NCBI GenBank assembly: GCA_016213725.1
Contig: JACQZS010000252.1
Coordinates: 1 to 61,049 of the forward strand
DNA length: 61,049 nucleotides
Direction of reading: 5' to 3'
DNA from: Acidobacteriota bacterium
GTDB taxonomy: Bacteria; Acidobacteriota; Terriglobia; Bryobacterales; Bryobacteraceae
The number at the start of each line of letters is the position of its first letter. Within the stretch, counting starts at the first letter, position 1. The notes under the pieces were generated by a model. The model did not search any database. It was not told where the DNA came from and saw only the letters and a list, made by a program, of their open reading frames with translations. The translations under genes were made by a program, and so were the position numbers. Shown here in pieces: positions 1-61,049 of the stretch.

Positions 1-738
1 GTACTGAAGATCGTGCTGCAGCAGCTGCTGCACCGCGTCGAAGAGCTCCATGAGTTCAACCCGATGCTCGGCAACCGCGGCTGCCGTCTGGGGATCACGT
101 ATCCCGAGATCACCGAGATGCAGGCGCGCGCCATCTTCGAAGCGGTGGTGCAGGTCGCCAAGAAGGGCAAGACCGTCATCCCCGAAGTGATGATTCCGCT
201 GATCGGCGGCGTCGAGGAGCTGGAGAACCAGAAGAAGATCGTGAAGGCGATCGCTGAGGAAGTTCTCGGCAAGGCCGGACTGAAGAAGCAGAAGTACATG
301 ATCGGCACGATGATCGAGATCCCGCGCGCCGCCCTGACGGCGGACCGGGTTGCGACGCAGGCCGAGTTCTTCTCGTTCGGCACGAACGACCTGACGCAGA
401 CCTGTATGGGCCTCTCCCGCGACGACTATACGAAGTTCTCGAAGGAGTACGAAGAGAAGAAGATCTTCAAGGCCGACCCGTTTGGCGTGATCGACCGCGA
501 AGGCGTCGGCAAGCTGATCAAGATGGCCGTCGAGCTGGGCCGGGGCACGAATCCGGAACTGGAAGTCGGCATCTGCGGCGAGCACGGCGGTGAGCCGAGT
601 TCGGTGGAGTTCTGCTACCAGGTGGGCATGGACTACGTGTCCTGCTCGCCGTACCGTGTGCCGATCGCCCGCCTGGCGGCGGCGCAGGCTGCGATCCAGA
701 AGAACGAAGCGTCGAGCGAAGCCAACCGCACGGCGTAG
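1..738 (+). CDS. ppdK: Pyruvate phosphate dikinase, C-terminal part (5' truncated by window)
   Basis: The reading frame is open from base 1 and ends with TAG at 738, so this is the last roughly 245 residues of a much larger enzyme. PPDK interconverts pyruvate, ATP and Pi with PEP, AMP and PPi; this part is the PEP/pyruvate-binding TIM barrel. Visible family landmarks are [14 protein letters not shown], the EVMIPL and [11 protein letters not shown] stretches, [10 protein letters not shown], and ICGEHGG, whose Cys is the catalytic residue in this fold. The C-terminal tail after ARLAAAQAA is short and low in conservation. The paired gluconeogenic gene pckA lies about 28 kb away. The last 15 codons plus the terminator recur at 3711-3814, so the 3' end has been duplicated. 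Identity is secure; the N-terminal domains cannot be seen. Confidence 0.95.
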
Positions 739-796
739 TTTCGTTCAGTAGTTCAAAGAAAGAGGGCCGCGCGATCCTATCGGGTCGCGCGGCCCT
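693..796 (+). repeat. Left copy of 104-bp direct repeat (ppdK 3' end + terminator)
   Basis: This segment holds the last 15 codons of ppdK, a short spacer and the terminator hairpin. By eye it matches 3711-3814 over 104 bases with three substitutions and no gaps. It carries the full gene and the T-rich tail beyond the hairpin, so it is the functional copy. Confidence 0.93.
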
Positions 797-800
797 TTCG
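763..800 (+). terminator. Rho-independent terminator of ppdK
   Basis: A perfect 12-bp stem (763-774 pairing with 785-796, arm AGGGCCGCGCGA) closes a 10-nt loop and is followed by TTTCGT. It starts 24 nt after the ppdK stop codon, the expected place for an intrinsic terminator. Confidence 0.85.
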
Positions 801-1317
801 TCATCGCGGGTCAACCGGAAGGCGCACGGCGGCCTGCGCAGTCGTAAGTGGAGCATGACGTCAGCGCTGCCGTCAGCCTCACTCAGCAGGAGATGCGAAC
901 AGGGCCCGGCTGTAATCTACCTCAAGAGAGACCGAAGCTCGAACAGGTTGGAAAACAGCGCCAGGTTCGTCGTCAGCAGTGCGCGAGCAGAAAGCCCAGA
1001 CCAACTTCAGAGCCGCGAGGGCGGTTTCGATAACTTCCGGATCGCCGACGATCCGGAAGAAAGGCGTCGAGGCAGCCCGGCGGCTTGGGCGTGTTACGTC
1101 CGAGCGGATTGTCTCCAGGTCGCGTAATCCGGCACAAACCCGGTCGTTGCCGTCGCTCCCTGGCGGCCTGCCACCAAAGCGATCGACGTCCGTTCAACAA
1201 CCTGGCTCCGTGTTCGACGATTCGGCGACTGGGTTCGGCGGGGTCAGAAACTAGCCTCTCGCCGAGCCCCGGACACACGCTCCGACGCGACCGTCGCTTT
1301 CGCGGCCGACCTCGGGC
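801..1317. other. Gene-free stretch, no recognisable content
   Basis: About 520 bases between the ppdK terminator and the DUF1801-like gene. Short overlapping open frames exist on both strands, but their translations are Arg/Pro/Ser-rich, share no motif with known families and lack start signals. I see no tRNA, strong promoter or clear repeat. It may hold decayed sequence from the acquired segment. Confidence 0.5.
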
Positions 1318-1824
1318 CTACCGCTTCTTTCCCCCGACACCGGGCGTGGCCGCGACTTGTTTCATCCACGCCGCGACCTGGCGTTCGTCCAGGTCGTCTA
1401 GGGATTCGAGTTCCACACCCCGCGTGGACTTGCCCATCGCCAGCGGCGTTATTGGCGGCACCGGCGTGAGAGTCACGCCATTCACGAACATGAGCTTGAC
1501 GTGTTCCGCGAAGCCACCGCAACAAAAGCACCACCCATCGCCGACGCCGTAGTACGACATGCCCCACTTCACCGAGCGCTGCAGGCCCGGCAGCGTCTTA
1601 GCCGCCAGGACATCGACTCTTTCGGCGATTTCTCGCTGCGTGTGGGGCAAGCTGGAGATGTAGGCAAAGACTGGCTTGTCGCCGTCCGCTGCCTTCGCGG
1701 GGCTTGCTTTGCCGGTGATCATGGTTTCCGGCAGCGTTGTGGCAGCTTTGGCATGTGCCGCCGTGTGCTTTGCCGGTTTCCGGACGGCGGGCTTGGCAAT
1801 CCTGTCTGCGTTGCGGGCTGGCAT
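1318..1824 (-). CDS. DUF1801-family protein
   Basis: A 168-residue protein. Residues from about 55 on carry the DUF1801 (YdhG-like, CyaY/frataxin-like fold) pattern: a helix with LPHTQREIAERVDVL, then PGLQRSVKWGMSYYG, then a Cys-rich strand WCFCCGGF and MFVNGVTL. The function of the family is not settled. The first ~50 residues are Ala/Lys/Pro-rich and probably disordered. I chose the ATG at 1824 because AGGAG sits 6 nt before it; an in-frame GTG at 1839 has no such support. A 12-bp perfect inverted repeat (1848-1880) lies immediately upstream and could be an operator or leader hairpin. It lies between the two ppdK-end repeats with the ICMT-like and VOC-like genes, which suggests joint acquisition. 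No downstream partner is apparent. Confidence 0.8.
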   Translation of the reverse strand: MPARNADRIAKPAVRKPAKHTAAHAKAATTLPETMITGKASPAKAADGDKPVFAYISSLPHTQREIAERVDVLAAKTLPGLQRSVKWGMSYYGVGDGWCFCCGGFAEHVKLMFVNGVTLTPVPPITPLAMGKSTRGVELESLDDLDERQVAAWMKQVAATPGVGGKKR

Positions 1825-1847
1825 CGTAGTCTCCTGCACCTCGGAAG

Positions 1848-1880
1848 CATGTCAGCCTAGGTCATGTTTAGGCTGACATG
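1848..1880. promoter_or_regulatory. 12-bp perfect inverted repeat upstream of DUF1801 gene
   Basis: CATGTCAGCCTA (1848-1859) is mirrored by TAGGCTGACATG (1869-1880) around a 9-nt centre. It sits 24 bp upstream of the chosen start at 1824 on the minus strand, so it could be an operator dyad or a leader hairpin. A related half-site, TTAGGCTGACCTGG, lies at 2693-2706 upstream of the next minus-strand gene. Confidence 0.55.
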
Positions 1881-2169
1881 GATAGAAGAAACCCATGTCG
1901 ACCTCAGACGAAACCGCCAGCGGCGGCCCGGCTGGCAACCATTGTGTTTGCAGACTCTTATGGCAAATTGCACAGCGTGTCCTCCTGTTTCGGGCCGACC
2001 GGCCAGCTAGCCTAATCCTGCCCTCGCTGGCTTTCTGATCGAGTCTACATCACACCACATGACCGAGACGTCGCCATCTCAGCGATGTCTTGTCCGGATC
2101 GCTCCCAAATCACGCTCAAACTTGACACTTGGCATGGAGTGCGGTTTGCCGGATGCCAGATTGCAGTCA
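1881..2169. other. Gene-free stretch within accessory segment
   Basis: About 290 bases between the inverted repeat and the stop of the methyltransferase-like gene. I find no convincing reading frame, RNA gene or repeat. It must contain the promoter for the minus-strand DUF1801 gene, but no clear -10/-35 pair stands out. Confidence 0.4.
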
Positions 2170-2655
2170 TCAAAACAGGCCCCAGCGCTTGACGCGCGAC
2201 TTGTAAAGCTCGTAGTCCTTGCCATGGGTGAGGAGGAGACGTTTCTCCTCTTTGGGAACGATGCAAAGGGCCAGGAAGAGAAAGAACAGCGGGCCGTGCA
2301 GCAGGAGCGGGTCGAGGGCGCCCAGGAGGAGAGTGAGCCCGAGGAACGGAAGGAAGTCCAGAAGGTAGAAAGGGTTGCGCGCCGCGGAGAAGGGGAACTC
2401 TGTGATCAGGTCCTTTGCGTGTTCTCTAAACATGGGACTTGCCCTGTGTTTGGCGAAGAATCTGAACATCCACAGCTTGCTGAGGAGGAATGCCACGACG
2501 CACGGTAGGAAGAGGGCCCAGCCGCGAGAGGTTGCGGACGGGGGATCGCGCAGGACGGGAAGAAGCCAAGTCCCAAACCTCCACTGCGCGAGAATGACCA
2601 GCACTTGGATGAGGAACATCCCGGGTGGTGGGATTCTGACTTCTCTCTCAGCCAT
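2170..2655 (-). CDS. Isoprenylcysteine carboxyl methyltransferase (ICMT)/PEMT-like membrane protein
   Basis: A 161-residue integral membrane protein with about four hydrophobic segments. Its C-terminal half has the ICMT/PEMT arrangement: ARNPFYLLDFLPFLG, a membrane helix, then PKEEKRLLLTHGKDYELYKSRVKRW. The EE pair and the YxxYKxRVxRW tail match the SAM-binding region of this superfamily. The substrate cannot be told from sequence, since bacterial members methylate diverse lipids or small molecules. AAGGAG lies 6 nt before the ATG at 2655, a strong start. The half-site at 2693-2706 upstream resembles the inverted repeat before the neighbouring DUF1801 gene. It belongs to the set of small genes between the duplicated ppdK ends. 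Confidence 0.8.
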   Translation of the reverse strand: MAEREVRIPPPGMFLIQVLVILAQWRFGTWLLPVLRDPPSATSRGWALFLPCVVAFLLSKLWMFRFFAKHRASPMFREHAKDLITEFPFSAARNPFYLLDFLPFLGLTLLLGALDPLLLHGPLFFLFLALCIVPKEEKRLLLTHGKDYELYKSRVKRWGLF

Positions 2656-2706
2656 GGTGACTCCTTTGGGCCATGTGGGGCCAAAATCTGACTTAGGCTG
2701 ACCTGG

Positions 2707-3280
2707 CTATTACCGAACCTGGCAGGCAGCGCAGGGGCTCCACCGCGCAGTCGTAAAGCCACTAATTTGACTTAGCAGCGAATAATCCCAGTGGCGATTT
2801 GCGAATCCACGCCAGCACGTTCATATGAGCGATCTCCCAGGCCGCACACCTTCGTTCGTTAATGGTCAGGCTAACATCATTCCACTGACTTCGCAGGCCT
2901 GTGGTCGCCAATCCCCCGCTCGCCAATCTGCTCCAATCGGCGAATCCTCCACACGTATGGGCGGATTGAGCCACCTGGCTGAAGCGCAAGAGGTCGGCAC
3001 TCCCGGGGGATCGGCGGTCGGGGGAGATTCGTCCAATCCACTCGCGGTATACACCCACATTAAGTTGACGGGTAACACGCTGCCGGCGGATTTGCCTCCT
3101 GCCGTTCTTCCGCATCTTCGTCGACCCGTGGAAGTGGCCCGTATCAGTGATTGCGCCCGGATTATGCGCGATCCGGACATTGGGCCTCTCTGTGGGGCCT
3201 TTGACTCTCAATGCCCAGTTTGCCGACCATCCTGGAGGTATCAGCGAAGCTTTGGCGACAGGGCCGGCGTATCATTTGGC
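2707..3280. other. Gene-free stretch upstream of VOC gene
   Basis: About 570 bases. The VOC frame stays open upstream to 2825, and an opposing frame covers 2762-3211, but neither translation upstream of 3281 shows a family pattern or a convincing start. GCGCAGTCGTAA occurs at 2750-2761 and also at 835-846, near the other side of the segment, a small hint of repeated junction sequence. Confidence 0.4.
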
Positions 3281-3679
3281 ATGCAGTGTTATGAGACGGT
3301 TCTGTCCGTGGACGGAGTCTCACCTGTCGTGGATTTCTATCAACGGGCGTTCGGATTGAAACTTCGCTTCCTCGATGAAACCCTGGGATTCGCCGAATTG
3401 GAGACAGGTGGGTCCACGGTGGCCATTGCTGCCCATTCGCTTGGCGAGATGCTGATGCCGAATCGATATTCGCGACCTGCCGATGGGCGGCCGGCCGGCA
3501 TCGAGATCGCTTTTCTCACGCGCGACGATCCGACTTCGTTTGCCAAGCCGATCGCCGAAGGGGCGACGCCAATTGCGCCACCAAGGCGAATGCCGTGGGG
3601 CCTTGAGGTCGCGTATGTCCGCGCTCCAGAAGGTACGCTCATTGGTTTCTCTGAACCGCCGCCCGCCGCGGCCAAGTGA
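3281..3679 (+). CDS. VOC superfamily protein (glyoxalase/bleomycin-resistance/dioxygenase fold)
   Basis: A 132-residue protein typical in length for a single VOC unit of two beta-alpha-beta-beta-beta modules. It opens with YETVLSVDGVSPVVDFYQRAFGL, the classic first strand and helix, followed by LRFLDETLGFAELETGG, and later GIEIAFLTRDDPTSFAKPIAEG and PWGLEVAYVRAPEGTLIGFSEP. Metal-ligand positions are not clear enough to assign an activity. The frame is open further upstream, but ATG 3281 is the only start that fits the fold; no good Shine-Dalgarno is visible. It is the last gene before the second ppdK-end repeat and opposite in orientation to its two companions. Confidence 0.8.
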   Translation: MQCYETVLSVDGVSPVVDFYQRAFGLKLRFLDETLGFAELETGGSTVAIAAHSLGEMLMPNRYSRPADGRPAGIEIAFLTRDDPTSFAKPIAEGATPIAPPRRMPWGLEVAYVRAPEGTLIGFSEPPPAAAK

Positions 3680-3710
3680 AGCCCACGCAACGTTGCAGAC
3701 GGATTGCTTT

Positions 3711-3814
3711 GATCCAGAACAACGAAGCGTCGAGCGAAGCCAACCGCACGGCGTAGTTCCGGTCAGTAGTTCAAAGAAAGAGGGCCGCGCGATCCTATCG
3801 GGTCGCGCGGCCCT
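3711..3814 (+). repeat. Right copy of 104-bp direct repeat (ppdK 3'-end remnant + hairpin)
   Basis: This repeats 693-796 with three base changes. It still reads in frame as the last 15 codons of ppdK (one Lys-to-Asn change) ending in TAG, but is attached to no gene. The hairpin arms at 3781-3792 and 3803-3814 are intact, while the T-rich tail of the left copy is replaced by TCCTGCT. The simplest reading is that 3018 bp of DNA now separates two copies of what was one ppdK end. Confidence 0.93.
3781..3814 (+). terminator. Duplicated terminator hairpin without its T-tract
   Basis: The same 12-bp stem and 10-nt loop as at 763-796. It could still end transcripts from the VOC gene, but the missing T run probably weakens it. 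Confidence 0.5.
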
Positions 3815-3906
3815 CCTGCTCTTGCGCTGCGACGATGCAGGACAAGCCCGGGGACAGTTCGCTTGATGAGGGATGGATGCAACCGAAGTTTGGGTATTCT
3901 GATGCC

Positions 3907-4113
3907 ATGGAGTTGATCTTCCAGGTGCGAGAGGCAGGGGAAGGTGGGTTCTGCGCGCGTGCAGTGGGGCACTCGATCTTTACAGAGGCTGACAGCTGGG
4001 ACGAACTTCAGGCCAACGTGATTGAGGCGGTGTCCGCACACTTCGATGCGGCCGAGGTTCGGCCCGAGACTGTGCAGCTTGAGTACAACGGTACAGTCCT
4101 GCGGATGCTCTGA
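3907..4113 (+). CDS. HicB-like small protein (orphan)
   Basis: A 68-residue protein beginning MELIFQVREAGEGGFCARAVGHSIFTEADSWDELQ, the alpha/beta pattern of HicB-type antitoxin N-terminal domains, where a strand runs into a G-rich turn and a helix with W(E/D)EL. The C-terminus ends shortly after the ribonuclease-like fold, with no DNA-binding extension visible. The frame is open to 3835, but ATG 3907 matches the family start. No HicA-type toxin frame is visible on either side, so it is either an orphan antitoxin-like protein or a family member with another role. It directly follows the duplicated ppdK terminator and may have been the original downstream neighbour of ppdK. Confidence 0.72.
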   Translation: MELIFQVREAGEGGFCARAVGHSIFTEADSWDELQANVIEAVSAHFDAAEVRPETVQLEYNGTVLRML

Positions 4114-4190
4114 GGCGACCGATTCCACAGCTGCAGTCGCCGAAACGATCATTGGCAGCGGGCCACGGTGGCTGGGTGGTCAAACTAAAA

Positions 4191-4550
4191 TCAACGACTT
4201 AGGTGGTATTGTTTTCAGATTTTCAGGGGCGAGTGACTCCAGGAGGCGTCCTCTCCAGCTACGGGCGGCGGGGGTGGGGGGCTGGGTCGGTTTACGTGTT
4301 TTCAATGGTTTAGGTGGCATTGTGTGCAAATTTGGCGTCTGGCCGGCCCGGGTTCCGCGCGAGGAGGGCCTTCTACCTGTTTTCAATGAGTTAGAGGGTG
4401 TTGATTTCATTTTTTCGCGTGTGCTCGCGCTCTTTCTGCGTTTCCTGGCGGGCCCGGCGGTGCGGGGCCGCCGGGTTGGCGGGGACGGCGGCCCTTGGGT
4501 TGGGCCGGAAGGGCGGCGGGCTTCCGGCGGCGGCGGTTTGGTTTTCAAGG
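4191..4550. repeat. Cluster of degenerate intergenic repeats
   Basis: Three roughly 32-bp units start at 4191 (TCAACGACTTAGGTGGTATT), 4301 (TTCAATGGTTTAGGTGGCAT) and about 4383 (TCAATGAGTTAGAGGGTGTT). A shorter remnant, GTTTTCAAGG, is at 4541. Each is an AT-rich island inside very GC-rich DNA, spaced about 110, 80 and 160 bp apart. The units align over the stretch TCAAYG--TTAG-GGYRTTG. Function is unknown; the pattern looks like a dispersed intergenic repeat family. Confidence 0.65.
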
Positions 4551-4679
4551 AGCCTTGGGGCGGCGTGGAAGCCGGCCCGCACTTATTGTCCACCCGGCGA
4601 ACAAGCGTTTTTGTGGAAGTTGATGATTCTACAGAGACAAGTCGCTTGAACTGGGTTGGCCGGGCGGGCGGATTGCGGG

Positions 4680-4707
4680 TTGACGGCGGGGCGAGTCATG
4701 TTACGAT
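4680..4707 (+). promoter_or_regulatory. Promoter of the cytochrome b/molybdoenzyme operon
   Basis: TTGACG (4680-4685), a 16-bp spacer, and TACGAT (4702-4707) preceded by TG in the extended -10 position. The predicted start point coincides with the ATG at 4714, so the transcript should be leaderless. Confidence 0.7.
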
Positions 4708-4713
4708 ACCGCA

Positions 4714-5469
4714 ATGGCTGATTCCTTCTGGGACAAGGGAGTCGACTCTCCACCCACCGCGGGCGTGCTGCGGCACAGCGTGGCCGTGCGGATTTCGCAC
4801 TGGCTGAACCTGCTATGCTTTCTTGCCCTGTTGGTGAGCGGCGTGGAGATTCTGATTTCGCATCCGCGGTTCTATTGGGGCGAGGCCGGGAATGTCAATA
4901 CCAAGCCGCTGTTTCAGATTCCGATCCCTTCGTCGCGCGCCATCGTGCCGACGGGCTACGGCTACGTGCTGCCGGACCAGAACGGGTGGAGCCGGGCGCT
5001 GCACTTCCAAGGCGCGTGGATGCTGCTGTTTCTTTCGGCGGCGTATCTGGGGTACTCGTTTTTCAGCGGGCACCTGAAGAGAGACCTGGCGCCGCGGGCA
5101 GCGGACCTGGCTCCCGGGGTAGTGATGGACTCGATCCGGAAGCACGCGCGGTTTGACCTGGAAGAAGAGAAGCGCGCCACTTCCTACAACGTCCTGCAGC
5201 GGCTGAGCTATCTGAAAGTGCTGTTCGTTCTGTTCCCGCTGATGATCTGGAGCGGACTGGCGATGTCGCCGGCGTTCGCTGCCGCGGTACCCGCCGCGGT
5301 GGCGGCGCTGGGCGGGCACCAATCGGCCCGAACCATTCACTTCTTCGTCACCATCTCGCTGTTGTTGTTCGTGCTGGTGCACGTCCTCATGGTCTACCTG
5401 ACCGGATTCCGGCGCCGCTTGCGAGCCATGACCATTGGCGGCGGCAGCGCCATAGAGGAGCAAGCATGA
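4714..5469 (+). CDS. Membrane cytochrome b subunit (cytochrome b561 / Ni-Fe hydrogenase cyt b-like)
   Basis: A 251-residue membrane protein with four main hydrophobic helices. His residues that could bind b-type heme occur in RHSVAVRISHWLN (start of helix 1), RALHFQGAW (helix 2) and RTIHFFVTISLLLFVLVHVLMVYLTG (helix 4). This layout is that of the cytochrome b561/formate-dehydrogenase gamma/hydrogenase cytochrome b superfamily. Its stop overlaps the ATG of the molybdoenzyme gene by 4 nt (ATGA), so the two are translationally coupled. I infer that it passes quinol electrons to, or takes them from, the periplasmic molybdoenzyme, as MsrQ does for MsrP; it is not an MsrQ sequence homologue by eye. 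The start at 4714 appears leaderless, with the -10 hexamer ending 6 nt upstream. Confidence 0.85.
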   Translation: MADSFWDKGVDSPPTAGVLRHSVAVRISHWLNLLCFLALLVSGVEILISHPRFYWGEAGNVNTKPLFQIPIPSSRAIVPTGYGYVLPDQNGWSRALHFQGAWMLLFLSAAYLGYSFFSGHLKRDLAPRAADLAPGVVMDSIRKHARFDLEEEKRATSYNVLQRLSYLKVLFVLFPLMIWSGLAMSPAFAAAVPAAVAALGGHQSARTIHFFVTISLLLFVLVHVLMVYLTGFRRRLRAMTIGGGSAIEEQA

Positions 5470-6224
5470 GCAGGTTCTCCAGACGAACGATGATCGGCGC
5501 TGGGCTGTCGGCGGTAGCCGGCGCCTCCGGGCTGGCGATTGCCGGCAAGCTCGCCCGCCAGCACGGGCTCATCCCGCCCGATTCCGGCGGGCTCTATGGT
5601 CCGGGCGAAACGCTCACCTACGGCGCGCAGCGCCTGCTGGCGCGGCATTCGCTGGCACGTGAGTTTCCGAGAGAAGCGATTTCGGCTGCGCCGTGGGCCA
5701 ATCCCACTGACCCGCCCGACGATCTCTTCAAGCGCCATCAGGCGGCCGGCTTCGCGAACTGGACGCTGGCCGTGGACGGGCTGGTAGCCCGCCCGGTGTC
5801 GCTCTCTCTGGCCGAGATCAAGAGCCAGCCTTCGCGCAGCCACATCACCATGCTCGTCTGCGAGGAGGGCTGGTCGTATATCGCGGAGTGGACCGGCGTT
5901 CCGCTGTCGCACATTCTGGAACTGGCCGGCGCCAAGCCGGAGGCCCGCCATGTGGTCTACTTCTCGCAGCAGCACGGCTGGTGGGACAGCCTGGATATGG
6001 ACGAAGCGCTGCATCCGCAGACGCTGATCGCCCACACGATGAACGGCCAAAGCCTGCCGGTGGGCCACGGCGGCCCGCTGCGCATGAGAGTGCCGAAGCA
6101 ACTGGGCTACAAGAACGTGAAGTTCGTCGCGCGGCTCACCGTGACGGACGACATCAGGAAGTTCAGCAAGGGGCTCGGCTCGGCGAGTCCGGAGTTCGGC
6201 TACTCCTGGTACGCGGGCATTTAG
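5466..6224 (+). CDS. Tat-exported sulfite-oxidase-fold molybdopterin oxidoreductase (YedY/MsrP-like)
   Basis: A 252-residue protein with a twin-arginine start (SRFSRRTMIGAG) followed by a hydrophobic Ala/Gly stretch, so it should be folded with cofactor and exported. The sulfite-oxidase molybdopterin domain spans about residues 95-230. Cys132 in MLVCEEGWS is the expected Mo ligand, aligned with the CVEGWS-type motif of YedY-like enzymes. Further landmarks are HGGPLRMRVP and GYKNVKFV. There is no dimerisation domain, as in other short YedY-like proteins. Coupled by a 4-nt overlap to the cytochrome b gene. The substrate is not predictable: methionine sulfoxide repair (MsrP) is one possibility, but other S- or N-oxides are equally open. 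Confidence 0.88.
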   Translation: MSRFSRRTMIGAGLSAVAGASGLAIAGKLARQHGLIPPDSGGLYGPGETLTYGAQRLLARHSLAREFPREAISAAPWANPTDPPDDLFKRHQAAGFANWTLAVDGLVARPVSLSLAEIKSQPSRSHITMLVCEEGWSYIAEWTGVPLSHILELAGAKPEARHVVYFSQQHGWWDSLDMDEALHPQTLIAHTMNGQSLPVGHGGPLRMRVPKQLGYKNVKFVARLTVTDDIRKFSKGLGSASPEFGYSWYAGI

Positions 6225-6254
6225 TCCGGCGCCGGCATCGGATAGGATGTCGGC

Positions 6255-7583
6255 ATGCCGTCTATCCGTGCACGTGAACTGTGGATGGTGATCGCGCTGA
6301 GGCTGGCCGCCGCGGCGCAGATTCCCGATTCGCCCGATGCAGTGGTGGCGGGCATTCCGGTGAACTACAGGGAGGCCAAGGCGGGCACGTACGCCCTGCC
6401 CGAAGCCCTGAAGCTGAACAGCGGCAAGCCCGTGAAAGACGCCAAAACGTGGACGAAAGTGCGGCGTCCGGAGGTGATCCGGCTCATCGAAGAGAACTGG
6501 TTCGGCCATGCGCCGGGGCGGCCGAAGGAGATGTCTTTTGAAGTGACGGATGCGGGCACTCCGGCCTACGGCGGGAAGGCTCTGCGGCGCCAGGTGACCA
6601 TCCGCTTCACGAAAGACGGCCGGGGCCCGAGCATGGACCTGCTGCTACATCTGCCCGCCAACGCCCAAGGCCGCGTGCCGGTGCTGCTGAACATGAGCTT
6701 CTTCGCGAACAACCTGGCGGTTACGGATTCGGGCGTGAAGGTGGGGCGGCGCTGGGACCGGAACACGAAAACGCAGGTGCCGGCCGAGCCGCCGCCGCCG
6801 CCAGCGGCGGGCGCGCCGGCGCGTCCACGCTTCCCGGGCTTTCCGGTGGAGCAGTTTCTGGCGGCCGGTATCGGCGTGGCCACGTTCAACAAAGACGACC
6901 TGGCGCCGGATTTCCCCGGCTCGGAAGCGATGGGGGTGAAAGGGCTCTATCTCAAGGCAGGCCAGGCGAAACCGGGAGACGGCGAATGGGGCGCCATCGC
7001 GGCATGGGCCTGGGGCGCCAGCCGCGCGCTGGATTATCTCCAAACCGACCGGGGCGTGGATGCCAAACGCGTGGCCATCCACGGCGTCTCAAGGCTGGGC
7101 AAGACGGCATTGTGGGCCGGAGCCTCCGACGAGCGCCTGGCCATGGTGATAGCCAGTTGTTCGGGGGAAGGCGGCGCAGCCATCGCCCGCCGGAACTACG
7201 GCGAAACGCTGGCGCACATGGCCGAGCCAACACGCTTCCCCTATCAGTTCGCTGCGAACTACGCGAAGTTCTCCGGCAAGGTGAACGAGTGGCCGGTGGA
7301 CGCGAACCTGCTGCTGGCGGCGATTGCGCCGCGGCCGCTGCTGCTGCAGACGGGCAGTACGGACAAGTGGTCCGACCCCTATGGCGAATTTCTCGCCGCG
7401 GTGGCCGCCGGGCCGGTTTACGAACTGCTGGGCAAGCAGGCTCTGGGCACTACGAAGTTTCCCGCCGCGGGTGAGCCGATACTCCACGACCTGGGCTACT
7501 CCATGCACGACGGCGGGCACGGTACCGTGCCTGCCGATTTCGGCATCTACATCCGGTTCATGCGGCAGCACTTCATGAAGTAG
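6255..7583 (+). CDS. Secreted CE15-type glucuronoyl esterase / acetylxylan-esterase-like hydrolase
   Basis: A 442-residue alpha/beta hydrolase with a short N-terminal hydrophobic stretch ending AAAAQ. The nucleophile is Ser279 in HGVSRLGKTALWAG, which matches the bacterial CE15 signature G(V/C)SRxGK. SGEGGAA (about 303-309) and the C-terminal His422 in MHDGGHG complete the expected machinery. CE15 enzymes cleave the ester between lignin alcohols and glucuronate on xylan, but related family members with other substrates exist. A Pro-rich insert lies near residues 176-195. TAGGAT ends 6 nt before the ATG, so the message is probably leaderless; a second in-frame ATG lies 10 codons later. It is convergent with the sulfatase and near an Oar-like receptor, a plausible plant- or algal-polysaccharide module. 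Confidence 0.82.
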   Translation: MPSIRARELWMVIALRLAAAAQIPDSPDAVVAGIPVNYREAKAGTYALPEALKLNSGKPVKDAKTWTKVRRPEVIRLIEENWFGHAPGRPKEMSFEVTDAGTPAYGGKALRRQVTIRFTKDGRGPSMDLLLHLPANAQGRVPVLLNMSFFANNLAVTDSGVKVGRRWDRNTKTQVPAEPPPPPAAGAPARPRFPGFPVEQFLAAGIGVATFNKDDLAPDFPGSEAMGVKGLYLKAGQAKPGDGEWGAIAAWAWGASRALDYLQTDRGVDAKRVAIHGVSRLGKTALWAGASDERLAMVIASCSGEGGAAIARRNYGETLAHMAEPTRFPYQFAANYAKFSGKVNEWPVDANLLLAAIAPRPLLLQTGSTDKWSDPYGEFLAAVAAGPVYELLGKQALGTTKFPAAGEPILHDLGYSMHDGGHGTVPADFGIYIRFMRQHFMK

Positions 7584-7606
7584 GCCGGGGCGCACCCGGC
7601 CTGCTG

Positions 7607-9067
7607 CTAGCCGCGTGCGCCAGGGCGCGGCACGGGACCGGGATAGTTGGCTCCGTAAAGCATGGGCTTCGGGCGCAGCTGAAGTTTGCCTCCAGACACC
7701 CACTGCTCTCCGCGCACCTCGAGGTGGCTGACCATGCGGGAGCGCCATTGGCGGAGCATTTCGGCGTCCTGCGATTCGTTGAGTTCGTGCGGATCGGCGG
7801 CGAGGTGGAAGAGTTGCTCCGATCCGTCCTGGGCGTGGAAGATGTACTTCCATTTGCCGTCGGTGAGGGCGGTCCAGTGGTTGGAGGGGCTGTAACAGAC
7901 GTCGTGCTCGAGGTCGATGAACTCGCGCGAAGGGTGGAAGAGGCTCTGGCCGTTGCAGAGGTCCGGCAGAGAGGCTCCGGCGGCCTGGGCGAAGGTGGGG
8001 AAGATGTCGCGGATCTCGACCGGGGTCGGGTTGACCGAGGCGCGCGGAGCGCCTGGTCCGCGGAGCAGCATGGGGATGCGAGCGGAGGATTCGTAGGCGT
8101 AGGACTTGCGCCACAGGTTGTGGTCGCCGGTCATGTCGCCGTGGTCGGAGACAAAGACGATGACGGTTTCATCGAGGATGCGGCGCTTTTCCAGAACTTC
8201 AAGGATGCGGCCGACTTGCTCGTCGATGAAGGTGACTGAACCGGAGTAGCCGATGCGGGCGTTGCGCACGGCCTCTTGGCCCATGGCGCCGTGCCAGATG
8301 TCATCGCGCTGCCCGCTGCGGGGCTCGTACTTGGCGGCCCAGGCGCCGACCTGCGCCTTGGGCAGCGGCGCGTCCGCATAGCGGTTCCAGAACCGCTGCG
8401 GAGGGTCGTAGGGGGAATGGGGCCGGGCGAAGCTGACCTTCAGGAAGAAGGGGTTGGGTGCGGAGTAGGACTCGAGGTAGCGCACTGCCACGTCGCCGGT
8501 CCAGGCCGTGGGGTGGAGGCGCTCCGGGAGGACGTAGGGCTTTGCCGTGTAATCGTTGAACCCGATGCCGGTGGCGTCGGGGTTGAGGTTTGGGGCCTCG
8601 GAAGCGAACCAGGCGCGGTAATCGCTCCTGAAGTCAGCGGACTCCACGCGGCCGCTCTCATCGAGGATGGTCTTGTGGAATCCGTGCAGGTGCCGCTGGG
8701 GGGTCCAGTGCATCTTGCCGATGCCGGTGGTGTAGTAGCCGGCGTCGCGCAGGACGCGCGGCATTTCGGCGGCATAGTGATCCGCCACGCGGCCGTAGCC
8801 GAGCATCCCGTGGTTCCAGGGGCTCATGCCGGTGAGCAGAGCGGCCCGGGCGGGAGTGCAGGTGGGCGTGGAGGAATACGCGTGGTTGAAACGCACGCCT
8901 TCGGCGGCAATACGGTCGAGGTTTGGTGTGTGGACCTGAGAGTTACCGTCAGAACCCAGCCAGTCGGCACGGTGCTGGTCGCTCATCAAGAGAAGCAGGT
9001 TGGGCTTCGACTGCGAAAGCGATCGCAGAAACGCCGGTGCGGCAGCAAACTGACGTCGAGTGAACAT
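7607..9067 (-). CDS. Sulfatase (type I, formylglycine-dependent)
   Basis: A 486-residue sulfatase. N-terminal metal-site motif LLLLMSDQHRADWLG is followed by the activation motif CTPARAALLTG, where Cys70 would become formylglycine through a separate FGE enzyme. Other family landmarks are GKMHW, FVSDHGDMTGDH with two metal-binding Asp/His, and DGKWKYIFH near the end. The first 20 residues are weakly hydrophobic with RR, possibly a Tat-like signal. The overall pattern is closest to the choline-sulfatase/arylsulfatase branch acting on small or sugar sulfates; the substrate is not assignable. It lies 26 nt downstream of the Oar-like receptor gene on the same strand and may be co-transcribed. Confidence 0.9.
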   Translation of the reverse strand: MFTRRQFAAAPAFLRSLSQSKPNLLLLMSDQHRADWLGSDGNSQVHTPNLDRIAAEGVRFNHAYSSTPTCTPARAALLTGMSPWNHGMLGYGRVADHYAAEMPRVLRDAGYYTTGIGKMHWTPQRHLHGFHKTILDESGRVESADFRSDYRAWFASEAPNLNPDATGIGFNDYTAKPYVLPERLHPTAWTGDVAVRYLESYSAPNPFFLKVSFARPHSPYDPPQRFWNRYADAPLPKAQVGAWAAKYEPRSGQRDDIWHGAMGQEAVRNARIGYSGSVTFIDEQVGRILEVLEKRRILDETVIVFVSDHGDMTGDHNLWRKSYAYESSARIPMLLRGPGAPRASVNPTPVEIRDIFPTFAQAAGASLPDLCNGQSLFHPSREFIDLEHDVCYSPSNHWTALTDGKWKYIFHAQDGSEQLFHLAADPHELNESQDAEMLRQWRSRMVSHLEVRGEQWVSGGKLQLRPKPMLYGANYPGPVPRPGARG

Positions 9068-9093
9068 GTTGTGTATTTTGCCGGAAAACGGGA

Positions 9094-12000
9094 TCAGTAA
9101 ATCAGTTTGAAGAAGAAGTTGATTTGGCGCTGGCCGTGTCCGCGTTCGCTCGTGATGGAGCCGAAGGCGGAGTTGGTGACGTTGGTGTTGGGGTCAGCGA
9201 ACTGGACGTGGTTGGCGGCGTTGATGCCTTCCAGGCGGAACTGGCCGGAGAGGCGTTCGGTAATCCGGAAGCGCTTCATGAGGCTCGCGTCGAGATTGTT
9301 GATACCGTCGCCGCGCACGCCGGAGAAGCGGAGCTGGGCGGTGCGGACGTTGGAAGCGAGCTGGTAGGCGGCGCGGGTTTCAAAGCCGGCGGCGGTGTTG
9401 AACCAGCGCTCGGCGCGGCGGTCGGCGACGTCGATCGGGATATTGGCGAGGTCGCCGTTGAAGATCATGTTGCCGAAACCGAGGGGATTGCCGGACTGGC
9501 CTTCGTAGGAGCCCTGAATCTGCCAGCCGCCGAAGGCGAGGTCAGCCCAGCGGTTCATGGTGCCGAAGAAGCGCTTGCCATGGCCGATGGGGAGTTCGTA
9601 GAGGACGTTGAAGGTGTAGCGGTGGGTGGAGTCCTGGTCTGAGATGGAGCGATAGGGCCGGAGGTCGCCGCCATTGAGGTAGGAGATGGCTTCCATGAAC
9701 TTGGAGTACGTCCAGTTGGTTTGGAAGAGGAGGCCGGCCGAGAGCCGCTTCTCATAATTGACCGTCAGGCTGTGATACCAGGAGAAGCCGTCGTTGGAGT
9801 TGAAGGTGATGTCGGAGAAGGAGGGGTAGGGCCGGAGGAGCTGGGAGCGCGCGATGTTGGCGCCAGTGAAAGTGGTGCCGGTGAATTGGGAGATGCCGGC
9901 GAAGGGGTTGGCCACGAGCTGGTTGAGGTAATCGATGCGCGACTGGTCCCGGGATCCGGTGGTGGAGAGGTACTGGTTGGGGGTGGCGTTGATGTTGCGG
10001 GAAGTCACCAGCTTAGTGCCGCGGTTCCCGGTGTAGCCGACCTCGAGGACGGAACGCATGGGGAGTTCGCGCTGGATGTTGAAGCTCCAGCGCTGCATGT
10101 AGCCGTCCTGAAGGCCCTGATTGTAGAAAGAGATGCCGCGGCCAACATTGGTGGCGATCCCCATGGAGCTGCCGGGGGGCGCCAGGATCCCGCCGGGGAA
10201 CGGGTTCGAGAGGGAGGCGAGGAGGTGCAGGCCGTTATCGGTGGAGGGAATGACGGTAGTGGCCAGCGAGAAGCCGGTTTGAGTGACGTCGTTGTAGTCG
10301 GAACCGGAAGCGGTGAAGAACAAGCCGTAGCCGCCGCGCAGGATGGTCTTCGGGGTGAGCTGGTAGGCCAAGCCGAATCGGGGCATGAAGTTGTTCTTGT
10401 CGCCATTCCAGAGGGAGCGGGAGGCGCCGTTGACGCCGGGGAAGATCAGGCCGCCGTTGGTATTGAAGGCGGAGGCGGGGATTTCCGCAATGGGCTTGGC
10501 GGCGTAGGCGGCTTGGGCGGCGGCGGCGTAGGGTTGCGCGCCGGGGAAGTCGAAGCCGGAGATGGAGCGGTTGTAGCGCTCGGTGAGAGGGATGTTGTAC
10601 TCCCAGCGGATGCCAAGGTTCAAGGTCAGCTTGGGGGTGATGCGCCAATCGTCCTGGAAGAAGAGGGCGGTGTACTGGCTCTGCTCCGCCTTGGAGGCGT
10701 TGACGTTGACCTGTCCGCCGCTGGGGACGCCGACCAGGAGGGAGGCCAGGCCCAGGCCGATGGGGGCGGCCGCGGCTGTATCGGTAGCCTTGGTGTAAGT
10801 GGAGTTGAACGAGAGAGCTGGAGCGATGTTGCCGTAGGCGAATGAGTTGTCGCGGTAGAGGCGGTACTCGCCGCCGATGCGGGAGGAGTGATTGCCGTGG
10901 GTTCTGGAGAGTGTGCTGCCGAAGGTCTGGCTGTAGTTGGAACCGACGCTGCCGCCGCCCTGGCTCATGGAGGTGAAAGTGTCGATACTCACGGCCGGGA
11001 AGGCCATGCCGGCCAGGTCGGCCTGCTGCCCGATCTGATTGACGAGGGAGGCGGGGAACCCGAGCGTGGTGATGTCGAAGCCGCGGCTGAGCGGCGCGTT
11101 GTAGGGCTTCATGTGGACGTAGCCGTAACGGAACTCGAGGATCATGGAGGGGCTCAGGGTGTGGACGCTATCGAAGCCGAAGCGGTCGCCTTTGGGGTTG
11201 CTGTAGGCGCCGAAAGCGATGGAGGGATAGGTCTGGGTGCTCTGTCCGAATTCGGAGAGGCCGTAGCGGCCGAAGATGCGCCAGCGGTCGGAGAAATTAT
11301 GGTCGACGCGGGTGGCGAAAGAGCGGTACTTCCAGATCTGGTTTTCGGCGCGGACGTAGTTATTGGTTCCGGTGGCGTCACCGGCGGTGTTGGGCGCGGG
11401 GTAGTAGGAGAGGATGTTCTGCGCGATGGGGGAGATGCGGTTGGCGGGGATGATGTTGCCGGCGAAGGGGGTGCGGACGACACGGCCGGCCGAGTTGAGG
11501 GTGGCGGTCATGGGGTCGTAGACCTGATAGGAGGCGCCGAGGGCGAGGAGCTTGGAGAGGTCGCCGTTGCGCTGATCCAGCGTGGGGAAAGTGCCTGTAG
11601 TGGATTGCTGGCGCTTGACCTCCATGCCTTCGTAGCCGGCGGACCAGAAGGTACGATTGCGGCCGTTGTAAAGCTTGGGGATCACGAGAGGACCGGAGAG
11701 CGTGGCGCCCCAACGCATGTAGAGCCATGGCGGATTGGCGGTGAAACGCTTCTCATCGGTGATCGGGCCGGTCTTGGGGTCATACAGCCAGCGGGACTGG
11801 AACCAGGGGACGGCGCGGATGGGGGAGTAAAGCCAGTAGGCGGTGCCGTGGAGGGTGTTGGTGCCCGACTTGGTGGTGAGGGAGACGACGGCGCCGGCGG
11901 CGCGGCCGGCGCCCGCGTCGTAAGTGGCGGTTTGCACCCGGAACTCTTCAACCATGTCCTGGGGCGGCGCCATGTAGGTGGAGGCGCCATTGGCCATGTT

Positions 12001-12585
12001 GGGGAGGCCGTCGACGAGGGCCTCGCTGTTGCCGGCGCGGGTACCGTTGACGGTGTAGGCGCCGATGAGATCCTGAGTAGGATTGCCGGGGGCGTGGCCG
12101 CCAGTGGCGGTGATGCCAGCCACGAAGCGGCCGAAGTGGTAGGCGTTGCCGCCTGCGACAGGAAGTTCCGTAATCCGTTTGGCATTGACCACTGAGCCGA
12201 GGCTGGCGCTGGCGGCATCCACCAGGGGAGCATCGCCCTGGACAGTAATCGACTCTCCGACCGCGCCCAGTTCGAGGGTCACGTCAAGCGTGATTCTGTC
12301 GTTGACTCGCACCTCCACACCGTCGCGCGTGTAGTTCTTAAAGCCGGCGAGGCTCACGGAGATGCGGTAGGTGCCGGTGATCAGGTAGGGCACGTCGTAG
12401 TTGCCCTCCGAGTTGGAAGCGGCGCGCAAAACGACGTTTGTGGAAACATTGACTACCTCCACCTGGGCGGCAACCACTGGTGCGCCAGAGGGGTCAGAGA
12501 CCTTTCCGCGAATGCTTCCGCGGGACTCCTGGGCGGAGGCAAATGGTGCGGTAAGTGCGATGAGAACTATGGCTAAGCGCAACAT
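9094..12585 (-). CDS. Oar-like TonB-dependent outer-membrane receptor with carboxypeptidase-regulatory domain
   Basis: An 1163-residue outer-membrane protein. It has a signal peptide (MLRLAIVLIALTAPFASAQ), then a carboxypeptidase-regulatory-like (CarboxypepD_reg) domain at about 22-105 (GKVSDPSGAPVVAAQVEV to VSLAGFKNYTRDGVEVRV). A plug-like domain follows (SITVQGDAPLVDA, RITELPVAGGN, YTVNGTRAGNSEALVDG), and then a long beta-barrel with many alternating aromatic strands. These proteins are greatly expanded in Acidobacteriota and are thought to import oligosaccharides or other large ligands. I chose ATG 12585 because AAGGAG lies 9 nt upstream; an in-frame TTG 9 bases earlier is less likely. The regulator gene at 12746 is divergent, and a sulfatase follows downstream. 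Confidence 0.92.
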   Translation of the reverse strand: MLRLAIVLIALTAPFASAQESRGSIRGKVSDPSGAPVVAAQVEVVNVSTNVVLRAASNSEGNYDVPYLITGTYRISVSLAGFKNYTRDGVEVRVNDRITLDVTLELGAVGESITVQGDAPLVDAASASLGSVVNAKRITELPVAGGNAYHFGRFVAGITATGGHAPGNPTQDLIGAYTVNGTRAGNSEALVDGLPNMANGASTYMAPPQDMVEEFRVQTATYDAGAGRAAGAVVSLTTKSGTNTLHGTAYWLYSPIRAVPWFQSRWLYDPKTGPITDEKRFTANPPWLYMRWGATLSGPLVIPKLYNGRNRTFWSAGYEGMEVKRQQSTTGTFPTLDQRNGDLSKLLALGASYQVYDPMTATLNSAGRVVRTPFAGNIIPANRISPIAQNILSYYPAPNTAGDATGTNNYVRAENQIWKYRSFATRVDHNFSDRWRIFGRYGLSEFGQSTQTYPSIAFGAYSNPKGDRFGFDSVHTLSPSMILEFRYGYVHMKPYNAPLSRGFDITTLGFPASLVNQIGQQADLAGMAFPAVSIDTFTSMSQGGGSVGSNYSQTFGSTLSRTHGNHSSRIGGEYRLYRDNSFAYGNIAPALSFNSTYTKATDTAAAAPIGLGLASLLVGVPSGGQVNVNASKAEQSQYTALFFQDDWRITPKLTLNLGIRWEYNIPLTERYNRSISGFDFPGAQPYAAAAQAAYAAKPIAEIPASAFNTNGGLIFPGVNGASRSLWNGDKNNFMPRFGLAYQLTPKTILRGGYGLFFTASGSDYNDVTQTGFSLATTVIPSTDNGLHLLASLSNPFPGGILAPPGSSMGIATNVGRGISFYNQGLQDGYMQRWSFNIQRELPMRSVLEVGYTGNRGTKLVTSRNINATPNQYLSTTGSRDQSRIDYLNQLVANPFAGISQFTGTTFTGANIARSQLLRPYPSFSDITFNSNDGFSWYHSLTVNYEKRLSAGLLFQTNWTYSKFMEAISYLNGGDLRPYRSISDQDSTHRYTFNVLYELPIGHGKRFFGTMNRWADLAFGGWQIQGSYEGQSGNPLGFGNMIFNGDLANIPIDVADRRAERWFNTAAGFETRAAYQLASNVRTAQLRFSGVRGDGINNLDASLMKRFRITERLSGQFRLEGINAANHVQFADPNTNVTNSAFGSITSERGHGQRQINFFFKLIY

Positions 12586-12745
12586 GCAAACCAACTCCTT
12601 GTCGAGACGCTTTGAAAGGGGACAGATTCAGATTGGCAGAAAACTAAGATCAAGGCGGAGTCAGTTACGGTTACAGCAACAGTAACGGCCTTTATCTTCA
12701 GAGGGCTAGAATAGGACAACAGGCTCGCGAGAGAGGACTACAGGA
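12586..12745. promoter_or_regulatory. Divergent intergenic region, Oar-like receptor / membrane regulator
   Basis: This 160-bp region must hold promoters for both directions. Rightward, TAGAAT (12707-12712) is a good -10 candidate. GTTAC and GTAAC form a short dyad around 12664-12686 (GTTACGGTTACAG to CAGTAACG), a possible regulator site. It is AT-richer than its surroundings. Confidence 0.45.
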
Positions 12746-14023
12746 TTGAGCGCGATATCGCCGGACAGCGTTCGAGCGGAACTGGAGAGGATCGTCGCCT
12801 CCCCGAAGTTCCGTGATGCGCCCGGATTGGTGCGATTGTTGCAGTTCGTGGTGGGCTGGGAGTTGGAGGGGCGCGGGACCGAGATCAAGGAAAGCACCAT
12901 AGCGATCGAAGTCTTCAGCCGGGGGCAGGATTTCGACGGGCGGCTGGACAATCTAGTGCGGGTGAACGCGTCGCGGCTGAGGGCCAAGCTCACGGCCTAC
13001 TATGCGGAGGAGGGGAGCGAGGACGAGGTGCACGTGGAGATCCCGCGCGGGAGCTATGTGCCGAAGTTTTCTATCGGAGGAGGGCCGCAGGCGGCGCATG
13101 AGGAGGAAACACACCCCGACCTCGGGAATAGCGAGGAGGTTGAGACGGTCGCCCGGAGGGGGTTCGGCCGGCTCTGGGTGGCGGCCGCCGCAGCATGTGT
13201 GGTTCTGGCCGTGGTGGCCTTTCTGAGTTACCGGGCAGGAGTACGAAACACGGCAGCGGGTCTGCCGGCGCGCACGCGCGAGTTGTATGCCCGATTGTGG
13301 ACCCGGCCGGTGGTGATGGTTTACCGCGTGCCGGTGTTCCTCAGGATCGAGCGGCACTACCCCGCCTTTCTGCTCTATGAAGGGCATGTGACGGCGATGA
13401 CCTACGAGAGCCTGCCTCTGCCCTCAGACGTCGACGACGAAGTGAAGCACAAACTGGGTGACCGGACGGTCCGATATGAAAACACCTGGACCGATGTGGG
13501 AGTGGCGCAGGGCATCCACTCTCTATCCACCATCTTTGGACGGGCTGGGGTGGATCTGACGATCGAAGATACCCTGAACGCTACCGCTGCCCAGTTTCGG
13601 GACAAGAACGTGATTGTGGTTTCCACTCCCTGGTTCAGCTCTCTGGTGGGGCAACTTCCGGCATTGCGTCACTTTCAGATCGAACGGAATTACCCCCGGA
13701 TCACGGGGCCGAAAACCGCGGATGGGAAGGTGACCGACTACAGGTCTGTCCGCCTGAAGGATACGGGTGCGATGATTTCAACCACCGGCTTTGTTTCCTT
13801 GGGGCCGGGCTTCTGGCCAGGCACACGCCTGCTGCGGGTCTCGGGTCTGGATCCGATTGGCGTTCAGGGGGCCGCCCGGTTCATTACCTCTGAGGCGGGC
13901 CTGGAGGAATTGGCGCGAAGGATGGGAGGAAAGATCTCTGCGCAGTTTGAAGCCGTGCTGGTGGTGAACTGTCTGAAGGGCCAGGTTTCGACGGTCACGG
14001 TGGCGGAAGTATGGCACGAATAG
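12746..14023 (+). CDS. Membrane-bound sensor/regulator with acidobacterial N-terminal domain
   Basis: A 425-residue protein. Residues 1-105 carry the compact domain seen at the N-terminus of many acidobacterial membrane sensors: VRAELERIVASPKFRDAP, then LLQFVVGWELEG, KESTIAIEVFSRG, DNLVRVNASRLRAKLTAYY and EIPRGSYVPKFS. It precedes one transmembrane helix (LWVAAAAACVVLAVVAFLSY, about 147-166) and a ~260-residue outer domain I cannot assign. CadC-like one-component membrane regulators have a similar layout, so DNA binding by the N-terminal part is an inference. The start is a TTG at 12746. The gene is divergent from the Oar-like receptor, which is its obvious candidate target. Confidence 0.65.
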   Translation: MSAISPDSVRAELERIVASPKFRDAPGLVRLLQFVVGWELEGRGTEIKESTIAIEVFSRGQDFDGRLDNLVRVNASRLRAKLTAYYAEEGSEDEVHVEIPRGSYVPKFSIGGGPQAAHEEETHPDLGNSEEVETVARRGFGRLWVAAAAACVVLAVVAFLSYRAGVRNTAAGLPARTRELYARLWTRPVVMVYRVPVFLRIERHYPAFLLYEGHVTAMTYESLPLPSDVDDEVKHKLGDRTVRYENTWTDVGVAQGIHSLSTIFGRAGVDLTIEDTLNATAAQFRDKNVIVVSTPWFSSLVGQLPALRHFQIERNYPRITGPKTADGKVTDYRSVRLKDTGAMISTTGFVSLGPGFWPGTRLLRVSGLDPIGVQGAARFITSEAGLEELARRMGGKISAQFEAVLVVNCLKGQVSTVTVAEVWHE

Positions 14024-14461
14024 CGCCAGGCTGGGTGGGGCCGAGAGTCCGGCATCGCGGTGTGGTTTTGCCTGCCGCCGGCGAACGCCGAATTCGCCCG
14101 CAGAGGGCGCGGGCCGAGCGGCCCTGAAGCAGCTTCCAAACTCGTTGGACATTCGACCGGATCTGCCACCGGACCTGCCACTTGACTTGCCGCTGAAGCC
14201 GCGTTGCGCGGCTCCTGAGCGACGTGTGAGATAGGGCGCCCTAGGACCTCAAGGCTTCATCCAAACAGGGATTTGCGGGGCGATCTGTGCGGCCAGGCTG
14301 CTGAAAACGGCTTAGATGCGACGCCTGTCGTAGAAAATTGCCACAGATCCAAAGAGCTGAAGAAGATTCGGCGAATGAAATCTTGATTGATCTGGCAACT
14401 TTGACGGCTTTCCTGTTACACTTCAGCATCCCTACTGGGCTGAAATGGAGATCACGTCTGA
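14024..14461. other. Gene-free stretch before protease gene
   Basis: About 440 bases with no supported frame or RNA gene. The right end holds a possible extended -10, TGTTACACT (14414-14422), for the protease gene; no good -35 accompanies it. GGAG lies 10 nt before the ATG at 14462. Confidence 0.45.
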
Positions 14462-16459
14462 ATGAAGAGAAGTTTTTGGGCCTTAGGCCTAGCTCTCTGG
14501 ACTCTGGGAACTCTTGCGGGGCAGGATGTCTTCGAGTTTTCCGAAAACGGAGCGAAGCGAAAGTTCGAGCTGTACAATCCGCCTAGTGGCGAGGCCGGAC
14601 AGTCCAGGCAGGCAGGAGGGAAGGCCGCCGCGGCAGCGCCGATCTCCTTTGTAGATCAGAGCGAGCTGCCCACCGAGAAGCGGCTGGCCCAGATGTCGCC
14701 GGAGGACCGTGCGAAGCGCATGGAGAGCGCCAGCCGTCAGCTGACGACGAAACTGCTGGTGCGGAGCGGCGCTCCATCGCTGGAAGCTTTGCGCGCAGCC
14801 ACCGGTTATCTGAAGCAGGAGGAGAGCCTGCTGCAGGGTTGGACGATGGTGACCTACGAGAACCCGACTGCGGCATTGCAGGCGGTGCGTTGGCTGGCCA
14901 AACAGCAAGGGCAGGAATACATGCCGGTGTTTGCACGGCAGCAGCATACGCGCCAGGCGCCCGCCAATCCCTACGCCGCGCCGTTGCAGCGGACTGTGAA
15001 CGATCCGCTCTATCCGAATCAGTGGCACCTGAACAGCGAGACTCTGGATATTTCGCTGAAGGCAGCCTGGGACTATGTGACGGGCAAAGGCATCAACGTC
15101 ACCATTGTGGATGACGGCATGCAAGTGGCACATCCGGACCTGGTAGAGAACGCCTACCCGCTGGATTCGAATTTCCACCGCAACTTCAACGGCGGGCCGG
15201 AGAACGACCCGACGCCGGATACGGCCAAGTCGAACCACGGCACTGCCTGCGCAGGCCTGGTGGGCGCGCGCGGGTTCAATGGGATCGGGCTGAGCGGAGT
15301 TGCCCCAGAGGCCAAGCTGATGGGGCTGCGGCTGATCGCCGGCCCATCCGCCGACGATGCGGAAGGCGTGGCCTTCGGCTGGCAGCCGGAAGGGCAGATC
15401 ACGCACGTGTCCAGCAACAGCTGGGGTCCGACCGACGACGGCAAAGCGGCCGGACGGCTGAGCGCACTGGCCGCGGCGGGGCAGGAGAAGGCCGCCACCA
15501 AGAACCGCGACGGACTGGGCACGGTGGTGGTGATTTCGGCCGGCAACGGAAGGCAGGAGGGCGACAACTCGAGCTACGACGCGTATTCCAGCACCCGTTT
15601 CGGCATCAGCGTGGGCGCGGTAAATCGTAAGGGTGAGGCGAGTTCGTTCAGCGAAGAGGGCGTAGCCGTGGCGATTTCGGCCTTCGGCGGCGAGTTCAAC
15701 CCTCCGGAGACCATCTGGACCACCAACAACTCGGGTGAGGAGGCGCTGGCCATCCTCAAGGCGGCCAAAGAAACCTCGCAGGCGCCGGTGGACTACACCG
15801 ATGCCTTCAACGGCACTTCCGCCGCGGCCCCGCAGGTGTCTGGCGCAGCTGCGCTGCTACTGGAGAGGAATCCCAAGCTCGGCTATCGCGACGTGAAGGA
15901 GATCCTCATGCGGAGCGCCAGGCAGGAAGGGCTTCTTCCGGCCGATTCATTCGTGAAGAACGGCGGCGGCTTCCTGTTCAGCAATGCGTTCGGCGCAGGT
16001 TTGCTGAACGTGGCCGGAGCGCTGGCGCTGGCTGAGAACTGGAAGAACCTGGGCGAGCTGCAGAGCGTCGAGAAGACGGGCGCCGAGTCGGGCGTCGCGA
16101 TCTCCGAGGATCTGAAGGCGGGCGCGCCGGCCGAGATCACCTTCGATCTCAGCGACGTGGACCTGCGGGTGGAAGCCGTGGAGTTTGAAGTGAACGTACA
16201 GCACCCCTACCGGGGAGAAGTCGGCTTCATTCTGACCTCGCCTTCGGGCATGCGCAGCCTCGTAGAGGTGCGTGGTCCGGACGATACGGCGAACTTCCAG
16301 GACTTCCTGTTCACTTCGGTGCGGCACTGGGGTGAATCGAGCAAGGGCGTCTGGAAGATCCGCGCGATCGACATCAAGGAAAACGGCTCCGGCGGCGTCT
16401 TCCAGTCGGCGAAGCTGAGGGTGTTCGGGACCGTGCCGGTTCCGCCTCCAGCCGAGTAA
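14462..16459 (+). CDS. Secreted subtilisin/kexin-like serine protease with P domain
   Basis: A 665-residue secreted protease. Signal peptide about 1-20 (MKRSFWALGLALWTLGTLAG), a propeptide-like region to ~165, then an S8 catalytic domain. The triad is Asp in VTIVDDGMQVAHPDL (217/218), His259 in SNHGTACAG and Ser453 in NGTSAAAPQVSG, with oxyanion Asn361 in ISAGNG. The VDDG form and the C-terminal P (proprotein convertase) domain, about 535-655 (VNVQHPYRGEVGFILTSPSG and HWGESSKGVWKIRAID), are kexin/furin-type features. The role is probably extracellular proteolysis or maturation of secreted proteins. An intrinsic terminator follows 21 bases after the stop codon, so it is monocistronic. Confidence 0.93.
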   Translation: MKRSFWALGLALWTLGTLAGQDVFEFSENGAKRKFELYNPPSGEAGQSRQAGGKAAAAAPISFVDQSELPTEKRLAQMSPEDRAKRMESASRQLTTKLLVRSGAPSLEALRAATGYLKQEESLLQGWTMVTYENPTAALQAVRWLAKQQGQEYMPVFARQQHTRQAPANPYAAPLQRTVNDPLYPNQWHLNSETLDISLKAAWDYVTGKGINVTIVDDGMQVAHPDLVENAYPLDSNFHRNFNGGPENDPTPDTAKSNHGTACAGLVGARGFNGIGLSGVAPEAKLMGLRLIAGPSADDAEGVAFGWQPEGQITHVSSNSWGPTDDGKAAGRLSALAAAGQEKAATKNRDGLGTVVVISAGNGRQEGDNSSYDAYSSTRFGISVGAVNRKGEASSFSEEGVAVAISAFGGEFNPPETIWTTNNSGEEALAILKAAKETSQAPVDYTDAFNGTSAAAPQVSGAAALLLERNPKLGYRDVKEILMRSARQEGLLPADSFVKNGGGFLFSNAFGAGLLNVAGALALAENWKNLGELQSVEKTGAESGVAISEDLKAGAPAEITFDLSDVDLRVEAVEFEVNVQHPYRGEVGFILTSPSGMRSLVEVRGPDDTANFQDFLFTSVRHWGESSKGVWKIRAIDIKENGSGGVFQSAKLRVFGTVPVPPPAE

Positions 16460-16480
16460 GCGACAGGAAAAGGAATCCCA

Positions 16481-16518
16481 GGCCCCACGCCGTTACGGCG
16501 CGGGGCCTTTCCTTTTCC
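16481..16518 (+). terminator. Rho-independent terminator of the S8 protease gene
   Basis: GGCCCCACGCCG (16481-16492) pairs with CGGCGCGGGGCC (16496-16507), with one G-U pair and a 3-nt loop. It is followed by TTTCCTTTTCC. Confidence 0.85.
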
Positions 16519-16551
16519 CGCGGCAGGGAGCGCTGCCGGCATCCTCTCCTG

Positions 16552-16580
16552 TTGACATTCTAGAGGAGCAGGCGCATACT
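16552..16580 (+). promoter_or_regulatory. Promoter of padR-ABC permease operon
   Basis: A consensus -35, TTGACA (16552-16557), a 17-bp spacer and CATACT (16575-16580). The -10 ends 8 nt before the ATG at 16589, so the 5' leader would be near zero. PadR autoregulation at this site would fit family behaviour. Confidence 0.75.
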
Positions 16581-16588
16581 CCTGTTGG

Positions 16589-16939
16589 ATGTCTAAACAA
16601 GAAGAGCGGCCCGAGGTTTTGCAGGGGACGCTGGACCTGATGGTGCTGCGGACGCTGGAGACGATGGGGCCCCAACACGGTCTGGGGCTGAGCAAGCGGA
16701 TCGAGCAGATCTCGGGCGAGATGCTGTCGCTGAACCAGGGGACGCTATATCCGGCGCTGCTGCGGCTGGAGCAGAAGGGGTGGATCGCCTCGGAGTGGGG
16801 CGTATCGGACAACAACCGCAAGGCGAAGTTCTACCGGCTGACGGCGCGGGGGCGGCGGCAGATGGCGGCCGAGGAGTTGAACTGGGCGCGCACGGTGGCG
16901 GTGATGAACCGGTTTCTGCGGGCGGAAGGAGAGAACTGA
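16589..16939 (+). CDS. PadR-family transcriptional regulator
   Basis: A 116-residue winged-helix protein of the short PadR type. It shows LQGTLDLMVLRTLETMGPQHGLGLSKRIEQ, then SLNQGTLYPALLRLEQKGWIASEWG (recognition helix and wing) and FYRLTARGRRQM. The C-terminal helix would form the dimer. Acidobacterial genomes commonly place such a PadR directly ahead of a MacB/FtsX-like permease, as here; it presumably represses the operon and may respond to a toxic small molecule. The stop codon overlaps the permease ATG by one base. It has a strong consensus promoter and is probably leaderless. Confidence 0.93.
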   Translation: MSKQEERPEVLQGTLDLMVLRTLETMGPQHGLGLSKRIEQISGEMLSLNQGTLYPALLRLEQKGWIASEWGVSDNNRKAKFYRLTARGRRQMAAEELNWARTVAVMNRFLRAEGEN

Positions 16940-19605
16940 TGCGGACGTTGCTCACGCGGCTGGCGGCGTTGTTCCGCCGGGGGAGCGCCGAACGCGAGTT
17001 CGACGAGGAGATCCGCTTTCATCTGGAGGGGTTGGCGGAGGAGTACCGGGCGAAGGGGCTTTCGGAGCGGGCGGCGATGGAAGCGGCGCGGCGGGATTTT
17101 GGCGGGGTGGAGCAGATCCGGGAGGTTCACCGCGAGCGGCGCGGGATTCCGGCCATTGAGAACACGCTGGGGGATGTCCGCTACGGACTGCGTGGGCTGG
17201 CGCGTTCGCCGGCGTTCGCGTTGGCGGCGGTCGTCTCGCTGGCTTTGGGCATTGGCGCGAACACAGCCATCTTCTCGCTGGTGAACACGCTGATGCTGCG
17301 GTTGCTGCCGGTGCGCGAGCCGCAGCAATTGGTGTCGTTGTACCGGCAGGGCGGGTGGGGTGAGGGCTACACGTCGTATCCGCTGTACCTGGAACTGAAG
17401 CGGCGCACAGACCTGTTTGAGGGCCTGCTGGCGCGAAGCTCCGCCTGGCGGGTGCGGTACTCGCTGGGCGGGCAGCGGGGCGAGCCGGCGTTCCTGTATC
17501 GCGAGTACGTCTCACAGAACTACTTCGAGGTGCTGGGCGTGGGGCCGCTGCTGGGCGATGTATTCGCCGGCGCGGACGGCGCGCGGAACAGCCGGCCGGT
17601 GGCGGTGCTGAGCCATGCTTTCTGGCAATCGCGCTTTGGCGGAGACCCGGCGGCGATCGGGCGGCAGATGGTGATCGATGAACAGGCCGTGACGGTGATC
17701 GGGGTGGCGCAGAAACGTTTCGACGGCGTACAGGTGGAGACGCGGACGGATGTGTGGATGCCGGTGACCATGAGCCGGTCGAAGTACGAAAACGCAGGCA
17801 TGCAGTGGCTGTGGCTGCTGGGGCGTCCGGCGCAGGGAGTGGGGCGCGGCCGGCTGCAGGCGGCTGTGAGCGTGCTGGTGAAAGGATTTCTGGATCACGA
17901 GTATGGCAGCAAGCCGGACACGCCCTGGAAACGGAAGTCGATGGAGCAGAGGTTGGAAGTGCGTTCGGGCGGCGTGGGAGTGTCGCTACTGCGGGAGCGG
18001 TTCGAGGAGCCGCTGATAGTGCTGCTGCTGGTGGTGGGGCTGGTGCTGCTGGTGGCGTGCTCGAATGTGGCCAACCTGTTGTTGGCCAGGGCGGCGGCGC
18101 GCCGCCGTGAGATCGCGCTGCGCCTTTCGCTGGGCGCCAGCCGGATCCGCCTGGTAAGGCAGTGGATGACGGAGACGAGCCTGCTGGGCGCAGCGGGTAT
18201 GGCGGGAGGCGCGTTGCTGGGAGTGTGGGGGAGCCGGTTGCTGCTGCAATTCATTCCCCGAGACGAGACGAGCCTACCTTTGAACGTGCAGCCGGACTTG
18301 AACGTACTGGGGTTCACGGTGGCGGTGTCGGCCGCGGCGCTGCTTCTGTTCGGCCTGGTGCCGGCGTTGCGCGCCTCCGATCTGCAGCCCAACGACGCGT
18401 TGAAGGAAGGCGGCGCCGGTGGCGCGGGTTCGCGGCGCAACCGGCTGCGGAAGGCACTGGTGGTGGCGCAGGTGGCGCTCTCGGCAGTGCTGATCTCGGG
18501 CGCGTTTCTGTTCAGCCGCAGCCTGCTGGAGATGCGCAGCACAGACCCGGGCTTCCGGAACTTCGACGTGGTGAGTTTTCACCTGGACGCCCCGCGGTCG
18601 CATACGCCGCAACAGTTGGATCAGCTGCGCGACCGGCTGCTGCGGCGTGCGCTGGAGTTGCCCGGAGTGGTTTCGGCGAGCAGCGGATTCCCGGGGCCGT
18701 ACCAGGGCGGGATCTGGTCCGGTGACGTTCAGGTGCCGGGTTCGCGCAAGGGTTCGGGCATGGTCTACGTGGAGATGCAGTCGGCCGGTCCGCGTTACTT
18801 CGAGACCATTGGGAGCATGCCGTTGCGCGGGGAGGACTTCACTGAAGCGAATGTGCTGCCCGGGCGCAAGGTGGCGATTGTGAACGAAGCGTTCGTGCGC
18901 GAGTACCTGCCGGACAGCGATCCGCTGCAGCGCGAGTTGAGTGATGACGACGCCGGCGCGGGGGGGACGATTCAGATCATCGGCGTGGTGCGCGATATGA
19001 GGCACCGAGGCTTGCGGGAACGAGTGATGCCCACTCTGTACCTGCCCGTGAGCCAGGCGAAAAACTCCTCCGATCCAGTGCTTCTGGTGCGCTCACGTCT
19101 GGGGAGTGCGGCGCTGAGCGCGGCCCTGCGCGCAGAGGTGAAGAAGTTGGACCCGGCAGTGGCGGCGGCCGGATTGAAGACGGTGCGCGAGAGCGTGGAC
19201 GATTCGATGTACGTGGAGCGGCTGGTGGCGGCAGTGAGCGGGCTGTTCGGCGTGCTGGCGCTGATTCTGGCGGGTGTGGGGCTCTACGGCGTGATGACGT
19301 ACCTGGTGGTGCAGCGGACGCGGGAGATCGGCATCCGCGTGGCGCTGGGCGCCTCGCCGGGGAGGGTGGTGTGGAGCGTGGCGCGGGAGTCTCTCGTGCT
19401 GATGGGCTGCGGCACGGCGCTGGGCTTGCCGCTGGCAGTGGCGGGTTCGCGGCTGGCCGAGTCGTTGCTCTATGGAGTGCGGCCAGGCGATCCGGCAACA
19501 TTCGTGTGGAGCGGATGCGCGCTGCTGGCGGTGGGGGTGGCGGCGTCTCTGATGCCGGCGCGGCGGGCGGCGTCGATTCCGCCGCGGCAGTCGATTGTGG
19601 AGTAG
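16939..19605 (+). CDS. ADOP-type ABC transporter permease (fused double MacB/FtsX permease)
   Basis: An 888-residue membrane protein made of two MacB-periplasmic-core plus FtsX modules. It has an N-terminal cytoplasmic helix region (EREFDEEIRFHLEGLAEEYRAKG, FGGVEQIREVHRERR), the first TM segment with LALGIGANTAIFSLVNTLMLR, and a three-helix FtsX block around 350-480 (ARAAARRREIALRLSLGASR). A second TM/periplasmic core follows from about 500, and a final FtsX block near the end (QRTREIGIRVALGASP). The architecture matches the acidobacterial duplicated orphan permease family. No ATPase gene is adjacent. The track of function is efflux or lipoprotein/peptide handling by analogy with MacB. ATG 16939 overlaps the padR stop and fits the family N-terminus. 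Confidence 0.93.
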   Translation: MRTLLTRLAALFRRGSAEREFDEEIRFHLEGLAEEYRAKGLSERAAMEAARRDFGGVEQIREVHRERRGIPAIENTLGDVRYGLRGLARSPAFALAAVVSLALGIGANTAIFSLVNTLMLRLLPVREPQQLVSLYRQGGWGEGYTSYPLYLELKRRTDLFEGLLARSSAWRVRYSLGGQRGEPAFLYREYVSQNYFEVLGVGPLLGDVFAGADGARNSRPVAVLSHAFWQSRFGGDPAAIGRQMVIDEQAVTVIGVAQKRFDGVQVETRTDVWMPVTMSRSKYENAGMQWLWLLGRPAQGVGRGRLQAAVSVLVKGFLDHEYGSKPDTPWKRKSMEQRLEVRSGGVGVSLLRERFEEPLIVLLLVVGLVLLVACSNVANLLLARAAARRREIALRLSLGASRIRLVRQWMTETSLLGAAGMAGGALLGVWGSRLLLQFIPRDETSLPLNVQPDLNVLGFTVAVSAAALLLFGLVPALRASDLQPNDALKEGGAGGAGSRRNRLRKALVVAQVALSAVLISGAFLFSRSLLEMRSTDPGFRNFDVVSFHLDAPRSHTPQQLDQLRDRLLRRALELPGVVSASSGFPGPYQGGIWSGDVQVPGSRKGSGMVYVEMQSAGPRYFETIGSMPLRGEDFTEANVLPGRKVAIVNEAFVREYLPDSDPLQRELSDDDAGAGGTIQIIGVVRDMRHRGLRERVMPTLYLPVSQAKNSSDPVLLVRSRLGSAALSAALRAEVKKLDPAVAAAGLKTVRESVDDSMYVERLVAAVSGLFGVLALILAGVGLYGVMTYLVVQRTREIGIRVALGASPGRVVWSVARESLVLMGCGTALGLPLAVAGSRLAESLLYGVRPGDPATFVWSGCALLAVGVAASLMPARRAASIPPRQSIVE

Positions 19606-19617
19606 CGGGCGCTCTGG

Positions 19618-21489
19618 CTACCGGCGGCCGGGGAGCAGATAGAGGTCGACGTCGCGCCAGTGCCGGCGCATGAGATCGGCTTTGCGCTGGACTTCGTTGA
19701 GGAGATCGGGGCCCATGAGAAACGTGTCGGCGTGGCGCTGGTCGGCGGCGTGGTCGAGGTTCTTCAGGCCGCCGGACTTGAGGAGGCTGAGCATCTCCGT
19801 GGTGTTGTCGAACTCGTCGCGCTGGATCTGATTCCAGCGGTGGTTATCGGGGTTGGCGGGATCGGAGACCATCGAGTAGAAGGGCGGGGCGCCGGAGAGG
19901 AGCTTTGGGTGGCGGTTGCGGATCTCCTGGGCGAAGTAAAAGTTGTGGGTGGAGCGGACCGTGCTCACCCACATGCGGAGGGCGGTGGCGACATCGCGCA
20001 GCCAGGCCTGCTGCGGAGCTGACTGAAGCTTCTCCATGGAATCTGCGGCGGCGATAGCTTCGTCGAAAGCGGCGCGAAGGATGGGGTACTCCCACTGGGG
20101 CGGGCCCATCAGCCTGGTCTCGTAGGCGTCCTGGTAGTTGCCGCGGGCGTCGGCTTCGTAGACGGCGAAGACATGCGGAAGGAAGTACTGCTCCTCCTGG
20201 GGCATGAGGCTTTCCGGGCGGATGAGGAGGGGGCGGGTGAGGAAGCGGGAGGAGGTGGCGAGGTAGCCTTCGAAGTAATAGAAGTCGTAGCCGGGGACGG
20301 CTTCGTGCTTGGTGCGGAAGGCATGGCCCATGTTGACGAGGGCCGAGGTGAGCGCGGCCTGGTTGGCGGCGCCGCCCCAGCGCGCGGCCATGGCTTCGAT
20401 GAACTGGCGTCGGGCGATGGCGCCAGCGAAGGGTTTACGGTAGTAGGCCTCGACGATATCGATGAGTTTCCGCACCGTTTCGGCGCTTTCATTGCCGCGG
20501 AAGTACCAGGGCTGGCCGACGGTGAGGACGACGGTCTTGCCGCCGGAGGCGGTCTTCTCGAGCGATTCGGCGATCTGCTCGATGTCGAAGAGGCCGAGGA
20601 CGGGGTAGGAGTCGTGGACCATGGTGCCGGTCCAGACGATGTTGGGATCGCCTTCTGGGGGCGTGCGGCGGGGGTAGGGGCGGCTCAGGTAGGCGTTCTT
20701 GGGCAGGCGCGGCTCGAACTCTTTCTCTTCGTTCTCGTCGAAGGTGCCGGCGAGGCGGAAGGTGAGAGGGGCGCCGTTTTTGGCGGCGGCGCGCTGCATG
20801 GTCTCGATGAGGTCGTGCATGCGCACACCGGTGGTGCGGTGGCGGCAGAACTGGGGGCCGTTGGGTCCGCTGTACTGGCCGGAGGCCCAGCAGAGGCCGG
20901 CGCCGGAGTCGTTGTTCTGAGCGAAGACGGTGCGGATTTCCGGCACGTTGCGGGTGAGCTCGTCCACCATGGAGGCCAGCATGGCGAGCATCTCGGGGCG
21001 GTCCATGCAGGGAGAGAAAGCGACGGCGCGAGTGCGGCGGGGATGATCGACGCGGGGGCCGCGGAGGGTGGGATGTTCGCGGAAGAAGGCTTCGGGGAGG
21101 TAGTTGGTGTCGTTGCTGGTGAAGGCGGCGAGCAGGCCGTGCTGGCGGAGAACGGCGGCTTTGTCGAGGAGGAGTTTGCGGTTGGCGGCCACCCAGCCGG
21201 CGGGGAGGTGCTTGGCGATTTCGGGGTGGGGGAAGAAGTTGAAGGTGGCGGAGTTGTAGGTGCCGAACTCGTGCCAGGGGCTGCCGCCTTCGGGCATGAC
21301 GTGCCAGGCTTTGTCGGCCACCAGGCCGATGTCCACCTGCACTTCGCCGAAGGGCTTCAGGCGGGCGGCGTCGGCGGCGAGTTGGCGGAACTCGGCCAGG
21401 TTGCGGATGGAGTTGCGAATGATGAAGACGTTGCCGGCGGGTGCGGCCAGCAGCGGGCAGGCGACGAGCAGGAAGCAGATGAAACGCAT
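19618..21489 (-). CDS. Secreted glycosidase-like protein, family uncertain
   Basis: A 623-residue secreted protein with signal peptide MRFICFLLVACPLLAAPAG. The body has strings typical of a TIM-barrel glycoside hydrolase: FGEVQVDIGLVADKAWHVMPEGG, HGLLAAFTSNDTNYLPEAFFREHP, VFAQNNDSGAGLCWASGQYSG (a possible acid/base region), NIVWTGTMVHDSYPVLG and KTVVLTVGQPWYFRGN. A helical C-terminal half follows. I do not recognise a named GH family; sequence flavour is nearest to alpha-glucuronidase or GH20-like barrels, which is an impression only. I chose ATG 21489 because GAGGAG lies 6 nt before it and the signal peptide starts there. The gene is convergent with the ABC permease, with a 12-nt gap. Confidence 0.6.
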   Translation of the reverse strand: MRFICFLLVACPLLAAPAGNVFIIRNSIRNLAEFRQLAADAARLKPFGEVQVDIGLVADKAWHVMPEGGSPWHEFGTYNSATFNFFPHPEIAKHLPAGWVAANRKLLLDKAAVLRQHGLLAAFTSNDTNYLPEAFFREHPTLRGPRVDHPRRTRAVAFSPCMDRPEMLAMLASMVDELTRNVPEIRTVFAQNNDSGAGLCWASGQYSGPNGPQFCRHRTTGVRMHDLIETMQRAAAKNGAPLTFRLAGTFDENEEKEFEPRLPKNAYLSRPYPRRTPPEGDPNIVWTGTMVHDSYPVLGLFDIEQIAESLEKTASGGKTVVLTVGQPWYFRGNESAETVRKLIDIVEAYYRKPFAGAIARRQFIEAMAARWGGAANQAALTSALVNMGHAFRTKHEAVPGYDFYYFEGYLATSSRFLTRPLLIRPESLMPQEEQYFLPHVFAVYEADARGNYQDAYETRLMGPPQWEYPILRAAFDEAIAAADSMEKLQSAPQQAWLRDVATALRMWVSTVRSTHNFYFAQEIRNRHPKLLSGAPPFYSMVSDPANPDNHRWNQIQRDEFDNTTEMLSLLKSGGLKNLDHAADQRHADTFLMGPDLLNEVQRKADLMRRHWRDVDLYLLPGRR

Positions 21490-21590
21490 GAGGACTCCTC
21501 GGACGGGGGCGGCGTTCCCGATTCTAAACGATGGTATCGAAGCGTGGGGCATTGCGGCCGCGCGGATTTCTGGGATTTCGAAATCAGTGC

Positions 21591-21596
21591 TACACT
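21591..21596 (+). promoter_or_regulatory. Extended -10 element for the small coiled-coil gene
   Basis: TGCTACACT fits the extended -10 TGnTANNNT, with TTCTGG 17 bp upstream as a weak -35. The predicted leader of about 75 nt ends with AAAGGA 9 nt before the ATG at 21678. Confidence 0.5.
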
Positions 21597-21677
21597 ACGA
21601 AACCATAACTCCGTCGGCAATGCCGCCGGGGACGCGGCCGGGGCAGAGGGCCCCTGCCGCCGGAAAGGACCTGGGAC

Positions 21678-21845
21678 ATGGATCAGATCAAGAGCGTGAT
21701 TTCGCAACTGCAAGCCGTAGTGGCGGAGTTGGAAAAGGCACAGCCGGATGGCGAGAAGGTGAAGGCCGCGCTGGACAAGGCGCTGGCGGACCTGCAGGAT
21801 GCGGTGAGCACAGTGAAGGGCGACAACAAGGGCGGCGGGGAGTAG
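21678..21845 (+). CDS. 55-residue coiled-coil small protein
   Basis: A short frame that a 60-residue cutoff would miss. The protein runs MDQIKSVISQLQAVVAELEK and then repeats hydrophobic residues every three to four positions (VKAALDKALADLQDAVSTV), ending in a polar Gly-rich tail GDNKGGGE. It should form an amphipathic helix or coiled coil and has no signal peptide or Cys. Support for a real gene: AAAGGA 9 nt upstream, an extended -10 element at a sensible distance, low-charge-bias codon pattern with G/C third bases, and an empty opposite strand. It sits alone between two minus-strand genes. Function is unknown. Confidence 0.68.
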   Translation: MDQIKSVISQLQAVVAELEKAQPDGEKVKAALDKALADLQDAVSTVKGDNKGGGE

Positions 21846-21929
21846 GATTCAACCAGATCCGGACCTGCAACAGGCGGGCCAGTTAGGTTGACGCGCACCG
21901 GAAGGCAGGCGTGCGCGCGGAGGCCGGGG

Positions 21930-24500
21930 TCAGGGCCGGAGCTGCCTGGGCAAGGCTGGATCTGCGAAGAGCGCGGCGAGGTCCGGACTGGAGCGCAGAT
22001 CCTGCAAGGCGCCGGGCTGGTTTGCCATGCCGGCGAGCAAGGGAATGGCTTTGGCACGATTGCCGGTGAGTTCATAGACGATGGCGATGCGGTCCAGGCG
22101 GTTGGGGCGCGCCGATTCCGGGATGTGTTCGATCTCCGCCAGGGCGCCGGCCTTGTTGCCCAGGCGGGCGTAGTACTCTCCGAGGTCGGCGCGGACATCG
22201 TAGTCTGTGGGCGTGATCTCCAGGCGCTTCCTGGCGAGATCGACAGCCTTTTCGAGAGCTGGGCGGGAGCGGCCTCCGCTGCCCGGATCCCACTTGCAAT
22301 AGATTCCGAGATTGCCCCAGAAGTAGTAGCGCGATGAGTCCAGGTCGAGCGCGGTGTCCAGCGCGGCGACAGCGTCCGGGTAGCGGTGCAGGCGGAAGTA
22401 AGTGGCGCCGAGGGTGGCATAGGTGCCGGCGTTGGGCTTGAGCTTGAGAGACTGCTGCAATTCGGCAAGGGCTTGGGCGTAGTCGCCCTTGTTGAGGTAG
22501 GCGACGCCGAGGTTGCGATAGATGAGTTCGTTATCGGGGGTGAGTTCCCGGGCGTGGCGGAAGGCGGCGATGGCTTTGTCGAATTCGAGCATCTCCTGAT
22601 AGAGGAGGCCGAGGAGGAGGTAGCCGTACCAGTCAGTGGGGCGGGCCTCGATGGCGCGGCGGAAGCTGGCTTCGGCCTCGGGGAAGCGGCCCTGGCTCTG
22701 ATAGACCCGGGCGAGTTCGCGATGGGCTTCGGCGGAGTCGGGCGCGGATTTGAGGGCTTCCTTCAACTCACTGATCGCATCATCGGGGCGCCCGCCCATG
22801 GTGTAGATGGCGGCCAGGCTGGTGCGTAGAGTGGGGAGCGCGGGATTGAGGCGGACGGCGAGTTCGGCGTGTTCGACGGCCCTGGCGGCGGAGGCAACGT
22901 CGCCGGAGGTGCGGCTCCTGCGCCAGAGCGCTTCGCCGAGGGCGGCGTGGGCGAGGGCGTAGTTGGGGTCGGCTGCGACGGCCTGCCGGAAATCGGCGAT
23001 GGCCCGGTCGAGATTGCCGGCGACATCGAAGCGGGCGAGGTAGCCGCGGCCCTTGAGGTAGGCGTTGAAGGCCGCCGGAGCCGTGGTCTCGCCGCCGACG
23101 GCAGTGCGCTGCACGGCTTCGTTGTTGAGTGAGAGGAGGGCGGCGAGTTCGGAGACGGCGCGGCGGCGGCTGGCGACGGATTCAGCCGGATCGTACTCGA
23201 AGACGCGGGCGCTGAGCTGGCGCGAAGCGGACGGATCGATGAGGGCCAGGGAGAGTTGGACCTTGGCGCCGAGTGGCTGCGCGGCGCCGCTGACAACCAG
23301 CGAGGCGCCGTAAATGCGGCGCGCGTCGGCGGCGGAGTTGATATTGCGGCGGCGGATTTCACTGCTGGGGATGGCGGCGATGGAATGGTCTGCGCGTTCG
23401 AAGTCAGAGAGGGCGGCGGTGAGGATTTCGGTGAGGCCGTTGGCGATTTCGGCGGTCTCCGGGGAGGAGCCCAGGATCTGCAAGGGGAGAATCGCCACCA
23501 GCCTTTCTCCGGGGCGCGCGGAGGGGCCGGAAGCGGAGTTTCGCCAGTAGAGGAGGCCGGCCAGCGCCAGCAGGACGGCGAGAGCGGCGAAGAGGAAGAG
23601 GCGGCTCAGCCGCTTGGGTTTGGCCGGCGCCGCGGCGGTGACGGGCAGCGCGACGGTGGCGGTGGCGTCGGCTGAGGAGAGGGGCAGCGTGGACCCGGCG
23701 TAGGGAGCGAGGGCGGCTTCGAACTCGCGGGCGGAGGACCAGCGTTTTTCGGGATCCTTGGCGAGGGCCTTCTCCACGGCCTGGCCCAGCGGCGCGGGCG
23801 TGGCCGGCCGCAAGGACGAGAGGGCGGGCGCGTGGTCGCGCAGGATGGCCAGCGCGGTGGCGGTGGCGTTGGCGCGCTGGAACGGCAGGCTGCCGGCGAG
23901 CATTTCGAAGAGCACGACGCCGAGAGACCAGATGTCGGTGCGCGGGCCGGTTTCGCGGCCTTCGCACTGTTCAGGCGACATATAGGAGGGCGTCCCGACG
24001 GCTGAGCCGGCTTGAGTGACGCGTTCGGCGCCGGGCAGGAGGGCGAGGCCGAAGTCGAGGATGGAGACGTGGCCGTCCGCGGCGAGGAGGATGTTACCAG
24101 GCTTGATGTCGCGATGGACGATGCCTTGCGAGTGGGCCTGATCCAAGCCCCGGGCCACCTGCAGGGCAATATGCGCGGCGAGATCGATGGGCAGAGGGCC
24201 GCGATGGAGGCGCCGGGCCAGCGTTTCGCCCTCGATGTAGGCCATGGAGATGAAGAGGCGGCCGTCGGCCTCTTCGATGTCGTGAATGGGGCAGATGTTG
24301 GGATGGCGGATGGCGGCGGCGGCGCGGGCTTCATTGAGGAAGCGGACCTTGTCGCTTTCGCTGAGCGAATCCGAGGCAAGGAACTTGAGAGCGACGGGAC
24401 GTTGGAGGCGGGTGTCCTCAGCCAGGTAGACCACGCCCATGCCGCCCTGGCCCAGTGAGCGCCGGATGAGGTAGCGGGAGATCTGCTGGCCTGGGTTCAA
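21930..24500 (-). CDS. Ser/Thr protein kinase with transmembrane segment and TPR repeats
   Basis: An 856-residue protein. The Hanks-type kinase domain covers about 10-270, with glycine loop SLGQGGMGVVY, ATP-binding Lys39 in VALKFL, catalytic Asp131 in IVHRDIKPGN, DFG at 149-151, activation segment AVGTPSYMSPEQCEG and DIWSLGVVLFEML. One TM helix follows at about 300-318 (LFLFAALAVLLALAGLLYW). The outer half has a region resembling the TolB-like fold seen in this family (VAILPLQILGS, then NGLTEILTAALSDF) and about eight TPR units from residue ~480. The architecture is common in Acidobacteriota. It starts 8 nt after the stop of the S41 protease gene, so kinase and protease are one operon. Confidence 0.93.
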   Translation of the reverse strand: MNPGQQISRYLIRRSLGQGGMGVVYLAEDTRLQRPVALKFLASDSLSESDKVRFLNEARAAAAIRHPNICPIHDIEEADGRLFISMAYIEGETLARRLHRGPLPIDLAAHIALQVARGLDQAHSQGIVHRDIKPGNILLAADGHVSILDFGLALLPGAERVTQAGSAVGTPSYMSPEQCEGRETGPRTDIWSLGVVLFEMLAGSLPFQRANATATALAILRDHAPALSSLRPATPAPLGQAVEKALAKDPEKRWSSAREFEAALAPYAGSTLPLSSADATATVALPVTAAAPAKPKRLSRLFLFAALAVLLALAGLLYWRNSASGPSARPGERLVAILPLQILGSSPETAEIANGLTEILTAALSDFERADHSIAAIPSSEIRRRNINSAADARRIYGASLVVSGAAQPLGAKVQLSLALIDPSASRQLSARVFEYDPAESVASRRRAVSELAALLSLNNEAVQRTAVGGETTAPAAFNAYLKGRGYLARFDVAGNLDRAIADFRQAVAADPNYALAHAALGEALWRRSRTSGDVASAARAVEHAELAVRLNPALPTLRTSLAAIYTMGGRPDDAISELKEALKSAPDSAEAHRELARVYQSQGRFPEAEASFRRAIEARPTDWYGYLLLGLLYQEMLEFDKAIAAFRHARELTPDNELIYRNLGVAYLNKGDYAQALAELQQSLKLKPNAGTYATLGATYFRLHRYPDAVAALDTALDLDSSRYYFWGNLGIYCKWDPGSGGRSRPALEKAVDLARKRLEITPTDYDVRADLGEYYARLGNKAGALAEIEHIPESARPNRLDRIAIVYELTGNRAKAIPLLAGMANQPGALQDLRSSPDLAALFADPALPRQLRP

Positions 24501-24508
24501 GGGGGGCC

Positions 24509-26551
24509 TTAAGAGAATGAGATGCGCGGCGCGGCTAGAGGAGGCAAGCCTTTCTTTAGCTCGTCCTCTTCCCAGTATCCTTCCACTTGGATCTGCAGCG
24601 GCAAGGTTTGTTGGATGGGCAGGGAGAAGGGAAGCGAGATATTCTCACGCACGGCGCCGGAGGCGATCACCTGGCCGGCGGTGCGGAAGGCCACGAAGCG
24701 GATGCCGGTGGTGGAGAGCTGAATGGCGGCAACGCCGTCCTTGAGTTCGGAGCTGAGAATGTTGATGCGGCGGAAGGGCGTGGCGATGAGGCGGACGACC
24801 GCCAAGTCGAAGTGGTCGGCGGTGTCGCTGAGGAGGTCGCGGCTGGTGCGTGGATGGTAGTGGTGGGGAGAGACGCCGATCTCCTCGATGGGTAGCGGCT
24901 CAGGGCCGGTGCGGGTGCAGCGGCGGACGGCCACGGAGAGGCTGCAGTCGCCCGGGAGGCGCGGAAGTTCGAGGCCGGGGAGCGGCGGGAGATTCCGGAT
25001 GATGTCGTTGTAGGACCAGGCGTTGGCGCCGCCGCCGCCGGTGCTGCAGTCCACGCCGATGGTCTCGCCGATTTCGTGGTCCTGGAAGCCGGCGGCGAAC
25101 ATGTCGGCGGCGCTGTAGGTGAGGGCGTCAAAGATGAGGACGACCGGGCTTTGGTAGACCTGTCCGGTGTCGTTGGCGAGCGCCTCTGGCGTGAGGGTAC
25201 GGCCGGGTGTGAGCGGAGTGGATGGATCGTTGTCGTCGTCGGGCAGCGGGTTGAGCCATTGGGCGAACTCGCCGCGCGAGACGCCCTCGCCGCGCAGGAT
25301 CTGGAAGACCTCTTCCACCACTTGTGTGCGCGGGAAGTGAAATTGGAGCGGGCGGATGCGGCGGGGCGAGAGGAGTTGGAGCATCCGCTCGGCGATGCGG
25401 ATGAGGCCGCCGCCGTTTTCTCGGATATCGATGATCAGCCCGCCGGGCGCTTCCTGATCGAAGCGGGCGAGCAGGTCGCGGATCTCGCGGAAGCGGGCGT
25501 CTTCGATGGCGTTGAAGCCGTCGGAGGCGAAGTTGCGGATGCGCAGATAGCCGATGGGCCACTTGGGCTCCTGCGGGCAGCTGAGCAGGTCGGGGTGAGG
25601 CCGGCCGGGGGAGGGAGGATCGGTGGGGAACTGGGCTTCGAGGAAGTCGGAGTTTTTGGCTTTGGCGGCGACCACCTTTTCCGGGCGGTAGCTGCACTTA
25701 TTCCAGCGCTGCATGTTGGCGATGGCTTCGCTGTGGGAGAAGGCCGTGGAGCTGAACGTGGCGGCGCCGAAGCCTGTGGCCACCTGCCAGGGGAAGGTGA
25801 TTTCGCGGACCTTCTTTTCGCCGGGGCCGGTATAGAGGATGCGCACGGTGTGGCGCGGCCGGAAGGGCGGAATTCCGGCGTCGGCGGCAACGCCCTGGGT
25901 GGAGATGTTGCGCGCGGTGAGGCGCGCGGCGCCGCGGGCCAGTTCGGCGTCGGGGTTGGCGCCGGGCTGGAGTTGCGCGGCGACCATGGTGGCCTCTTCA
26001 GGAACGAGGCCGTCCCACTCGACAATTTCGGCGCCCTTGCGGAAGTGGGGATGATCGAAGCCGCCGTTCTCGTTGGTGGCCATGGTCTTGGTAACGAGGA
26101 AGCGGCGCTCGGTTTGGGAGAGTTCGTAGAAGCGAACCTGGAAGGGCAGGAATGCCACAGCGCCGCGGTAAGGGGAGGGCGCGATGTAGATGGTGTGGAT
26201 GTCGCGTGCGCCCGCCATGGCGAGGAGCATGCAGATGTGGAAGTCGAAGTCGCTGAGCGTTTCCACCTGTTCTCGCAGGACGGCGAGCGTGGCCAGCGGG
26301 TTGACGTTGGGATCGTCGCTTTGGAAGACCTTCTTGAAGGGCAGGTGGGCGTAGAGGTAGCGGAGGACTCGTTCGGTCTGGTCGATGATGAGGATCTTCT
26401 GATCCGTGGGGATGTTGTCGAGTTGGTCCGCCTCGCGAAGGAACTGCTCCTGCGTGACGATGCGCAGGTTGGGGAGGTTCATCTCCTCCTTGCGATCGAG
26501 GAGCAGTTGAGCCGCACGGAACGCGAGCGGGGAGGCGTCATCGACGGGCAT
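24509..26551 (-). CDS. S41-family (C-terminal processing) serine peptidase-like protein
   Basis: A 680-residue protein. From about residue 335 it carries the S41/tail-specific protease fold: PIGYLRIRNF, PGGLIIDIRENGGG and, around 482, TYSAADMFAAGFQDHEIGETIGVD, whose Ser is the nucleophile in the SAxD-type motif. The N-terminal ~330 residues are helical and lack a signal peptide, so it may be cytoplasmic or exported another way. The C-terminal ~110 residues form a beta-rich module. It heads an operon with the Ser/Thr kinase. TACAAT on the minus strand ends 9 nt before the ATG, so its message is nearly leaderless and its promoter overlaps that of the divergent gene at 26588. Confidence 0.85.
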   Translation of the reverse strand: MPVDDASPLAFRAAQLLLDRKEEMNLPNLRIVTQEQFLREADQLDNIPTDQKILIIDQTERVLRYLYAHLPFKKVFQSDDPNVNPLATLAVLREQVETLSDFDFHICMLLAMAGARDIHTIYIAPSPYRGAVAFLPFQVRFYELSQTERRFLVTKTMATNENGGFDHPHFRKGAEIVEWDGLVPEEATMVAAQLQPGANPDAELARGAARLTARNISTQGVAADAGIPPFRPRHTVRILYTGPGEKKVREITFPWQVATGFGAATFSSTAFSHSEAIANMQRWNKCSYRPEKVVAAKAKNSDFLEAQFPTDPPSPGRPHPDLLSCPQEPKWPIGYLRIRNFASDGFNAIEDARFREIRDLLARFDQEAPGGLIIDIRENGGGLIRIAERMLQLLSPRRIRPLQFHFPRTQVVEEVFQILRGEGVSRGEFAQWLNPLPDDDNDPSTPLTPGRTLTPEALANDTGQVYQSPVVLIFDALTYSAADMFAAGFQDHEIGETIGVDCSTGGGGANAWSYNDIIRNLPPLPGLELPRLPGDCSLSVAVRRCTRTGPEPLPIEEIGVSPHHYHPRTSRDLLSDTADHFDLAVVRLIATPFRRINILSSELKDGVAAIQLSTTGIRFVAFRTAGQVIASGAVRENISLPFSLPIQQTLPLQIQVEGYWEEDELKKGLPPLAAPRISFS

Positions 26552-26587
26552 GGATGGTCTATTGTAGCGCCGGTGTACGCTACAAGA
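26552..26587. promoter_or_regulatory. 36-bp divergent promoter region
   Basis: Start codons of two divergent genes are only 36 bp apart. TACAAT (minus strand, 26566-26561) ends 9 nt before the leftward ATG, and TACGCT (26576-26581) ends 6 nt before the rightward ATG. The -35 region of each promoter must therefore lie in or beside the coding start of the other gene. Confidence 0.55.
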
Positions 26588-27589
26588 ATGAACCGCCGTA
26601 TCTTCCTCGCCACCGCACCCGTGGGCGCCGCCGCGTTCGGAGCCGCGCCGAATAAACGCCAGCGCCTGTCGGATTGGCTAGCGGGCAAGACCGACCCGCA
26701 CTACACGCCGGCCGCCTTCTTCCTGCACTTCGGCGACGCCTACAAGAACGGGCTGCCGGCCGCGCGGCGCCATCTGGAGTACTTCCAGGCCACGGACATG
26801 GATTTCGTCAAGATCCAGTTCGAGCAGACCTACGAGCGGCAGGATTTTCTGCAGAAGCCGGAGGACTGGGCGAAGCTCAAGCTGCGCAAGATCGACTTCT
26901 ACGAGCCGCTGCTTGTGACCGTGCGCGAACTCGTGAAGCAGGCGAAGAAGGACGCGCTCATCCTGATGACCCTCTACTCGCCCTACATGTGCGCCGGTCA
27001 CTGTGCGACGTCGCCGGTGCTGCGCCGTCATCTGGCTGAGAATCCCGAGGCGGTGAAAAAGGGGCTGGACATTCTCACCGAGAGCCAGATGATCTTCGTG
27101 CGCGCCTGCATCGAAGCGGGCGTGGATGGATTCTACGCATCCACCCAGGGCTCGGAGCAAGGGCAATTGGCGAGCCCGAAGCTCTTCACGCAGTACGTGA
27201 AGCCGGCTGATCTGGTCGCCATGAAGGAGATCAATGCCAAGTGCCGCTTCAACATCCTGCATGTATGCGACTACGTGGCGCCCTACGCGAACTACGACGC
27301 CGTGCTCGACTACCCCGGGCACGTGGTGAACTGCAACGACCGGCTGATCGGCCGGCGGCTCAGCTGGCCGGAGATCCAGAAGATGTTCAAGCGGCCCGTC
27401 ATGGGCGGGCTGGACCGCCACGGTCTGCTCGCCAAGGGCAGCGCGGCGGAGTTGGAGGCGGAGATCGTGAAAGTGGTGAAAGGCGCGCCAAAGCAGTTCA
27501 TGCTGGGCGCGGACTGCACCGTGGCCGGAGACACGGATTGGAACCGGCTGAAGCAGGCGATCGCGTTGGCGCATCGGACCGGCGCATGA
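26588..27589 (+). CDS. Uroporphyrinogen decarboxylase (URO-D) superfamily protein, possibly exported
   Basis: A 333-residue protein with an N-terminal signal-like stretch (MNRRIFLATAPVGAAAFGAAP, with RR resembling a Tat signal). The TIM barrel shows URO-D-family features: FFLHFGDAYKNGLPAARRHLEYF, MDFVKIQFEQTYE, EAGVDGFYASTQG, RFNILHVCDY, VVNCNDR, VMGGLDRHG and MLGADCTVAGDTDWNRLKQAI. True heme-pathway HemE is cytosolic and has different N-terminal motifs, so this is more likely a methyltransferase-like or orphan URO-D relative. The reading frame is open far upstream, but that extension is antisense to the protease gene. A -10 hexamer ends 6 nt before the ATG. It overlaps the next gene by 4 nt. 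Confidence 0.8.
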   Translation: MNRRIFLATAPVGAAAFGAAPNKRQRLSDWLAGKTDPHYTPAAFFLHFGDAYKNGLPAARRHLEYFQATDMDFVKIQFEQTYERQDFLQKPEDWAKLKLRKIDFYEPLLVTVRELVKQAKKDALILMTLYSPYMCAGHCATSPVLRRHLAENPEAVKKGLDILTESQMIFVRACIEAGVDGFYASTQGSEQGQLASPKLFTQYVKPADLVAMKEINAKCRFNILHVCDYVAPYANYDAVLDYPGHVVNCNDRLIGRRLSWPEIQKMFKRPVMGGLDRHGLLAKGSAAELEAEIVKVVKGAPKQFMLGADCTVAGDTDWNRLKQAIALAHRTGA

Positions 27590-28365
27590 GCGAACCCGCG
27601 GTGTTCGTTTCCCACGGCTCGCCGATGGCGGCGCTGGAGATCGGCGCCTACCAGGATGCGCTGGCGGCCTTCGGCCAGCGAAACAGGCCGCAGGCCGTAG
27701 TGGTGGTGTCGGCGCATTGGGAGACGGGCCGCGAGGTGAAGGTGGCCAGTGCGGAGCGCCAGCACCTGATCTACGACTTTGGCGGTTTTCCCCGCCAGTT
27801 GTATGAGGTGCAGTATCCGGCGGTGGGCGCGCCGGCGGCGGCCCAGCGTGTGGCTGAATTGCTGGCGGCGGCGGGCGTGCGCGTGGAGTTGGATGCGGAG
27901 CGGGGCCTGGATCACGGCGTATGGGTGCCGCTGAGCCTGATGTTTCCGCAGGTGGATGTGCCGGTGGTGGCGCTGCCGGTTCCGATGTTGATGACCCCCT
28001 CCGAACTGGTGCGCGTGGGTGAAGCGCTGCGCCCGCTGCGCGAGGAAGGGGTGATGATTCTCGGCAGCGGCGGCATCGTGCACAACCTGCGGCGGCTGAA
28101 TTGGAACCGGCGCCAGGCGCCGGTGGAGGGCTGGGCGGCGGAGTTCGACACCTGGTTCGCGGAAAAGCTGGAAGCGTGGGATGTGCCGGCGCTCGCCCGC
28201 TACGCGCAGGACGCGCCACAGGCGCAGTGGGCGGTGCCCACCACGGAGCATTTCCATCCCGTGTTCGTCACGCTGGGTGCGGCGGGAGAGCGCCCGCAAG
28301 TGGAGTGGATCCACCAGGGCTTCGAGTACGGGACACTCTCTATGCGCAGCTTCGCGTTGCGCTGA
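27586..28365 (+). CDS. Extradiol ring-cleavage dioxygenase, DODA/YgiD-like class III
   Basis: A 259-residue protein. Expected Zn/Fe ligands appear in FVSHGSPMAAL (His10), VVSAHWET (His44) and the central LDHGVWVPLSLMFP, with the distal TTEHFHPVFVTLGAA. IYDFGGFPRQLYEVQYPAVG and GSGGIVHNLRRLNW are characteristic of the YgiD/4,5-DOPA-dioxygenase branch. The family opens catecholic rings, but physiological substrates in bacteria are mostly unproven. Its ATG overlaps the stop of the URO-D-like gene (ATGA), giving a two-gene operon. The selenocysteine tRNA gene converges on it 12 bp downstream. Confidence 0.9.
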   Translation: MSEPAVFVSHGSPMAALEIGAYQDALAAFGQRNRPQAVVVVSAHWETGREVKVASAERQHLIYDFGGFPRQLYEVQYPAVGAPAAAQRVAELLAAAGVRVELDAERGLDHGVWVPLSLMFPQVDVPVVALPVPMLMTPSELVRVGEALRPLREEGVMILGSGGIVHNLRRLNWNRRQAPVEGWAAEFDTWFAEKLEAWDVPALARYAQDAPQAQWAVPTTEHFHPVFVTLGAAGERPQVEWIHQGFEYGTLSMRSFALR

Positions 28366-28377
28366 AGCTGGAAAGGG

Positions 28378-28472
28378 TGGCGGGAACCAGTCGGAGTCGA
28401 ACCGACCAACGAACCTGAGGCCCGTTCAGCGGTTTTGAAGACCGTGCCTGCCACCGGGCAAAATTGGCTCCC
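28378..28472 (-). tRNA. selC: tRNA-Sec (selenocysteine, anticodon TCA)
   Basis: A 95-nt tRNA including encoded CCA, the same length as E. coli selC. Structure read by hand on the minus strand: 8-bp acceptor stem GGGAGCCA/TGGTTCCC with one G-U pair, 6-bp D stem TTTGCC/GGCAGG closing a 4-nt loop, anticodon loop CTTCAAA with TCA, and a long variable arm (TGAAC/GTTCG). The 5-bp T arm is GTCGG TTCGACT CCGAC, with discriminator G then CCA. The 8+5 acceptor/T-arm and 6-bp D stem are diagnostic of bacterial tRNA-Sec rather than a Ser tRNA. The outermost anticodon-stem pair is an A-C mismatch. It begins 21 nt after the pckA stop on the same strand and may be processed from that transcript. It implies SelA, SelB and SelD elsewhere in the genome. 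Confidence 0.93.
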
Positions 28473-28493
28473 ACGTGTATGGTAGCAATGGTT

Positions 28494-30098
<1,605 letters not shown>

Positions 30099-30167
30099 TC
30101 GCGAAGGATCCTTGGGTATTGCGAGTGTCGGACGAACAGGGCCGAACCTCTGAGACTAAGGCCAGTC

Positions 30168-30173
30168 TATCAT
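30168..30173 (+). promoter_or_regulatory. -10 element for the secreted 215-aa protein gene
   Basis: TATCAT ends 6 nt before the ATG at 30180. The only G-rich tract, GGAGG, lies 2 nt from the ATG, too close to act as a Shine-Dalgarno, so leaderless translation is likely. Confidence 0.5.
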
Positions 30174-30179
30174 GGAGGA

Positions 30180-30827
30180 ATGAGGCTCCTTTTGGCCGCG
30201 CTGGCTTTGTGCGCCGTGACCGGAGGAGCCTCGCGCCCGCTCTTCGGCCAGGCTATCGAGTTTGAATCCAACGGCTTGCGGTACCAGACACTGACGCGCG
30301 CCGGGCTCACCATCATGTTCGCCAGCCTGCCCACGCACATCCGGGAATACGCGCTTGTCCAGGTGGCCGTCTCCAACGGCTCGCCCTCTTCGCGCACAAT
30401 CAAGCCGGAGGACTTCCGGTTCGTCCGCAAGGATGGCAGCGAAGTCCCGGCCACGCCGGCTCGCCTCGTGGTGGAACAGTTCCTGAACAAAGCCGGGCGC
30501 AACGACGTGATCCGCCTCGTAGGCACCTATGAGCTGGGCCTCTACGGCCTCAGCCGCTTTCAATCGACCAACGGTTACGAGGTGCGCCGCCAGTCTGCGC
30601 TGGCCGAAGTGACGTCGCAGCGGATGAAGGCGGCCGCCGCCGCCTCGGCCATCATTCTGGTGGCCACCCGGCTGCAGCCCGGCGAATCCACAGACGGTGC
30701 GCTGTTCTTTCCTACGCAAGGCAAGGAGTTGGGCGAAGGCAAGCTGGTGGCGACGGTCGGCTCGGAGCGTTTTGAATTTCCCATTGGCGGTTACCGGCAC
30801 CCCGGCGAATTGACCAAGCGGCCCTAG
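30180..30827 (+). CDS. Secreted protein of unknown function
   Basis: A 215-residue protein with a clear signal peptide, MRLLLAALALCAVTGGASRPLFGQA. The mature part starts IEFESNGLRYQTLTRAGLTIMFASLP and looks like a beta-rich domain (ALVQVAVSNGSPSSRTIKPEDFRFVRKDGSEV), with a helical middle part and a closing strand GKLVATVGSERFEFPIGGY. The beta pattern is reminiscent of small immunoglobulin-like secreted domains, but I recognise no family. The ORF remains open upstream; the signal peptide and the nearby -10 element fix the start at 30180. It is followed after 16 nt by the PHP gene, so they may be co-transcribed. Confidence 0.75.
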   Translation: MRLLLAALALCAVTGGASRPLFGQAIEFESNGLRYQTLTRAGLTIMFASLPTHIREYALVQVAVSNGSPSSRTIKPEDFRFVRKDGSEVPATPARLVVEQFLNKAGRNDVIRLVGTYELGLYGLSRFQSTNGYEVRRQSALAEVTSQRMKAAAAASAIILVATRLQPGESTDGALFFPTQGKELGEGKLVATVGSERFEFPIGGYRHPGELTKRP

Positions 30828-30843
30828 TTCCAGTGGTACTCCA

Positions 30844-31701
30844 TTGATCGATCTGCACACTCATTCCACGGCCAGCGACGGCACGGACACTCCGGCCGAA
30901 CTCGTCGCCCGCGCCGCGTCGCTCAACCTGGAAGCTCTCGCCATCACCGACCACGACACGCTCCAGGGCTCCGACGAAGCCCTCCCCCTGGCCGCCGCCG
31001 CCGGGCTCCGCTTCGTGCAGGGCCTGGAGCTGAGCACTCGCCGTATCGAGGAACCGGACCCCGCCGCCCGCAGCGTCCACATGCTCGGCTACTTCTTCCA
31101 GCCGCCCGACCCCGGATTTCGCGCCTGGCTCGACAGCCTGAAGCAGCGCCGCCGCTCGCGCAATCACGCCATGGCCCAGCGGCTCCAGTCCCTTGGCATG
31201 GACGTCTCTCTGGAGGAGGCTGAGGCTGAAGGCAGCAACATCACCGGCCGCCCGCACTTCGCCGCCATCCTCATCCGCAAAGGCTACGTGCGCAGTTATT
31301 CCGAGGCGTTCCGCAAGCTGCTGGGGGAGCTATGCCCCGCCTACGTTGAACGCGAGGATCCCACGCCGCAGGAGGGCATTGCGCGCATCCGCCAGGCCGG
31401 AGGGGTGGCGGTGCTCGCCCATGCCGTGCGGCTCAACAAGTCCGGTTCCGAAGAGCAAGACGTGCTGCGCGCCCTGGTGGACGCCGGGCTGGGCGGCATC
31501 GAGGTCTATCATTCCGATCACGACGAGCGCAGCCGTTCCCGCTACTCGCAGTTCGCCGAAAAGTACGGTCTGGCCGTGACCGGCGGCTCCGACTATCACG
31601 GCGCCCACAAGCCCGACATTCTGCTGGGCCGCGGCCGCCGCGCTCAGCGCCCCCCTCTATCCCTGCTGGACGGCCTGCGCCGCGTTGCCGGCCACCGCTA
31701 G
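30844..31701 (+). CDS. PHP-domain metal-dependent phosphoesterase (YciV/RNase AM-like)
   Basis: A 285-residue protein of the PHP family, which uses a trinuclear metal site to hydrolyse phosphoesters. Visible motifs are IDLHTHSTASDGTDTPAELV (motif I), LAITDHDTLQGSDEAL (motif II), the histidine in GGVAVLAHAVRLNK (motif III) and VTGGSDYHGAHKP (motif IV). The order and length match the YciV-type proteins, shown in E. coli to be 5'-3' exonucleases on short RNAs and to hydrolyse 3',5'-bisphosphonucleotides. The start is a TTG at 30844, chosen because the motif I strand begins directly with it. Its last 45 bases overlap the YgfZ-like gene on the opposite strand. Confidence 0.9.
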   Translation: MIDLHTHSTASDGTDTPAELVARAASLNLEALAITDHDTLQGSDEALPLAAAAGLRFVQGLELSTRRIEEPDPAARSVHMLGYFFQPPDPGFRAWLDSLKQRRRSRNHAMAQRLQSLGMDVSLEEAEAEGSNITGRPHFAAILIRKGYVRSYSEAFRKLLGELCPAYVEREDPTPQEGIARIRQAGGVAVLAHAVRLNKSGSEEQDVLRALVDAGLGGIEVYHSDHDERSRSRYSQFAEKYGLAVTGGSDYHGAHKPDILLGRGRRAQRPPLSLLDGLRRVAGHR

Positions 31702-32520
31702 GTTCTCCGTCGTCCGAAGGTAAGCCAGCGCCCGCACCAGGCCCTGTCCAGGCGAGTAGACCGCCGACGTGATCTCGCCGGATTCTTTCTCTCCACTCAG
31801 CACCTTCGTGCCCGCCGCTGGAACTTCCGTGCCCGAAATGGCCAGTGCGCACAGCGTCCTGTTCACGTGTCCGCGCGAGCGCACCCGCTCCACAATCTCC
31901 TGCCCCAGATAGCAGCCCTTGTTGAAGTGCAGCGCCTGCGCCAGGCGCGTTTCCTGCGCCAGGTTCGCTTCGGTGATGTCCGCTCCATAGCGCGCCACGC
32001 CATTCTCCACCCGCACCGTCTCTGCTTCCGCCGCGCTGGCCGGCACGCAGCCCTGGGCCACAAGCGAGGCGATGGTCGCATCGCGCTCCGGCGCCGGAAT
32101 CACGATGCGGTAGCCCGGCTGGCCCGTCAGCGTGCTGCGAAACACCGCCCCGGCTGCCGCTGCCGGCGCCGCCGGCCCGGCCACCTCCAATTCGGCCGTG
32201 GAGAGGGTTGCGTCTTCCAAAGTCACGTCGTCCGCGATAATGTAGCGGTCCAGGTGCGCGAAGATCTTCTCGCGCGCCTCCGGCTCCACATCCAACAGCA
32301 GGTGGTCCTCCCCACAGTAGATCCAAACGTCGCTCAGAATGCGCCCCTGGGCGTTGAGAAAGAAGGCATAGCGCGTGTCGCCCGGCTCCATCTCCTGCAC
32401 GTGGTTCGTCGTCATGGCGTGCAGCAGCCGCTTGCGGTCTTCCCCGGTAGCGCGGATGCGCCCGCGGGCGGAGTAGTCCACCACGGCCGCGCCGTTGTGC
32501 AGTGCTTCGTAACCGTTCAT
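31657..32520 (-). CDS. ygfZ: YgfZ/CAF17-like folate-dependent Fe-S cluster protein
   Basis: A 287-residue protein of the GcvT/YgfZ fold. The signature loop KGCYLGQEIVERVRSRGHVNR is clear (family signature K-G-C-Y-x-G-Q-E), following VENGVARYGADITEANLAQE. The N-terminus has DYSARGRIRATGEDRKRLLHAMTTNHV and NAQGRILSDVWIY, typical of the folate-binding domain. Family members assist assembly or repair of certain Fe-S enzymes using tetrahydrofolate. It is 4 nt downstream of a small membrane-protein gene in the same operon, and its 3' end overlaps the convergent PHP gene by 45 bp. Confidence 0.88.
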   Translation of the reverse strand: MNGYEALHNGAAVVDYSARGRIRATGEDRKRLLHAMTTNHVQEMEPGDTRYAFFLNAQGRILSDVWIYCGEDHLLLDVEPEAREKIFAHLDRYIIADDVTLEDATLSTAELEVAGPAAPAAAAGAVFRSTLTGQPGYRIVIPAPERDATIASLVAQGCVPASAAEAETVRVENGVARYGADITEANLAQETRLAQALHFNKGCYLGQEIVERVRSRGHVNRTLCALAISGTEVPAAGTKVLSGEKESGEITSAVYSPGQGLVRALAYLRTTENLAVAGNAAQAVQQG

Positions 32521-32524
32521 GGGA

Positions 32525-32872
32525 TTACCGCGCGATGTTGCTATAGTACAGCCCGATCAGCACGGTGACGACGGCCGAAACCAGCGCGCCCTTGCGCCAC
32601 CGGGCCGCTTTCTCCGCCGGCGCAGTACCCCGCGCCAGCAGCACCACCATCGTGATCACGTGCAGCGCCAGCAGGATCTTGATGCCGATCAGCGCGTGCC
32701 AGCCCGCCGGCGCCCCCTTCATACGGGTCATGAAGTTGAAGGCCCCGGTCAAAGCCAGCAGGACGCCGGAAAGCACCGCCGCGCCGCGGTATTGCCGCAC
32801 CCGGCCGGCCGCCAGCAATCCCAGCAGCACCAGGCCCAGGCCCAAATGAATGTAAAGGACAGCGTTTGTCAT
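32525..32872 (-). CDS. Small four-helix membrane protein
   Basis: A 115-residue integral membrane protein with four predicted helices: YIHLGLGLVLLGLLAAG, AVLSGVLLALTGAFNFM, WHALIGIKILLALHVITMVVLLA and ALVSAVVTVLIGLYYS. His9 in the first and two His in the third helix are placed as in heme or copper membrane proteins (CopD/SirB-like layouts), which is only a suggestion. It is the first gene of a two-gene operon with the YgfZ-like gene. On its strand TATAGA ends 9 nt before the ATG and overlaps the -10 of the divergent MBL gene. Confidence 0.75.
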   Translation of the reverse strand: MTNAVLYIHLGLGLVLLGLLAAGRVRQYRGAAVLSGVLLALTGAFNFMTRMKGAPAGWHALIGIKILLALHVITMVVLLARGTAPAEKAARWRKGALVSAVVTVLIGLYYSNIAR

Positions 32873-32881
32873 GAGGTTCTC

Positions 32882-32889
32882 TCTATACT
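32882..32889. promoter_or_regulatory. Overlapping divergent -10 elements (bidirectional promoter)
   Basis: The 20-bp gap between two divergent start codons holds TCTATACT. Rightward it gives TATACT (32884-32889), and leftward TATAGA (32887-32882). Each ends 9 nt before an ATG (32899 rightward, 32872 leftward). Confidence 0.55.
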
Positions 32890-32898
32890 GATGTGGAA

Positions 32899-33534
32899 AT
32901 GCTCCACGAGATTCTGCCCAGCGGCATGTTGCAGTGCAATTGCTCCGTTTTCGGCGACGAAACCACCCGTGAAGCCATCGTCATCGACCCCGGCGACGGC
33001 ACAGACCTCCAGCGCCTCCTCGCCTACCTCAAGCTCCAGGGCCTCGCCGTCAAGGCCATTTTCATCACTCACGCCCACATCGACCACATCGGCGCCGCCA
33101 ACAAGCTCAAGGCGCTCACCGGCGCCCCCGTCTACATGAACCCCTCTGACCAGGAGCTCGCAGACCACATCGCCATCCAGGCCCAATGGCTGGGCATGCC
33201 GGAGCCCGACCGCCCCGAAATCGACACCCCCGCCCTCGACGGCGACACCCTCACCCTCAACGAAACGCCCTTTCACATTCTCCACACCCCCGGCCACACC
33301 CAGGGCAGCGCCTGCGTCTACGCCCCGACCCTCAATCTTCTGATCGCCGGCGACACGCTCTTCCGCGACTCCGTGGGCCGCACCGACCTCCCCGGCGGCA
33401 ATCCCCGCCAGATCCTCGCCTCCATCCACACCCGCCTCCTCACCCTGCCCGCCGACACCCGCGTCATCTGCGGCCACGGGCCAGCCACCACCATCGGCCG
33501 CGAAAAGGAACGCAACCCGTTCCTCCAGGATTAA
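32899..33534 (+). CDS. MBL-fold metallohydrolase (glyoxalase II-like)
   Basis: A 211-residue protein with the metallo-beta-lactamase fold. Metal-binding motif FITHAHIDHIGAAN, followed by HILHTPGHTQGSACVY, GDTLFRDSVGRTDLPGG and a final RVICGHGPATTIGREK. The spacing is that of the short glyoxalase-II/YcbL-like hydrolases that hydrolyse thioesters such as S-lactoylglutathione or related thiols. Which thiol this organism uses is not visible. The start could be GTG 32893 or ATG 32899; I prefer the ATG because the -10 hexamer is 9 nt upstream of it. The PqaA-like gene follows after 3 nt, so they form one operon. Confidence 0.9.
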   Translation: MLHEILPSGMLQCNCSVFGDETTREAIVIDPGDGTDLQRLLAYLKLQGLAVKAIFITHAHIDHIGAANKLKALTGAPVYMNPSDQELADHIAIQAQWLGMPEPDRPEIDTPALDGDTLTLNETPFHILHTPGHTQGSACVYAPTLNLLIAGDTLFRDSVGRTDLPGGNPRQILASIHTRLLTLPADTRVICGHGPATTIGREKERNPFLQD

Positions 33535-33537
33535 CCC

Positions 33538-34920
33538 ATGCTCCTCCGTACGCTCCTCCTCCTGCTCCTCCCGCTCTGCGCCTTCGCCGGCGAAGATTCC
33601 GCCCTGGACCGCTACATCCGCACGCCAGACCCGGCTTACCGCTACTCCCTCGTCTCCTCCGTGAAGCTCCCCGGCTTCACCATGCATGTCCTCGACATGA
33701 CCTCGCAGCGCTGGCTCACCGAGGCCGAGGTCGACCGCCCCGAGTGGCGCCACTGGCTGGTCCTCTATCAGCCTGACCAGGTGGACCACCGCACGGGCCT
33801 GCTGCTCATCAGCGGCGGCTCCATCACCAGCAAGGCGCCCACCTCGCCCGATCTGCTCCTCTCCACCATGGCCGTGCAGACCAAAACCGTGGTGGCCGAC
33901 CTCAAGATGGTCCCCAACGAGCCGCTGAAGTTCGCCGACCTCGCCGAAACCCGCTCCGAGGACGGCATCATCGCCTACACCTGGCGCAAGTTCCTCGAAA
34001 CCGGAGACGAACGCTGGCCCGCCCGTCTGCCCATGACCAAGGCGGCCGTCCGCGCCATGGATACCGTCACCTCCTACTGCGGATCGCTGGCCGCCAATCC
34101 GCTCCGCATCGACCGCTTCGTCGTCGCCGGCGCCTCCAAGCGCGGCTGGACCACTTGGACCACCGCCGCCGTCGATCGCCGCGTCACCGCCATCATTCCG
34201 ATGGTCATCGACGCCCTCAACGTCGACGCCTCTTTCCTCCACCACTTCCGCGCCTACGGCTTCTGGGCTCCCGCCATCGGCGACTATGAACGCGAAGGCA
34301 TCATGCCGTGGCTCGGCACACCACAGTGGCGCAGCCTCATGGAGATCGAGGACCCCTGGGAGTACCGCGACCGCCTGACGATGCCCAAGTTCATCTTCAA
34401 TTCCGGCGGCGACCAGTTCTTCCTGCCCGATTCCTCGCAGTTCTACTTCGACAGCCTGCCCGGCGAGAAGTTCCTGCGCTACGTTCCCAACACCGATCAC
34501 GGCCTCAATTCACCCGACCTCGCCTTCGATCTGCTCGCCGTCTACCAGGCCTTCCTCAACTGCGAGCCGCGCCCGCGCTTCTCCTGGAAGGCCGATCGCT
34601 CCGCCGGGACCATTCGCCTCAAAACGATGGACGAGCCCACGCAGGTGCTGCTCTGGGAAGCCGTCAACCCCGAAGCCCGCGATTTCCGCCTGGAAAAGAT
34701 CGGGCCCGCCTGGAAAAGCCGTCCGCTCAGCGGTGAAAACGGCGTCTACGTCGCCACGCCCGATCCTCCCGCTCAGGGCTTCAAGGCATTCTTCCTCGAA
34801 CTCACCTTCGCCGGCGGCGGCTCCGCTCCCTTTCGCTTCACCACCGAAGTGGTGGTCACCCCGGACGTCTACCCATTCGACGCCCCGGCGGCTCCCACGG
34901 CCAGGCGCAAAACCCGTTGA
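33538..34920 (+). CDS. Secreted PhoPQ-activated pathogenicity-related (PqaA-like) alpha/beta hydrolase
   Basis: A 460-residue protein with signal peptide MLLRTLLLLLLPLCAFAGE. It is of the PqaA_type family: YRYSLVSSVKLPGFTMHVLDMTSQ, GLLLISGGS, RSEDGIIAYTWRKFLETGDERWPARLPM, then VVAGASKRGWTTWTTAAVD where the Ser is the expected nucleophile. Later come PKFIFNSGGDQFFLPDSSQFYFD and YVPNTDHGL with the candidate Asp and His. The name comes from a Salmonella gene controlled by PhoPQ; in environmental bacteria the enzyme is an uncharacterised secreted hydrolase. A C-terminal beta module (about 345-450) resembles an immunoglobulin-like extension. Directly downstream of the MBL gene. Confidence 0.88.
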   Translation: MLLRTLLLLLLPLCAFAGEDSALDRYIRTPDPAYRYSLVSSVKLPGFTMHVLDMTSQRWLTEAEVDRPEWRHWLVLYQPDQVDHRTGLLLISGGSITSKAPTSPDLLLSTMAVQTKTVVADLKMVPNEPLKFADLAETRSEDGIIAYTWRKFLETGDERWPARLPMTKAAVRAMDTVTSYCGSLAANPLRIDRFVVAGASKRGWTTWTTAAVDRRVTAIIPMVIDALNVDASFLHHFRAYGFWAPAIGDYEREGIMPWLGTPQWRSLMEIEDPWEYRDRLTMPKFIFNSGGDQFFLPDSSQFYFDSLPGEKFLRYVPNTDHGLNSPDLAFDLLAVYQAFLNCEPRPRFSWKADRSAGTIRLKTMDEPTQVLLWEAVNPEARDFRLEKIGPAWKSRPLSGENGVYVATPDPPAQGFKAFFLELTFAGGGSAPFRFTTEVVVTPDVYPFDAPAAPTARRKTR

Positions 34921-34936
34921 GGCCCGGCCGGCTCCG

Positions 34937-35947
34937 CTACCGCGCCGAGTAGTTCCGTTCGTAGTAGTTCTGATACTCGCCCGAGCGCACCCGCGAGATC
35001 CAGCCTGGATTGGCCTTGTACCACGCAATGGTCTCGCGCAGCCCCTCTTCGAAAGGCATCAGCGCCTGCCAGCCGGTGGCCTGCTCCAGTTTCTCCGTGG
35101 TGATGGCGTAACGCCGGTCGTGGCCCGGCCGGTCTTTCACCGTGGTCATCAGCGAATGCGGCTTGCCGCAGGCGTCCAGGATCATCTCCACAACCGTGCG
35201 GTTCGGCAGCGCGCGCGACCCGCCCACGTTGTAGATCTCGCCCGGGGCGCCCTTGGTCAGCGCCGCCCAGATCGCCCGGCAGTGGTCGTCCACATACAGC
35301 CAGTCCCGCACCTGCATGCCGTCGCCGTAAATCGGCAGCGGCTTGTCTTCCAGCGCGTTCGAGATCATCAGCGGGATCAGCTTCTCGGGGAACTGGAACG
35401 GGCCGTAGTTGTTCGATGCGCGTGTCACCGTCACGGCCATCTTGAAGGTCGTGCAATAGGAGAGCGCCAGCAGGTCTGATCCGGCCTTGGAGGCCGAGTA
35501 AGGACTCGACGCCCGCAGCGGGTAGTTCTCGTCGGCGTCGTGCGGCTCGTCGATGCTGCCGTACACTTCGTCGGTGGAGACGTGCAGAAACCGGGGCGTC
35601 TTGGCCGCGCGCGCCGCCTCCAGCATCGAAAACGTCCCCCGCACGTTCGTCTCGACAAAGGCCCCCGGGCCCAGAATCGAGCGGTCCACGTGCGATTCGG
35701 CCGCAAAGTGCACAATGGCGTCCGGCGTCTCCTCTTCCAGCAGCCGCGCCGCCAGCGTCGTGTCGCAGATGTCGCCCTGCACGAAGCGGTGGCGCGCGTC
35801 GCCTTCCACCGATGTCAGGTTCTCCAGATTGCCGGCGTAGGTCAGCTTGTCCAGATTCACCAGACGCGCCACCCAGTTTTCCTTCAGCGCAAGGCGGACG
35901 AAGGCGCTGCCGATGAAGCCCGCGCCGCCGGTGACCAACAGTCTCAT
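34937..35947 (-). CDS. rfbB: dTDP-glucose 4,6-dehydratase
   Basis: A 336-residue extended short-chain dehydrogenase. It has the NAD-binding start LLVTGGAGFIGSAFVRL, HFAAESHVDRSI, FLHVSTDEVYG, the YSASKAGSDLL active-site Tyr/Lys, RASNNYGPFQFPEKLIPLMI and the DHCRAIWAALTKG / GGSRALPNRTVVEMI tail. It converts dTDP-glucose to dTDP-4-keto-6-deoxyglucose. It is the last gene of the operon rfbA-rfbC-rfbB read leftward, and its ATG overlaps the rfbC stop by 4 nt. Length and motifs are normal for RmlB. Confidence 0.97.
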   Translation of the reverse strand: MRLLVTGGAGFIGSAFVRLALKENWVARLVNLDKLTYAGNLENLTSVEGDARHRFVQGDICDTTLAARLLEEETPDAIVHFAAESHVDRSILGPGAFVETNVRGTFSMLEAARAAKTPRFLHVSTDEVYGSIDEPHDADENYPLRASSPYSASKAGSDLLALSYCTTFKMAVTVTRASNNYGPFQFPEKLIPLMISNALEDKPLPIYGDGMQVRDWLYVDDHCRAIWAALTKGAPGEIYNVGGSRALPNRTVVEMILDACGKPHSLMTTVKDRPGHDRRYAITTEKLEQATGWQALMPFEEGLRETIAWYKANPGWISRVRSGEYQNYYERNYSAR

Positions 35948-36486
35948 TTGTGCTGCAACTCCCAGTCGTAGTTGATCCCCGGCTCGTTGTAGGCGATGCG
36001 CCCCTCGTCGGCCGGATTGTAGATGCGGTTGGTGAGGTACACCAGCATGGCGGGGTCCCTGCCGATCACCTTATATCCGTGGCCCACGCCCGGCGGTATC
36101 AGAATCTGCCACGGCCGGAGCTGTCCCACGTAGATCGTGTTCTTCACGCCGTAGGTGGGCGAATCCGGGCGCAGGTCCACCAGCGCCACCTGGAACATGC
36201 CCTGCGTCACCACCCACAGGTCCGTCTGGTGCAGATGGAAGTGGAACGCCTTGATGGCCGCCGGATACGTCAGCGCCGCGCTCACCTGAGTCGACTCCGG
36301 CGGGAACTCCGCCGCCAGGCCCTGGCCGAAGCGCGCTATCTCCAGGAAGTAGCCGCGATCGTCGGCCCATAGCGCGTGCGGCTGCACCCGCACGCCGTCG
36401 ATCAGGTTCTTCGAATCGGGCTGCAGGATGACGTGGCCGATGCCAAACGCACAGCTCGGAATCTTGATTTCTGGAATACTCGACAT
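35944..36486 (-). CDS. rfbC: dTDP-4-dehydrorhamnose 3,5-epimerase-like protein
   Basis: A 180-residue RmlC-type cupin. Recognisable parts are DGVRVQPHALWADDRGYFLEIARFG, AIKAFHFHLHQTDLWVVTQGMFQVALVDLRPDSPTYG, and PPGVGHGYKVIG followed by VYLTNRIYNPADEGRIAYNEP. The catalytic His/Asp pair sits in the KAFHFHLHQTD segment. The N-terminal ~25 residues (FGIGHVILQPDSKNLI) are slightly longer than in typical RmlC. It could therefore be an epimerase on a related dTDP-4-keto sugar. It lies between rfbA (13-nt gap) and rfbB (4-nt overlap). No rfbD is in the cluster. Confidence 0.85.
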   Translation of the reverse strand: MSSIPEIKIPSCAFGIGHVILQPDSKNLIDGVRVQPHALWADDRGYFLEIARFGQGLAAEFPPESTQVSAALTYPAAIKAFHFHLHQTDLWVVTQGMFQVALVDLRPDSPTYGVKNTIYVGQLRPWQILIPPGVGHGYKVIGRDPAMLVYLTNRIYNPADEGRIAYNEPGINYDWELQHK

Positions 36487-36499
36487 CTTCTGTTCTTGA

Positions 36500-37228
36500 C
36501 TACTCCGCTTTCTGCCTGCTCTGCGATACCAGGTTGGAGGCCCGCAACAACGAATCGAAGGTGCCGGCGTCCGTCCACCAGCCCTCCAGGAAGCTGAACG
36601 CCAGGCTCCGTTCGCGGATGTAGGCGTTGTTCACATCGGTGATTTCCAGCTCGCCGCGCGAGGAAGGCTCCAGCGTCTTCACCTTGTCGAACACCGTGGC
36701 GTCGTACATGTAGATGCCCGTCACGGCGTAGTTGGACTTGGGCTGCTTCGGCTTTTCCTCGATGTTCACCACGTTGCCCTTCAGAATCTCGGCCACGCCG
36801 AACCGTTCCGGGTCGTGCACTTCCTTCAGCAGAATGCGCGCGCCGCTCTCCTGCTTGCGGAAATCGCTCACCGCCCCGGCGATGTCCTTTTCGATGATGT
36901 TATCGCCCAGGATGACGCAGATCTTCTGCCCGTCGGCGAAGTGCTCGGCCAGCGACAGCGCATCTGCAATGCCGCCTTCCCCCTCCTGGTAGGTGTAGTT
37001 CAGACTCGTGAGCCCAAATTGCCGGCCGTTGCCCAGTAGCTGCAGAAAGTCCCCCGCATAGCCACCGCCCGTGACGATCAGAATGTCCCGGATCCCGGCA
37101 TCCACCAGCGCCTGGATCGGGTAGTAGATCATCGGCTTGTCGTAGATCGGCAGCAGGTGCTTGTTCGTGATCTTGGTCAGCGGGTACAGGCGGGTCCCCT
37201 TGCCCCCGGCGAGAATTACGCCCTTCAT
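36500..37228 (-). CDS. rfbA: Glucose-1-phosphate thymidylyltransferase (short form)
   Basis: A 242-residue nucleotidyltransferase that makes dTDP-glucose from glucose-1-phosphate and dTTP. It opens MKGVILAGGKGTRLYPLTK, the nucleotide-binding signature, followed by NKHLLPIYDKPMIYYP, VTGGGYAGDFLQLLG, CVILGDNIIEKDI, NVVNIEEKPKQPKSNYAVTGIYMYD and SRGELEITDVN. It is about 45 residues shorter than classical RmlA, lacking the C-terminal allosteric helices, as in the short bacterial and archaeal branch. AAGGAGG lies 9 nt upstream of the ATG, unlike the leaderless genes nearby. First gene of the rfbACB operon. Confidence 0.96.
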   Translation of the reverse strand: MKGVILAGGKGTRLYPLTKITNKHLLPIYDKPMIYYPIQALVDAGIRDILIVTGGGYAGDFLQLLGNGRQFGLTSLNYTYQEGEGGIADALSLAEHFADGQKICVILGDNIIEKDIAGAVSDFRKQESGARILLKEVHDPERFGVAEILKGNVVNIEEKPKQPKSNYAVTGIYMYDATVFDKVKTLEPSSRGELEITDVNNAYIRERSLAFSFLEGWWTDAGTFDSLLRASNLVSQSRQKAE

Positions 37229-37279
37229 TTCGATTTCCTCCTTCGCCCGATCGTGAAAACTATAGCGAAACTATCATGG

Positions 37280-37285
37280 TACACT
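37280..37285 (+). promoter_or_regulatory. Extended -10 for the cupin gene
   Basis: TGGTACACT (TG at 37277-37278, TACACT 37280-37285) ends 9 nt before the GTG at 37295. The expected transcript has almost no leader. Confidence 0.5.
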
Positions 37286-37294
37286 ACCCCTGCC

Positions 37295-37642
37295 GTGACC
37301 CCATTTGACTGGAATTCCATCCCCCGCGAACAACTGAACCCGAATCTGGTCCGCCAGGCCATCCATACCCCGCAGATGACCATCGCCCGCCTCGAACTGG
37401 CGGCCGGCGGCGCCGTGCCCGCTCACTCCCATCACAACGCCCAGGTATCCATGGTGCTTACGGGACGGCTGCGCTTCCTGGTCGACGGCCGCGAAGTTCT
37501 CGTCGGTCCCGGACAGGTATTGGAACTGCCGCCGCACGTCCCGCACGGAGTGGAGGTGCTCGAGGATGCCACGGTGATCGATCTCTTCACCCCGCCCCGC
37601 CAGGACTGGATCACCGGCGACGATGCCTACTTGCGCGGGTAA
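37295..37642 (+). CDS. Single-domain cupin protein
   Basis: A 115-residue beta-barrel of the cupin_2 type. The metal site is in PAHSHHNAQVSMVLTGRLRF (His-His with the downstream Gln/Glu) and LPPHVPHGVEVLEDATVIDLF (distal His). It begins VTPFDWNSIPREQLNPN and ends with PPRQDWITGDDAYLRG, features of small cupins often found near carbohydrate or quercetinase-like genes. Activity is unknown. The start is GTG 37295; the open frame extends upstream to 37157, but that part is antisense to rfbA. The extended -10 lies just ahead. The 3' end overlaps the convergent FG-GAP gene by 16 bp. Confidence 0.85.
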   Translation: MTPFDWNSIPREQLNPNLVRQAIHTPQMTIARLELAAGGAVPAHSHHNAQVSMVLTGRLRFLVDGREVLVGPGQVLELPPHVPHGVEVLEDATVIDLFTPPRQDWITGDDAYLRG

Positions 37643-38556
37643 ACCCTGCGCACCTCGCTCGGCGTCACCGCCCATACCGCTCCGTCCACTGCGAACAGCT
37701 TCAGCACCGCGAAGCCTCTGGCGATCTCCGTCCGCCGCCATCCGCCTTCCGCCGGCTCCTCCAGCACCACCCCGTCCGCATGGCCGATCAGCACTCCCTC
37801 TGCCACCGCTGCCAGCGCTTTCGGCTCATCCAGCGGCGCCAGCCGCTGCTCCAGCCAAAGCTGCTTCACGTCCTGCGGCGGGGTGAAGACGGCAATCCGG
37901 GCCTGCCGCGCGGCACTCTCCGCCCAGAACAGCTTCCCATTCCGCCACAGCGCGAAGGCCGCTCGAGCCGCCTTCGGCGTGTCCTGAAACAGATTGATGG
38001 CGAACAGCCGCCAGGCCACATCCAGCGCGCCCGGGTTTCGTACCCAGTAGTTGCCCAGGAATAGGTCTTCCAGACCGTCGCCGTCCACGTCGTGGGCCAG
38101 CAGCCCTTCCTGCTCGGACGCGGTGTAGATCGAGTAAAGCTCCTTGGATTCGAAGCCGGGAAAGAGATACAGCCGCAGTTGCGCGTGCAGGTGCGGCAGC
38201 AGCACGCCGCGCCTCCCGCCCAGCGTGAACGGCAGGCAGTCCTGAAAGTCGGTCTCGGCCTCCACGGCGCGCGCCGTCCACCGCGGCGCCTTCAGCCACA
38301 GCAGCGCGCCCAGCCCCGGCTTTTCCTGCACCAGCAGGTCCTCGCGGCCGTCGCCATCCACATCTGCCGCGCAGCCCCCTGGCCCGAAGCCGGCCTTTCC
38401 ACTCAACACCCGCGGACGCCCGCCGCTCAGGTCCCACTCCAGGAGCCGGTCTCCCCACGTCACGATGCGTTGCGGCGAGTGCAGAACGGCCGCTCCGCGA
38501 ATCTCCTCTCCCCAGGCCGCGCCGGCCAGCGCCAGCAGAATGGCAGCGAAACGCAT
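37627..38556 (-). CDS. Secreted FG-GAP/VCBS-repeat protein
   Basis: A 309-residue protein with signal peptide MRFAAILLALAGAAWGEE. Two calcium-binding FG-GAP-type loops are evident: ADVDGDGREDLLVQ and HDVDGDGLEDLFLGNYW, each D-x-D-x-D-G-x-E-D. Between and after them are beta strands in the rhythm of a small beta-propeller (TWGDRLLEWDLSGGR, AALWRNGKLFWAES). This suggests an extracellular binding protein without catalytic residues; no partner is evident. Its 3' end overlaps the convergent cupin gene by 16 bp. Confidence 0.75.
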   Translation of the reverse strand: MRFAAILLALAGAAWGEEIRGAAVLHSPQRIVTWGDRLLEWDLSGGRPRVLSGKAGFGPGGCAADVDGDGREDLLVQEKPGLGALLWLKAPRWTARAVEAETDFQDCLPFTLGGRRGVLLPHLHAQLRLYLFPGFESKELYSIYTASEQEGLLAHDVDGDGLEDLFLGNYWVRNPGALDVAWRLFAINLFQDTPKAARAAFALWRNGKLFWAESAARQARIAVFTPPQDVKQLWLEQRLAPLDEPKALAAVAEGVLIGHADGVVLEEPAEGGWRRTEIARGFAVLKLFAVDGAVWAVTPSEVRRVYPRK

Positions 38557-38718
38557 CTCTCCAGCGTAGCCGCAGTCGGCCGCGCGGAGCCATGGCTCGA
38601 ATCGGCGCTGCCCCTTGCCGGAAGCCGTCCCCGGAGAGTGATCGGAGATTGCGACGCCCGCGGCGCAGTCCTCCCCGCGCCGGCGAATCCATCCGGGTGA
38701 GTGCCCGCGGGAGGATCG

Positions 38719-40470
<1,752 letters not shown>

Positions 40471-40545
40471 AGCCGGAACCTCCCGTGCACCGGCAGCATA
40501 TCAGGACGCGATGACGCCCGCAGCGGCCCTCTTCCGCGCCCGCCT

Positions 40546-41313
40546 TCACGCCATCAGGCCGTGCAGCAGTGACCCCACCCTGGCGCTGCTCTTCTCAAAC
40601 CACAGCCTCACGGCGTTGCCGTTCATCACGGCGCCCATCTCTTTCTCCGGGATGCCGAGCTTGCCTGAGCGCAGCAGTTCAATCTCGGACTTGTAAATGG
40701 ACTCCTCCACCATCACCGGGAAATTGCTCCCGTAGACCAGCCGCCGCGGACCCAGCGTGTCGTACAGCGCGCCAATGCGCTTTTCCAGCCCCGAATAGGG
40801 CGCCTGCGACTCCTTGTGCATGCCCGAGATCTGAACCACGATGTTCGGCCGCTTCTCGAAGCCCGGCCCGCCCAGATGCGTCAGCTGCAGCGTCGTCTTC
40901 TCATGATCGGAAGCGAAAGCGTTGATGGCGGCGGTCTCGGCCGCGGGGAACGGCGAGGAAATCACCAGGTGCAACCCGAGCTGCGCCGCCCAATCCCACA
41001 ACTTCCGGTGCGTGAGCACCGTCGCCGACGTGAAGCGGATGCCTCGAAACGCGCCCGTCTTCGTCCAGCGCGTGATATCGTCCATGGCCGCCGGCGCATC
41101 CACGTCCACCAGGAAGACCCCGGCGAACCGCTGCGGCCGCTTCTTCACGATGGACGCAATGTAGCTGTTGTCGTACTCCCCCAGATGCTCCGCGATCACC
41201 GTGCGCGCCACGCCGTAGCGGTCCATGACGGCGTCGAGATCCTCCACCGGTTTGTACTTCCTCAGGCCGCAATGTGCGTAGGCGTCCGTGATAGGCATGA
41301 ATCCATTCTGCAT
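40546..41313 (-). CDS. Amidohydrolase-2 family (TIM-barrel metal-dependent hydrolase)
   Basis: A 255-residue protein of the amidohydrolase_2 superfamily. It begins with MPITDAYAHCG, where the usual DxHxH is reduced to DAYAHCG, then LDAVMDRYGVARTVIAEHLGEYDN, RFAGVFLVDVDAPAAMD and FRGIRFTSATVL. LQLTHLGGPG and RLVYGSNFPVMVEESIY (the catalytic-Asp position is occupied by Asn) follow. The altered metal-binding residues hint at a changed activity. It lacks a signal peptide. The frame continues upstream to 41637, but the domain begins at ATG 41313 or ATG 41298; I list the first. Confidence 0.72.
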   Translation of the reverse strand: MQNGFMPITDAYAHCGLRKYKPVEDLDAVMDRYGVARTVIAEHLGEYDNSYIASIVKKRPQRFAGVFLVDVDAPAAMDDITRWTKTGAFRGIRFTSATVLTHRKLWDWAAQLGLHLVISSPFPAAETAAINAFASDHEKTTLQLTHLGGPGFEKRPNIVVQISGMHKESQAPYSGLEKRIGALYDTLGPRRLVYGSNFPVMVEESIYKSEIELLRSGKLGIPEKEMGAVMNGNAVRLWFEKSSARVGSLLHGLMA

Positions 41314-41503
41314 CCATTCTTCGGTCGGGTCTCCCCGGCTGCCGCAAACGCCTGCTCGCCCCCGGGCCAGCCTCTGCGCAACGTTCCTGGGCCGGCGCGG
41401 CTCCAACAACGGCGCCAGGAGTCGGCGAACGGCGCCAGGATTCGGCCCCCACTCTGCGGAGGTGGTTTCCAAGAAAACAGGAGTATGAGATCGTGTTATC
41501 GGA

Positions 41504-42832
41504 ATGAGACGCACCGCACTTCTGCTGGTCGCGGCCAGTGCCGCCGCCCAGCAGACCACAGCCCCCCCTTCTGAGGAAAAGCCGCCCATTGAAATCGGCT
41601 TTGAGCAGCGCGTGCGCAACGAAAACTGGAACAACATCTTGGACTGGTCGGATCAGACCAACGACCAGCGCAACCAGATTCGCTACCGGACCCGCCTCTG
41701 GACCCGCATCCCCGTCACCACTAACATCGAATTCGCCGTCGGCATCAACCAGGAGACCAACCAGATCATCGGCGCCGACAACCACTTCGACGAGTTCGCC
41801 TTCGAAACCGCCTACGTCCACATCAATCACTTCTTCTCCAAGCGCCTCTCGCTCCGCGTCGGCCGCCAGAACCTGATGAAAGGAGAGGGCTTCATCCTCC
41901 TTGAAGGCAATCCGTGGGACGGCTCCAGGACCATCTATCACAATGCGGCCGTATTAACCTACAATAGTAAGAATTCAACCCTGGACTTCATCGGCATCTA
42001 CGATCCGGCCTATGACCGCTTCCTGCCCCGGTTCCACGACCAGCACCGTCTGCTGGAAGAGTGGACCGAATCGGCGCTAGGAACATACTACATTCGTAAT
42101 TTAAATAAGAAGACCGCGTTGGAAGCGTACTACATTTATAAGCGAGAGTTTCGGGATACACGGGGAATCGCTGCGCCCCAATATCAGCCCGACCGCCATG
42201 TTCAAACTACCGGCGCCCGGCTGATCCGCCAATTGCCCAGGGGCTTCTCATCCACCAGCGAGTTTGCCGTCCAGCGCGGAGCGCAGCAGACCAACATTCC
42301 CATCGCCGCCTGGGGCGGGTACAGCTACGTGAAGAAGAGCTTTGCCGCGCCGGCAAAATCTTACATCCAGGCGGGTTACTGGGGAATGTCGGGTGACGAT
42401 CCAGCCACTCCCGGCCGCATTGAGGGTTGGGACCCCATCTTCTCGCGCTGGCCCAAATGGAGCGAACTCTACATTTATAGTCAATTCCGCGAAAAGGGCG
42501 TGGCCTACTGGACCAATACCTCCATGTGGCAGGCGGAGTACGGCATCGCCCCCACGAAGAAGATGGACTTGCGGCTGACATATTACCGCATGGACGCCTT
42601 CCATCCCTTCGGCCGGACGCCGGCGGCGTTCGGCAACGGCACCATGCGCGGCAACATGCTCCAGGCGCGGATGGGATTCAGCCTGTCCCGGGATTTGTCG
42701 GGTCACGTGCTCTGGGAGAACCTCTGGCCGGGTGACTTCTACACCGGGAAAGACATGGGCTACTTCCTGCGCTTCGAGCTCATCTACCAGCACCGCTGGC
42801 GGCTGCCGGCTCAGTGGTTGGCGGCGCGGTGA
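41504..42832 (+). CDS. Alginate-export-like outer-membrane beta-barrel (porin)
   Basis: A 442-residue outer-membrane protein with signal peptide MRRTALLLVAASAAAQQ. The rest is strand after strand of alternating residues with many Tyr/Trp/Arg, such as IEIGFEQRVRNENWNNILDW, YRTRLWTRIPVTTNIEFAVG and RLSLRVGRQNLMKGEGFILLEGNPWDGSR. The late VLWENLWPGDFYTGKDMGYFLRFELIYQHRW matches the alginate_exp/OprD-like porin group. It probably passes anionic sugars or other small acids across the outer membrane. Several short patches use AT-rich codons (about 41948-41985, 42083-42145, 42470-42485) unlike the rest. Its 3' end overlaps the convergent transporter gene by 22 bp. Confidence 0.8.
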   Translation: MRRTALLLVAASAAAQQTTAPPSEEKPPIEIGFEQRVRNENWNNILDWSDQTNDQRNQIRYRTRLWTRIPVTTNIEFAVGINQETNQIIGADNHFDEFAFETAYVHINHFFSKRLSLRVGRQNLMKGEGFILLEGNPWDGSRTIYHNAAVLTYNSKNSTLDFIGIYDPAYDRFLPRFHDQHRLLEEWTESALGTYYIRNLNKKTALEAYYIYKREFRDTRGIAAPQYQPDRHVQTTGARLIRQLPRGFSSTSEFAVQRGAQQTNIPIAAWGGYSYVKKSFAAPAKSYIQAGYWGMSGDDPATPGRIEGWDPIFSRWPKWSELYIYSQFREKGVAYWTNTSMWQAEYGIAPTKKMDLRLTYYRMDAFHPFGRTPAAFGNGTMRGNMLQARMGFSLSRDLSGHVLWENLWPGDFYTGKDMGYFLRFELIYQHRWRLPAQWLAAR

Positions 42833-45000
42833 ACGTCCTCCATCACCTCTTTGCGGCGTTCGCCGGCCAGGTCCATCCGCAGGCGATGTAGAGCCACCCC
42901 GACCACGTCGCGGTGGCGCAGCTTGTGGCCTGGACCCTCGTCGGTGAGTTGCAGCCAGAGCTGGTGCAGCAATTCAATATCCTCGGGCCACAGCCGCGGC
43001 GGGTGCGGGCCCAGGTTGACGAAGAACGGCTTCTCCTCGGGGTCTTCCGCAACAATCTCCAGCGAAATGGATGGGCGCGGTTCCGGCAGTTTTTCCCACT
43101 GCAGGCCGATGGTGTGGCCGAGCTGTGCCGGACCGGCATTGGGCGAGCCGCCTATCACAATCCGGTTCGACTGCAGTTGGGCCGCGGTCTGCACCAGCGC
43201 ATAGAGCGCGTTGGTGCCCGGCACCGTCAGCAGTTTCACGGTCTTGCCGGCCTTCTCCGCCAGCGTGACGACGGAGGTGAACAGCTCGGACTCCCGTTCC
43301 GTGAACGGCGTCGCCTCGTCGGAGATGGAAACCTCGACGATATCCTGTTTGCGCGGGTCCGTCTTCTCGAGCACCCGCTTCAGGTGCTGGAGCTTGCGGG
43401 GATTGCGCACCGCCACCAGGACGCTGCCCGTCCGCACGTCGATCGCGCCGGACGAGACCTCATCGGCTTCGTCCAGCCGGAACTGCTCGTGCGACGCCCC
43501 GGCGGCGCTCGACCGGCGCAGGTTGATCTTCTCCGAGACGACAAAAAGCACGAAGAACGCCAGCGTGAACACCGTGCCCCAGATGGTGGCCAGCTTCTTG
43601 GTGAGCACGTTGGTAATGGCCAGGGTGAATAACGAAAGCGTGATCAGACTGAGGCCGATGGGCAATTCCACGCCGCCGACCTTCAGATTGAGCGGCACCT
43701 TCCACTCCCGCGGCTCCCTGTTCTTGAAACGCAGAATCAGCACCGAAGTGGCGTTGAAGGCGAAACTCCAGACCACGCCAAACGCATAGGCCTCGCCCAG
43801 CAGGTAAACGTCGCCTCGGCTCAACAGGATGGTCGCCAGCTGCAGCAGGACGATCATGTTCACCATGCGGTAGGTGGTGCCGAATTTCTTGTGCGGCTTG
43901 CGGAACCACAGCGGCAGCACCCGGTCTTCGGCCACGCGGTTGAGCACGCCGTTGGAGCCGATGATGGAGGTGTTCACCGCGCCCGCCAGAATCAATGCGC
44001 CGATGGCGACCACCACGGCCTGAAAGGCCAGCTTCAGCATGTCGGGCCCGGCCAGGTGCATTGCCAGCCCGCTGATCAGGTTGTCCAGAAAGTGCTTGCG
44101 GTCGCCGTCGGGGATGAGCATCACCGCGAAGAACGACACCAGCGAAGTGAACAGCAGCGAGTAGATGAAGATCACCAGGCCCGCGCGCTCCAGGTTCTTG
44201 AGCTTTGGATGCGCGATCTCGCGGTTCACCTGCGCCAGCGTCTCTTCCCCCGACATCGCCAGCAGCGAATGGCCCAGCCCCACCAGCACCGCGATAGCCG
44301 GAATCGATGTGGCCCAGTTCATCGGCAGCCAGCCCAGCGATTCGGGGCTGAGGTGCAGGTTGGAGATGGTGGGCAGCGGCACCGGCTGATAGCCCTTGGC
44401 GAGCATCGTGTAGATAGACCAGAGGATCAGCGTCACCACCATGGCGGTGGTCACCTGCATGATCCGCAAGGCCTTCTGCGAACTTTCATGGATGCCCTTG
44501 ATGTTCTGCCACCAGAAGTAAAGCGTGACCGCGAGCGCAAAGGCGACGGCGAAGGCAGGCTCGTTCACGGGTTGATTCTGATGCAGAAAGTGCCCCGCCG
44601 ATTCGTTCAGAAGGCCGGCGATGTAGAGGCCGGCGGAGACGGCGGAGATGGGGCCGGTGAGCACGTAATCGAACATCAGGGCGGAGACGGCGAGCTTCGC
44701 CATGCGCGGGCCAAGTGCTTCGTGGACAACGCGATAGACGCCGCCGCGGACGTACATGGCGCAGCCTTCTATGTAGACTGCGCGCACGGCATAGCTGAAG
44801 AGCATGATGCCGAGGATGAACCAGGGGGCGGCCTTGCCGATGGCCTGCTCGGCGATGCCGCCGACGTAGTAGGCCGAAGACGCCAAGTCACTCAAAACAA
44901 TGGCTGCAGCGCGCCAAAACGAGATGAAAGACAAGGCGACAGTGGAAGCGATGACGATGCGTTGCCGCGATAGCGGTGCGCCGTCCACGGAGGTGGACAT
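42811..45000 (-). CDS. APC-family transporter with C-terminal USP-like domain
   Basis: A 729-residue membrane protein. The first ~480 residues form an APC-superfamily transporter of about 12 helices, with IVIASTVALSFISFWRAAAIVLSD, the AMYVRGGVYRVVHEALG loop, GHSLLAMSGEETLAQVNREIAHPK (a consensus-like APC stretch) and AEDRVLPLWFRKPHKKFGTTYR. The soluble C-terminal ~240 residues contain a universal-stress-protein-like module (SVLVAVRNPRKLQHLKRVLEKT, VSISDEATPFTERESELF, NRIVIGGSPNAGP). The substrate could be an amino acid, polyamine or other metabolite. ATG 45000 has AAGGAG 9 nt upstream; an alternative start 8 codons earlier has none. Confidence 0.87.
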   Translation of the reverse strand: MSTSVDGAPLSRQRIVIASTVALSFISFWRAAAIVLSDLASSAYYVGGIAEQAIGKAAPWFILGIMLFSYAVRAVYIEGCAMYVRGGVYRVVHEALGPRMAKLAVSALMFDYVLTGPISAVSAGLYIAGLLNESAGHFLHQNQPVNEPAFAVAFALAVTLYFWWQNIKGIHESSQKALRIMQVTTAMVVTLILWSIYTMLAKGYQPVPLPTISNLHLSPESLGWLPMNWATSIPAIAVLVGLGHSLLAMSGEETLAQVNREIAHPKLKNLERAGLVIFIYSLLFTSLVSFFAVMLIPDGDRKHFLDNLISGLAMHLAGPDMLKLAFQAVVVAIGALILAGAVNTSIIGSNGVLNRVAEDRVLPLWFRKPHKKFGTTYRMVNMIVLLQLATILLSRGDVYLLGEAYAFGVVWSFAFNATSVLILRFKNREPREWKVPLNLKVGGVELPIGLSLITLSLFTLAITNVLTKKLATIWGTVFTLAFFVLFVVSEKINLRRSSAAGASHEQFRLDEADEVSSGAIDVRTGSVLVAVRNPRKLQHLKRVLEKTDPRKQDIVEVSISDEATPFTERESELFTSVVTLAEKAGKTVKLLTVPGTNALYALVQTAAQLQSNRIVIGGSPNAGPAQLGHTIGLQWEKLPEPRPSISLEIVAEDPEEKPFFVNLGPHPPRLWPEDIELLHQLWLQLTDEGPGHKLRHRDVVGVALHRLRMDLAGERRKEVMEDVHRAANH

Positions 45001-45263
45001 GGTGGCGGGCTCCTTTCGCACCAAGCACTTACCGGCCTTGGCGGCTCTCCAATTCGCCTGCGAGGTTAGCTGACGGGCTCGGGCTGAAAAGTACCCTACG
45101 GCGGTACGCCGCCGATGCGCCCCATGGGGTGGGTCCCCCGCCCTTCCGGACCTCCGGAAGGTTAGGCAATTCCAGATTAGCGCAAAAAGAGGCCGTTTTC
45201 ATGCACGAAAGTGGCAGTTTGAGGCATCTTTCGGTGCGTTTTCGAGCGCCTGGCGCGCGGATT

Positions 45264-46511
45264 TCAGGCGCCGAAGCGGGCGAGGAGGGCTTCCTTGGAG
45301 AGGCTCTCCTGGGTGCCGGCGGCCATGTCTTTGAGGGCGTAGACTCCGGCGGCGATCTCGTTGTCGCCGAGGATGAGGGCGTACTTGGCGTTGAGCTTGT
45401 TGGCGGTCTCCATGGCGCGCTTCACTTTGTGATCTGCGGAGAGTTCGACGGAAGCGCCGGCGGCGCGGAGTTCGCGGGCCAGTAGCGCGGCGTGATGGAG
45501 AGCGGCGTCGCCCATGGCGATGAGGAAGACATCGAGGCGGGCGAGATCCTCGGCTTTGACGTGCTCTTCGATGGCCATGACGAGGCGGTCTTCGCCGATG
45601 GAGAAGCCGATGCCGGGGGCGGGGACGCGGGAGCCGAGGGATTCGGCGAGGCCGTCGTAGCGGCCGCCGCCGAGGATGGAGTTCTGCGCGCCGAGGGCGC
45701 CGTGGGTAACTTCGAAAGTGGTGCGGGTGTAGTAGTCGAGTCCGCGGACGAGGCGCGAGCGGATCTCATAGTCGATGCCGAGGGCTTCGAGGAGGGTGCG
45801 GACGGTGGCGAAGTGTTTCGAACAAGCCTCGCAGAGGTGGTCCTGGATGGAGGGGAGCGAGTCGATGATGTTCTGGTCTTCGGGGACTTTGCAGTCGAGG
45901 ACGCGGAGGGCGTTCGTATCGGCGCGTCGCTGGCAGTCGGCGCACATGGTGTGCTTGACGGACTGAAGGCGCTCACGGAGGGCCTCGATGAACTGGGGGC
46001 GGCACGCGGGGCAGCCGACGGAGTTCAGCAGGAGGTGGGGATTTTGGACGCCGCAGCTCTGCAGGATGTCGAGGGCGAGTTCGATGATCTCGGCGTCGAC
46101 GACGGGCGATTCGGAGCCGATGCACTCGGCGCCGATTTGGGAGAACTGGCGGTAGCGGCCCTTCTGGGGGCGCTCGCGGCGGAACATGGGCCCGATGTAG
46201 TAGAGCTTCTTGAGGCCGGGGATCTGGTCGAGGCGGTGCTCGATGTAGGCGCGGATGACGGAGGCGGTGTTTTCGGGGCGCAGGGTGATGGAGGTCCCGT
46301 CGCGGTCGTCCCAGGTGTACATCTCCTTGGAGACGATGTCGGTTTCGGCGCCGACGCCGCGGGCAAACAGGGCGGTCTCTTCAAAGATGGGAGTGCGGAT
46401 TTCCTGGTAGTGGAAGCCGTGACAGACCTTGCGGGTGGCGGCCTCGACGTGATTCCAGAGAGAAGACGCCGGGGGGAGAATGTCGCGGGTACCGCGGATG
46501 GCTTTGATCAT
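45264..46511 (-). CDS. hisS: Histidyl-tRNA synthetase
   Basis: A 415-residue class II aminoacyl-tRNA synthetase. Motifs: KAIRGTRDILP at the N-terminus, RPENTASVIRAYIEHR (motif 1/2 region), FRRERPQKGRYRQFSQIGAECIG (motif 2), the histidyl-specific RGLDYYTRTTFEVTHG, and ILGGGRYDGLAESLG with PGIGFSIGEDRL (motif 3). The anticodon-binding domain is at about 320-412. Length is normal. It lies 17 nt downstream of the gamma-carbonic-anhydrase gene on the same strand and is probably co-transcribed with it. Confidence 0.98.
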   Translation of the reverse strand: MIKAIRGTRDILPPASSLWNHVEAATRKVCHGFHYQEIRTPIFEETALFARGVGAETDIVSKEMYTWDDRDGTSITLRPENTASVIRAYIEHRLDQIPGLKKLYYIGPMFRRERPQKGRYRQFSQIGAECIGSESPVVDAEIIELALDILQSCGVQNPHLLLNSVGCPACRPQFIEALRERLQSVKHTMCADCQRRADTNALRVLDCKVPEDQNIIDSLPSIQDHLCEACSKHFATVRTLLEALGIDYEIRSRLVRGLDYYTRTTFEVTHGALGAQNSILGGGRYDGLAESLGSRVPAPGIGFSIGEDRLVMAIEEHVKAEDLARLDVFLIAMGDAALHHAALLARELRAAGASVELSADHKVKRAMETANKLNAKYALILGDNEIAAGVYALKDMAAGTQESLSKEALLARFGA

Positions 46512-46528
46512 TGAGTGGGCAGCCTCTT

Positions 46529-47047
46529 CTAGTGTGCCGCTTCGTCGCGGTATTCCTGGCGGTAGCGAATGTAGCGCTGGGCGTTCTCGGCGAAGCGCTT
46601 CTTTTCGTCTTCGGTGACGGCGCGGCGGACCTTGGCGGGGGTACCCATGACCATGGAGTCCGGCGGGATCTCCATGCCTTCGGGGACGAGGGCGCCGGCG
46701 GCGACGATGGAGCCCTTGCCGACGCGGGCGCCGTTGAGGACGATGGCGCCGATGCCGATGAGCACGTCGTCTTCGACGACGCAGCCGTGGAGGCAGGCCA
46801 TGTGGCCGACGGTGACGCGGGCGCCGAGGATGACGGGGTAGCGGTCGAGTTCGCCGTGGAGGACGGAGCCGTCCTGGATGTTGGTGTCGTCACCGATCTC
46901 GATCTTGTTGACGTCGCCGCGGAGGACGGCGGAGGGCCAGACGGAGGAGCGCTCGCCGAGGGTGACGTCGCCGATGACGGTGGAGGCCTGATCGACGTAG
47001 GCGGTGGCAGCGATTTTGGGGTAAACCCCGCGGTAAGGACGGACCAT
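46529..47047 (-). CDS. Gamma-class carbonic anhydrase family protein
   Basis: A 172-residue left-handed beta-helix protein of hexapeptide repeats. The metal-binding His residues appear in NIQDGSVLHGELDRYP and VTVGHMACLHGCVVEDDVLIGIGA, the classic gamma-CA spacing. GMEIPPDSMVMGTPAKVRR at the end is typical of the YrdA/CaiE-like branch, whose members often have weak or unknown activity. The frame can start at 47080 or 47047; I prefer ATG 47047 (MVRPYRGVYPKIAATAYV), which matches the family N-terminus and leaves 39 bp for the divergent S9 gene's promoter. No Shine-Dalgarno is visible at either. Confidence 0.9.
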   Translation of the reverse strand: MVRPYRGVYPKIAATAYVDQASTVIGDVTLGERSSVWPSAVLRGDVNKIEIGDDTNIQDGSVLHGELDRYPVILGARVTVGHMACLHGCVVEDDVLIGIGAIVLNGARVGKGSIVAAGALVPEGMEIPPDSMVMGTPAKVRRAVTEDEKKRFAENAQRYIRYRQEYRDEAAH

Positions 47048-47074
47048 AGGAGTTTTGGGGAGAAAACACCATCG

Positions 47075-47080
47075 TATCAT
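47075..47080 (+). promoter_or_regulatory. -10 element for the S9 peptidase gene
   Basis: TATCAT ends 6 nt before ATG 47087 in a 39-bp divergent gap. The -35 region (around 47052) has only TTTTGG-like sequence. Confidence 0.4.
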
Positions 47081-47086
47081 TGAGGT

Positions 47087-49132
47087 ATGTGCCCTCGTCT
47101 GTTTGCGGCCCTGATTTTGCTGGTTCCAATGTCGGTTCCGGCGCAGAAGATCCCGTTCACGGCGGTGGAGATGATGAAGCTGAAGCGCATCTCCGAACCG
47201 TCGCTGGCGCCGGACGGGTCGGCCGTCGTTTATACGGTGGGCGAAGTGGATGTGGAGAAGAACGCGCAGGCGCGGCAGTTGTGGATGAGCCCGGTGAGCG
47301 GCGGCGCGCCGCGGCAGGTGACGACGGAGGGGCGGAACACGAGCGCACGGTTCTCGCCGGATGCGAAGAAGATCGCGTGGATTTCAACGAAGGGCGGGTC
47401 GGCGCAGGTGTGGGTGATGGATGCGCTGGGGACGAACCCGAAGCAGATCACGAAGCTCTCGACGGAGGCCGATGGGGTGATCTGGTCAGGCGACGGGGCG
47501 AAGCTGGTGTTTACTTCGGAAGTCTATCCGGAGTGCAACGCGGACGACGCCTGCAACCAGAAGAAGCTGGACGCGGAAGCGAAGAGCAAGGTGAAGGCGC
47601 GGACCTACACGTCGCTGCTGTACCGGCACTGGACGGAGTGGAAGAGCAAGCGGGTGAAGCACCTGATGGCGGTTTCGGCCGATGGCGGAGCGGTGAAGGA
47701 TCTGACGCCGGGGTTCAAGTACGACGTGCCGCCGTTTTCGTTTGGCGGCGGGAACTATACGGTGTCGGCGGACGGGAAAGAGGTTTGCTACGCGGCCAAC
47801 CTGGAAGCGGACCAGGCGATGAGCACGAACTGGGAGCTGTACACGGTGCCGATTGACGGTCCGGCGGACGGCAAGGAGGCGGTGAAGGTTTCGAACAGCC
47901 CGGGCGCGGACGCCTCGCCGGCGTATTCGCCGGACGGCAAGTGGCTGGCGTGGAGGATGCAGGTGCGGGCCGGGTATGAGAGCGACCGCTGGCGGCTGGT
48001 GGTGCTGGAGCGGGAGACGGGCAAGCTGAACGTGTTGACGGAGAACCTGGACCGGCACGTGACGGGATTTGCGTGGCATCCGGATTCAAAGCGGCTGGCG
48101 TTCACGGTGGAAGACCGGGGGCGGCAGCAGGCGCAGATGATCGCGGTGACGGGCGGCGGGACGCGGGCGTTGACGCAGGGTTCGACGCACGTGGACGACC
48201 TGCAGTTTGCCAACGACGGCAAGACGCTGCTGTACACGGAAGTGACTGGGGCGAGCCCGACGGAGATTTACAAGGCATCGAGCGGCGGCGGCGCGCCGGT
48301 GGCGCTGACGAAGCTGAACGAGAAGTTCCTGGCCGAGCACGATGTGAGGCGGCTGGAGGAGTTCACGGTGACGGGCGCGGAGGGCGCGCAGGTGCACAGC
48401 TTCCTGCTGAAGCCGCCGGCGTTCGACGCGAAGAAGAAGTACCCGGTGCTGTTCTTGATCCACGGCGGCCCGCAGGGCGCGTGGGGCGAATCGTTCAGCT
48501 ACCGCTGGAACCAGCAGGTATTCGCGACGGCGGGGTTTGTGGTGGTGATGCCGAATCCGCGCGGGTCGACGGGATATGGCTCGAAGTTCACGGACGAGAT
48601 CAACGGCGACTGGGGCGGGAAGGCGTACGACGACATCATGGCGGTGGCCGATCATGTGGAGAAGCTGCCGTATGTGGACGGAGAGCGGATGGCGGCGGCG
48701 GGCGGGAGCTACGGCGGGTACATGGTGAATTGGATCATGGGCCACACGCAGCGGTTCAAGGCGCTGGTGTCGCATGCGGGGGTCTACGACCTGCCGAGCA
48801 TGGGGGGCGAGACGGAAGAGCTGTGGTTTTCGACGTGGGAGTTCAAGGGTTTCCCGTGGCAGAACCCGGAGATGTACGAGAAGTGGTCGCCGTCGAAGCA
48901 TGTGGCGAACTTCAAGACGCCGACGCTGGTGATTCACGGCGAGCTGGATTTCCGGGTGCCGTACGGCCAGGGTTTGCAGTTATTCACGGGCTTGCAGGCG
49001 CAAAAGGTGCCTTCGAAGCTGCTGGTGTATCCGGATGAAGGGCACTGGGTGCTGAAGCCGCAGAATTCATTGTTGTGGTACGACACATTCCTGGAATGGG
49101 TGGGCGAATGGACCAAGAAAAAATCAGAGTAG
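47087..49132 (+). CDS. Secreted S9 prolyl-oligopeptidase-family peptidase
   Basis: A 681-residue exported serine peptidase. Signal peptide MCPRLFAALILLVPMSVPAQ, then a WD/TolB-like beta-propeller (repeats such as APDGSAVVYTVGEVD, SPDAKKIAWISTKGG and SPDGKWLAWRMQ) to about residue 420. The alpha/beta-hydrolase catalytic domain has VLFLIHGGPQGAWGE, the nucleophile in GGSYGGYMVNW (near residue 540), Asp in HGELDFRVPYGQG and His in PDEGHWV. This is the acylaminoacyl-peptidase/dipeptidyl-peptidase IV branch. Its role is peptide utilisation in the periplasm or outside the cell. Its 3' end overlaps the next gene by 25 bp. Confidence 0.95.
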   Translation: MCPRLFAALILLVPMSVPAQKIPFTAVEMMKLKRISEPSLAPDGSAVVYTVGEVDVEKNAQARQLWMSPVSGGAPRQVTTEGRNTSARFSPDAKKIAWISTKGGSAQVWVMDALGTNPKQITKLSTEADGVIWSGDGAKLVFTSEVYPECNADDACNQKKLDAEAKSKVKARTYTSLLYRHWTEWKSKRVKHLMAVSADGGAVKDLTPGFKYDVPPFSFGGGNYTVSADGKEVCYAANLEADQAMSTNWELYTVPIDGPADGKEAVKVSNSPGADASPAYSPDGKWLAWRMQVRAGYESDRWRLVVLERETGKLNVLTENLDRHVTGFAWHPDSKRLAFTVEDRGRQQAQMIAVTGGGTRALTQGSTHVDDLQFANDGKTLLYTEVTGASPTEIYKASSGGGAPVALTKLNEKFLAEHDVRRLEEFTVTGAEGAQVHSFLLKPPAFDAKKKYPVLFLIHGGPQGAWGESFSYRWNQQVFATAGFVVVMPNPRGSTGYGSKFTDEINGDWGGKAYDDIMAVADHVEKLPYVDGERMAAAGGSYGGYMVNWIMGHTQRFKALVSHAGVYDLPSMGGETEELWFSTWEFKGFPWQNPEMYEKWSPSKHVANFKTPTLVIHGELDFRVPYGQGLQLFTGLQAQKVPSKLLVYPDEGHWVLKPQNSLLWYDTFLEWVGEWTKKKSE

Positions 49133-50886
49133 CGGCGCTGGCGCTGCTGGCGGCGGCCTGCATGAGCGGGCAGACGCTGGAGAAAGTGGCGGGGCTGGAG
49201 CTGACGGGCGCGTCCGCGCTGTCGGTGGGATTGACGCTGCCTCAGGGCGTGGCCCGGGACGCGGCGGGAAACGTGTATTTCAGCCAGCCGTTGATGGGGA
49301 GCGTGTGGAAGGTGACGCCGGATGGCGTGGTGCAGGTGGCGGCCCGCGGGCTGTCGAATCCGGCGGCTGTGGCCGTGGACGAAGCCGGCAACCTGTTTGT
49401 GGCGACCGTGGTGGGCGTGGAGACCGTGGCGGCCGGCAGCGGAGAGGTGCGGACGCTGGCGAAGGTGGAGCCGAAGGGGGAGTTGCGGTCCGCGGCGTGG
49501 CTGGCGCGGATGCCGGACGGGCGGCTGGTGGTGGCGGACAATGAAGCGCGGATGCTGAAGCTGGTGGATGCGGTGAGCGGGGCGGTATCGCACCTGGCCG
49601 GATCGGGCAAGAGTTACATTGCGGGCGACAACGGGCCGGCTTCGCAGGCGTCGCTGCAGTCGCCGGCGATGGTGGCGGTGGACGGAGATGGGAACGTCTA
49701 CTACGCGGAGCAGTTCGAGCCGACGGTGCGGCAGATCGACGCGTTGACGAAGACGATCACGAACGTGAAGTTCGGGCTGCCCGACGAGGATATTCCGGGC
49801 GAAGCGGAGATGGTGAGCGGGCTGGCGGCGGACGCTGTGGGGAATCTGTATATCGCGCAGATCGCGAGAGGGCGCGTGCTGAGGGTGAACTGGAAGGGGC
49901 AGGTGGAGGTGTTTGGGAAGGCGGGCGTGCCGACGGCGCTGGCGGCTGGCGCCGCCGGTGAAGTGCTGGTGGCCGAGCCGCTGCCTCCGAGGATCTGGAA
50001 GATGCGGATGGAGGCGGAGCTGGAAGCAGTGGTGGGGAATGGACTGAGGGCTTACAACGGAGATGGCCTGGAGGCGGGGCAAACGCAACTGGCCGAGCCG
50101 GCGCAGGTGGCTGTGGCTGCGAATGGCGATGCGTTTGTGAGCAGTATGCTGGCGGACCGGGTTTTGAAGATCGGCCCGGATGGGCTGGTTTCGACGGCCG
50201 GGAAGTTCGCGTGGACGCGGCCGCAGGCTCTGCTGGTGGATGTGAACGGGGACCTGGTGGTATCGGACTACGACAACCAGATGCTGTACCGGGTGCTGGG
50301 CGATGGGACGGTGGCGCCGGAGCGTGAGATTCCGGTGAGAACGGCGCAGATCGGCGCGCGGCTGGAACAGCCGGGGACGCTGGTGAGCGACGGGACGCGG
50401 ATGTTCCTGTCGTCGCCGAACGATCATCACGTGTGGGTGATCACGGCGGACAAGGTGAAAGTGTATGCGGGGACGGGAGAGGCTGGATTTGCCGGTGACG
50501 GCGAGGCGTCGGCGGCGGCGAAACTGCGGAACCCCTCGGGGCTGGCGTTGGATTCGACGGGTAACCTGTATGTGGCGGATACGAAGAACCACCGGGTGCG
50601 GAAGGTGGAGATGGCGACTGGTTTGATTACGACGGTGTGGCCGGTAGGGGAAGTGGATGAAGCGAGCCTGCCGACGGGGCTGGCGATGGGGCCGGACGGG
50701 CGGCTGTATGCGGCGGATGCGGGGTTGAACAGAGTTTGGCGGATCGACGTGGGGACGGGCGCGGCGGAGGTGGTGGTGAGCGAGGGGCTGAGCCGGCCGT
50801 GCGGTGTGGCGTTCGACCGCAATGGCAAGCTGCTGGTGGTGGATACGGGGAATGCGAGGGTGGTGCGGGTGGTGACGGGGGAGTAG
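49108..50886 (+). CDS. Secreted NHL-repeat beta-propeller protein
   Basis: A 592-residue protein with signal-like MDQEKIRVAALALLAAACMSGQ, possibly a lipoprotein-like cysteine (AAC). The body is a run of NHL repeats: LPQGVARDAAGNVYFSQP, NPAAVAVDEAGNLFVATV, QSPAMVAVDGDGNVYYAEQ and, near the end, NPSGLALDSTGNLYVADTKNHRVRKV. At least nine such units can be counted, enough for one or two propellers. Similar proteins are abundant in Acidobacteriota and are presumed to bind ligands or other proteins outside the cell. Its start lies inside the end of the S9 gene in another frame, so it depends on that operon. Confidence 0.85.
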   Translation: MDQEKIRVAALALLAAACMSGQTLEKVAGLELTGASALSVGLTLPQGVARDAAGNVYFSQPLMGSVWKVTPDGVVQVAARGLSNPAAVAVDEAGNLFVATVVGVETVAAGSGEVRTLAKVEPKGELRSAAWLARMPDGRLVVADNEARMLKLVDAVSGAVSHLAGSGKSYIAGDNGPASQASLQSPAMVAVDGDGNVYYAEQFEPTVRQIDALTKTITNVKFGLPDEDIPGEAEMVSGLAADAVGNLYIAQIARGRVLRVNWKGQVEVFGKAGVPTALAAGAAGEVLVAEPLPPRIWKMRMEAELEAVVGNGLRAYNGDGLEAGQTQLAEPAQVAVAANGDAFVSSMLADRVLKIGPDGLVSTAGKFAWTRPQALLVDVNGDLVVSDYDNQMLYRVLGDGTVAPEREIPVRTAQIGARLEQPGTLVSDGTRMFLSSPNDHHVWVITADKVKVYAGTGEAGFAGDGEASAAAKLRNPSGLALDSTGNLYVADTKNHRVRKVEMATGLITTVWPVGEVDEASLPTGLAMGPDGRLYAADAGLNRVWRIDVGTGAAEVVVSEGLSRPCGVAFDRNGKLLVVDTGNARVVRVVTGE

Positions 50887-51033
50887 GGCGGAGGGTGAAA
50901 GTACACTGACTTTCGAGGCGGCGCCGGGACTTTGGAGTTTCAGAGCCGGCGGACGCCGCGCCGCGCGGCAAGACTACCAGGATTCGATGCCGTTTCGCGT
51001 CACCGATCAGGCGGTTTCTGCATCGCCGTCGGT

Positions 51034-52299
51034 ATGTCAATCATATTAAGACCGAAAACTCTTATTTTTCTGCTTGCCGCCAGCGCCGGAACCACTGCAT
51101 TGGCCACGGACGGGTATTTCTCGAACGGGTACGGTACACAGTGCAAAGCGATGGCTGGCGCCTGTGCCGCGGTATCGAATGATTCCATGGCATCGGCTTC
51201 GAACCCGGCAGCGATGTTCTGGGCAGGCAAGCGGTTTGACTTGGGATTGAATTTTTTCAATCCAAATCGTGATTTTACGGTGACGGGGAACCCATCGGGT
51301 TATCCGGGGACGTTCGGGCTGGCGCCCGGAAAGGTGGAGAGCGATTCGAAGCTGTTCCTGATCCCCAGTTTCGGTGCGAACTGGCGAGTCAGGGAGAACA
51401 CGACGTTTGGGGTCTCGATGTACGGCAATGGGGGCATGAACACCAACTATCCGGCGCCGGTGTTCGGGCAGAAGCCGACGGGAGTGAACCTGTCGCAGAT
51501 GTTTGTCACGCCCACGGTAGCCCAGCGGTTCGGAGGCCGTCACTCGGTGGGATTGACCGCGATCATGGCGTATCAGCGGTTCAAGGCGGAAGGACTAGGC
51601 GCATTTGGGATGTTCTCCAGCGATCCCGCGAAGTTGAGCAACGTAGGGACGGCGAGTTCGATGGGGGTTGGCGGGAAGTTCGGCTACCTGGGGAATCTGA
51701 GCCAGTACATTTCAGTGGGCGGCTACTACCAGACGAAAGTGCTGATGAGCAAGTTCGACAAGTATGCGGGACTGTTCGCGCAGCAGGGCGATTTTGACAT
51801 TCCGGCGGCGTTTTCAGGAGGAGTGAACCTGAAGCTGCTGAAGAACATGTCGGTATCGGCGGACGTGGAGCGGATCCAGTATTCGGGCGTGAAGTCGATC
51901 AGCAACCCCATGCTGCCGAATCTGATGATGGCGAAGTTGGGCATGGACAACGGCGCCGGATTTGGGTGGAAGGACATCACAGTAGGTCGCTTTGGGGTGC
52001 AATTCACCCCGGCGAGGACTTGGACGATCCGCGGGGGGTTCTCGACCGGCGGGCAGCCGATTCCGAATACTGAAGTCATGTTCAACATCCTTGCTCCGGG
52101 CGTTGTGACGAAGCACGCGACGTTTGGCGTGACGCACGGGCTGGGGGGGGGGAAGTTGCTGCATGTGGCAGTGGTGAGGGCATTTTCGGAGTCTGTGACC
52201 GGGCTCAATCCGTTGGATCCCCCGGCTGGCCAGTATGTCAAACTGCACATGAACCAATGGGAATTCGAAGTTGGGTTTTCCTTTGGCGTGAAGAGGTAG
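51034..52299 (+). CDS. OmpP1/FadL/TodX-family outer-membrane transporter
   Basis: A 421-residue protein with signal peptide MSIILRPKTLIFLLAASAGTTALA. It starts DGYFSNGYGTQCKAMAGACAAVSNDSMASASNPAAMFW, the hallmark N-terminal hatch of FadL-type hydrophobic-compound transporters. A beta-barrel with aromatic strands follows. The closing segment QYVKLHMNQWEFEVGFSFGVKR ends in the terminal aromatic-rich strand required for outer-membrane insertion. Likely substrates are long-chain fatty acids or aromatic hydrocarbons. A TACACT hexamer lies at 50902-50907, giving a ~120-nt leader. A 12-bp hairpin (52373-52401) follows the gene. Confidence 0.9.
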   Translation: MSIILRPKTLIFLLAASAGTTALATDGYFSNGYGTQCKAMAGACAAVSNDSMASASNPAAMFWAGKRFDLGLNFFNPNRDFTVTGNPSGYPGTFGLAPGKVESDSKLFLIPSFGANWRVRENTTFGVSMYGNGGMNTNYPAPVFGQKPTGVNLSQMFVTPTVAQRFGGRHSVGLTAIMAYQRFKAEGLGAFGMFSSDPAKLSNVGTASSMGVGGKFGYLGNLSQYISVGGYYQTKVLMSKFDKYAGLFAQQGDFDIPAAFSGGVNLKLLKNMSVSADVERIQYSGVKSISNPMLPNLMMAKLGMDNGAGFGWKDITVGRFGVQFTPARTWTIRGGFSTGGQPIPNTEVMFNILAPGVVTKHATFGVTHGLGGGKLLHVAVVRAFSESVTGLNPLDPPAGQYVKLHMNQWEFEVGFSFGVKR

Positions 52300-52372
52300 C
52301 GGCTGATGGATGAGCCGGATGCAAGGGCGAAGAATGGGAAGAGTATCCGGCTGGAAGGGGAGGAAGACGGGG

Positions 52373-52401
52373 GCAGGAGTGGCGAATTCCGCCACTCCTG
52401 C
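52373..52401. terminator. Hairpin between convergent genes, likely bidirectional terminator
   Basis: GCAGGAGTGGCG (52373-52384) pairs perfectly with CGCCACTCCTGC (52390-52401) around a 5-nt loop. It sits between the FadL-like gene and the leftward sulfur operon, where both need to stop. There is no T run on either side, so efficiency is uncertain. Confidence 0.6.
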
Positions 52402-52444
52402 TCACTGTCTAACTCCCGCCGGGCGGGGCCGGCCGCTCCTTAGA

Positions 52445-53095
52445 TTAGGAGCAGCCGCGGCCTAGTTTGAGTTTCTTGGGGGCAGCGCCTCCGGGGGCTG
52501 GGGCGGAGGGTGCGGGCATGGCCGGGGCGGCGGCGCCGGATTTGCGGGGCGAGGAGCCTCCCATGAATTGGTCGCGGAGGGCTCGGGACTGCTGGTAGCC
52601 GGCGGATTGGGGCTCCTCGCCGCGGAGGCTTTGAGGGGTCATGACCTGGTCCCACCAGGCGGTGATGCCTTCTTTGAGCGAGAGGGCCTGGTAGCCCTTC
52701 ATCGAGAGCAGCAACTGGGTTTGGGCGGGGTGGCCGGCGCCGAGGCCGTAGACGACGATTTTCTTGGAACGCTCGAGGCGGTTGAGGCCTTCGGCGGTGA
52801 AGAGCTGCGAGAGCGGGATGTTGATGGCGGTGGGGATGTGATAGTCGTCGAACTCCCAGGGGTCGCGGAGGTCGATGAGCTGGTAGTCGGCGCGCTTGTC
52901 GAGGATCCAGCGGGCGAGTTCGACGGGCTGGACATGATCGGTCTGGGCGAGCATGGCGTCGACGGTGGCCTGGGGGTTGGCCGAGCTGATGCCGGCGCCG
53001 CCCTGCATGGCGGCGGAGGCGAGGGCGAGGATGCCTCCGGTGAGGAGGACGGCGGCGGCGGCGAGTTTCTTGCCGGCGAGATGGATTTCGAACAT
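52445..53095 (-). CDS. Membrane-anchored rhodanese-fold protein without active-site Cys, with terminal Cys tail
   Basis: A 216-residue protein. An N-terminal signal anchor (KKLAAAAVLLTGGILALASAA) places the rest in the periplasm. The rhodanese fold is clear: VELARWILDKRADYQLIDLRDPWEFDDYHIPTAINIPLSQL, then KKIVVYGLGAGHPAQTQLLLSMKG and ALSLKEGITAWWDQV. In active rhodaneses the loop after VVY holds the catalytic Cys (Y-C-xx-G-x-R); here it reads YGLGAG. The only Cys in the whole protein is residue 215, the penultimate one, at the end of a ~45-residue Ala/Pro/Gly/Lys linker ending KKLKLGRGCS. I infer a mobile sulfur-carrying arm. It is the last gene of the five-gene operon, 5 nt after the YeeE gene. 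Confidence 0.88.
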   Translation of the reverse strand: MFEIHLAGKKLAAAAVLLTGGILALASAAMQGGAGISSANPQATVDAMLAQTDHVQPVELARWILDKRADYQLIDLRDPWEFDDYHIPTAINIPLSQLFTAEGLNRLERSKKIVVYGLGAGHPAQTQLLLSMKGYQALSLKEGITAWWDQVMTPQSLRGEEPQSAGYQQSRALRDQFMGGSSPRKSGAAAPAMPAPSAPAPGGAAPKKLKLGRGCS

Positions 53096-53100
53096 GGGGT

Positions 53101-53706
53101 TTACTGCTCCTTACCGTATGTCTTTTTGAAGAGCTGCCATTTGCCTTCGCTCATTTCGGCGGCCCAGAAGGCTCCGAGTGCGATGACGGCGAGGGCGAAA
53201 GCGCCGGCGCCGTGGCTAATGTTGAGCCATTGGGGGAGGGTGAGCGGGCCGAGGGCGCCGGAGACGTTGAAGTTGTGGATGGAGGGCTCGATGATGGCGA
53301 AGCCGAAGATGCCGGCGAAGATGCCGCCGAGGAAGAAGAGGGCGTCGAGCTTGCCGATGGCGCCGGCGACGACGGCGGTGCCGGGGCAGTAGCCGCCGAG
53401 GATGAAGCCGGTGCCGAGGAGGAGTCCGCCGAGGAGTTGGGGCCAGATGTAGGCGTCGGGGACGTAGATCTGGCTCATGTCAACGATGCCGAGCAGAGAG
53501 AGCCAGGCGAGGCCGAGGCAGGCGACGACGATGGCGGAGAACATGACCTTGAGGACGCCCCAATCCTTGAAAAAGAACTGGGCGGTGAGCTTGAGGGAAG
53601 AGCTGAAGCCGGCGCGTTCGAGCCAGAAGCCGAAGAAGAAGCCGAGAGTGAGGGCGGCGACGATGAAGGCGCCGGTGGAGAGAGTGAGGGGGAAGAGGGA
53701 GTTCAC
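53101..53706 (-). CDS. YeeE/YedE-family sulfur-transport membrane protein (half-size)
   Basis: A 201-residue membrane protein with about five helices of the DUF395/Sulf_transp type. Family marks are GFFFGFWLERAGFSSSLKL at the start and GFILGGYCPGTAVVAGAIGKLD, where Cys107 corresponds to a conserved transport Cys. YeeE/YedE proteins such as bacterial TsuA take up thiosulfate, passing it along conserved Cys residues. Here the protein is half the normal length; the other half is fused to the cytochrome b gene upstream. The start is GTG 53706, overlapping the stop of that gene (GTGA). Frame continues upstream to 53928, but that sequence encodes the other protein. Confidence 0.9.
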   Translation of the reverse strand: MNSLFPLTLSTGAFIVAALTLGFFFGFWLERAGFSSSLKLTAQFFFKDWGVLKVMFSAIVVACLGLAWLSLLGIVDMSQIYVPDAYIWPQLLGGLLLGTGFILGGYCPGTAVVAGAIGKLDALFFLGGIFAGIFGFAIIEPSIHNFNVSGALGPLTLPQWLNISHGAGAFALAVIALGAFWAAEMSEGKWQLFKKTYGKEQ

Positions 53707-54986
53707 AGCCAGATTCTCCTGAGGAAGAAGGCGCCGACGAAGCCGGCGGCGAAGACGGCGAGCATGAAGACGAAGGCTCCGGCAGAGAGGACGCTGCCGC
53801 CGGAGAGGGCGAGTCCGGAGGTGCAGCCGCGGGCCATGCGGGCGCCGACGCCGGAGATGGCGCCGCCGAGGAAGGCGAGCATCCAGCGGGTTTTGGGCGA
53901 GATGCGGGGGCCTTTGTCGGTGGTCCACTTGAGGCGGCCGGCGAGCCAGCCGGAGAGGAGGCCGCCGAGGGCGACGCCGATCAGCTCAAAGACGAGGAAG
54001 TCCATGAGGACGGGTTGGCCGGGCTGGACGTAGTTGCTCCAGTAGGGGTGGGCCGACGCGTAGCCGGGGGCGACGAGGGAGAGGATGAAGGCGAGGTAGC
54101 GGGTGAAACCGCCGGAGGCGCCGAGACCCTGGCCGACGATGAGGAAGGTGGCGAGGAGGGTGAGTCCGAGGCCTAAGCCGGCCCAGTAGCCGGGCCAGTA
54201 TTCCTTCATGCGGAGGGCGGTGAGGAGACGGGAGGGAGCAGGGGCGGGCCGGGGTTCGGGTTGTCCGGCGGCGTGCAGCTCTTCGAGCATTTTTACCTCT
54301 TTCCACCACTTGTGGTGGTGCTTGTAGGCGAACTCTTCGGGGACCATGCCGGTGATCATGGAGAAGAAGGCGGGCTTCTCTTCCGGGAAGACGGCGCCCA
54401 TGTAGACATGGACCATGAGGCCGCTGACGACGACGGCGACGGTAGCGAAGTGGATGACGACGGCCCAGCCGACTACGGTCATAGAGCCCCAGTGGAAGGC
54501 CATGATGAGGCCGGTGACCATGATGATGGGGAACATGATGTAGACCATGACGGCGAACATCTTCTGGCCGGCGTTGTAGATGCCCTGCGGGGGGAGGGGT
54601 TCGTTGGAGCGGCCGAGGATGCGGAGGAGGCGGATGCGGAGCCAGTTGAAGTCGTCGCGGTCGAGGGCGACCTCGCGTTCGAGGACTTCCTGGTGGAAGT
54701 AGGTCTGCCAGCCGAAGATGCCGTAGACGGCAAAGACGGTGATCCAGGTGAGTCCGGCGGCGATGTGGAAGCGGAGGAGATTGGCGCGGGAGCCGAAGAC
54801 CTCCGTGATCATGGTGACGAACCACAGGGGGGCGAAGCGGAAGTGCTCGCTCTGGATGAGGGCGGCGCCGGTGGTGAGTTCGAGGAGCCAGGTGATGGCG
54901 TTGAACCAGTGGAGGAGGATGATGGCGACGTGGTGCTTTTTGATCATCCCCGTAGGAGTGCTGTGCATTTGGACGGCGCTACTCAT
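53703..54986 (-). CDS. Cytochrome b (FdhG/PhsC-like) fused to YeeE/YedE half-transporter
   Basis: A 427-residue membrane protein with two parts. Residues ~15-235 are a formate-dehydrogenase-gamma/PhsC-like cytochrome b with four helices and candidate heme ligands His26 (LLHWFN), His74 (LRFHIAAG), His179 (VIHFATV) and His193 (MVHVYMG). After a Pro-rich linker (QPEPRPAPAP), residues ~260-427 are a YeeE/YedE-type transporter half, with GVGARMARGCTSGLALSGGS (Cys388) as the sulfur-binding Cys motif. I know of no characterised enzyme with this fusion; it would tie quinol-linked electron transfer to sulfur-species transport. It overlaps the ferredoxin gene by 8 nt and the second YeeE gene by 4 nt. 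Confidence 0.88.
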   Translation of the reverse strand: MSSAVQMHSTPTGMIKKHHVAIILLHWFNAITWLLELTTGAALIQSEHFRFAPLWFVTMITEVFGSRANLLRFHIAAGLTWITVFAVYGIFGWQTYFHQEVLEREVALDRDDFNWLRIRLLRILGRSNEPLPPQGIYNAGQKMFAVMVYIMFPIIMVTGLIMAFHWGSMTVVGWAVVIHFATVAVVVSGLMVHVYMGAVFPEEKPAFFSMITGMVPEEFAYKHHHKWWKEVKMLEELHAAGQPEPRPAPAPSRLLTALRMKEYWPGYWAGLGLGLTLLATFLIVGQGLGASGGFTRYLAFILSLVAPGYASAHPYWSNYVQPGQPVLMDFLVFELIGVALGGLLSGWLAGRLKWTTDKGPRISPKTRWMLAFLGGAISGVGARMARGCTSGLALSGGSVLSAGAFVFMLAVFAAGFVGAFFLRRIWL

Positions 54987-55710
54987 CGAACTGGCCCTCC
55001 CCTTTCCGAAGTTGAGTGAAGAAGGCGATGGCCTGGCCGGCGAAAGTGGCGCCGACCATGGCGAGGGCGAGCGGTTTGACTACCTTGCTCCACCACTGGC
55101 CCGAGGAGGGGAGCTGGGGTTGGCGGGGCGGGAACATCTGGGCGACGAGTTCGGGCTCGCCGCGGCGGCCGGCGTAGTAGACGTTGGGGCCGACTTTGAC
55201 GTCGTCGCTTTCGATGCGCTGGGCGCCGCCGGAGTAGACGAGGCGGTAGACGTCGCTACCCGGGTCTTCGAGGTCTCCGAAGTACTTGGCGTGGCCGGTG
55301 CAGGTGGTGACGCAGGCGGGCTGGCGGCCGCGTTCGAGGCGGGCGGAGCAGAAGTCGCACTTGTCGACCTTTTTCGTCGCGGGGTTCAGGTAGCGGGCTT
55401 CGTAGGGGCAGGCCTGGACGCAGAAGCCGCAGCCGATGCAGAGGTTGCGATCGATTTTGACGATGCCGTTCTCGGCGCGGAAGGTGGCGCCGGAAGGGCA
55501 GGGCGAGAGGCAGGGGGCGTCGTCGCAGTGGTTGCACTGGGCGACATAGAAAGCCGAGCGGAGATGGGGGAACTTGCCGACCGCGCCGGTGGGGAGGACG
55601 CGGGTGCGGGCTTGGCCGGGCGGGACGTCCCATTCGGCGTTGCAGGCTGCGGTGCAGGCCTGGCAGCCGACGCAGCGGGTGAGGTCCGTGACCATTGCGT
55701 AGCGTGCCAT
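54979..55710 (-). CDS. Four-cluster 4Fe-4S ferredoxin subunit (PhsB/DmsB-like), membrane-tethered
   Basis: A 243-residue electron-transfer subunit. Sixteen Cys in four groups are visible: 13/16/19/23, 59/62/67/71, 91/94/97/101 and 118/121/133/137, enough for four [4Fe-4S] clusters in the order of PhsB/PsrB/HybA-type proteins. A C-terminal hydrophobic helix (KPLALAMVGATFAGQAIAF, about 209-228) probably anchors it in the membrane. It has no signal peptide, so it likely crosses with the Tat-exported catalytic subunit. It would carry electrons between the Mo active site and cytochrome b. The gene begins 2 nt after the catalytic-subunit stop. Confidence 0.95.
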   Translation of the reverse strand: MARYAMVTDLTRCVGCQACTAACNAEWDVPPGQARTRVLPTGAVGKFPHLRSAFYVAQCNHCDDAPCLSPCPSGATFRAENGIVKIDRNLCIGCGFCVQACPYEARYLNPATKKVDKCDFCSARLERGRQPACVTTCTGHAKYFGDLEDPGSDVYRLVYSGGAQRIESDDVKVGPNVYYAGRRGEPELVAQMFPPRQPQLPSSGQWWSKVVKPLALAMVGATFAGQAIAFFTQLRKGEGQFDE

Positions 55711-55712
55711 GG

Positions 55713-57914
55713 CTAGGTGTGGACCTCCGGTTTGACGCGGACGAAGTTGACGCGCATGCCGGTGCCGCCCATGAGGGGGTCGATCTTGACGCGAGAGATG
55801 AGGGGGGTGTCGGAGGCGCCGCGGGCGTTGGCTTTGTGGAGGCCGGGGGCCTGCTGGCCGAAGCCGTGGGCCATATAGACGCAGTCCTTACGGATGGCGG
55901 CGGTGGGCTGGACGGCGACGGGGAGGGATTCGCTGCCGTCGGAGTTTTGAAGGACGATGCGAGCGCCGGGGGCGAGGCCGAGATCGCGGGCGGCGTGGTC
56001 GTTCATCCAGACGGTGTTTTCACTCATGAGGCCGTTGAGCAGCGCGTTGTTTTCGGTGCGCGCGAAGCTGTGGACGGGGGCGCGGCCGTAGAGGAGGCGG
56101 AACCAGCCGGGGGGCGGATCGGCGGGCGGATGGTAGATGGGGATGGGGTCGTGGCCGAGTTCCTTGAGGGTTTTGGAGGAGAGTTCGATTTTGCCGGACT
56201 CGGTGGGGAAGAGCGGGCCGTCGGCTTCGGTGCGTTGTTCGATGGTGGGGCGGCCTTCGAAGGCCATGGCGCCGCGGGCTTTGAGCTCGGAGAGGGAGAT
56301 GCCCATGGGCTCGATCAATTTGGAGAGATGTTCGTCGGGGTTCTTCCAGGGGAACCAGGCATCGAGGCCGAGACGGGCGGCCATCTGCTTGGCGATCCAC
56401 CAGCCGGGGCGGGAGTCGTGGAGGGGGGCGACAGCGGGTTGGCGGAGGCTGATGAAGGGCCGGGCGGCGGACTCGACGATGTGGGGCGCGTCGTAGCGTT
56501 CGAGGTAGGTGGCTTCGGGGAGGATGAGGTCGGCGTAGAGGGTTTGTTCGACGGGGAGGATGTCGACGACGACGAAGAGGTCGAGGAGTTTGATGGCGGC
56601 GAGGGTGCGCTCGCGCTGGGGGATGGATTCGAGGACGTTCTGGCCGTAGACGATCCAGCTCTTGATGGGGTAAGGCTGGGCGGTGAGGGTGGCTTCGACG
56701 ATGCCGTTGGTGACGCCCTGCTCTTCGGAGGCGAGGGGATAAGTGGTGCCGGCGCCGTCGGCGCGGCCGCGCTTGGATTCGGGGAAGGGGGGGAGCTTGA
56801 AGCTGCCGCGTTTGAGGGCAGTGGGGAGGAGCACGCCGCCGGAGCGGCCCCAGGCGCCGAGGAGGGCGGTGAGGATGGCCATGGCGCGGGCGCGCTGGGT
56901 GTCGTCGCCGTACCACGTGACGTGGCGGCCGGGGTGGAGGACGACGGCGGGCTTGGCGGCGGCCATCATGCGGGCGGTGTCGCGGATTTGGGCGGCGGGG
57001 AGTTCAGTTTCGGCGGAGGCCCATTCGGGGGTGAAGGGCTTCACATGGGCGCGGAGTTCGTCGAGGCCGTGGGCGTGTTTGGCGAGGTAATCCTTATCCT
57101 CGAGGCCTTCGGCAAGGATGACGTTCATCCAGGCGAGGAGGAGGGCGATGTCGGTGCCGGGGCGGATGGGGAGCCATTGGGTGGCTTTGGAGGCGGCGGT
57201 GGAGAAGCGTGGATCGACGACGATGAGCTGGGCACCTTTGGAGAGGCCGTCGGCGAACTGGGTGATCTGGGAGGTGAAGACGTTTTCGCCGAGGTGGGAG
57301 CCGATGAGGACGACGGCTTTGGCGTTGGCGAGGTCGAGGGGCTCGGGGGAGCCGACGCCGCGGCCGAAGGTGAGGGCGTAGCCGACTTCGCGGGGTCCGC
57401 GGCACTGGGCGAAGGCGGGTTCGGCGGAGTTGGGGGTGCCGTAGGCCTTCATGAGGGTGGAGAAGAAGCCGGAGGAGACGCCATGGGGGAGGATGGCGAC
57501 GGACTCGGGGCCGTACTTGGATTTGAGATCGGAGAGGCGGGCGGCGAACCAGTCGAGGGCCTGTTCCCAGGAGATCTCCTGGAAGCGGCCTTCGCCGCGG
57601 GCTCCGGTGCGGAGTTGGGGGCGTTTGAGGCGGTCGGGGTCGTAGAGGGTTTGATGGCCGGCGTTGCCGCGGGCGCAGAGGCGGCCCTGAGTGAGGGGGT
57701 GCTGGGGGTTGCCCTCAATGCGGGCGACGCGGCCGTTCTGGATCTGGGCGAGGGCGCCGCAGCGCCAGAAGCACATTTCGCAGTTGGTGGCGACCTGGAG
57801 GGCGGGTTGGCCGGCACGCTGGCCGGGGGTAGTAGTGGCGGTGGCGGCGGCGGTAGTGGCGGCCGCGGCCGAGGTGGCGCGGAACCAATTCCGGCGGCTG
57901 ATCCCCTGAGGCAT
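55713..57914 (-). CDS. Tat-exported molybdopterin oxidoreductase, catalytic subunit (PhsA/PsrA-like)
   Basis: A 733-residue DMSO-reductase-superfamily enzyme. Tat signal GISRRNWFRATSAAAAT, then a [4Fe-4S] site with Cys45/48/52/80 (CEMCFWRC and GRLCARG). Cys171 in SAEPAFAQCRGPREVGYAL stands where PhsA/PsrA-type enzymes have the Mo-ligating Cys. Selenocysteine is not used here, since no in-frame TGA is needed. GSHLGENVF, HPGRHVTWYGDDTQRARAMAIL and the C-terminal GGTGMRVNFVRVK fit the family. I infer thiosulfate, polysulfide or tetrathionate conversion from the partner genes; formate or other substrates remain possible. The Shine-Dalgarno lies inside a predicted hairpin. First gene of the operon. 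Confidence 0.93.
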   Translation of the reverse strand: MPQGISRRNWFRATSAAAATTAAATATTTPGQRAGQPALQVATNCEMCFWRCGALAQIQNGRVARIEGNPQHPLTQGRLCARGNAGHQTLYDPDRLKRPQLRTGARGEGRFQEISWEQALDWFAARLSDLKSKYGPESVAILPHGVSSGFFSTLMKAYGTPNSAEPAFAQCRGPREVGYALTFGRGVGSPEPLDLANAKAVVLIGSHLGENVFTSQITQFADGLSKGAQLIVVDPRFSTAASKATQWLPIRPGTDIALLLAWMNVILAEGLEDKDYLAKHAHGLDELRAHVKPFTPEWASAETELPAAQIRDTARMMAAAKPAVVLHPGRHVTWYGDDTQRARAMAILTALLGAWGRSGGVLLPTALKRGSFKLPPFPESKRGRADGAGTTYPLASEEQGVTNGIVEATLTAQPYPIKSWIVYGQNVLESIPQRERTLAAIKLLDLFVVVDILPVEQTLYADLILPEATYLERYDAPHIVESAARPFISLRQPAVAPLHDSRPGWWIAKQMAARLGLDAWFPWKNPDEHLSKLIEPMGISLSELKARGAMAFEGRPTIEQRTEADGPLFPTESGKIELSSKTLKELGHDPIPIYHPPADPPPGWFRLLYGRAPVHSFARTENNALLNGLMSENTVWMNDHAARDLGLAPGARIVLQNSDGSESLPVAVQPTAAIRKDCVYMAHGFGQQAPGLHKANARGASDTPLISRVKIDPLMGGTGMRVNFVRVKPEVHT

Positions 57915-57920
57915 GAATCG

Positions 57921-57938
57921 ATCTCCAATTTCGGAGAT
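57921..57938 (-). promoter_or_regulatory. Hairpin covering the ribosome-binding site of the molybdoenzyme gene
   Basis: On the minus strand ATCTCC, six nt (gaaatt), GGAGAT are followed by CGATTC and the ATG. GGAG, the only Shine-Dalgarno candidate (8 nt from the ATG), is the 3' arm of a 6-bp perfect stem, so its pairing would block translation of the operon's first gene. Confidence 0.6.
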
Positions 57939-57972
57939 GCAAGTCTCAAGAAGTGGTGACGGGGAATCTTCG

Positions 57973-60375
57973 TCAGGGGATTTTGAGATGGATAGGGAAT
58001 GACGTGAAGAGACCGGAGACCATGATAAAGACAGCGGCCGTGAATTGGGGAGGGCTGGAGAACGGAGGTGGGGCGTCGTAGCGGACGGTGAGTTCCATGA
58101 CCCCGGCGGGCCACTCGGGGGCCTGTTGATAGCGGAGCAATTGCAGTTTCGCGGTGGTAGAGATGAGTTCCGGTTGAGCTCTGGGGATGGGGAGGATGGG
58201 GAAGCCGATCTGGCCGTCGACGGTGGGGGGATTGGTGGGACCGGCGCCGGAGACGAGGAAGCGGACTGATGCGCCGAGAGCGGCGGGGTTTTCGGCGGAG
58301 TTGAGGGAGCCGTCTTCGTTTTCGGCGCGGAGGAGGGCTAGAGAGATGGGGTAGAGGGTGCAGGTCTGAGTGTCCGTGGGCTGGCCGTCGCGGAGGAGGA
58401 CGACGGGAATGGTCTGCCGGGCGGGAGTGGCGGCGGGGATGATGGCGTCGATGCGGTCGGGTTCGGCGCGGAGAATGGGGGCGGGGCGGCCGGCGAAGGT
58501 GACGCGGATGCCGCCGAGAGTGGTGGCGATGCGGTTGTTCTCGTCGAGCTGCCAATCCATGGGGGTGGCGGGGCCGATGCCGCGGCCGCGGAGGGTGACG
58601 AGGGTAGCGGGGGCGAGCAGGGTGCTAGCTTCACTTCCGGTTTGGGCGATGCAGGCGAGGATGGGGCGATTGGGGGCGGACGGATCGAGTGTCCACAGAT
58701 TCAAAGGCGCGGAGAATCCGATTAGCGAAGGATAGGGTGGGTCGGCGGGAGTGCCGAAGCGAGCATCCGGCGGCAGGAAGGTGGCGAAGGTGAGAGTGAA
58801 GTCCGGGGAGAAGCGGGCGTAGTAGTCTAGCGCGCCGCACGGTTCGGGAAGGATGGCGTCGGGAGTGATTGGGGGGAGTTCGGTTTGGGGCCCTGGCGAG
58901 AGGCTGAAGACGGGCGAGAAGCCGGGAGCCGGAGTGAGCAGAGTGACGTTTCCTTGCGGGTCCGCGTAGAGGGAGCCGAGGGGGAAGCCGGGGCGGATGT
59001 CGAGACGGCCGTTGGCGAGGCGGGCCAAGGCGGTGGGGCCTCCGGTTTGGGTGGCGGAGAGCCAGAGGGAGTTGTCGGGGGCGACGGCGAACGACTTAAC
59101 TGTGAGTTCGCGCGAGAGGGGTTGGGATTCGAGATATTGGCCGTCGGGGCTGTAGTGGTCCAGGAAGTTAGGGGTGCTGAGGAGCCAGATGGAGCCGCCG
59201 GGTGCGTAGCGGACGGCGGCGGCTTGCCGGAGGCGGATGAGGCGGACCTCGTAATCAGAGAACGACTCGTTGAGGCGGAGGAGGGTCTGCCGGGAGTCTG
59301 AAGAGAGAGGGGGGCTGAGAAGGAGAAGGGGGCGGCCGCCGGAATCCACGTCGAAGGAGATGAGGGTGTCTTCGGAGGTGATTCCGACGTAAGTGGAGTA
59401 GATGAGGGCGGCGTTGGGGCCGTAGAGTTTGGTGACGAAGGCGCTATGGCCGCCGGCGGGCTGGGGGAGGACGGCGTTTTCGGAGGTGGGAAAATCACTG
59501 GAGTAGGTGGCGCCGGCGAGGTAGAAGTTGCCGTCGGGGTCGGTGCGGAGCATGGAGACGGAGGATCCGCCGGGGAGGTAAGTGAGGGCGATGAGTTCAC
59601 CTGTGGGGTTGAACTTGGCGGCAGCGAAGAGGCCGGCGTCGGGAAAGGTGGTGAGCCAGTTGCCGGCGGCGTCGCGGATGGCCTGGGTGAATGGGATGGA
59701 GAGGGGTTGGATGGGGAGCTGCAGGTAGATTTGAACTTGGGTGGCGGAACTGGTGCCGGTGACTTCGAGGTAGGCCTCATTGGGATCGGCGCCGATGCGC
59801 CAGCGGGCGGGGAAGGAGCGCCTGGCCTGGAGGGCGATGGGGTGAGGGAAGACGGCGAGGTCCGTGATGAGGCTGCCGTCGCTGTCGATGCGGAGGGGGG
59901 CGGAGTTCTCGAAGCGCAGGCGGTAGGTGGAAGGCTGTGCGGCCGGGGCGAGGTCCCAGCGCCATTCGACGTAGGTGTCGCGGGTCTGGTAGTGCCAGTA
60001 GAGGCCGGGGGCGACGGATTGGTATTCGAGGATGTTGTAGCGGGGAATGGATTCGAACCACTGATCGCGGGCGGGGCCGCGGTAGTAGTGAGAGAGCCCT
60101 TCGGCGGGGAAGGCGAGAGCGGAGACGCAGGTGGGCTTGGCTGCGGAGAGGGTGAGGCGGGGCGCTGGGGCACCGGTGAGCGGATTAGGAGAGCGCGTGA
60201 TGGAGGAGCAGTCGAAGGCCCAGCCTTGGGAGGCGATGAAGTGGGTGGCGGGATAGTCAAACTGGCCTTGGTTGGATTCGAAGGCGGCAGAGATGGTGGG
60301 TTGGAAGCGCTCCAGCGCGGCGGCTGTCATGAGGGACGCCGCCAGGAGGAGGGTGGAGAGACAACCGTAGTTCAT
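57973..60375 (-). CDS. Secreted SBBP-repeat protein with Solibacter-type (TIGR03437-like) C-terminal domain
   Basis: An 800-residue exported protein (signal MNYGCLSTLLLAASLMTAAALE). Residues ~25-240 resemble the beta-rich N-terminal domain found ahead of SBBP propellers (FESNQGQFDYPATHFIASQGWAF, YPRYNILEYQSVAPG-like pattern, WRWDLAPAA). SBBP-type propeller blades follow (GNFYLAGATYSSDFPTSENAVLP, ALIYSTYVGI). The last ~215 residues begin around LVTLRGRGIGPATPMDW and include LGGIRVTFAGRPAPILRAEPDRIDAIIPA, the C-terminal domain first described in Solibacter. It sits 58 nt before the molybdoenzyme gene on the same strand, and might be co-transcribed. Function unknown. Confidence 0.85.
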   Translation of the reverse strand: MNYGCLSTLLLAASLMTAAALERFQPTISAAFESNQGQFDYPATHFIASQGWAFDCSSITRSPNPLTGAPAPRLTLSAAKPTCVSALAFPAEGLSHYYRGPARDQWFESIPRYNILEYQSVAPGLYWHYQTRDTYVEWRWDLAPAAQPSTYRLRFENSAPLRIDSDGSLITDLAVFPHPIALQARRSFPARWRIGADPNEAYLEVTGTSSATQVQIYLQLPIQPLSIPFTQAIRDAAGNWLTTFPDAGLFAAAKFNPTGELIALTYLPGGSSVSMLRTDPDGNFYLAGATYSSDFPTSENAVLPQPAGGHSAFVTKLYGPNAALIYSTYVGITSEDTLISFDVDSGGRPLLLLSPPLSSDSRQTLLRLNESFSDYEVRLIRLRQAAAVRYAPGGSIWLLSTPNFLDHYSPDGQYLESQPLSRELTVKSFAVAPDNSLWLSATQTGGPTALARLANGRLDIRPGFPLGSLYADPQGNVTLLTPAPGFSPVFSLSPGPQTELPPITPDAILPEPCGALDYYARFSPDFTLTFATFLPPDARFGTPADPPYPSLIGFSAPLNLWTLDPSAPNRPILACIAQTGSEASTLLAPATLVTLRGRGIGPATPMDWQLDENNRIATTLGGIRVTFAGRPAPILRAEPDRIDAIIPAATPARQTIPVVLLRDGQPTDTQTCTLYPISLALLRAENEDGSLNSAENPAALGASVRFLVSGAGPTNPPTVDGQIGFPILPIPRAQPELISTTAKLQLLRYQQAPEWPAGVMELTVRYDAPPPFSSPPQFTAAVFIMVSGLFTSFPIHLKIP

Positions 60376-60438
60376 GACCTCTTGCTCTTTGAGAGTAAGA
60401 CAACGGGGACCCGGTTTCCTGTGATATTTTCGTTACGT

Positions 60439-61049
60439 TATGAACACCCCGTTATCCCGCCGCTCGTTGCTCATGTCAGCCGGCGCGCTGGCCGCGCTGC
60501 CGGCGTTTGCCAAGAAGAAGCCGCTCCTCGGCATCGATATGTACTCGGTGCGGACGGAGATGGCGAAGAACATTTTCGAACCCGTGAAGGCCGTGGCCAA
60601 GATGGGTTATGAGTGCGTTGAGTTCTATGGGCCGTACATCAACTGGACTCCAGATCAAGTGAAGGAGATGCGGAAGCTGCTGGACGACCTGAAGCTGAAG
60701 TGCAAGTCCACGCACAACGACAACCGGAACCTGCTGCCGGAGAACATCCAGAAGGCGATCGACATCAACAAGGCGCTCGGCAGCGAGTACATCGTGATGG
60801 CGAGCGCGGGCAAGGTGGAGCCGACGGTGGACGGCTGGAAGAAAGTGGCCGGCGTGCTGACGAAGGCATCGGAGCTGACCAAGAGCGCCGGGCTGAAGGT
60901 GGGGTATCACAACCACGGCACGGAGTTCAAAGCGCTGGACGGCACGTTCCCGCTGGAAGTGATCGCGAAGAACACGCCGCAGGACGTGATGCTGCAGTTG
61001 GACATCGGCACTTGCGTGGAAGCGGGGCGCGACCCGGTGGCCTGGATCA
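60439..61049 (+). CDS. Sugar phosphate isomerase/epimerase family protein (3' truncated by window)
   Basis: At least 203 residues; the gene runs off the right edge. It begins with a Tat-like signal, MNTPLSRRSLLMSAGALAALPAFA, then GIDMYSVRTEMAKNIFEPVKAVAKMGYECVEFYGPY, the first beta-alpha unit of the xylose-isomerase-like TIM barrel. Further strands are LKCKSTHNDNRNLLPENI, EYIVMASAGKVEP, VGYHNHGTEFK with metal-binding His, and VMLQLDIGTCVEAG. Substrate unknown. ATG 60439 is preceded by TATTTT ending 9 nt upstream, again with almost no leader. Divergent from the SBBP-repeat gene. Confidence 0.87.

What the first reader, a model, noticed from the sequence alone, without database searches (positions are those of the whole stretch)
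52445..57914. Five-gene molybdoenzyme operon fused to a YeeE/YedE sulfur transporter
The genes are separated by -8 to +5 nt: a Tat-exported PhsA/PsrA-like catalytic subunit, a four-cluster ferredoxin, a cytochrome b fused to a YeeE half, a second YeeE half, and a rhodanese-fold protein. YeeE-type proteins transport thiosulfate, and PhsABC reduces thiosulfate. A single polypeptide joining the quinol-oxidising cytochrome to half the transporter suggests coupled transport and redox of a sulfur species. I know of no characterised complex like this.
Basis: partly seen in the sequence, partly recalled or inferred. Interest (0 to 1): 0.82.

Follow-up and report, generated by a model that had tools for sequence, protein, structure and literature searches.

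The report
Sulfur-respiring enzyme wired to sulfur channel
A soil bacterium carries five neighbouring genes in which a membrane enzyme that probably respires sulfur is joined in one protein to half of a sulfur import channel and paired with a flexible arm ending in a reactive cysteine, which suggests that breathing sulfur and moving it across the membrane happen in one machine.

Summary
A minus-strand operon (57914-52445) encodes a Tat-type PsrA/PhsA-lineage molybdoenzyme, a four-cluster ferredoxin, an FdnI-type cytochrome b fused in frame to the C-terminal half of a YeeE/PmpAB transporter, the N-terminal half, and a rhodanese-fold protein. The fusion is no artefact: 18 other genomes have it in one ORF, in all 18 between ferredoxin and second half. 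In an order-wide search the matching YeeE half occurs in 22 of 257 genomes, in all 22 beside a redox membrane subunit (9 cytochrome b fusions, 11 NrfD, 2 octahaem-type cytochrome b). And in four relatives the channel Cys codon is UGA, probably selenocysteine. Split YeeE halves have been shown to import zero-valent sulfur. Best reading: a Phs/Psr-type respiratory sulfur complex with its own sulfane-sulfur arm and channel. Substrate, direction and complex formation are untested. New variant of a known kind.

The parts
55713..57914 (-). Catalytic molybdoenzyme subunit of the PsrA/PhsA lineage, Tat signal, Fe4S4 Cys 45/48/52/80, probable Mo-ligand Cys171
   Evidence: Pfam; NCBIfam PhsA 492 bits (cut-off 694); PDB 2vpw_A 738 bits over 35-728; Cys list
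54979..55710 (-). Ferredoxin subunit, 16 Cys for four [4Fe-4S], C-terminal TM helix 214-232 (FdnH-like)
   Evidence: Pfam; NCBIfam; hydropathy
53703..54986 (-). Fusion protein: FdnI-type cytochrome b (about aa 1-236) + C-terminal half of YeeE, PmpA type (about aa 245-427)
   Evidence: Pfam; FdnI 1kqf_C by profile (2.3e-18) and by fold (5.8e-7); StYeeE C-half 4.4e-5; same fusion in 18 other genomes
54279..54986 (-). cytochrome b part of the fusion
   Evidence: model confident here
53706..54254 (-). YeeE1 (C-terminal half, PmpA type) part of the fusion
   Evidence: model weak here
53823..53825 (-). codon of Cys388, only Cys of the fusion, motif RGCTSG (aligned with the C-half Cys of StYeeE)
   Evidence: alignment to 8k1r
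53101..53706 (-). YeeE2, N-terminal half (PmpB type), GTG start overlapping the fusion stop
   Evidence: Pfam Sulf_transp 9-158; TsuA profile 3-122; alignment A3
53386..53388 (-). codon of Cys107 (GGYCPGT); TGA at this codon in four relatives
52445..53095 (-). Membrane-anchored pseudo-rhodanese with Pro/Ala-rich C-terminal arm ending in KLKLGRGCS
   Evidence: Pfam Rhodanese; loss of active-site Cys; TM 11-29 and only Cys = 215
52451..52453 (-). codon of Cys215, the only Cys of the pseudo-rhodanese, penultimate residue
50932..52299 (+). OmpP1/FadL family outer-membrane protein, convergent neighbour; possible associate
   Evidence: Pfam Toluene_X; homologues within 9 kb of 9 of 38 YeeE-bearing clusters and 0 of 27 without YeeE1 nearby; between YeeE2 and the arm gene in L103

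Best explanation
It is a respiratory sulfane-sulfur complex of the Phs/Psr type with a built-in sulfur relay and import channel. Proposed working: sulfane sulfur (polysulfide, thiosulfate-derived or elemental, possibly let in by the FadL protein) is loaded in the periplasm onto the terminal Cys of the tethered arm. The periplasmic molybdoenzyme reduces part of it to sulfide with menaquinol electrons that come through the FdnI-type cytochrome b and the four [4Fe-4S] clusters. The arm hands the rest to the channel formed by YeeE2 (Cys107, Sec in some relatives) and YeeE1 (Cys388), which is held against the cytochrome because it is the same polypeptide. Imported sulfur would serve cytoplasmic metabolism (Dsr route in relatives that have it). 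Shown by sequence: gene content, fusion, complementary halves, arm, topology signal, in-frame TGA. Inferred: complex formation, persulfide on the arm, substrate, direction, division of sulfur between reduction and import.
For: PsrA/PhsA lineage and FdnI-type cytochrome b. The two YeeE genes match complementary halves of one transporter. Fusion with FeS upstream and YeeE2 downstream in 18 of 18 genomes; a fifth gene with a candidate carrier thiol in 17 of the 17 whose contig continues (13 arm-bearing pseudo-rhodaneses, 1 arm-only ORF, 3 catalytic rhodaneses). Order-wide, 22 of 257 genomes have this YeeE2 at E <= 1e-25; 22 of 22 sit beside a redox membrane subunit and 22 of 22 have the Cys tip. 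Of 8 ordinary YeeE loci of the same family none has a cytochrome b or NrfD match in about 1.5 kb on each side, and none of the 7 in which YeeE2 is visible has a tip on YeeE2 or on a gene starting within 60 nt. The tip persists without the rhodanese domain (7 of the 22; L109 ORF 8420-8698). When arm and YeeE2 are one protein a further TM helix precedes the arm in 15 of 15 inspected, so the arm is predicted periplasmic, like the enzyme. Further joins: FeS with cytochrome b in one ORF (10 of 65 clusters), YeeE2 with arm (18 of 58 places). TGA in place of the channel Cys codon in 4 of 53. The module also serves octahaem tetrathionate-reductase-family cytochromes (573.6 bits, cut-off 375). Published: split YedE1E2 imports zero-valent sulfur and needs the Cys of each half (PMC10812762); PmpB/PmpA Cys match StYeeE Cys91/Cys293 (PMC11582611).
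Against: No biochemistry; no model of the complex. 27 of 65 homologous clusters have cytochrome b without YeeE1 nearby, so the enzyme can work without it. Arm or rhodanese not found beside YeeE2 in L075 and L129, both near contig ends. Three Aminicenantes have a catalytic rhodanese and no arm. The window genome (88.8% complete) gave no dsrA match; 8 of 23 genomes tested have it over cut-off, so the cytoplasmic fate of the sulfur is not common to all. Predicted models are weak for the YeeE parts.
Confidence: 0.52

Rival explanations
1. Oxidative direction: the same complex oxidises sulfide or polysulfide in the periplasm, loads the sulfur onto the arm Cys, passes electrons to menaquinone, and the channel imports the zero-valent sulfur for further oxidation.
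For: Published split YedE1E2 transport is inward only (PMC10812762, passages). FdnI-type cytochromes work in both directions (established knowledge, recalled: formate dehydrogenase N feeds quinone, PhsC draws from it). 8 of 23 genomes have DsrA, whose direction I did not determine.
Against: Closest solved relative and lineage are reductases. No Sox or sHdr search was made.
Confidence: 0.2
2. Ordinary polysulfide/thiosulfate reductase whose YeeE and rhodanese neighbours are only co-regulated; the fusion is a by-product of tight gene order without functional coupling.
For: 27 of 65 clusters with this enzyme and a cytochrome b lack YeeE1 nearby.
Against: Fusion conserved in 18 genomes of several groups; this YeeE2 subfamily is beside a redox subunit in 22 of 22 genomes, against 0 of 8 ordinary loci.
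Confidence: 0.18
3. Respiratory selenite (or other selenium) reductase with a selenium-handling YedE: SrrA belongs to the same lineage, rhodanese-like neighbours were proposed as its marker (PMC8528874, passages), YedE proteins are linked to selenium metabolism (PMC9312934, passage), and relatives carry TGA/Sec in YeeE2.
For: Weak matches of both halves to selenium-linked YedE models; tRNA-Sec in the window.
Against: Sec decoding is general in the order: selB over cut-off in 204 of 257 genomes and 19 of 22 carriers. The same YeeE-arm module stands beside tetrathionate-reductase-family octahaem cytochromes and, in 2 of 17 NrfD clusters, DsrC-like genes, which points to sulfur. Selenium-YedE model scores are about 22-32 bits against cut-offs of 200 and 350.
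Confidence: 0.07
4. The YeeE halves and rhodanese supply sulfur for maturation of the molybdenum cofactor of the enzyme.
For: Cytoplasmic sulfurtransferases do this for formate dehydrogenases (established knowledge, recalled).
Against: The same module with arm occurs beside an octahaem cytochrome and cytochrome b with no molybdoenzyme match in the 10-15 kb fetched (L058, L069, L070, L092, L093; also L068, where the contig begins at the cytochrome b), and the arm is predicted periplasmic.
Confidence: 0.03

Closest known systems
PhsABC thiosulfate reductase / PsrABC polysulfide reductase
   Same: Catalytic, ferredoxin and quinone-reactive membrane subunits; catalytic subunit 738 bits to T. thermophilus Psr; FdnI-type cytochrome b as in PhsC (recalled) and, in sister clusters, NrfD as in PsrC (Pfam)
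   Different: Membrane subunit fused to half a sulfur transporter; second half and Cys-arm protein in the operon; below the NCBIfam PhsA cut-off
PmpAB / YedE1E2 split zero-valent sulfur importer
   Same: Two half-length YeeE proteins, one conserved Cys in each (Cys388, Cys107)
   Different: Halves here are longer (about 180 and 201 aa against about 130 in PMC11582611); one is fused to a cytochrome b; the subfamily is beside a redox subunit in 22 of 22 genomes; Sec variant; Cys arm
SoxT fed by SoxYZ (Hyphomicrobium denitrificans)
   Same: A YeeE-family channel thought to receive sulfane sulfur from a periplasmic carrier thiol (PMC11582611, passages); some arms here end GGCGG, the SoxY motif (recalled)
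   Different: No SoxY domain match; the arm is tethered to the membrane beside or on the channel; partner is a respiratory molybdoenzyme
YTD cluster and Psr of sulfur disproportionators
   Same: YedE-type permease linked to sulfur disproportionation; in Desulfurivibrio dismutans the Psr operon holds a three-domain rhodanese, and elsewhere a porin gene lies with periplasmic sulfurtransferases and a YeeE/YedE (PMC12142623, passages)
   Different: YTD has yedE with tusA and dsrE; here split halves, a fusion, and no TusA or DsrE among the 8 neighbouring proteins scanned
Sec-containing YeeE/YedE (motif GUxSG, WP_012471001.1)
   Same: Sec replaces a conserved YeeE cysteine (table of PMC13188914)
   Different: By motif the published site corresponds to the YeeE1-half Cys (GCTSG); here it is in the other half, GGYUPGT

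Membership tests
PsrA/PhsA/SrrA lineage of molybdoenzymes | full-length homology to a solved member, Fe4S4 domain, Cys ligand | tested here: met
   (2vpw_A, residues 35-728, Cys171 aligned with a Psr Cys); no tree with named SrrA or PhsA was built
PhsA thiosulfate reductase (NCBIfam equivalog) | score above curated cut-off | tested here: not met
   492 bits against 694
PhsA thiosulfate reductase (NCBIfam equivalog) | thiosulfate reductase activity | not testable with these tools
   no assay
Formate dehydrogenase N | catalytic subunit above Fdh cut-off | tested here: not met
   230 against 666 bits for Fdh-alpha, 124 against 814 for Fdh-N alpha
PmpAB/YedE1E2 split YeeE | two half-length proteins matching complementary halves, each with the conserved Cys | tested here: met
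   no direct comparison with PmpA/PmpB sequences was made
PmpAB/YedE1E2 split YeeE | import of zero-valent sulfur | not testable with these tools
   measured for other members only (PMC10812762)
TsuA/YeeE thiosulfate transporter | one chain, score above cut-off | tested here: not met
   22.7 and 21.2 bits against 400
Catalytic rhodanese | active-site Cys in the loop | tested here: not met
   absent in the window protein; kept in 1 of 31 homologous rows (L128), window and duplicates included
SoxY sulfur carrier | SoxY domain | tested here: not met
   Pfam reports only Rhodanese for the window protein; the C-terminal Cys resemblance is a lead only
Respiratory selenite reductase SrrABC | selenite reduction; lineage-specific sequence | not testable with these tools
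   SrrA shares the lineage with PsrA/PhsA (PMC7331816, passages); no SrrA sequence was compared
YTD sulfur-disproportionation cluster | yedE with tusA and dsrE | tested here: not met
   no TusA or DsrE among the 8 proteins scanned across 49075-60375
Octahaem tetrathionate reductase family (partner in sister clusters) | NCBIfam TIGR04315 above cut-off | tested here: met
   L093 protein 573.6 bits against 375; homologues in 6 more fetched loci and partial in L205, L206
Selenoprotein (relatives L101, L102, L103, L105) | in-frame TGA at a conserved Cys site and Sec machinery in the genome | tested here: met
   TGA at GGYUPGT in 4; tRNA-Sec and selB over cut-off in 3 of 4 genomes
Selenoprotein (relatives L101, L102, L103, L105) | SECIS hairpin after the UGA | tested here: inconclusive
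   hairpin with GGUC loop in 4 of 4, but synonymous resampling gives one as long in about 5-7% of draws and a Cys-bearing relative keeps it

The most novel reading that the evidence does not exclude
A redox-coupled sulfur translocase: one membrane complex in which a respiratory molybdoenzyme, its quinone-reactive cytochrome and a sulfur channel share polypeptides, and a tethered cysteine arm shuttles persulfide sulfur between the enzyme and a (seleno)cysteine channel, so that sulfane sulfur is split between reduction outside and import inside. The channel-plus-arm module would be portable, serving at least three kinds of respiratory complex (cytochrome b molybdoenzyme, NrfD molybdoenzyme, octahaem cytochrome).
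Probability: 0.35. Interest if true: 0.9.

Novelty: new variant of a known kind. Interest (0 to 1): 0.77.

Why it matters
How sulfane sulfur passes from periplasmic carriers through YeeE-family channels, and how sulfur respirers and disproportionators divide it between the two sides of the membrane, are treated as unresolved in passages of PMC11582611 and PMC12998232. Gene fusions that tie the channel to the respiratory chain, a conserved tethered cysteine arm and a probable selenocysteine in the channel give concrete, mutable residues with which to test a covalent sulfur relay. If true it would also explain part of the sulfur physiology of the Acidobacteriota, Aminicenantes and Anaeromyxobacter that carry it.

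Tried and rejected
Rejected: (a) a second fusion, NrfD-YeeE1, suggested by a 479-residue stop-to-stop frame in L091: the upstream half is a spurious frame. (b) A molybdoenzyme-YeeE2 join in L066: one frame holds a fragment of each, with YeeE1 in another frame between them; taken as a deletion or assembly fault and not used. (c) The tRNA-Sec in the window as evidence for a selenium role: selB is general in the order. (d) Sequencing error as the cause of the in-frame TGA: same codon, same site, four genomes. (e) Sequencing artefact for the fusion (18 other genomes). (f) Cofactor maturation (see rivals).

Led nowhere: viral contigs gave no match and plasmids one weak cytochrome hit. The YeeE2 model had mean pLDDT 56.7 and was not searched. 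The fusion model had mean pLDDT 69.6; Foldseek gave one match at E <= 0.001, FdnI, so the YeeE fold is not confirmed by structure. The single-sequence PDB search with YeeE2 found nothing credible. The SECIS-like hairpin is weak evidence by itself: resampling synonymous codons gives as long a stem in 96 to 137 of 2000 draws per sequence, and the nearest Cys-bearing relative L100 keeps it. L108 carries a broken molybdoenzyme gene (in-frame stop and internal gap). My simple gene caller failed on several low-GC loci, which were read as stop-to-stop frames instead.


Full report
OBSERVATION. The five ORFs lie at the stated place on the minus strand with spacings +2, -8, -4 and +5 nt. Pfam assigns molybdopterin oxidoreductase domains, Fer4 domains, cytochrome b561 plus Sulf_transp in one frame, Sulf_transp, and Rhodanese. 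The two Sulf_transp matches cover complementary parts of the profile (161-309 in the fusion, 9-158 in the next gene), and the TsuA profile splits the same way (238-314 and 3-122). So the second gene is the N-terminal half and the fusion carries the C-terminal half of one transporter. In the published terms YeeE1 is PmpA-like and YeeE2 PmpB-like (PMC11582611, passages).

THE ENZYME. The catalytic subunit aligns over residues 35-728 with T. thermophilus polysulfide reductase (2vpw_A, 738 bits), far above formate dehydrogenases; it scores 492 bits with the PhsA equivalog, under the cut-off of 694. The cytochrome part is FdnI-like by profile (1kqf_C, 2.3e-18) and by fold (Foldseek 5.8e-7). The ferredoxin has 16 Cys and a C-terminal helix. 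This is the make-up of a Phs-type complex; that PhsC is of the FdnI type is recalled.

THE FUSION IS REAL. The window genome and three of 100 relatives have it (the three at 65-90% identity). In a sample of 396 genomes of the phylum 3, the window's included, have it in one frame, and 7 have a cytochrome b at 62-65% that does not reach into YeeE1 (matches at E <= 1e-30). A scan of GTDB genomes with the fusion alignment gave 121 related stretches, of which 80 were kept. I annotated 51 of the 80 (L097-L147): 18 hold cytochrome b and YeeE1 in one ORF, L097-L110 (Acidobacteriota and one Ignavibacteriales MAG) and 4 Aminicenantes (L117, L118, L120, L121). In 18 of 18 the ferredoxin is directly upstream, the molybdoenzyme before it (cut by the contig start in L104, broken in L108), and YeeE2 directly downstream. 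In four Myxococcota loci (L129, L134, L136, L138; the last two Anaeromyxobacter) cytochrome b and YeeE1 are neighbours but not fused, and in three of them (not L129) the ferredoxin and cytochrome b share one ORF. In a tree of 65 catalytic subunits (quick method, SH-aLRT only) the 17 NrfD-type clusters form one side of a branch (support 99), apart from the cytochrome b types.

THE MODULE IS PORTABLE. Searching one YeeE2 (a TGA-bearing one read with Cys) across the order found 22 of 257 genomes at E <= 1e-25. All 22 have it beside a quinone-reactive subunit: cytochrome b fusion 9, NrfD 11, cytochrome b of the octahaem type 2. The octahaem partner belongs to the tetrathionate reductase family (NCBIfam TIGR04315, 573.6 bits, cut-off 375, L093); homologues lie beside the module in L058, L069, L070, L092, L093, L095 and L123, and the end of one in L205 and L206. 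Eight ordinary YeeE loci of the same family, one of them in the window genome (matches 28-39% identical), show no cytochrome b or NrfD match in about 1.5 kb on each side.

THE CYSTEINE ARM. The fifth protein has lost the rhodanese Cys (YGLGAGH in the window; the active-site Cys is kept in 1 of 31 homologous rows, L128; L089 has a Cys one place earlier; duplicates of three genomes are among the 31), but all 31 end within five residues of a Cys. In the window it is the only Cys, 215 of 216. Among 209 other genes called in these loci 9 have a Cys in the last five residues. In the order-wide set all 22 have the tip: KLKLGxGCS in 9, KKKEGC in 3, SSCS or KSCS in 8, GGCGG or GGCGS in 2. In 7 of the 22 (L197-L202, L204) the tip hangs on YeeE2 itself after a helix and a Pro/Ala-rich linker with no rhodanese match (86-114 residues beyond the YeeE2 match), and in L109 a 92-residue ORF is only an anchor and an arm ending DEGC. 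In 7 of the 8 ordinary loci YeeE2 is visible, and none has a tip on it or on an ORF starting within 60 nt (L027 has an overlapping short ORF ending PRCAA 642 nt away, not counted). Over 58 YeeE2 places (partly the same genomes) I count 47 with a tip: fused 18, in the next gene 28, beyond an inserted FadL gene 1 (L103). Two more (L124, L126) are followed by an unexamined ORF ending GSGC; 3 are cut by contig ends (L072, L118, L123); 6 have none. Of those six, three are Aminicenantes with an intact CKSGGRG or CYKGGRG rhodanese, one is the ordinary paralogue L076, and L075 and L129 show nothing before their contigs end 1.1 and 0.6 kb on. The pattern is that a carrier thiol is kept while its scaffold changes. 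L087 has the arm protein beside a cytochrome b enzyme with no YeeE match in the 16 kb fetched, and the octahaem clusters L058, L069, L070, L092 and L093 have YeeE and arm with no molybdoenzyme match in 10-15 kb, so the arm is linked to both partners.

SIDE OF THE MEMBRANE. By hydropathy and positive charges YeeE2 runs N-out with five helices to C-in. In 15 of 15 YeeE2-arm proteins inspected a further helix lies between YeeE2 and the arm; the two unfused YeeE2 in the same call have five helices (in L198 one earlier helix fell under the threshold). The separate pseudo-rhodanese has its own N-terminal helix. The arm is therefore predicted on the periplasmic side, with the Tat-exported enzyme. This rests on simple rules.

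SELENOCYSTEINE. In L101, L102, L103 and L105 the conserved YeeE2 Cys codon is TGA (GGYUPGT). Among 53 distinct YeeE2 places the residue is Cys in 49 and TGA in 4, nothing else (one search gives 53 and 4 of 57 with duplicates). None of the 22 order-wide matches has a stop inside, so the TGA form is confined to a few relatives. A 7-bp hairpin with a GGUC loop begins 13 nt after the UGA in 4 of 4; a stem of 6 bp or more with GGU near the loop occurs in 4 of 49 Cys genes, the identical one only in L100. The likeness to the E. coli fdhF element is recalled. tRNA-Sec and selB pass the cut-off in 3 of the 4 genomes; the fourth (G497) is a 2.0-Mb assembly with neither. The window has Cys there, and its genome owns tRNA-Sec and selB. 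A published list has a Sec YeeE protein with motif GUxSG (PMC13188914), which by motif is the other half. I saw no report of Sec at GGYUPG in the listings of searches or in the passages of PMC13188914 and PMC9312934; the library holds open-licence papers only.

PHYSIOLOGICAL CONTEXT. dsrA passes the cut-off in 8 of 23 genomes tested (18 fusion genomes, four Myxococcota, the window's), among them three TGA-bearing ones; the window genome gave no match. A FadL/OmpP1 gene lies within 9 kb of 9 of 38 YeeE-bearing clusters and 0 of 27 without YeeE1 nearby; several contigs end sooner. DsrC-like genes adjoin 2 of 17 NrfD clusters in that test. Of 65 clusters, 27 have the cytochrome b and no YeeE1 within 4.5 kb downstream; 4 of these have a YeeE2 within 9 kb, and several have multihaem cytochromes or porins instead. 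That is the main evidence against obligate coupling.

MECHANISM. The literature gives split YedE1E2 as an importer of zero-valent sulfur whose two Cys are essential (PMC10812762, abstract and passages), and calls transfer of sulfur from SoxY along the YeeE-type cysteines conceivable while noting that their 7 A spacing makes direct Cys-to-Cys transfer questionable (PMC11582611, passages). That doubt applies here too. The fixed arm Cys, the channel Cys/Sec and the fusion fit a tethered relay between enzyme and channel. I judge the sulfur role likely, the relay probable, the reductive direction only favoured. No title or abstract start listed by searches describes a cytochrome b-YeeE fusion or this operon; those lists were capped (25 of 50, 15 of 48, 12 of 42 and 12 of 15 shown in 23, 67, 73 and 91).

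PAPERS. Passages by word search only: PMC13047784, PMC12142623, PMC12998232, PMC13188914, PMC9312934, PMC10812762, PMC11582611, PMC8528874, PMC11237559, PMC7331816, PMC10100899. Others were seen only in search listings.

Noticed in passing
window 28378-28472 (-): Selenocysteine tRNA next to an ATP-type PEP carboxykinase gene (28494-30098); selB is over cut-off in 204 of 257 genomes of the order, so Sec decoding is general in this group.
   Followed up: partly
window 45040-45178 (-): c-di-AMP riboswitch (ydaO/yuaA type, 88.8 bits) just upstream of an amino-acid-permease-family gene at 42811-45000.
   Followed up: no
window 57973-60375 (-): Protein with DUF7948 and the Solibacter C-terminal domain TIGR03437 directly upstream of the operon.
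   Followed up: no
L058, L069, L070, L092, L093, L095 (second locus), L123: Sister operons in which the YeeE1-YeeE2 module stands beside a tetrathionate-reductase-family octahaem cytochrome and a cytochrome b, with arms ending GGC, GGCGG or GGCGS where not cut by the contig end.
   Followed up: partly
L127, L130-L134, L136, L138, L142, L143: Ferredoxin and cytochrome b subunits in one ORF, a second kind of subunit fusion in the same enzyme group.
   Followed up: partly
L082, L088, L113-L115, L119, L122-L124, L126: Cytochrome b molybdoenzyme clusters without a YeeE1 directly downstream but with multihaem cytochromes, Rieske-like genes or porin O/P nearby: perhaps a different electron partner.
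   Followed up: no
G000 contig 3, 6359-7224 (L076): The window genome has a second, ordinary split YeeE pair without Cys arm or redox neighbour.
   Followed up: partly
L066 6437-8215: Truncated molybdoenzyme N-terminus run together with YeeE1-YeeE2, followed by an arm ending GGCGG; a deletion relic or assembly fault.
   Followed up: no
L147-L176: Many loci pulled in by the cytochrome b pattern are Sec-containing formate-dehydrogenase-like clusters (in-frame TGA in motif ARIUHSPTVA or similar), a useful positive control for reading TGA as Sec.
   Followed up: no
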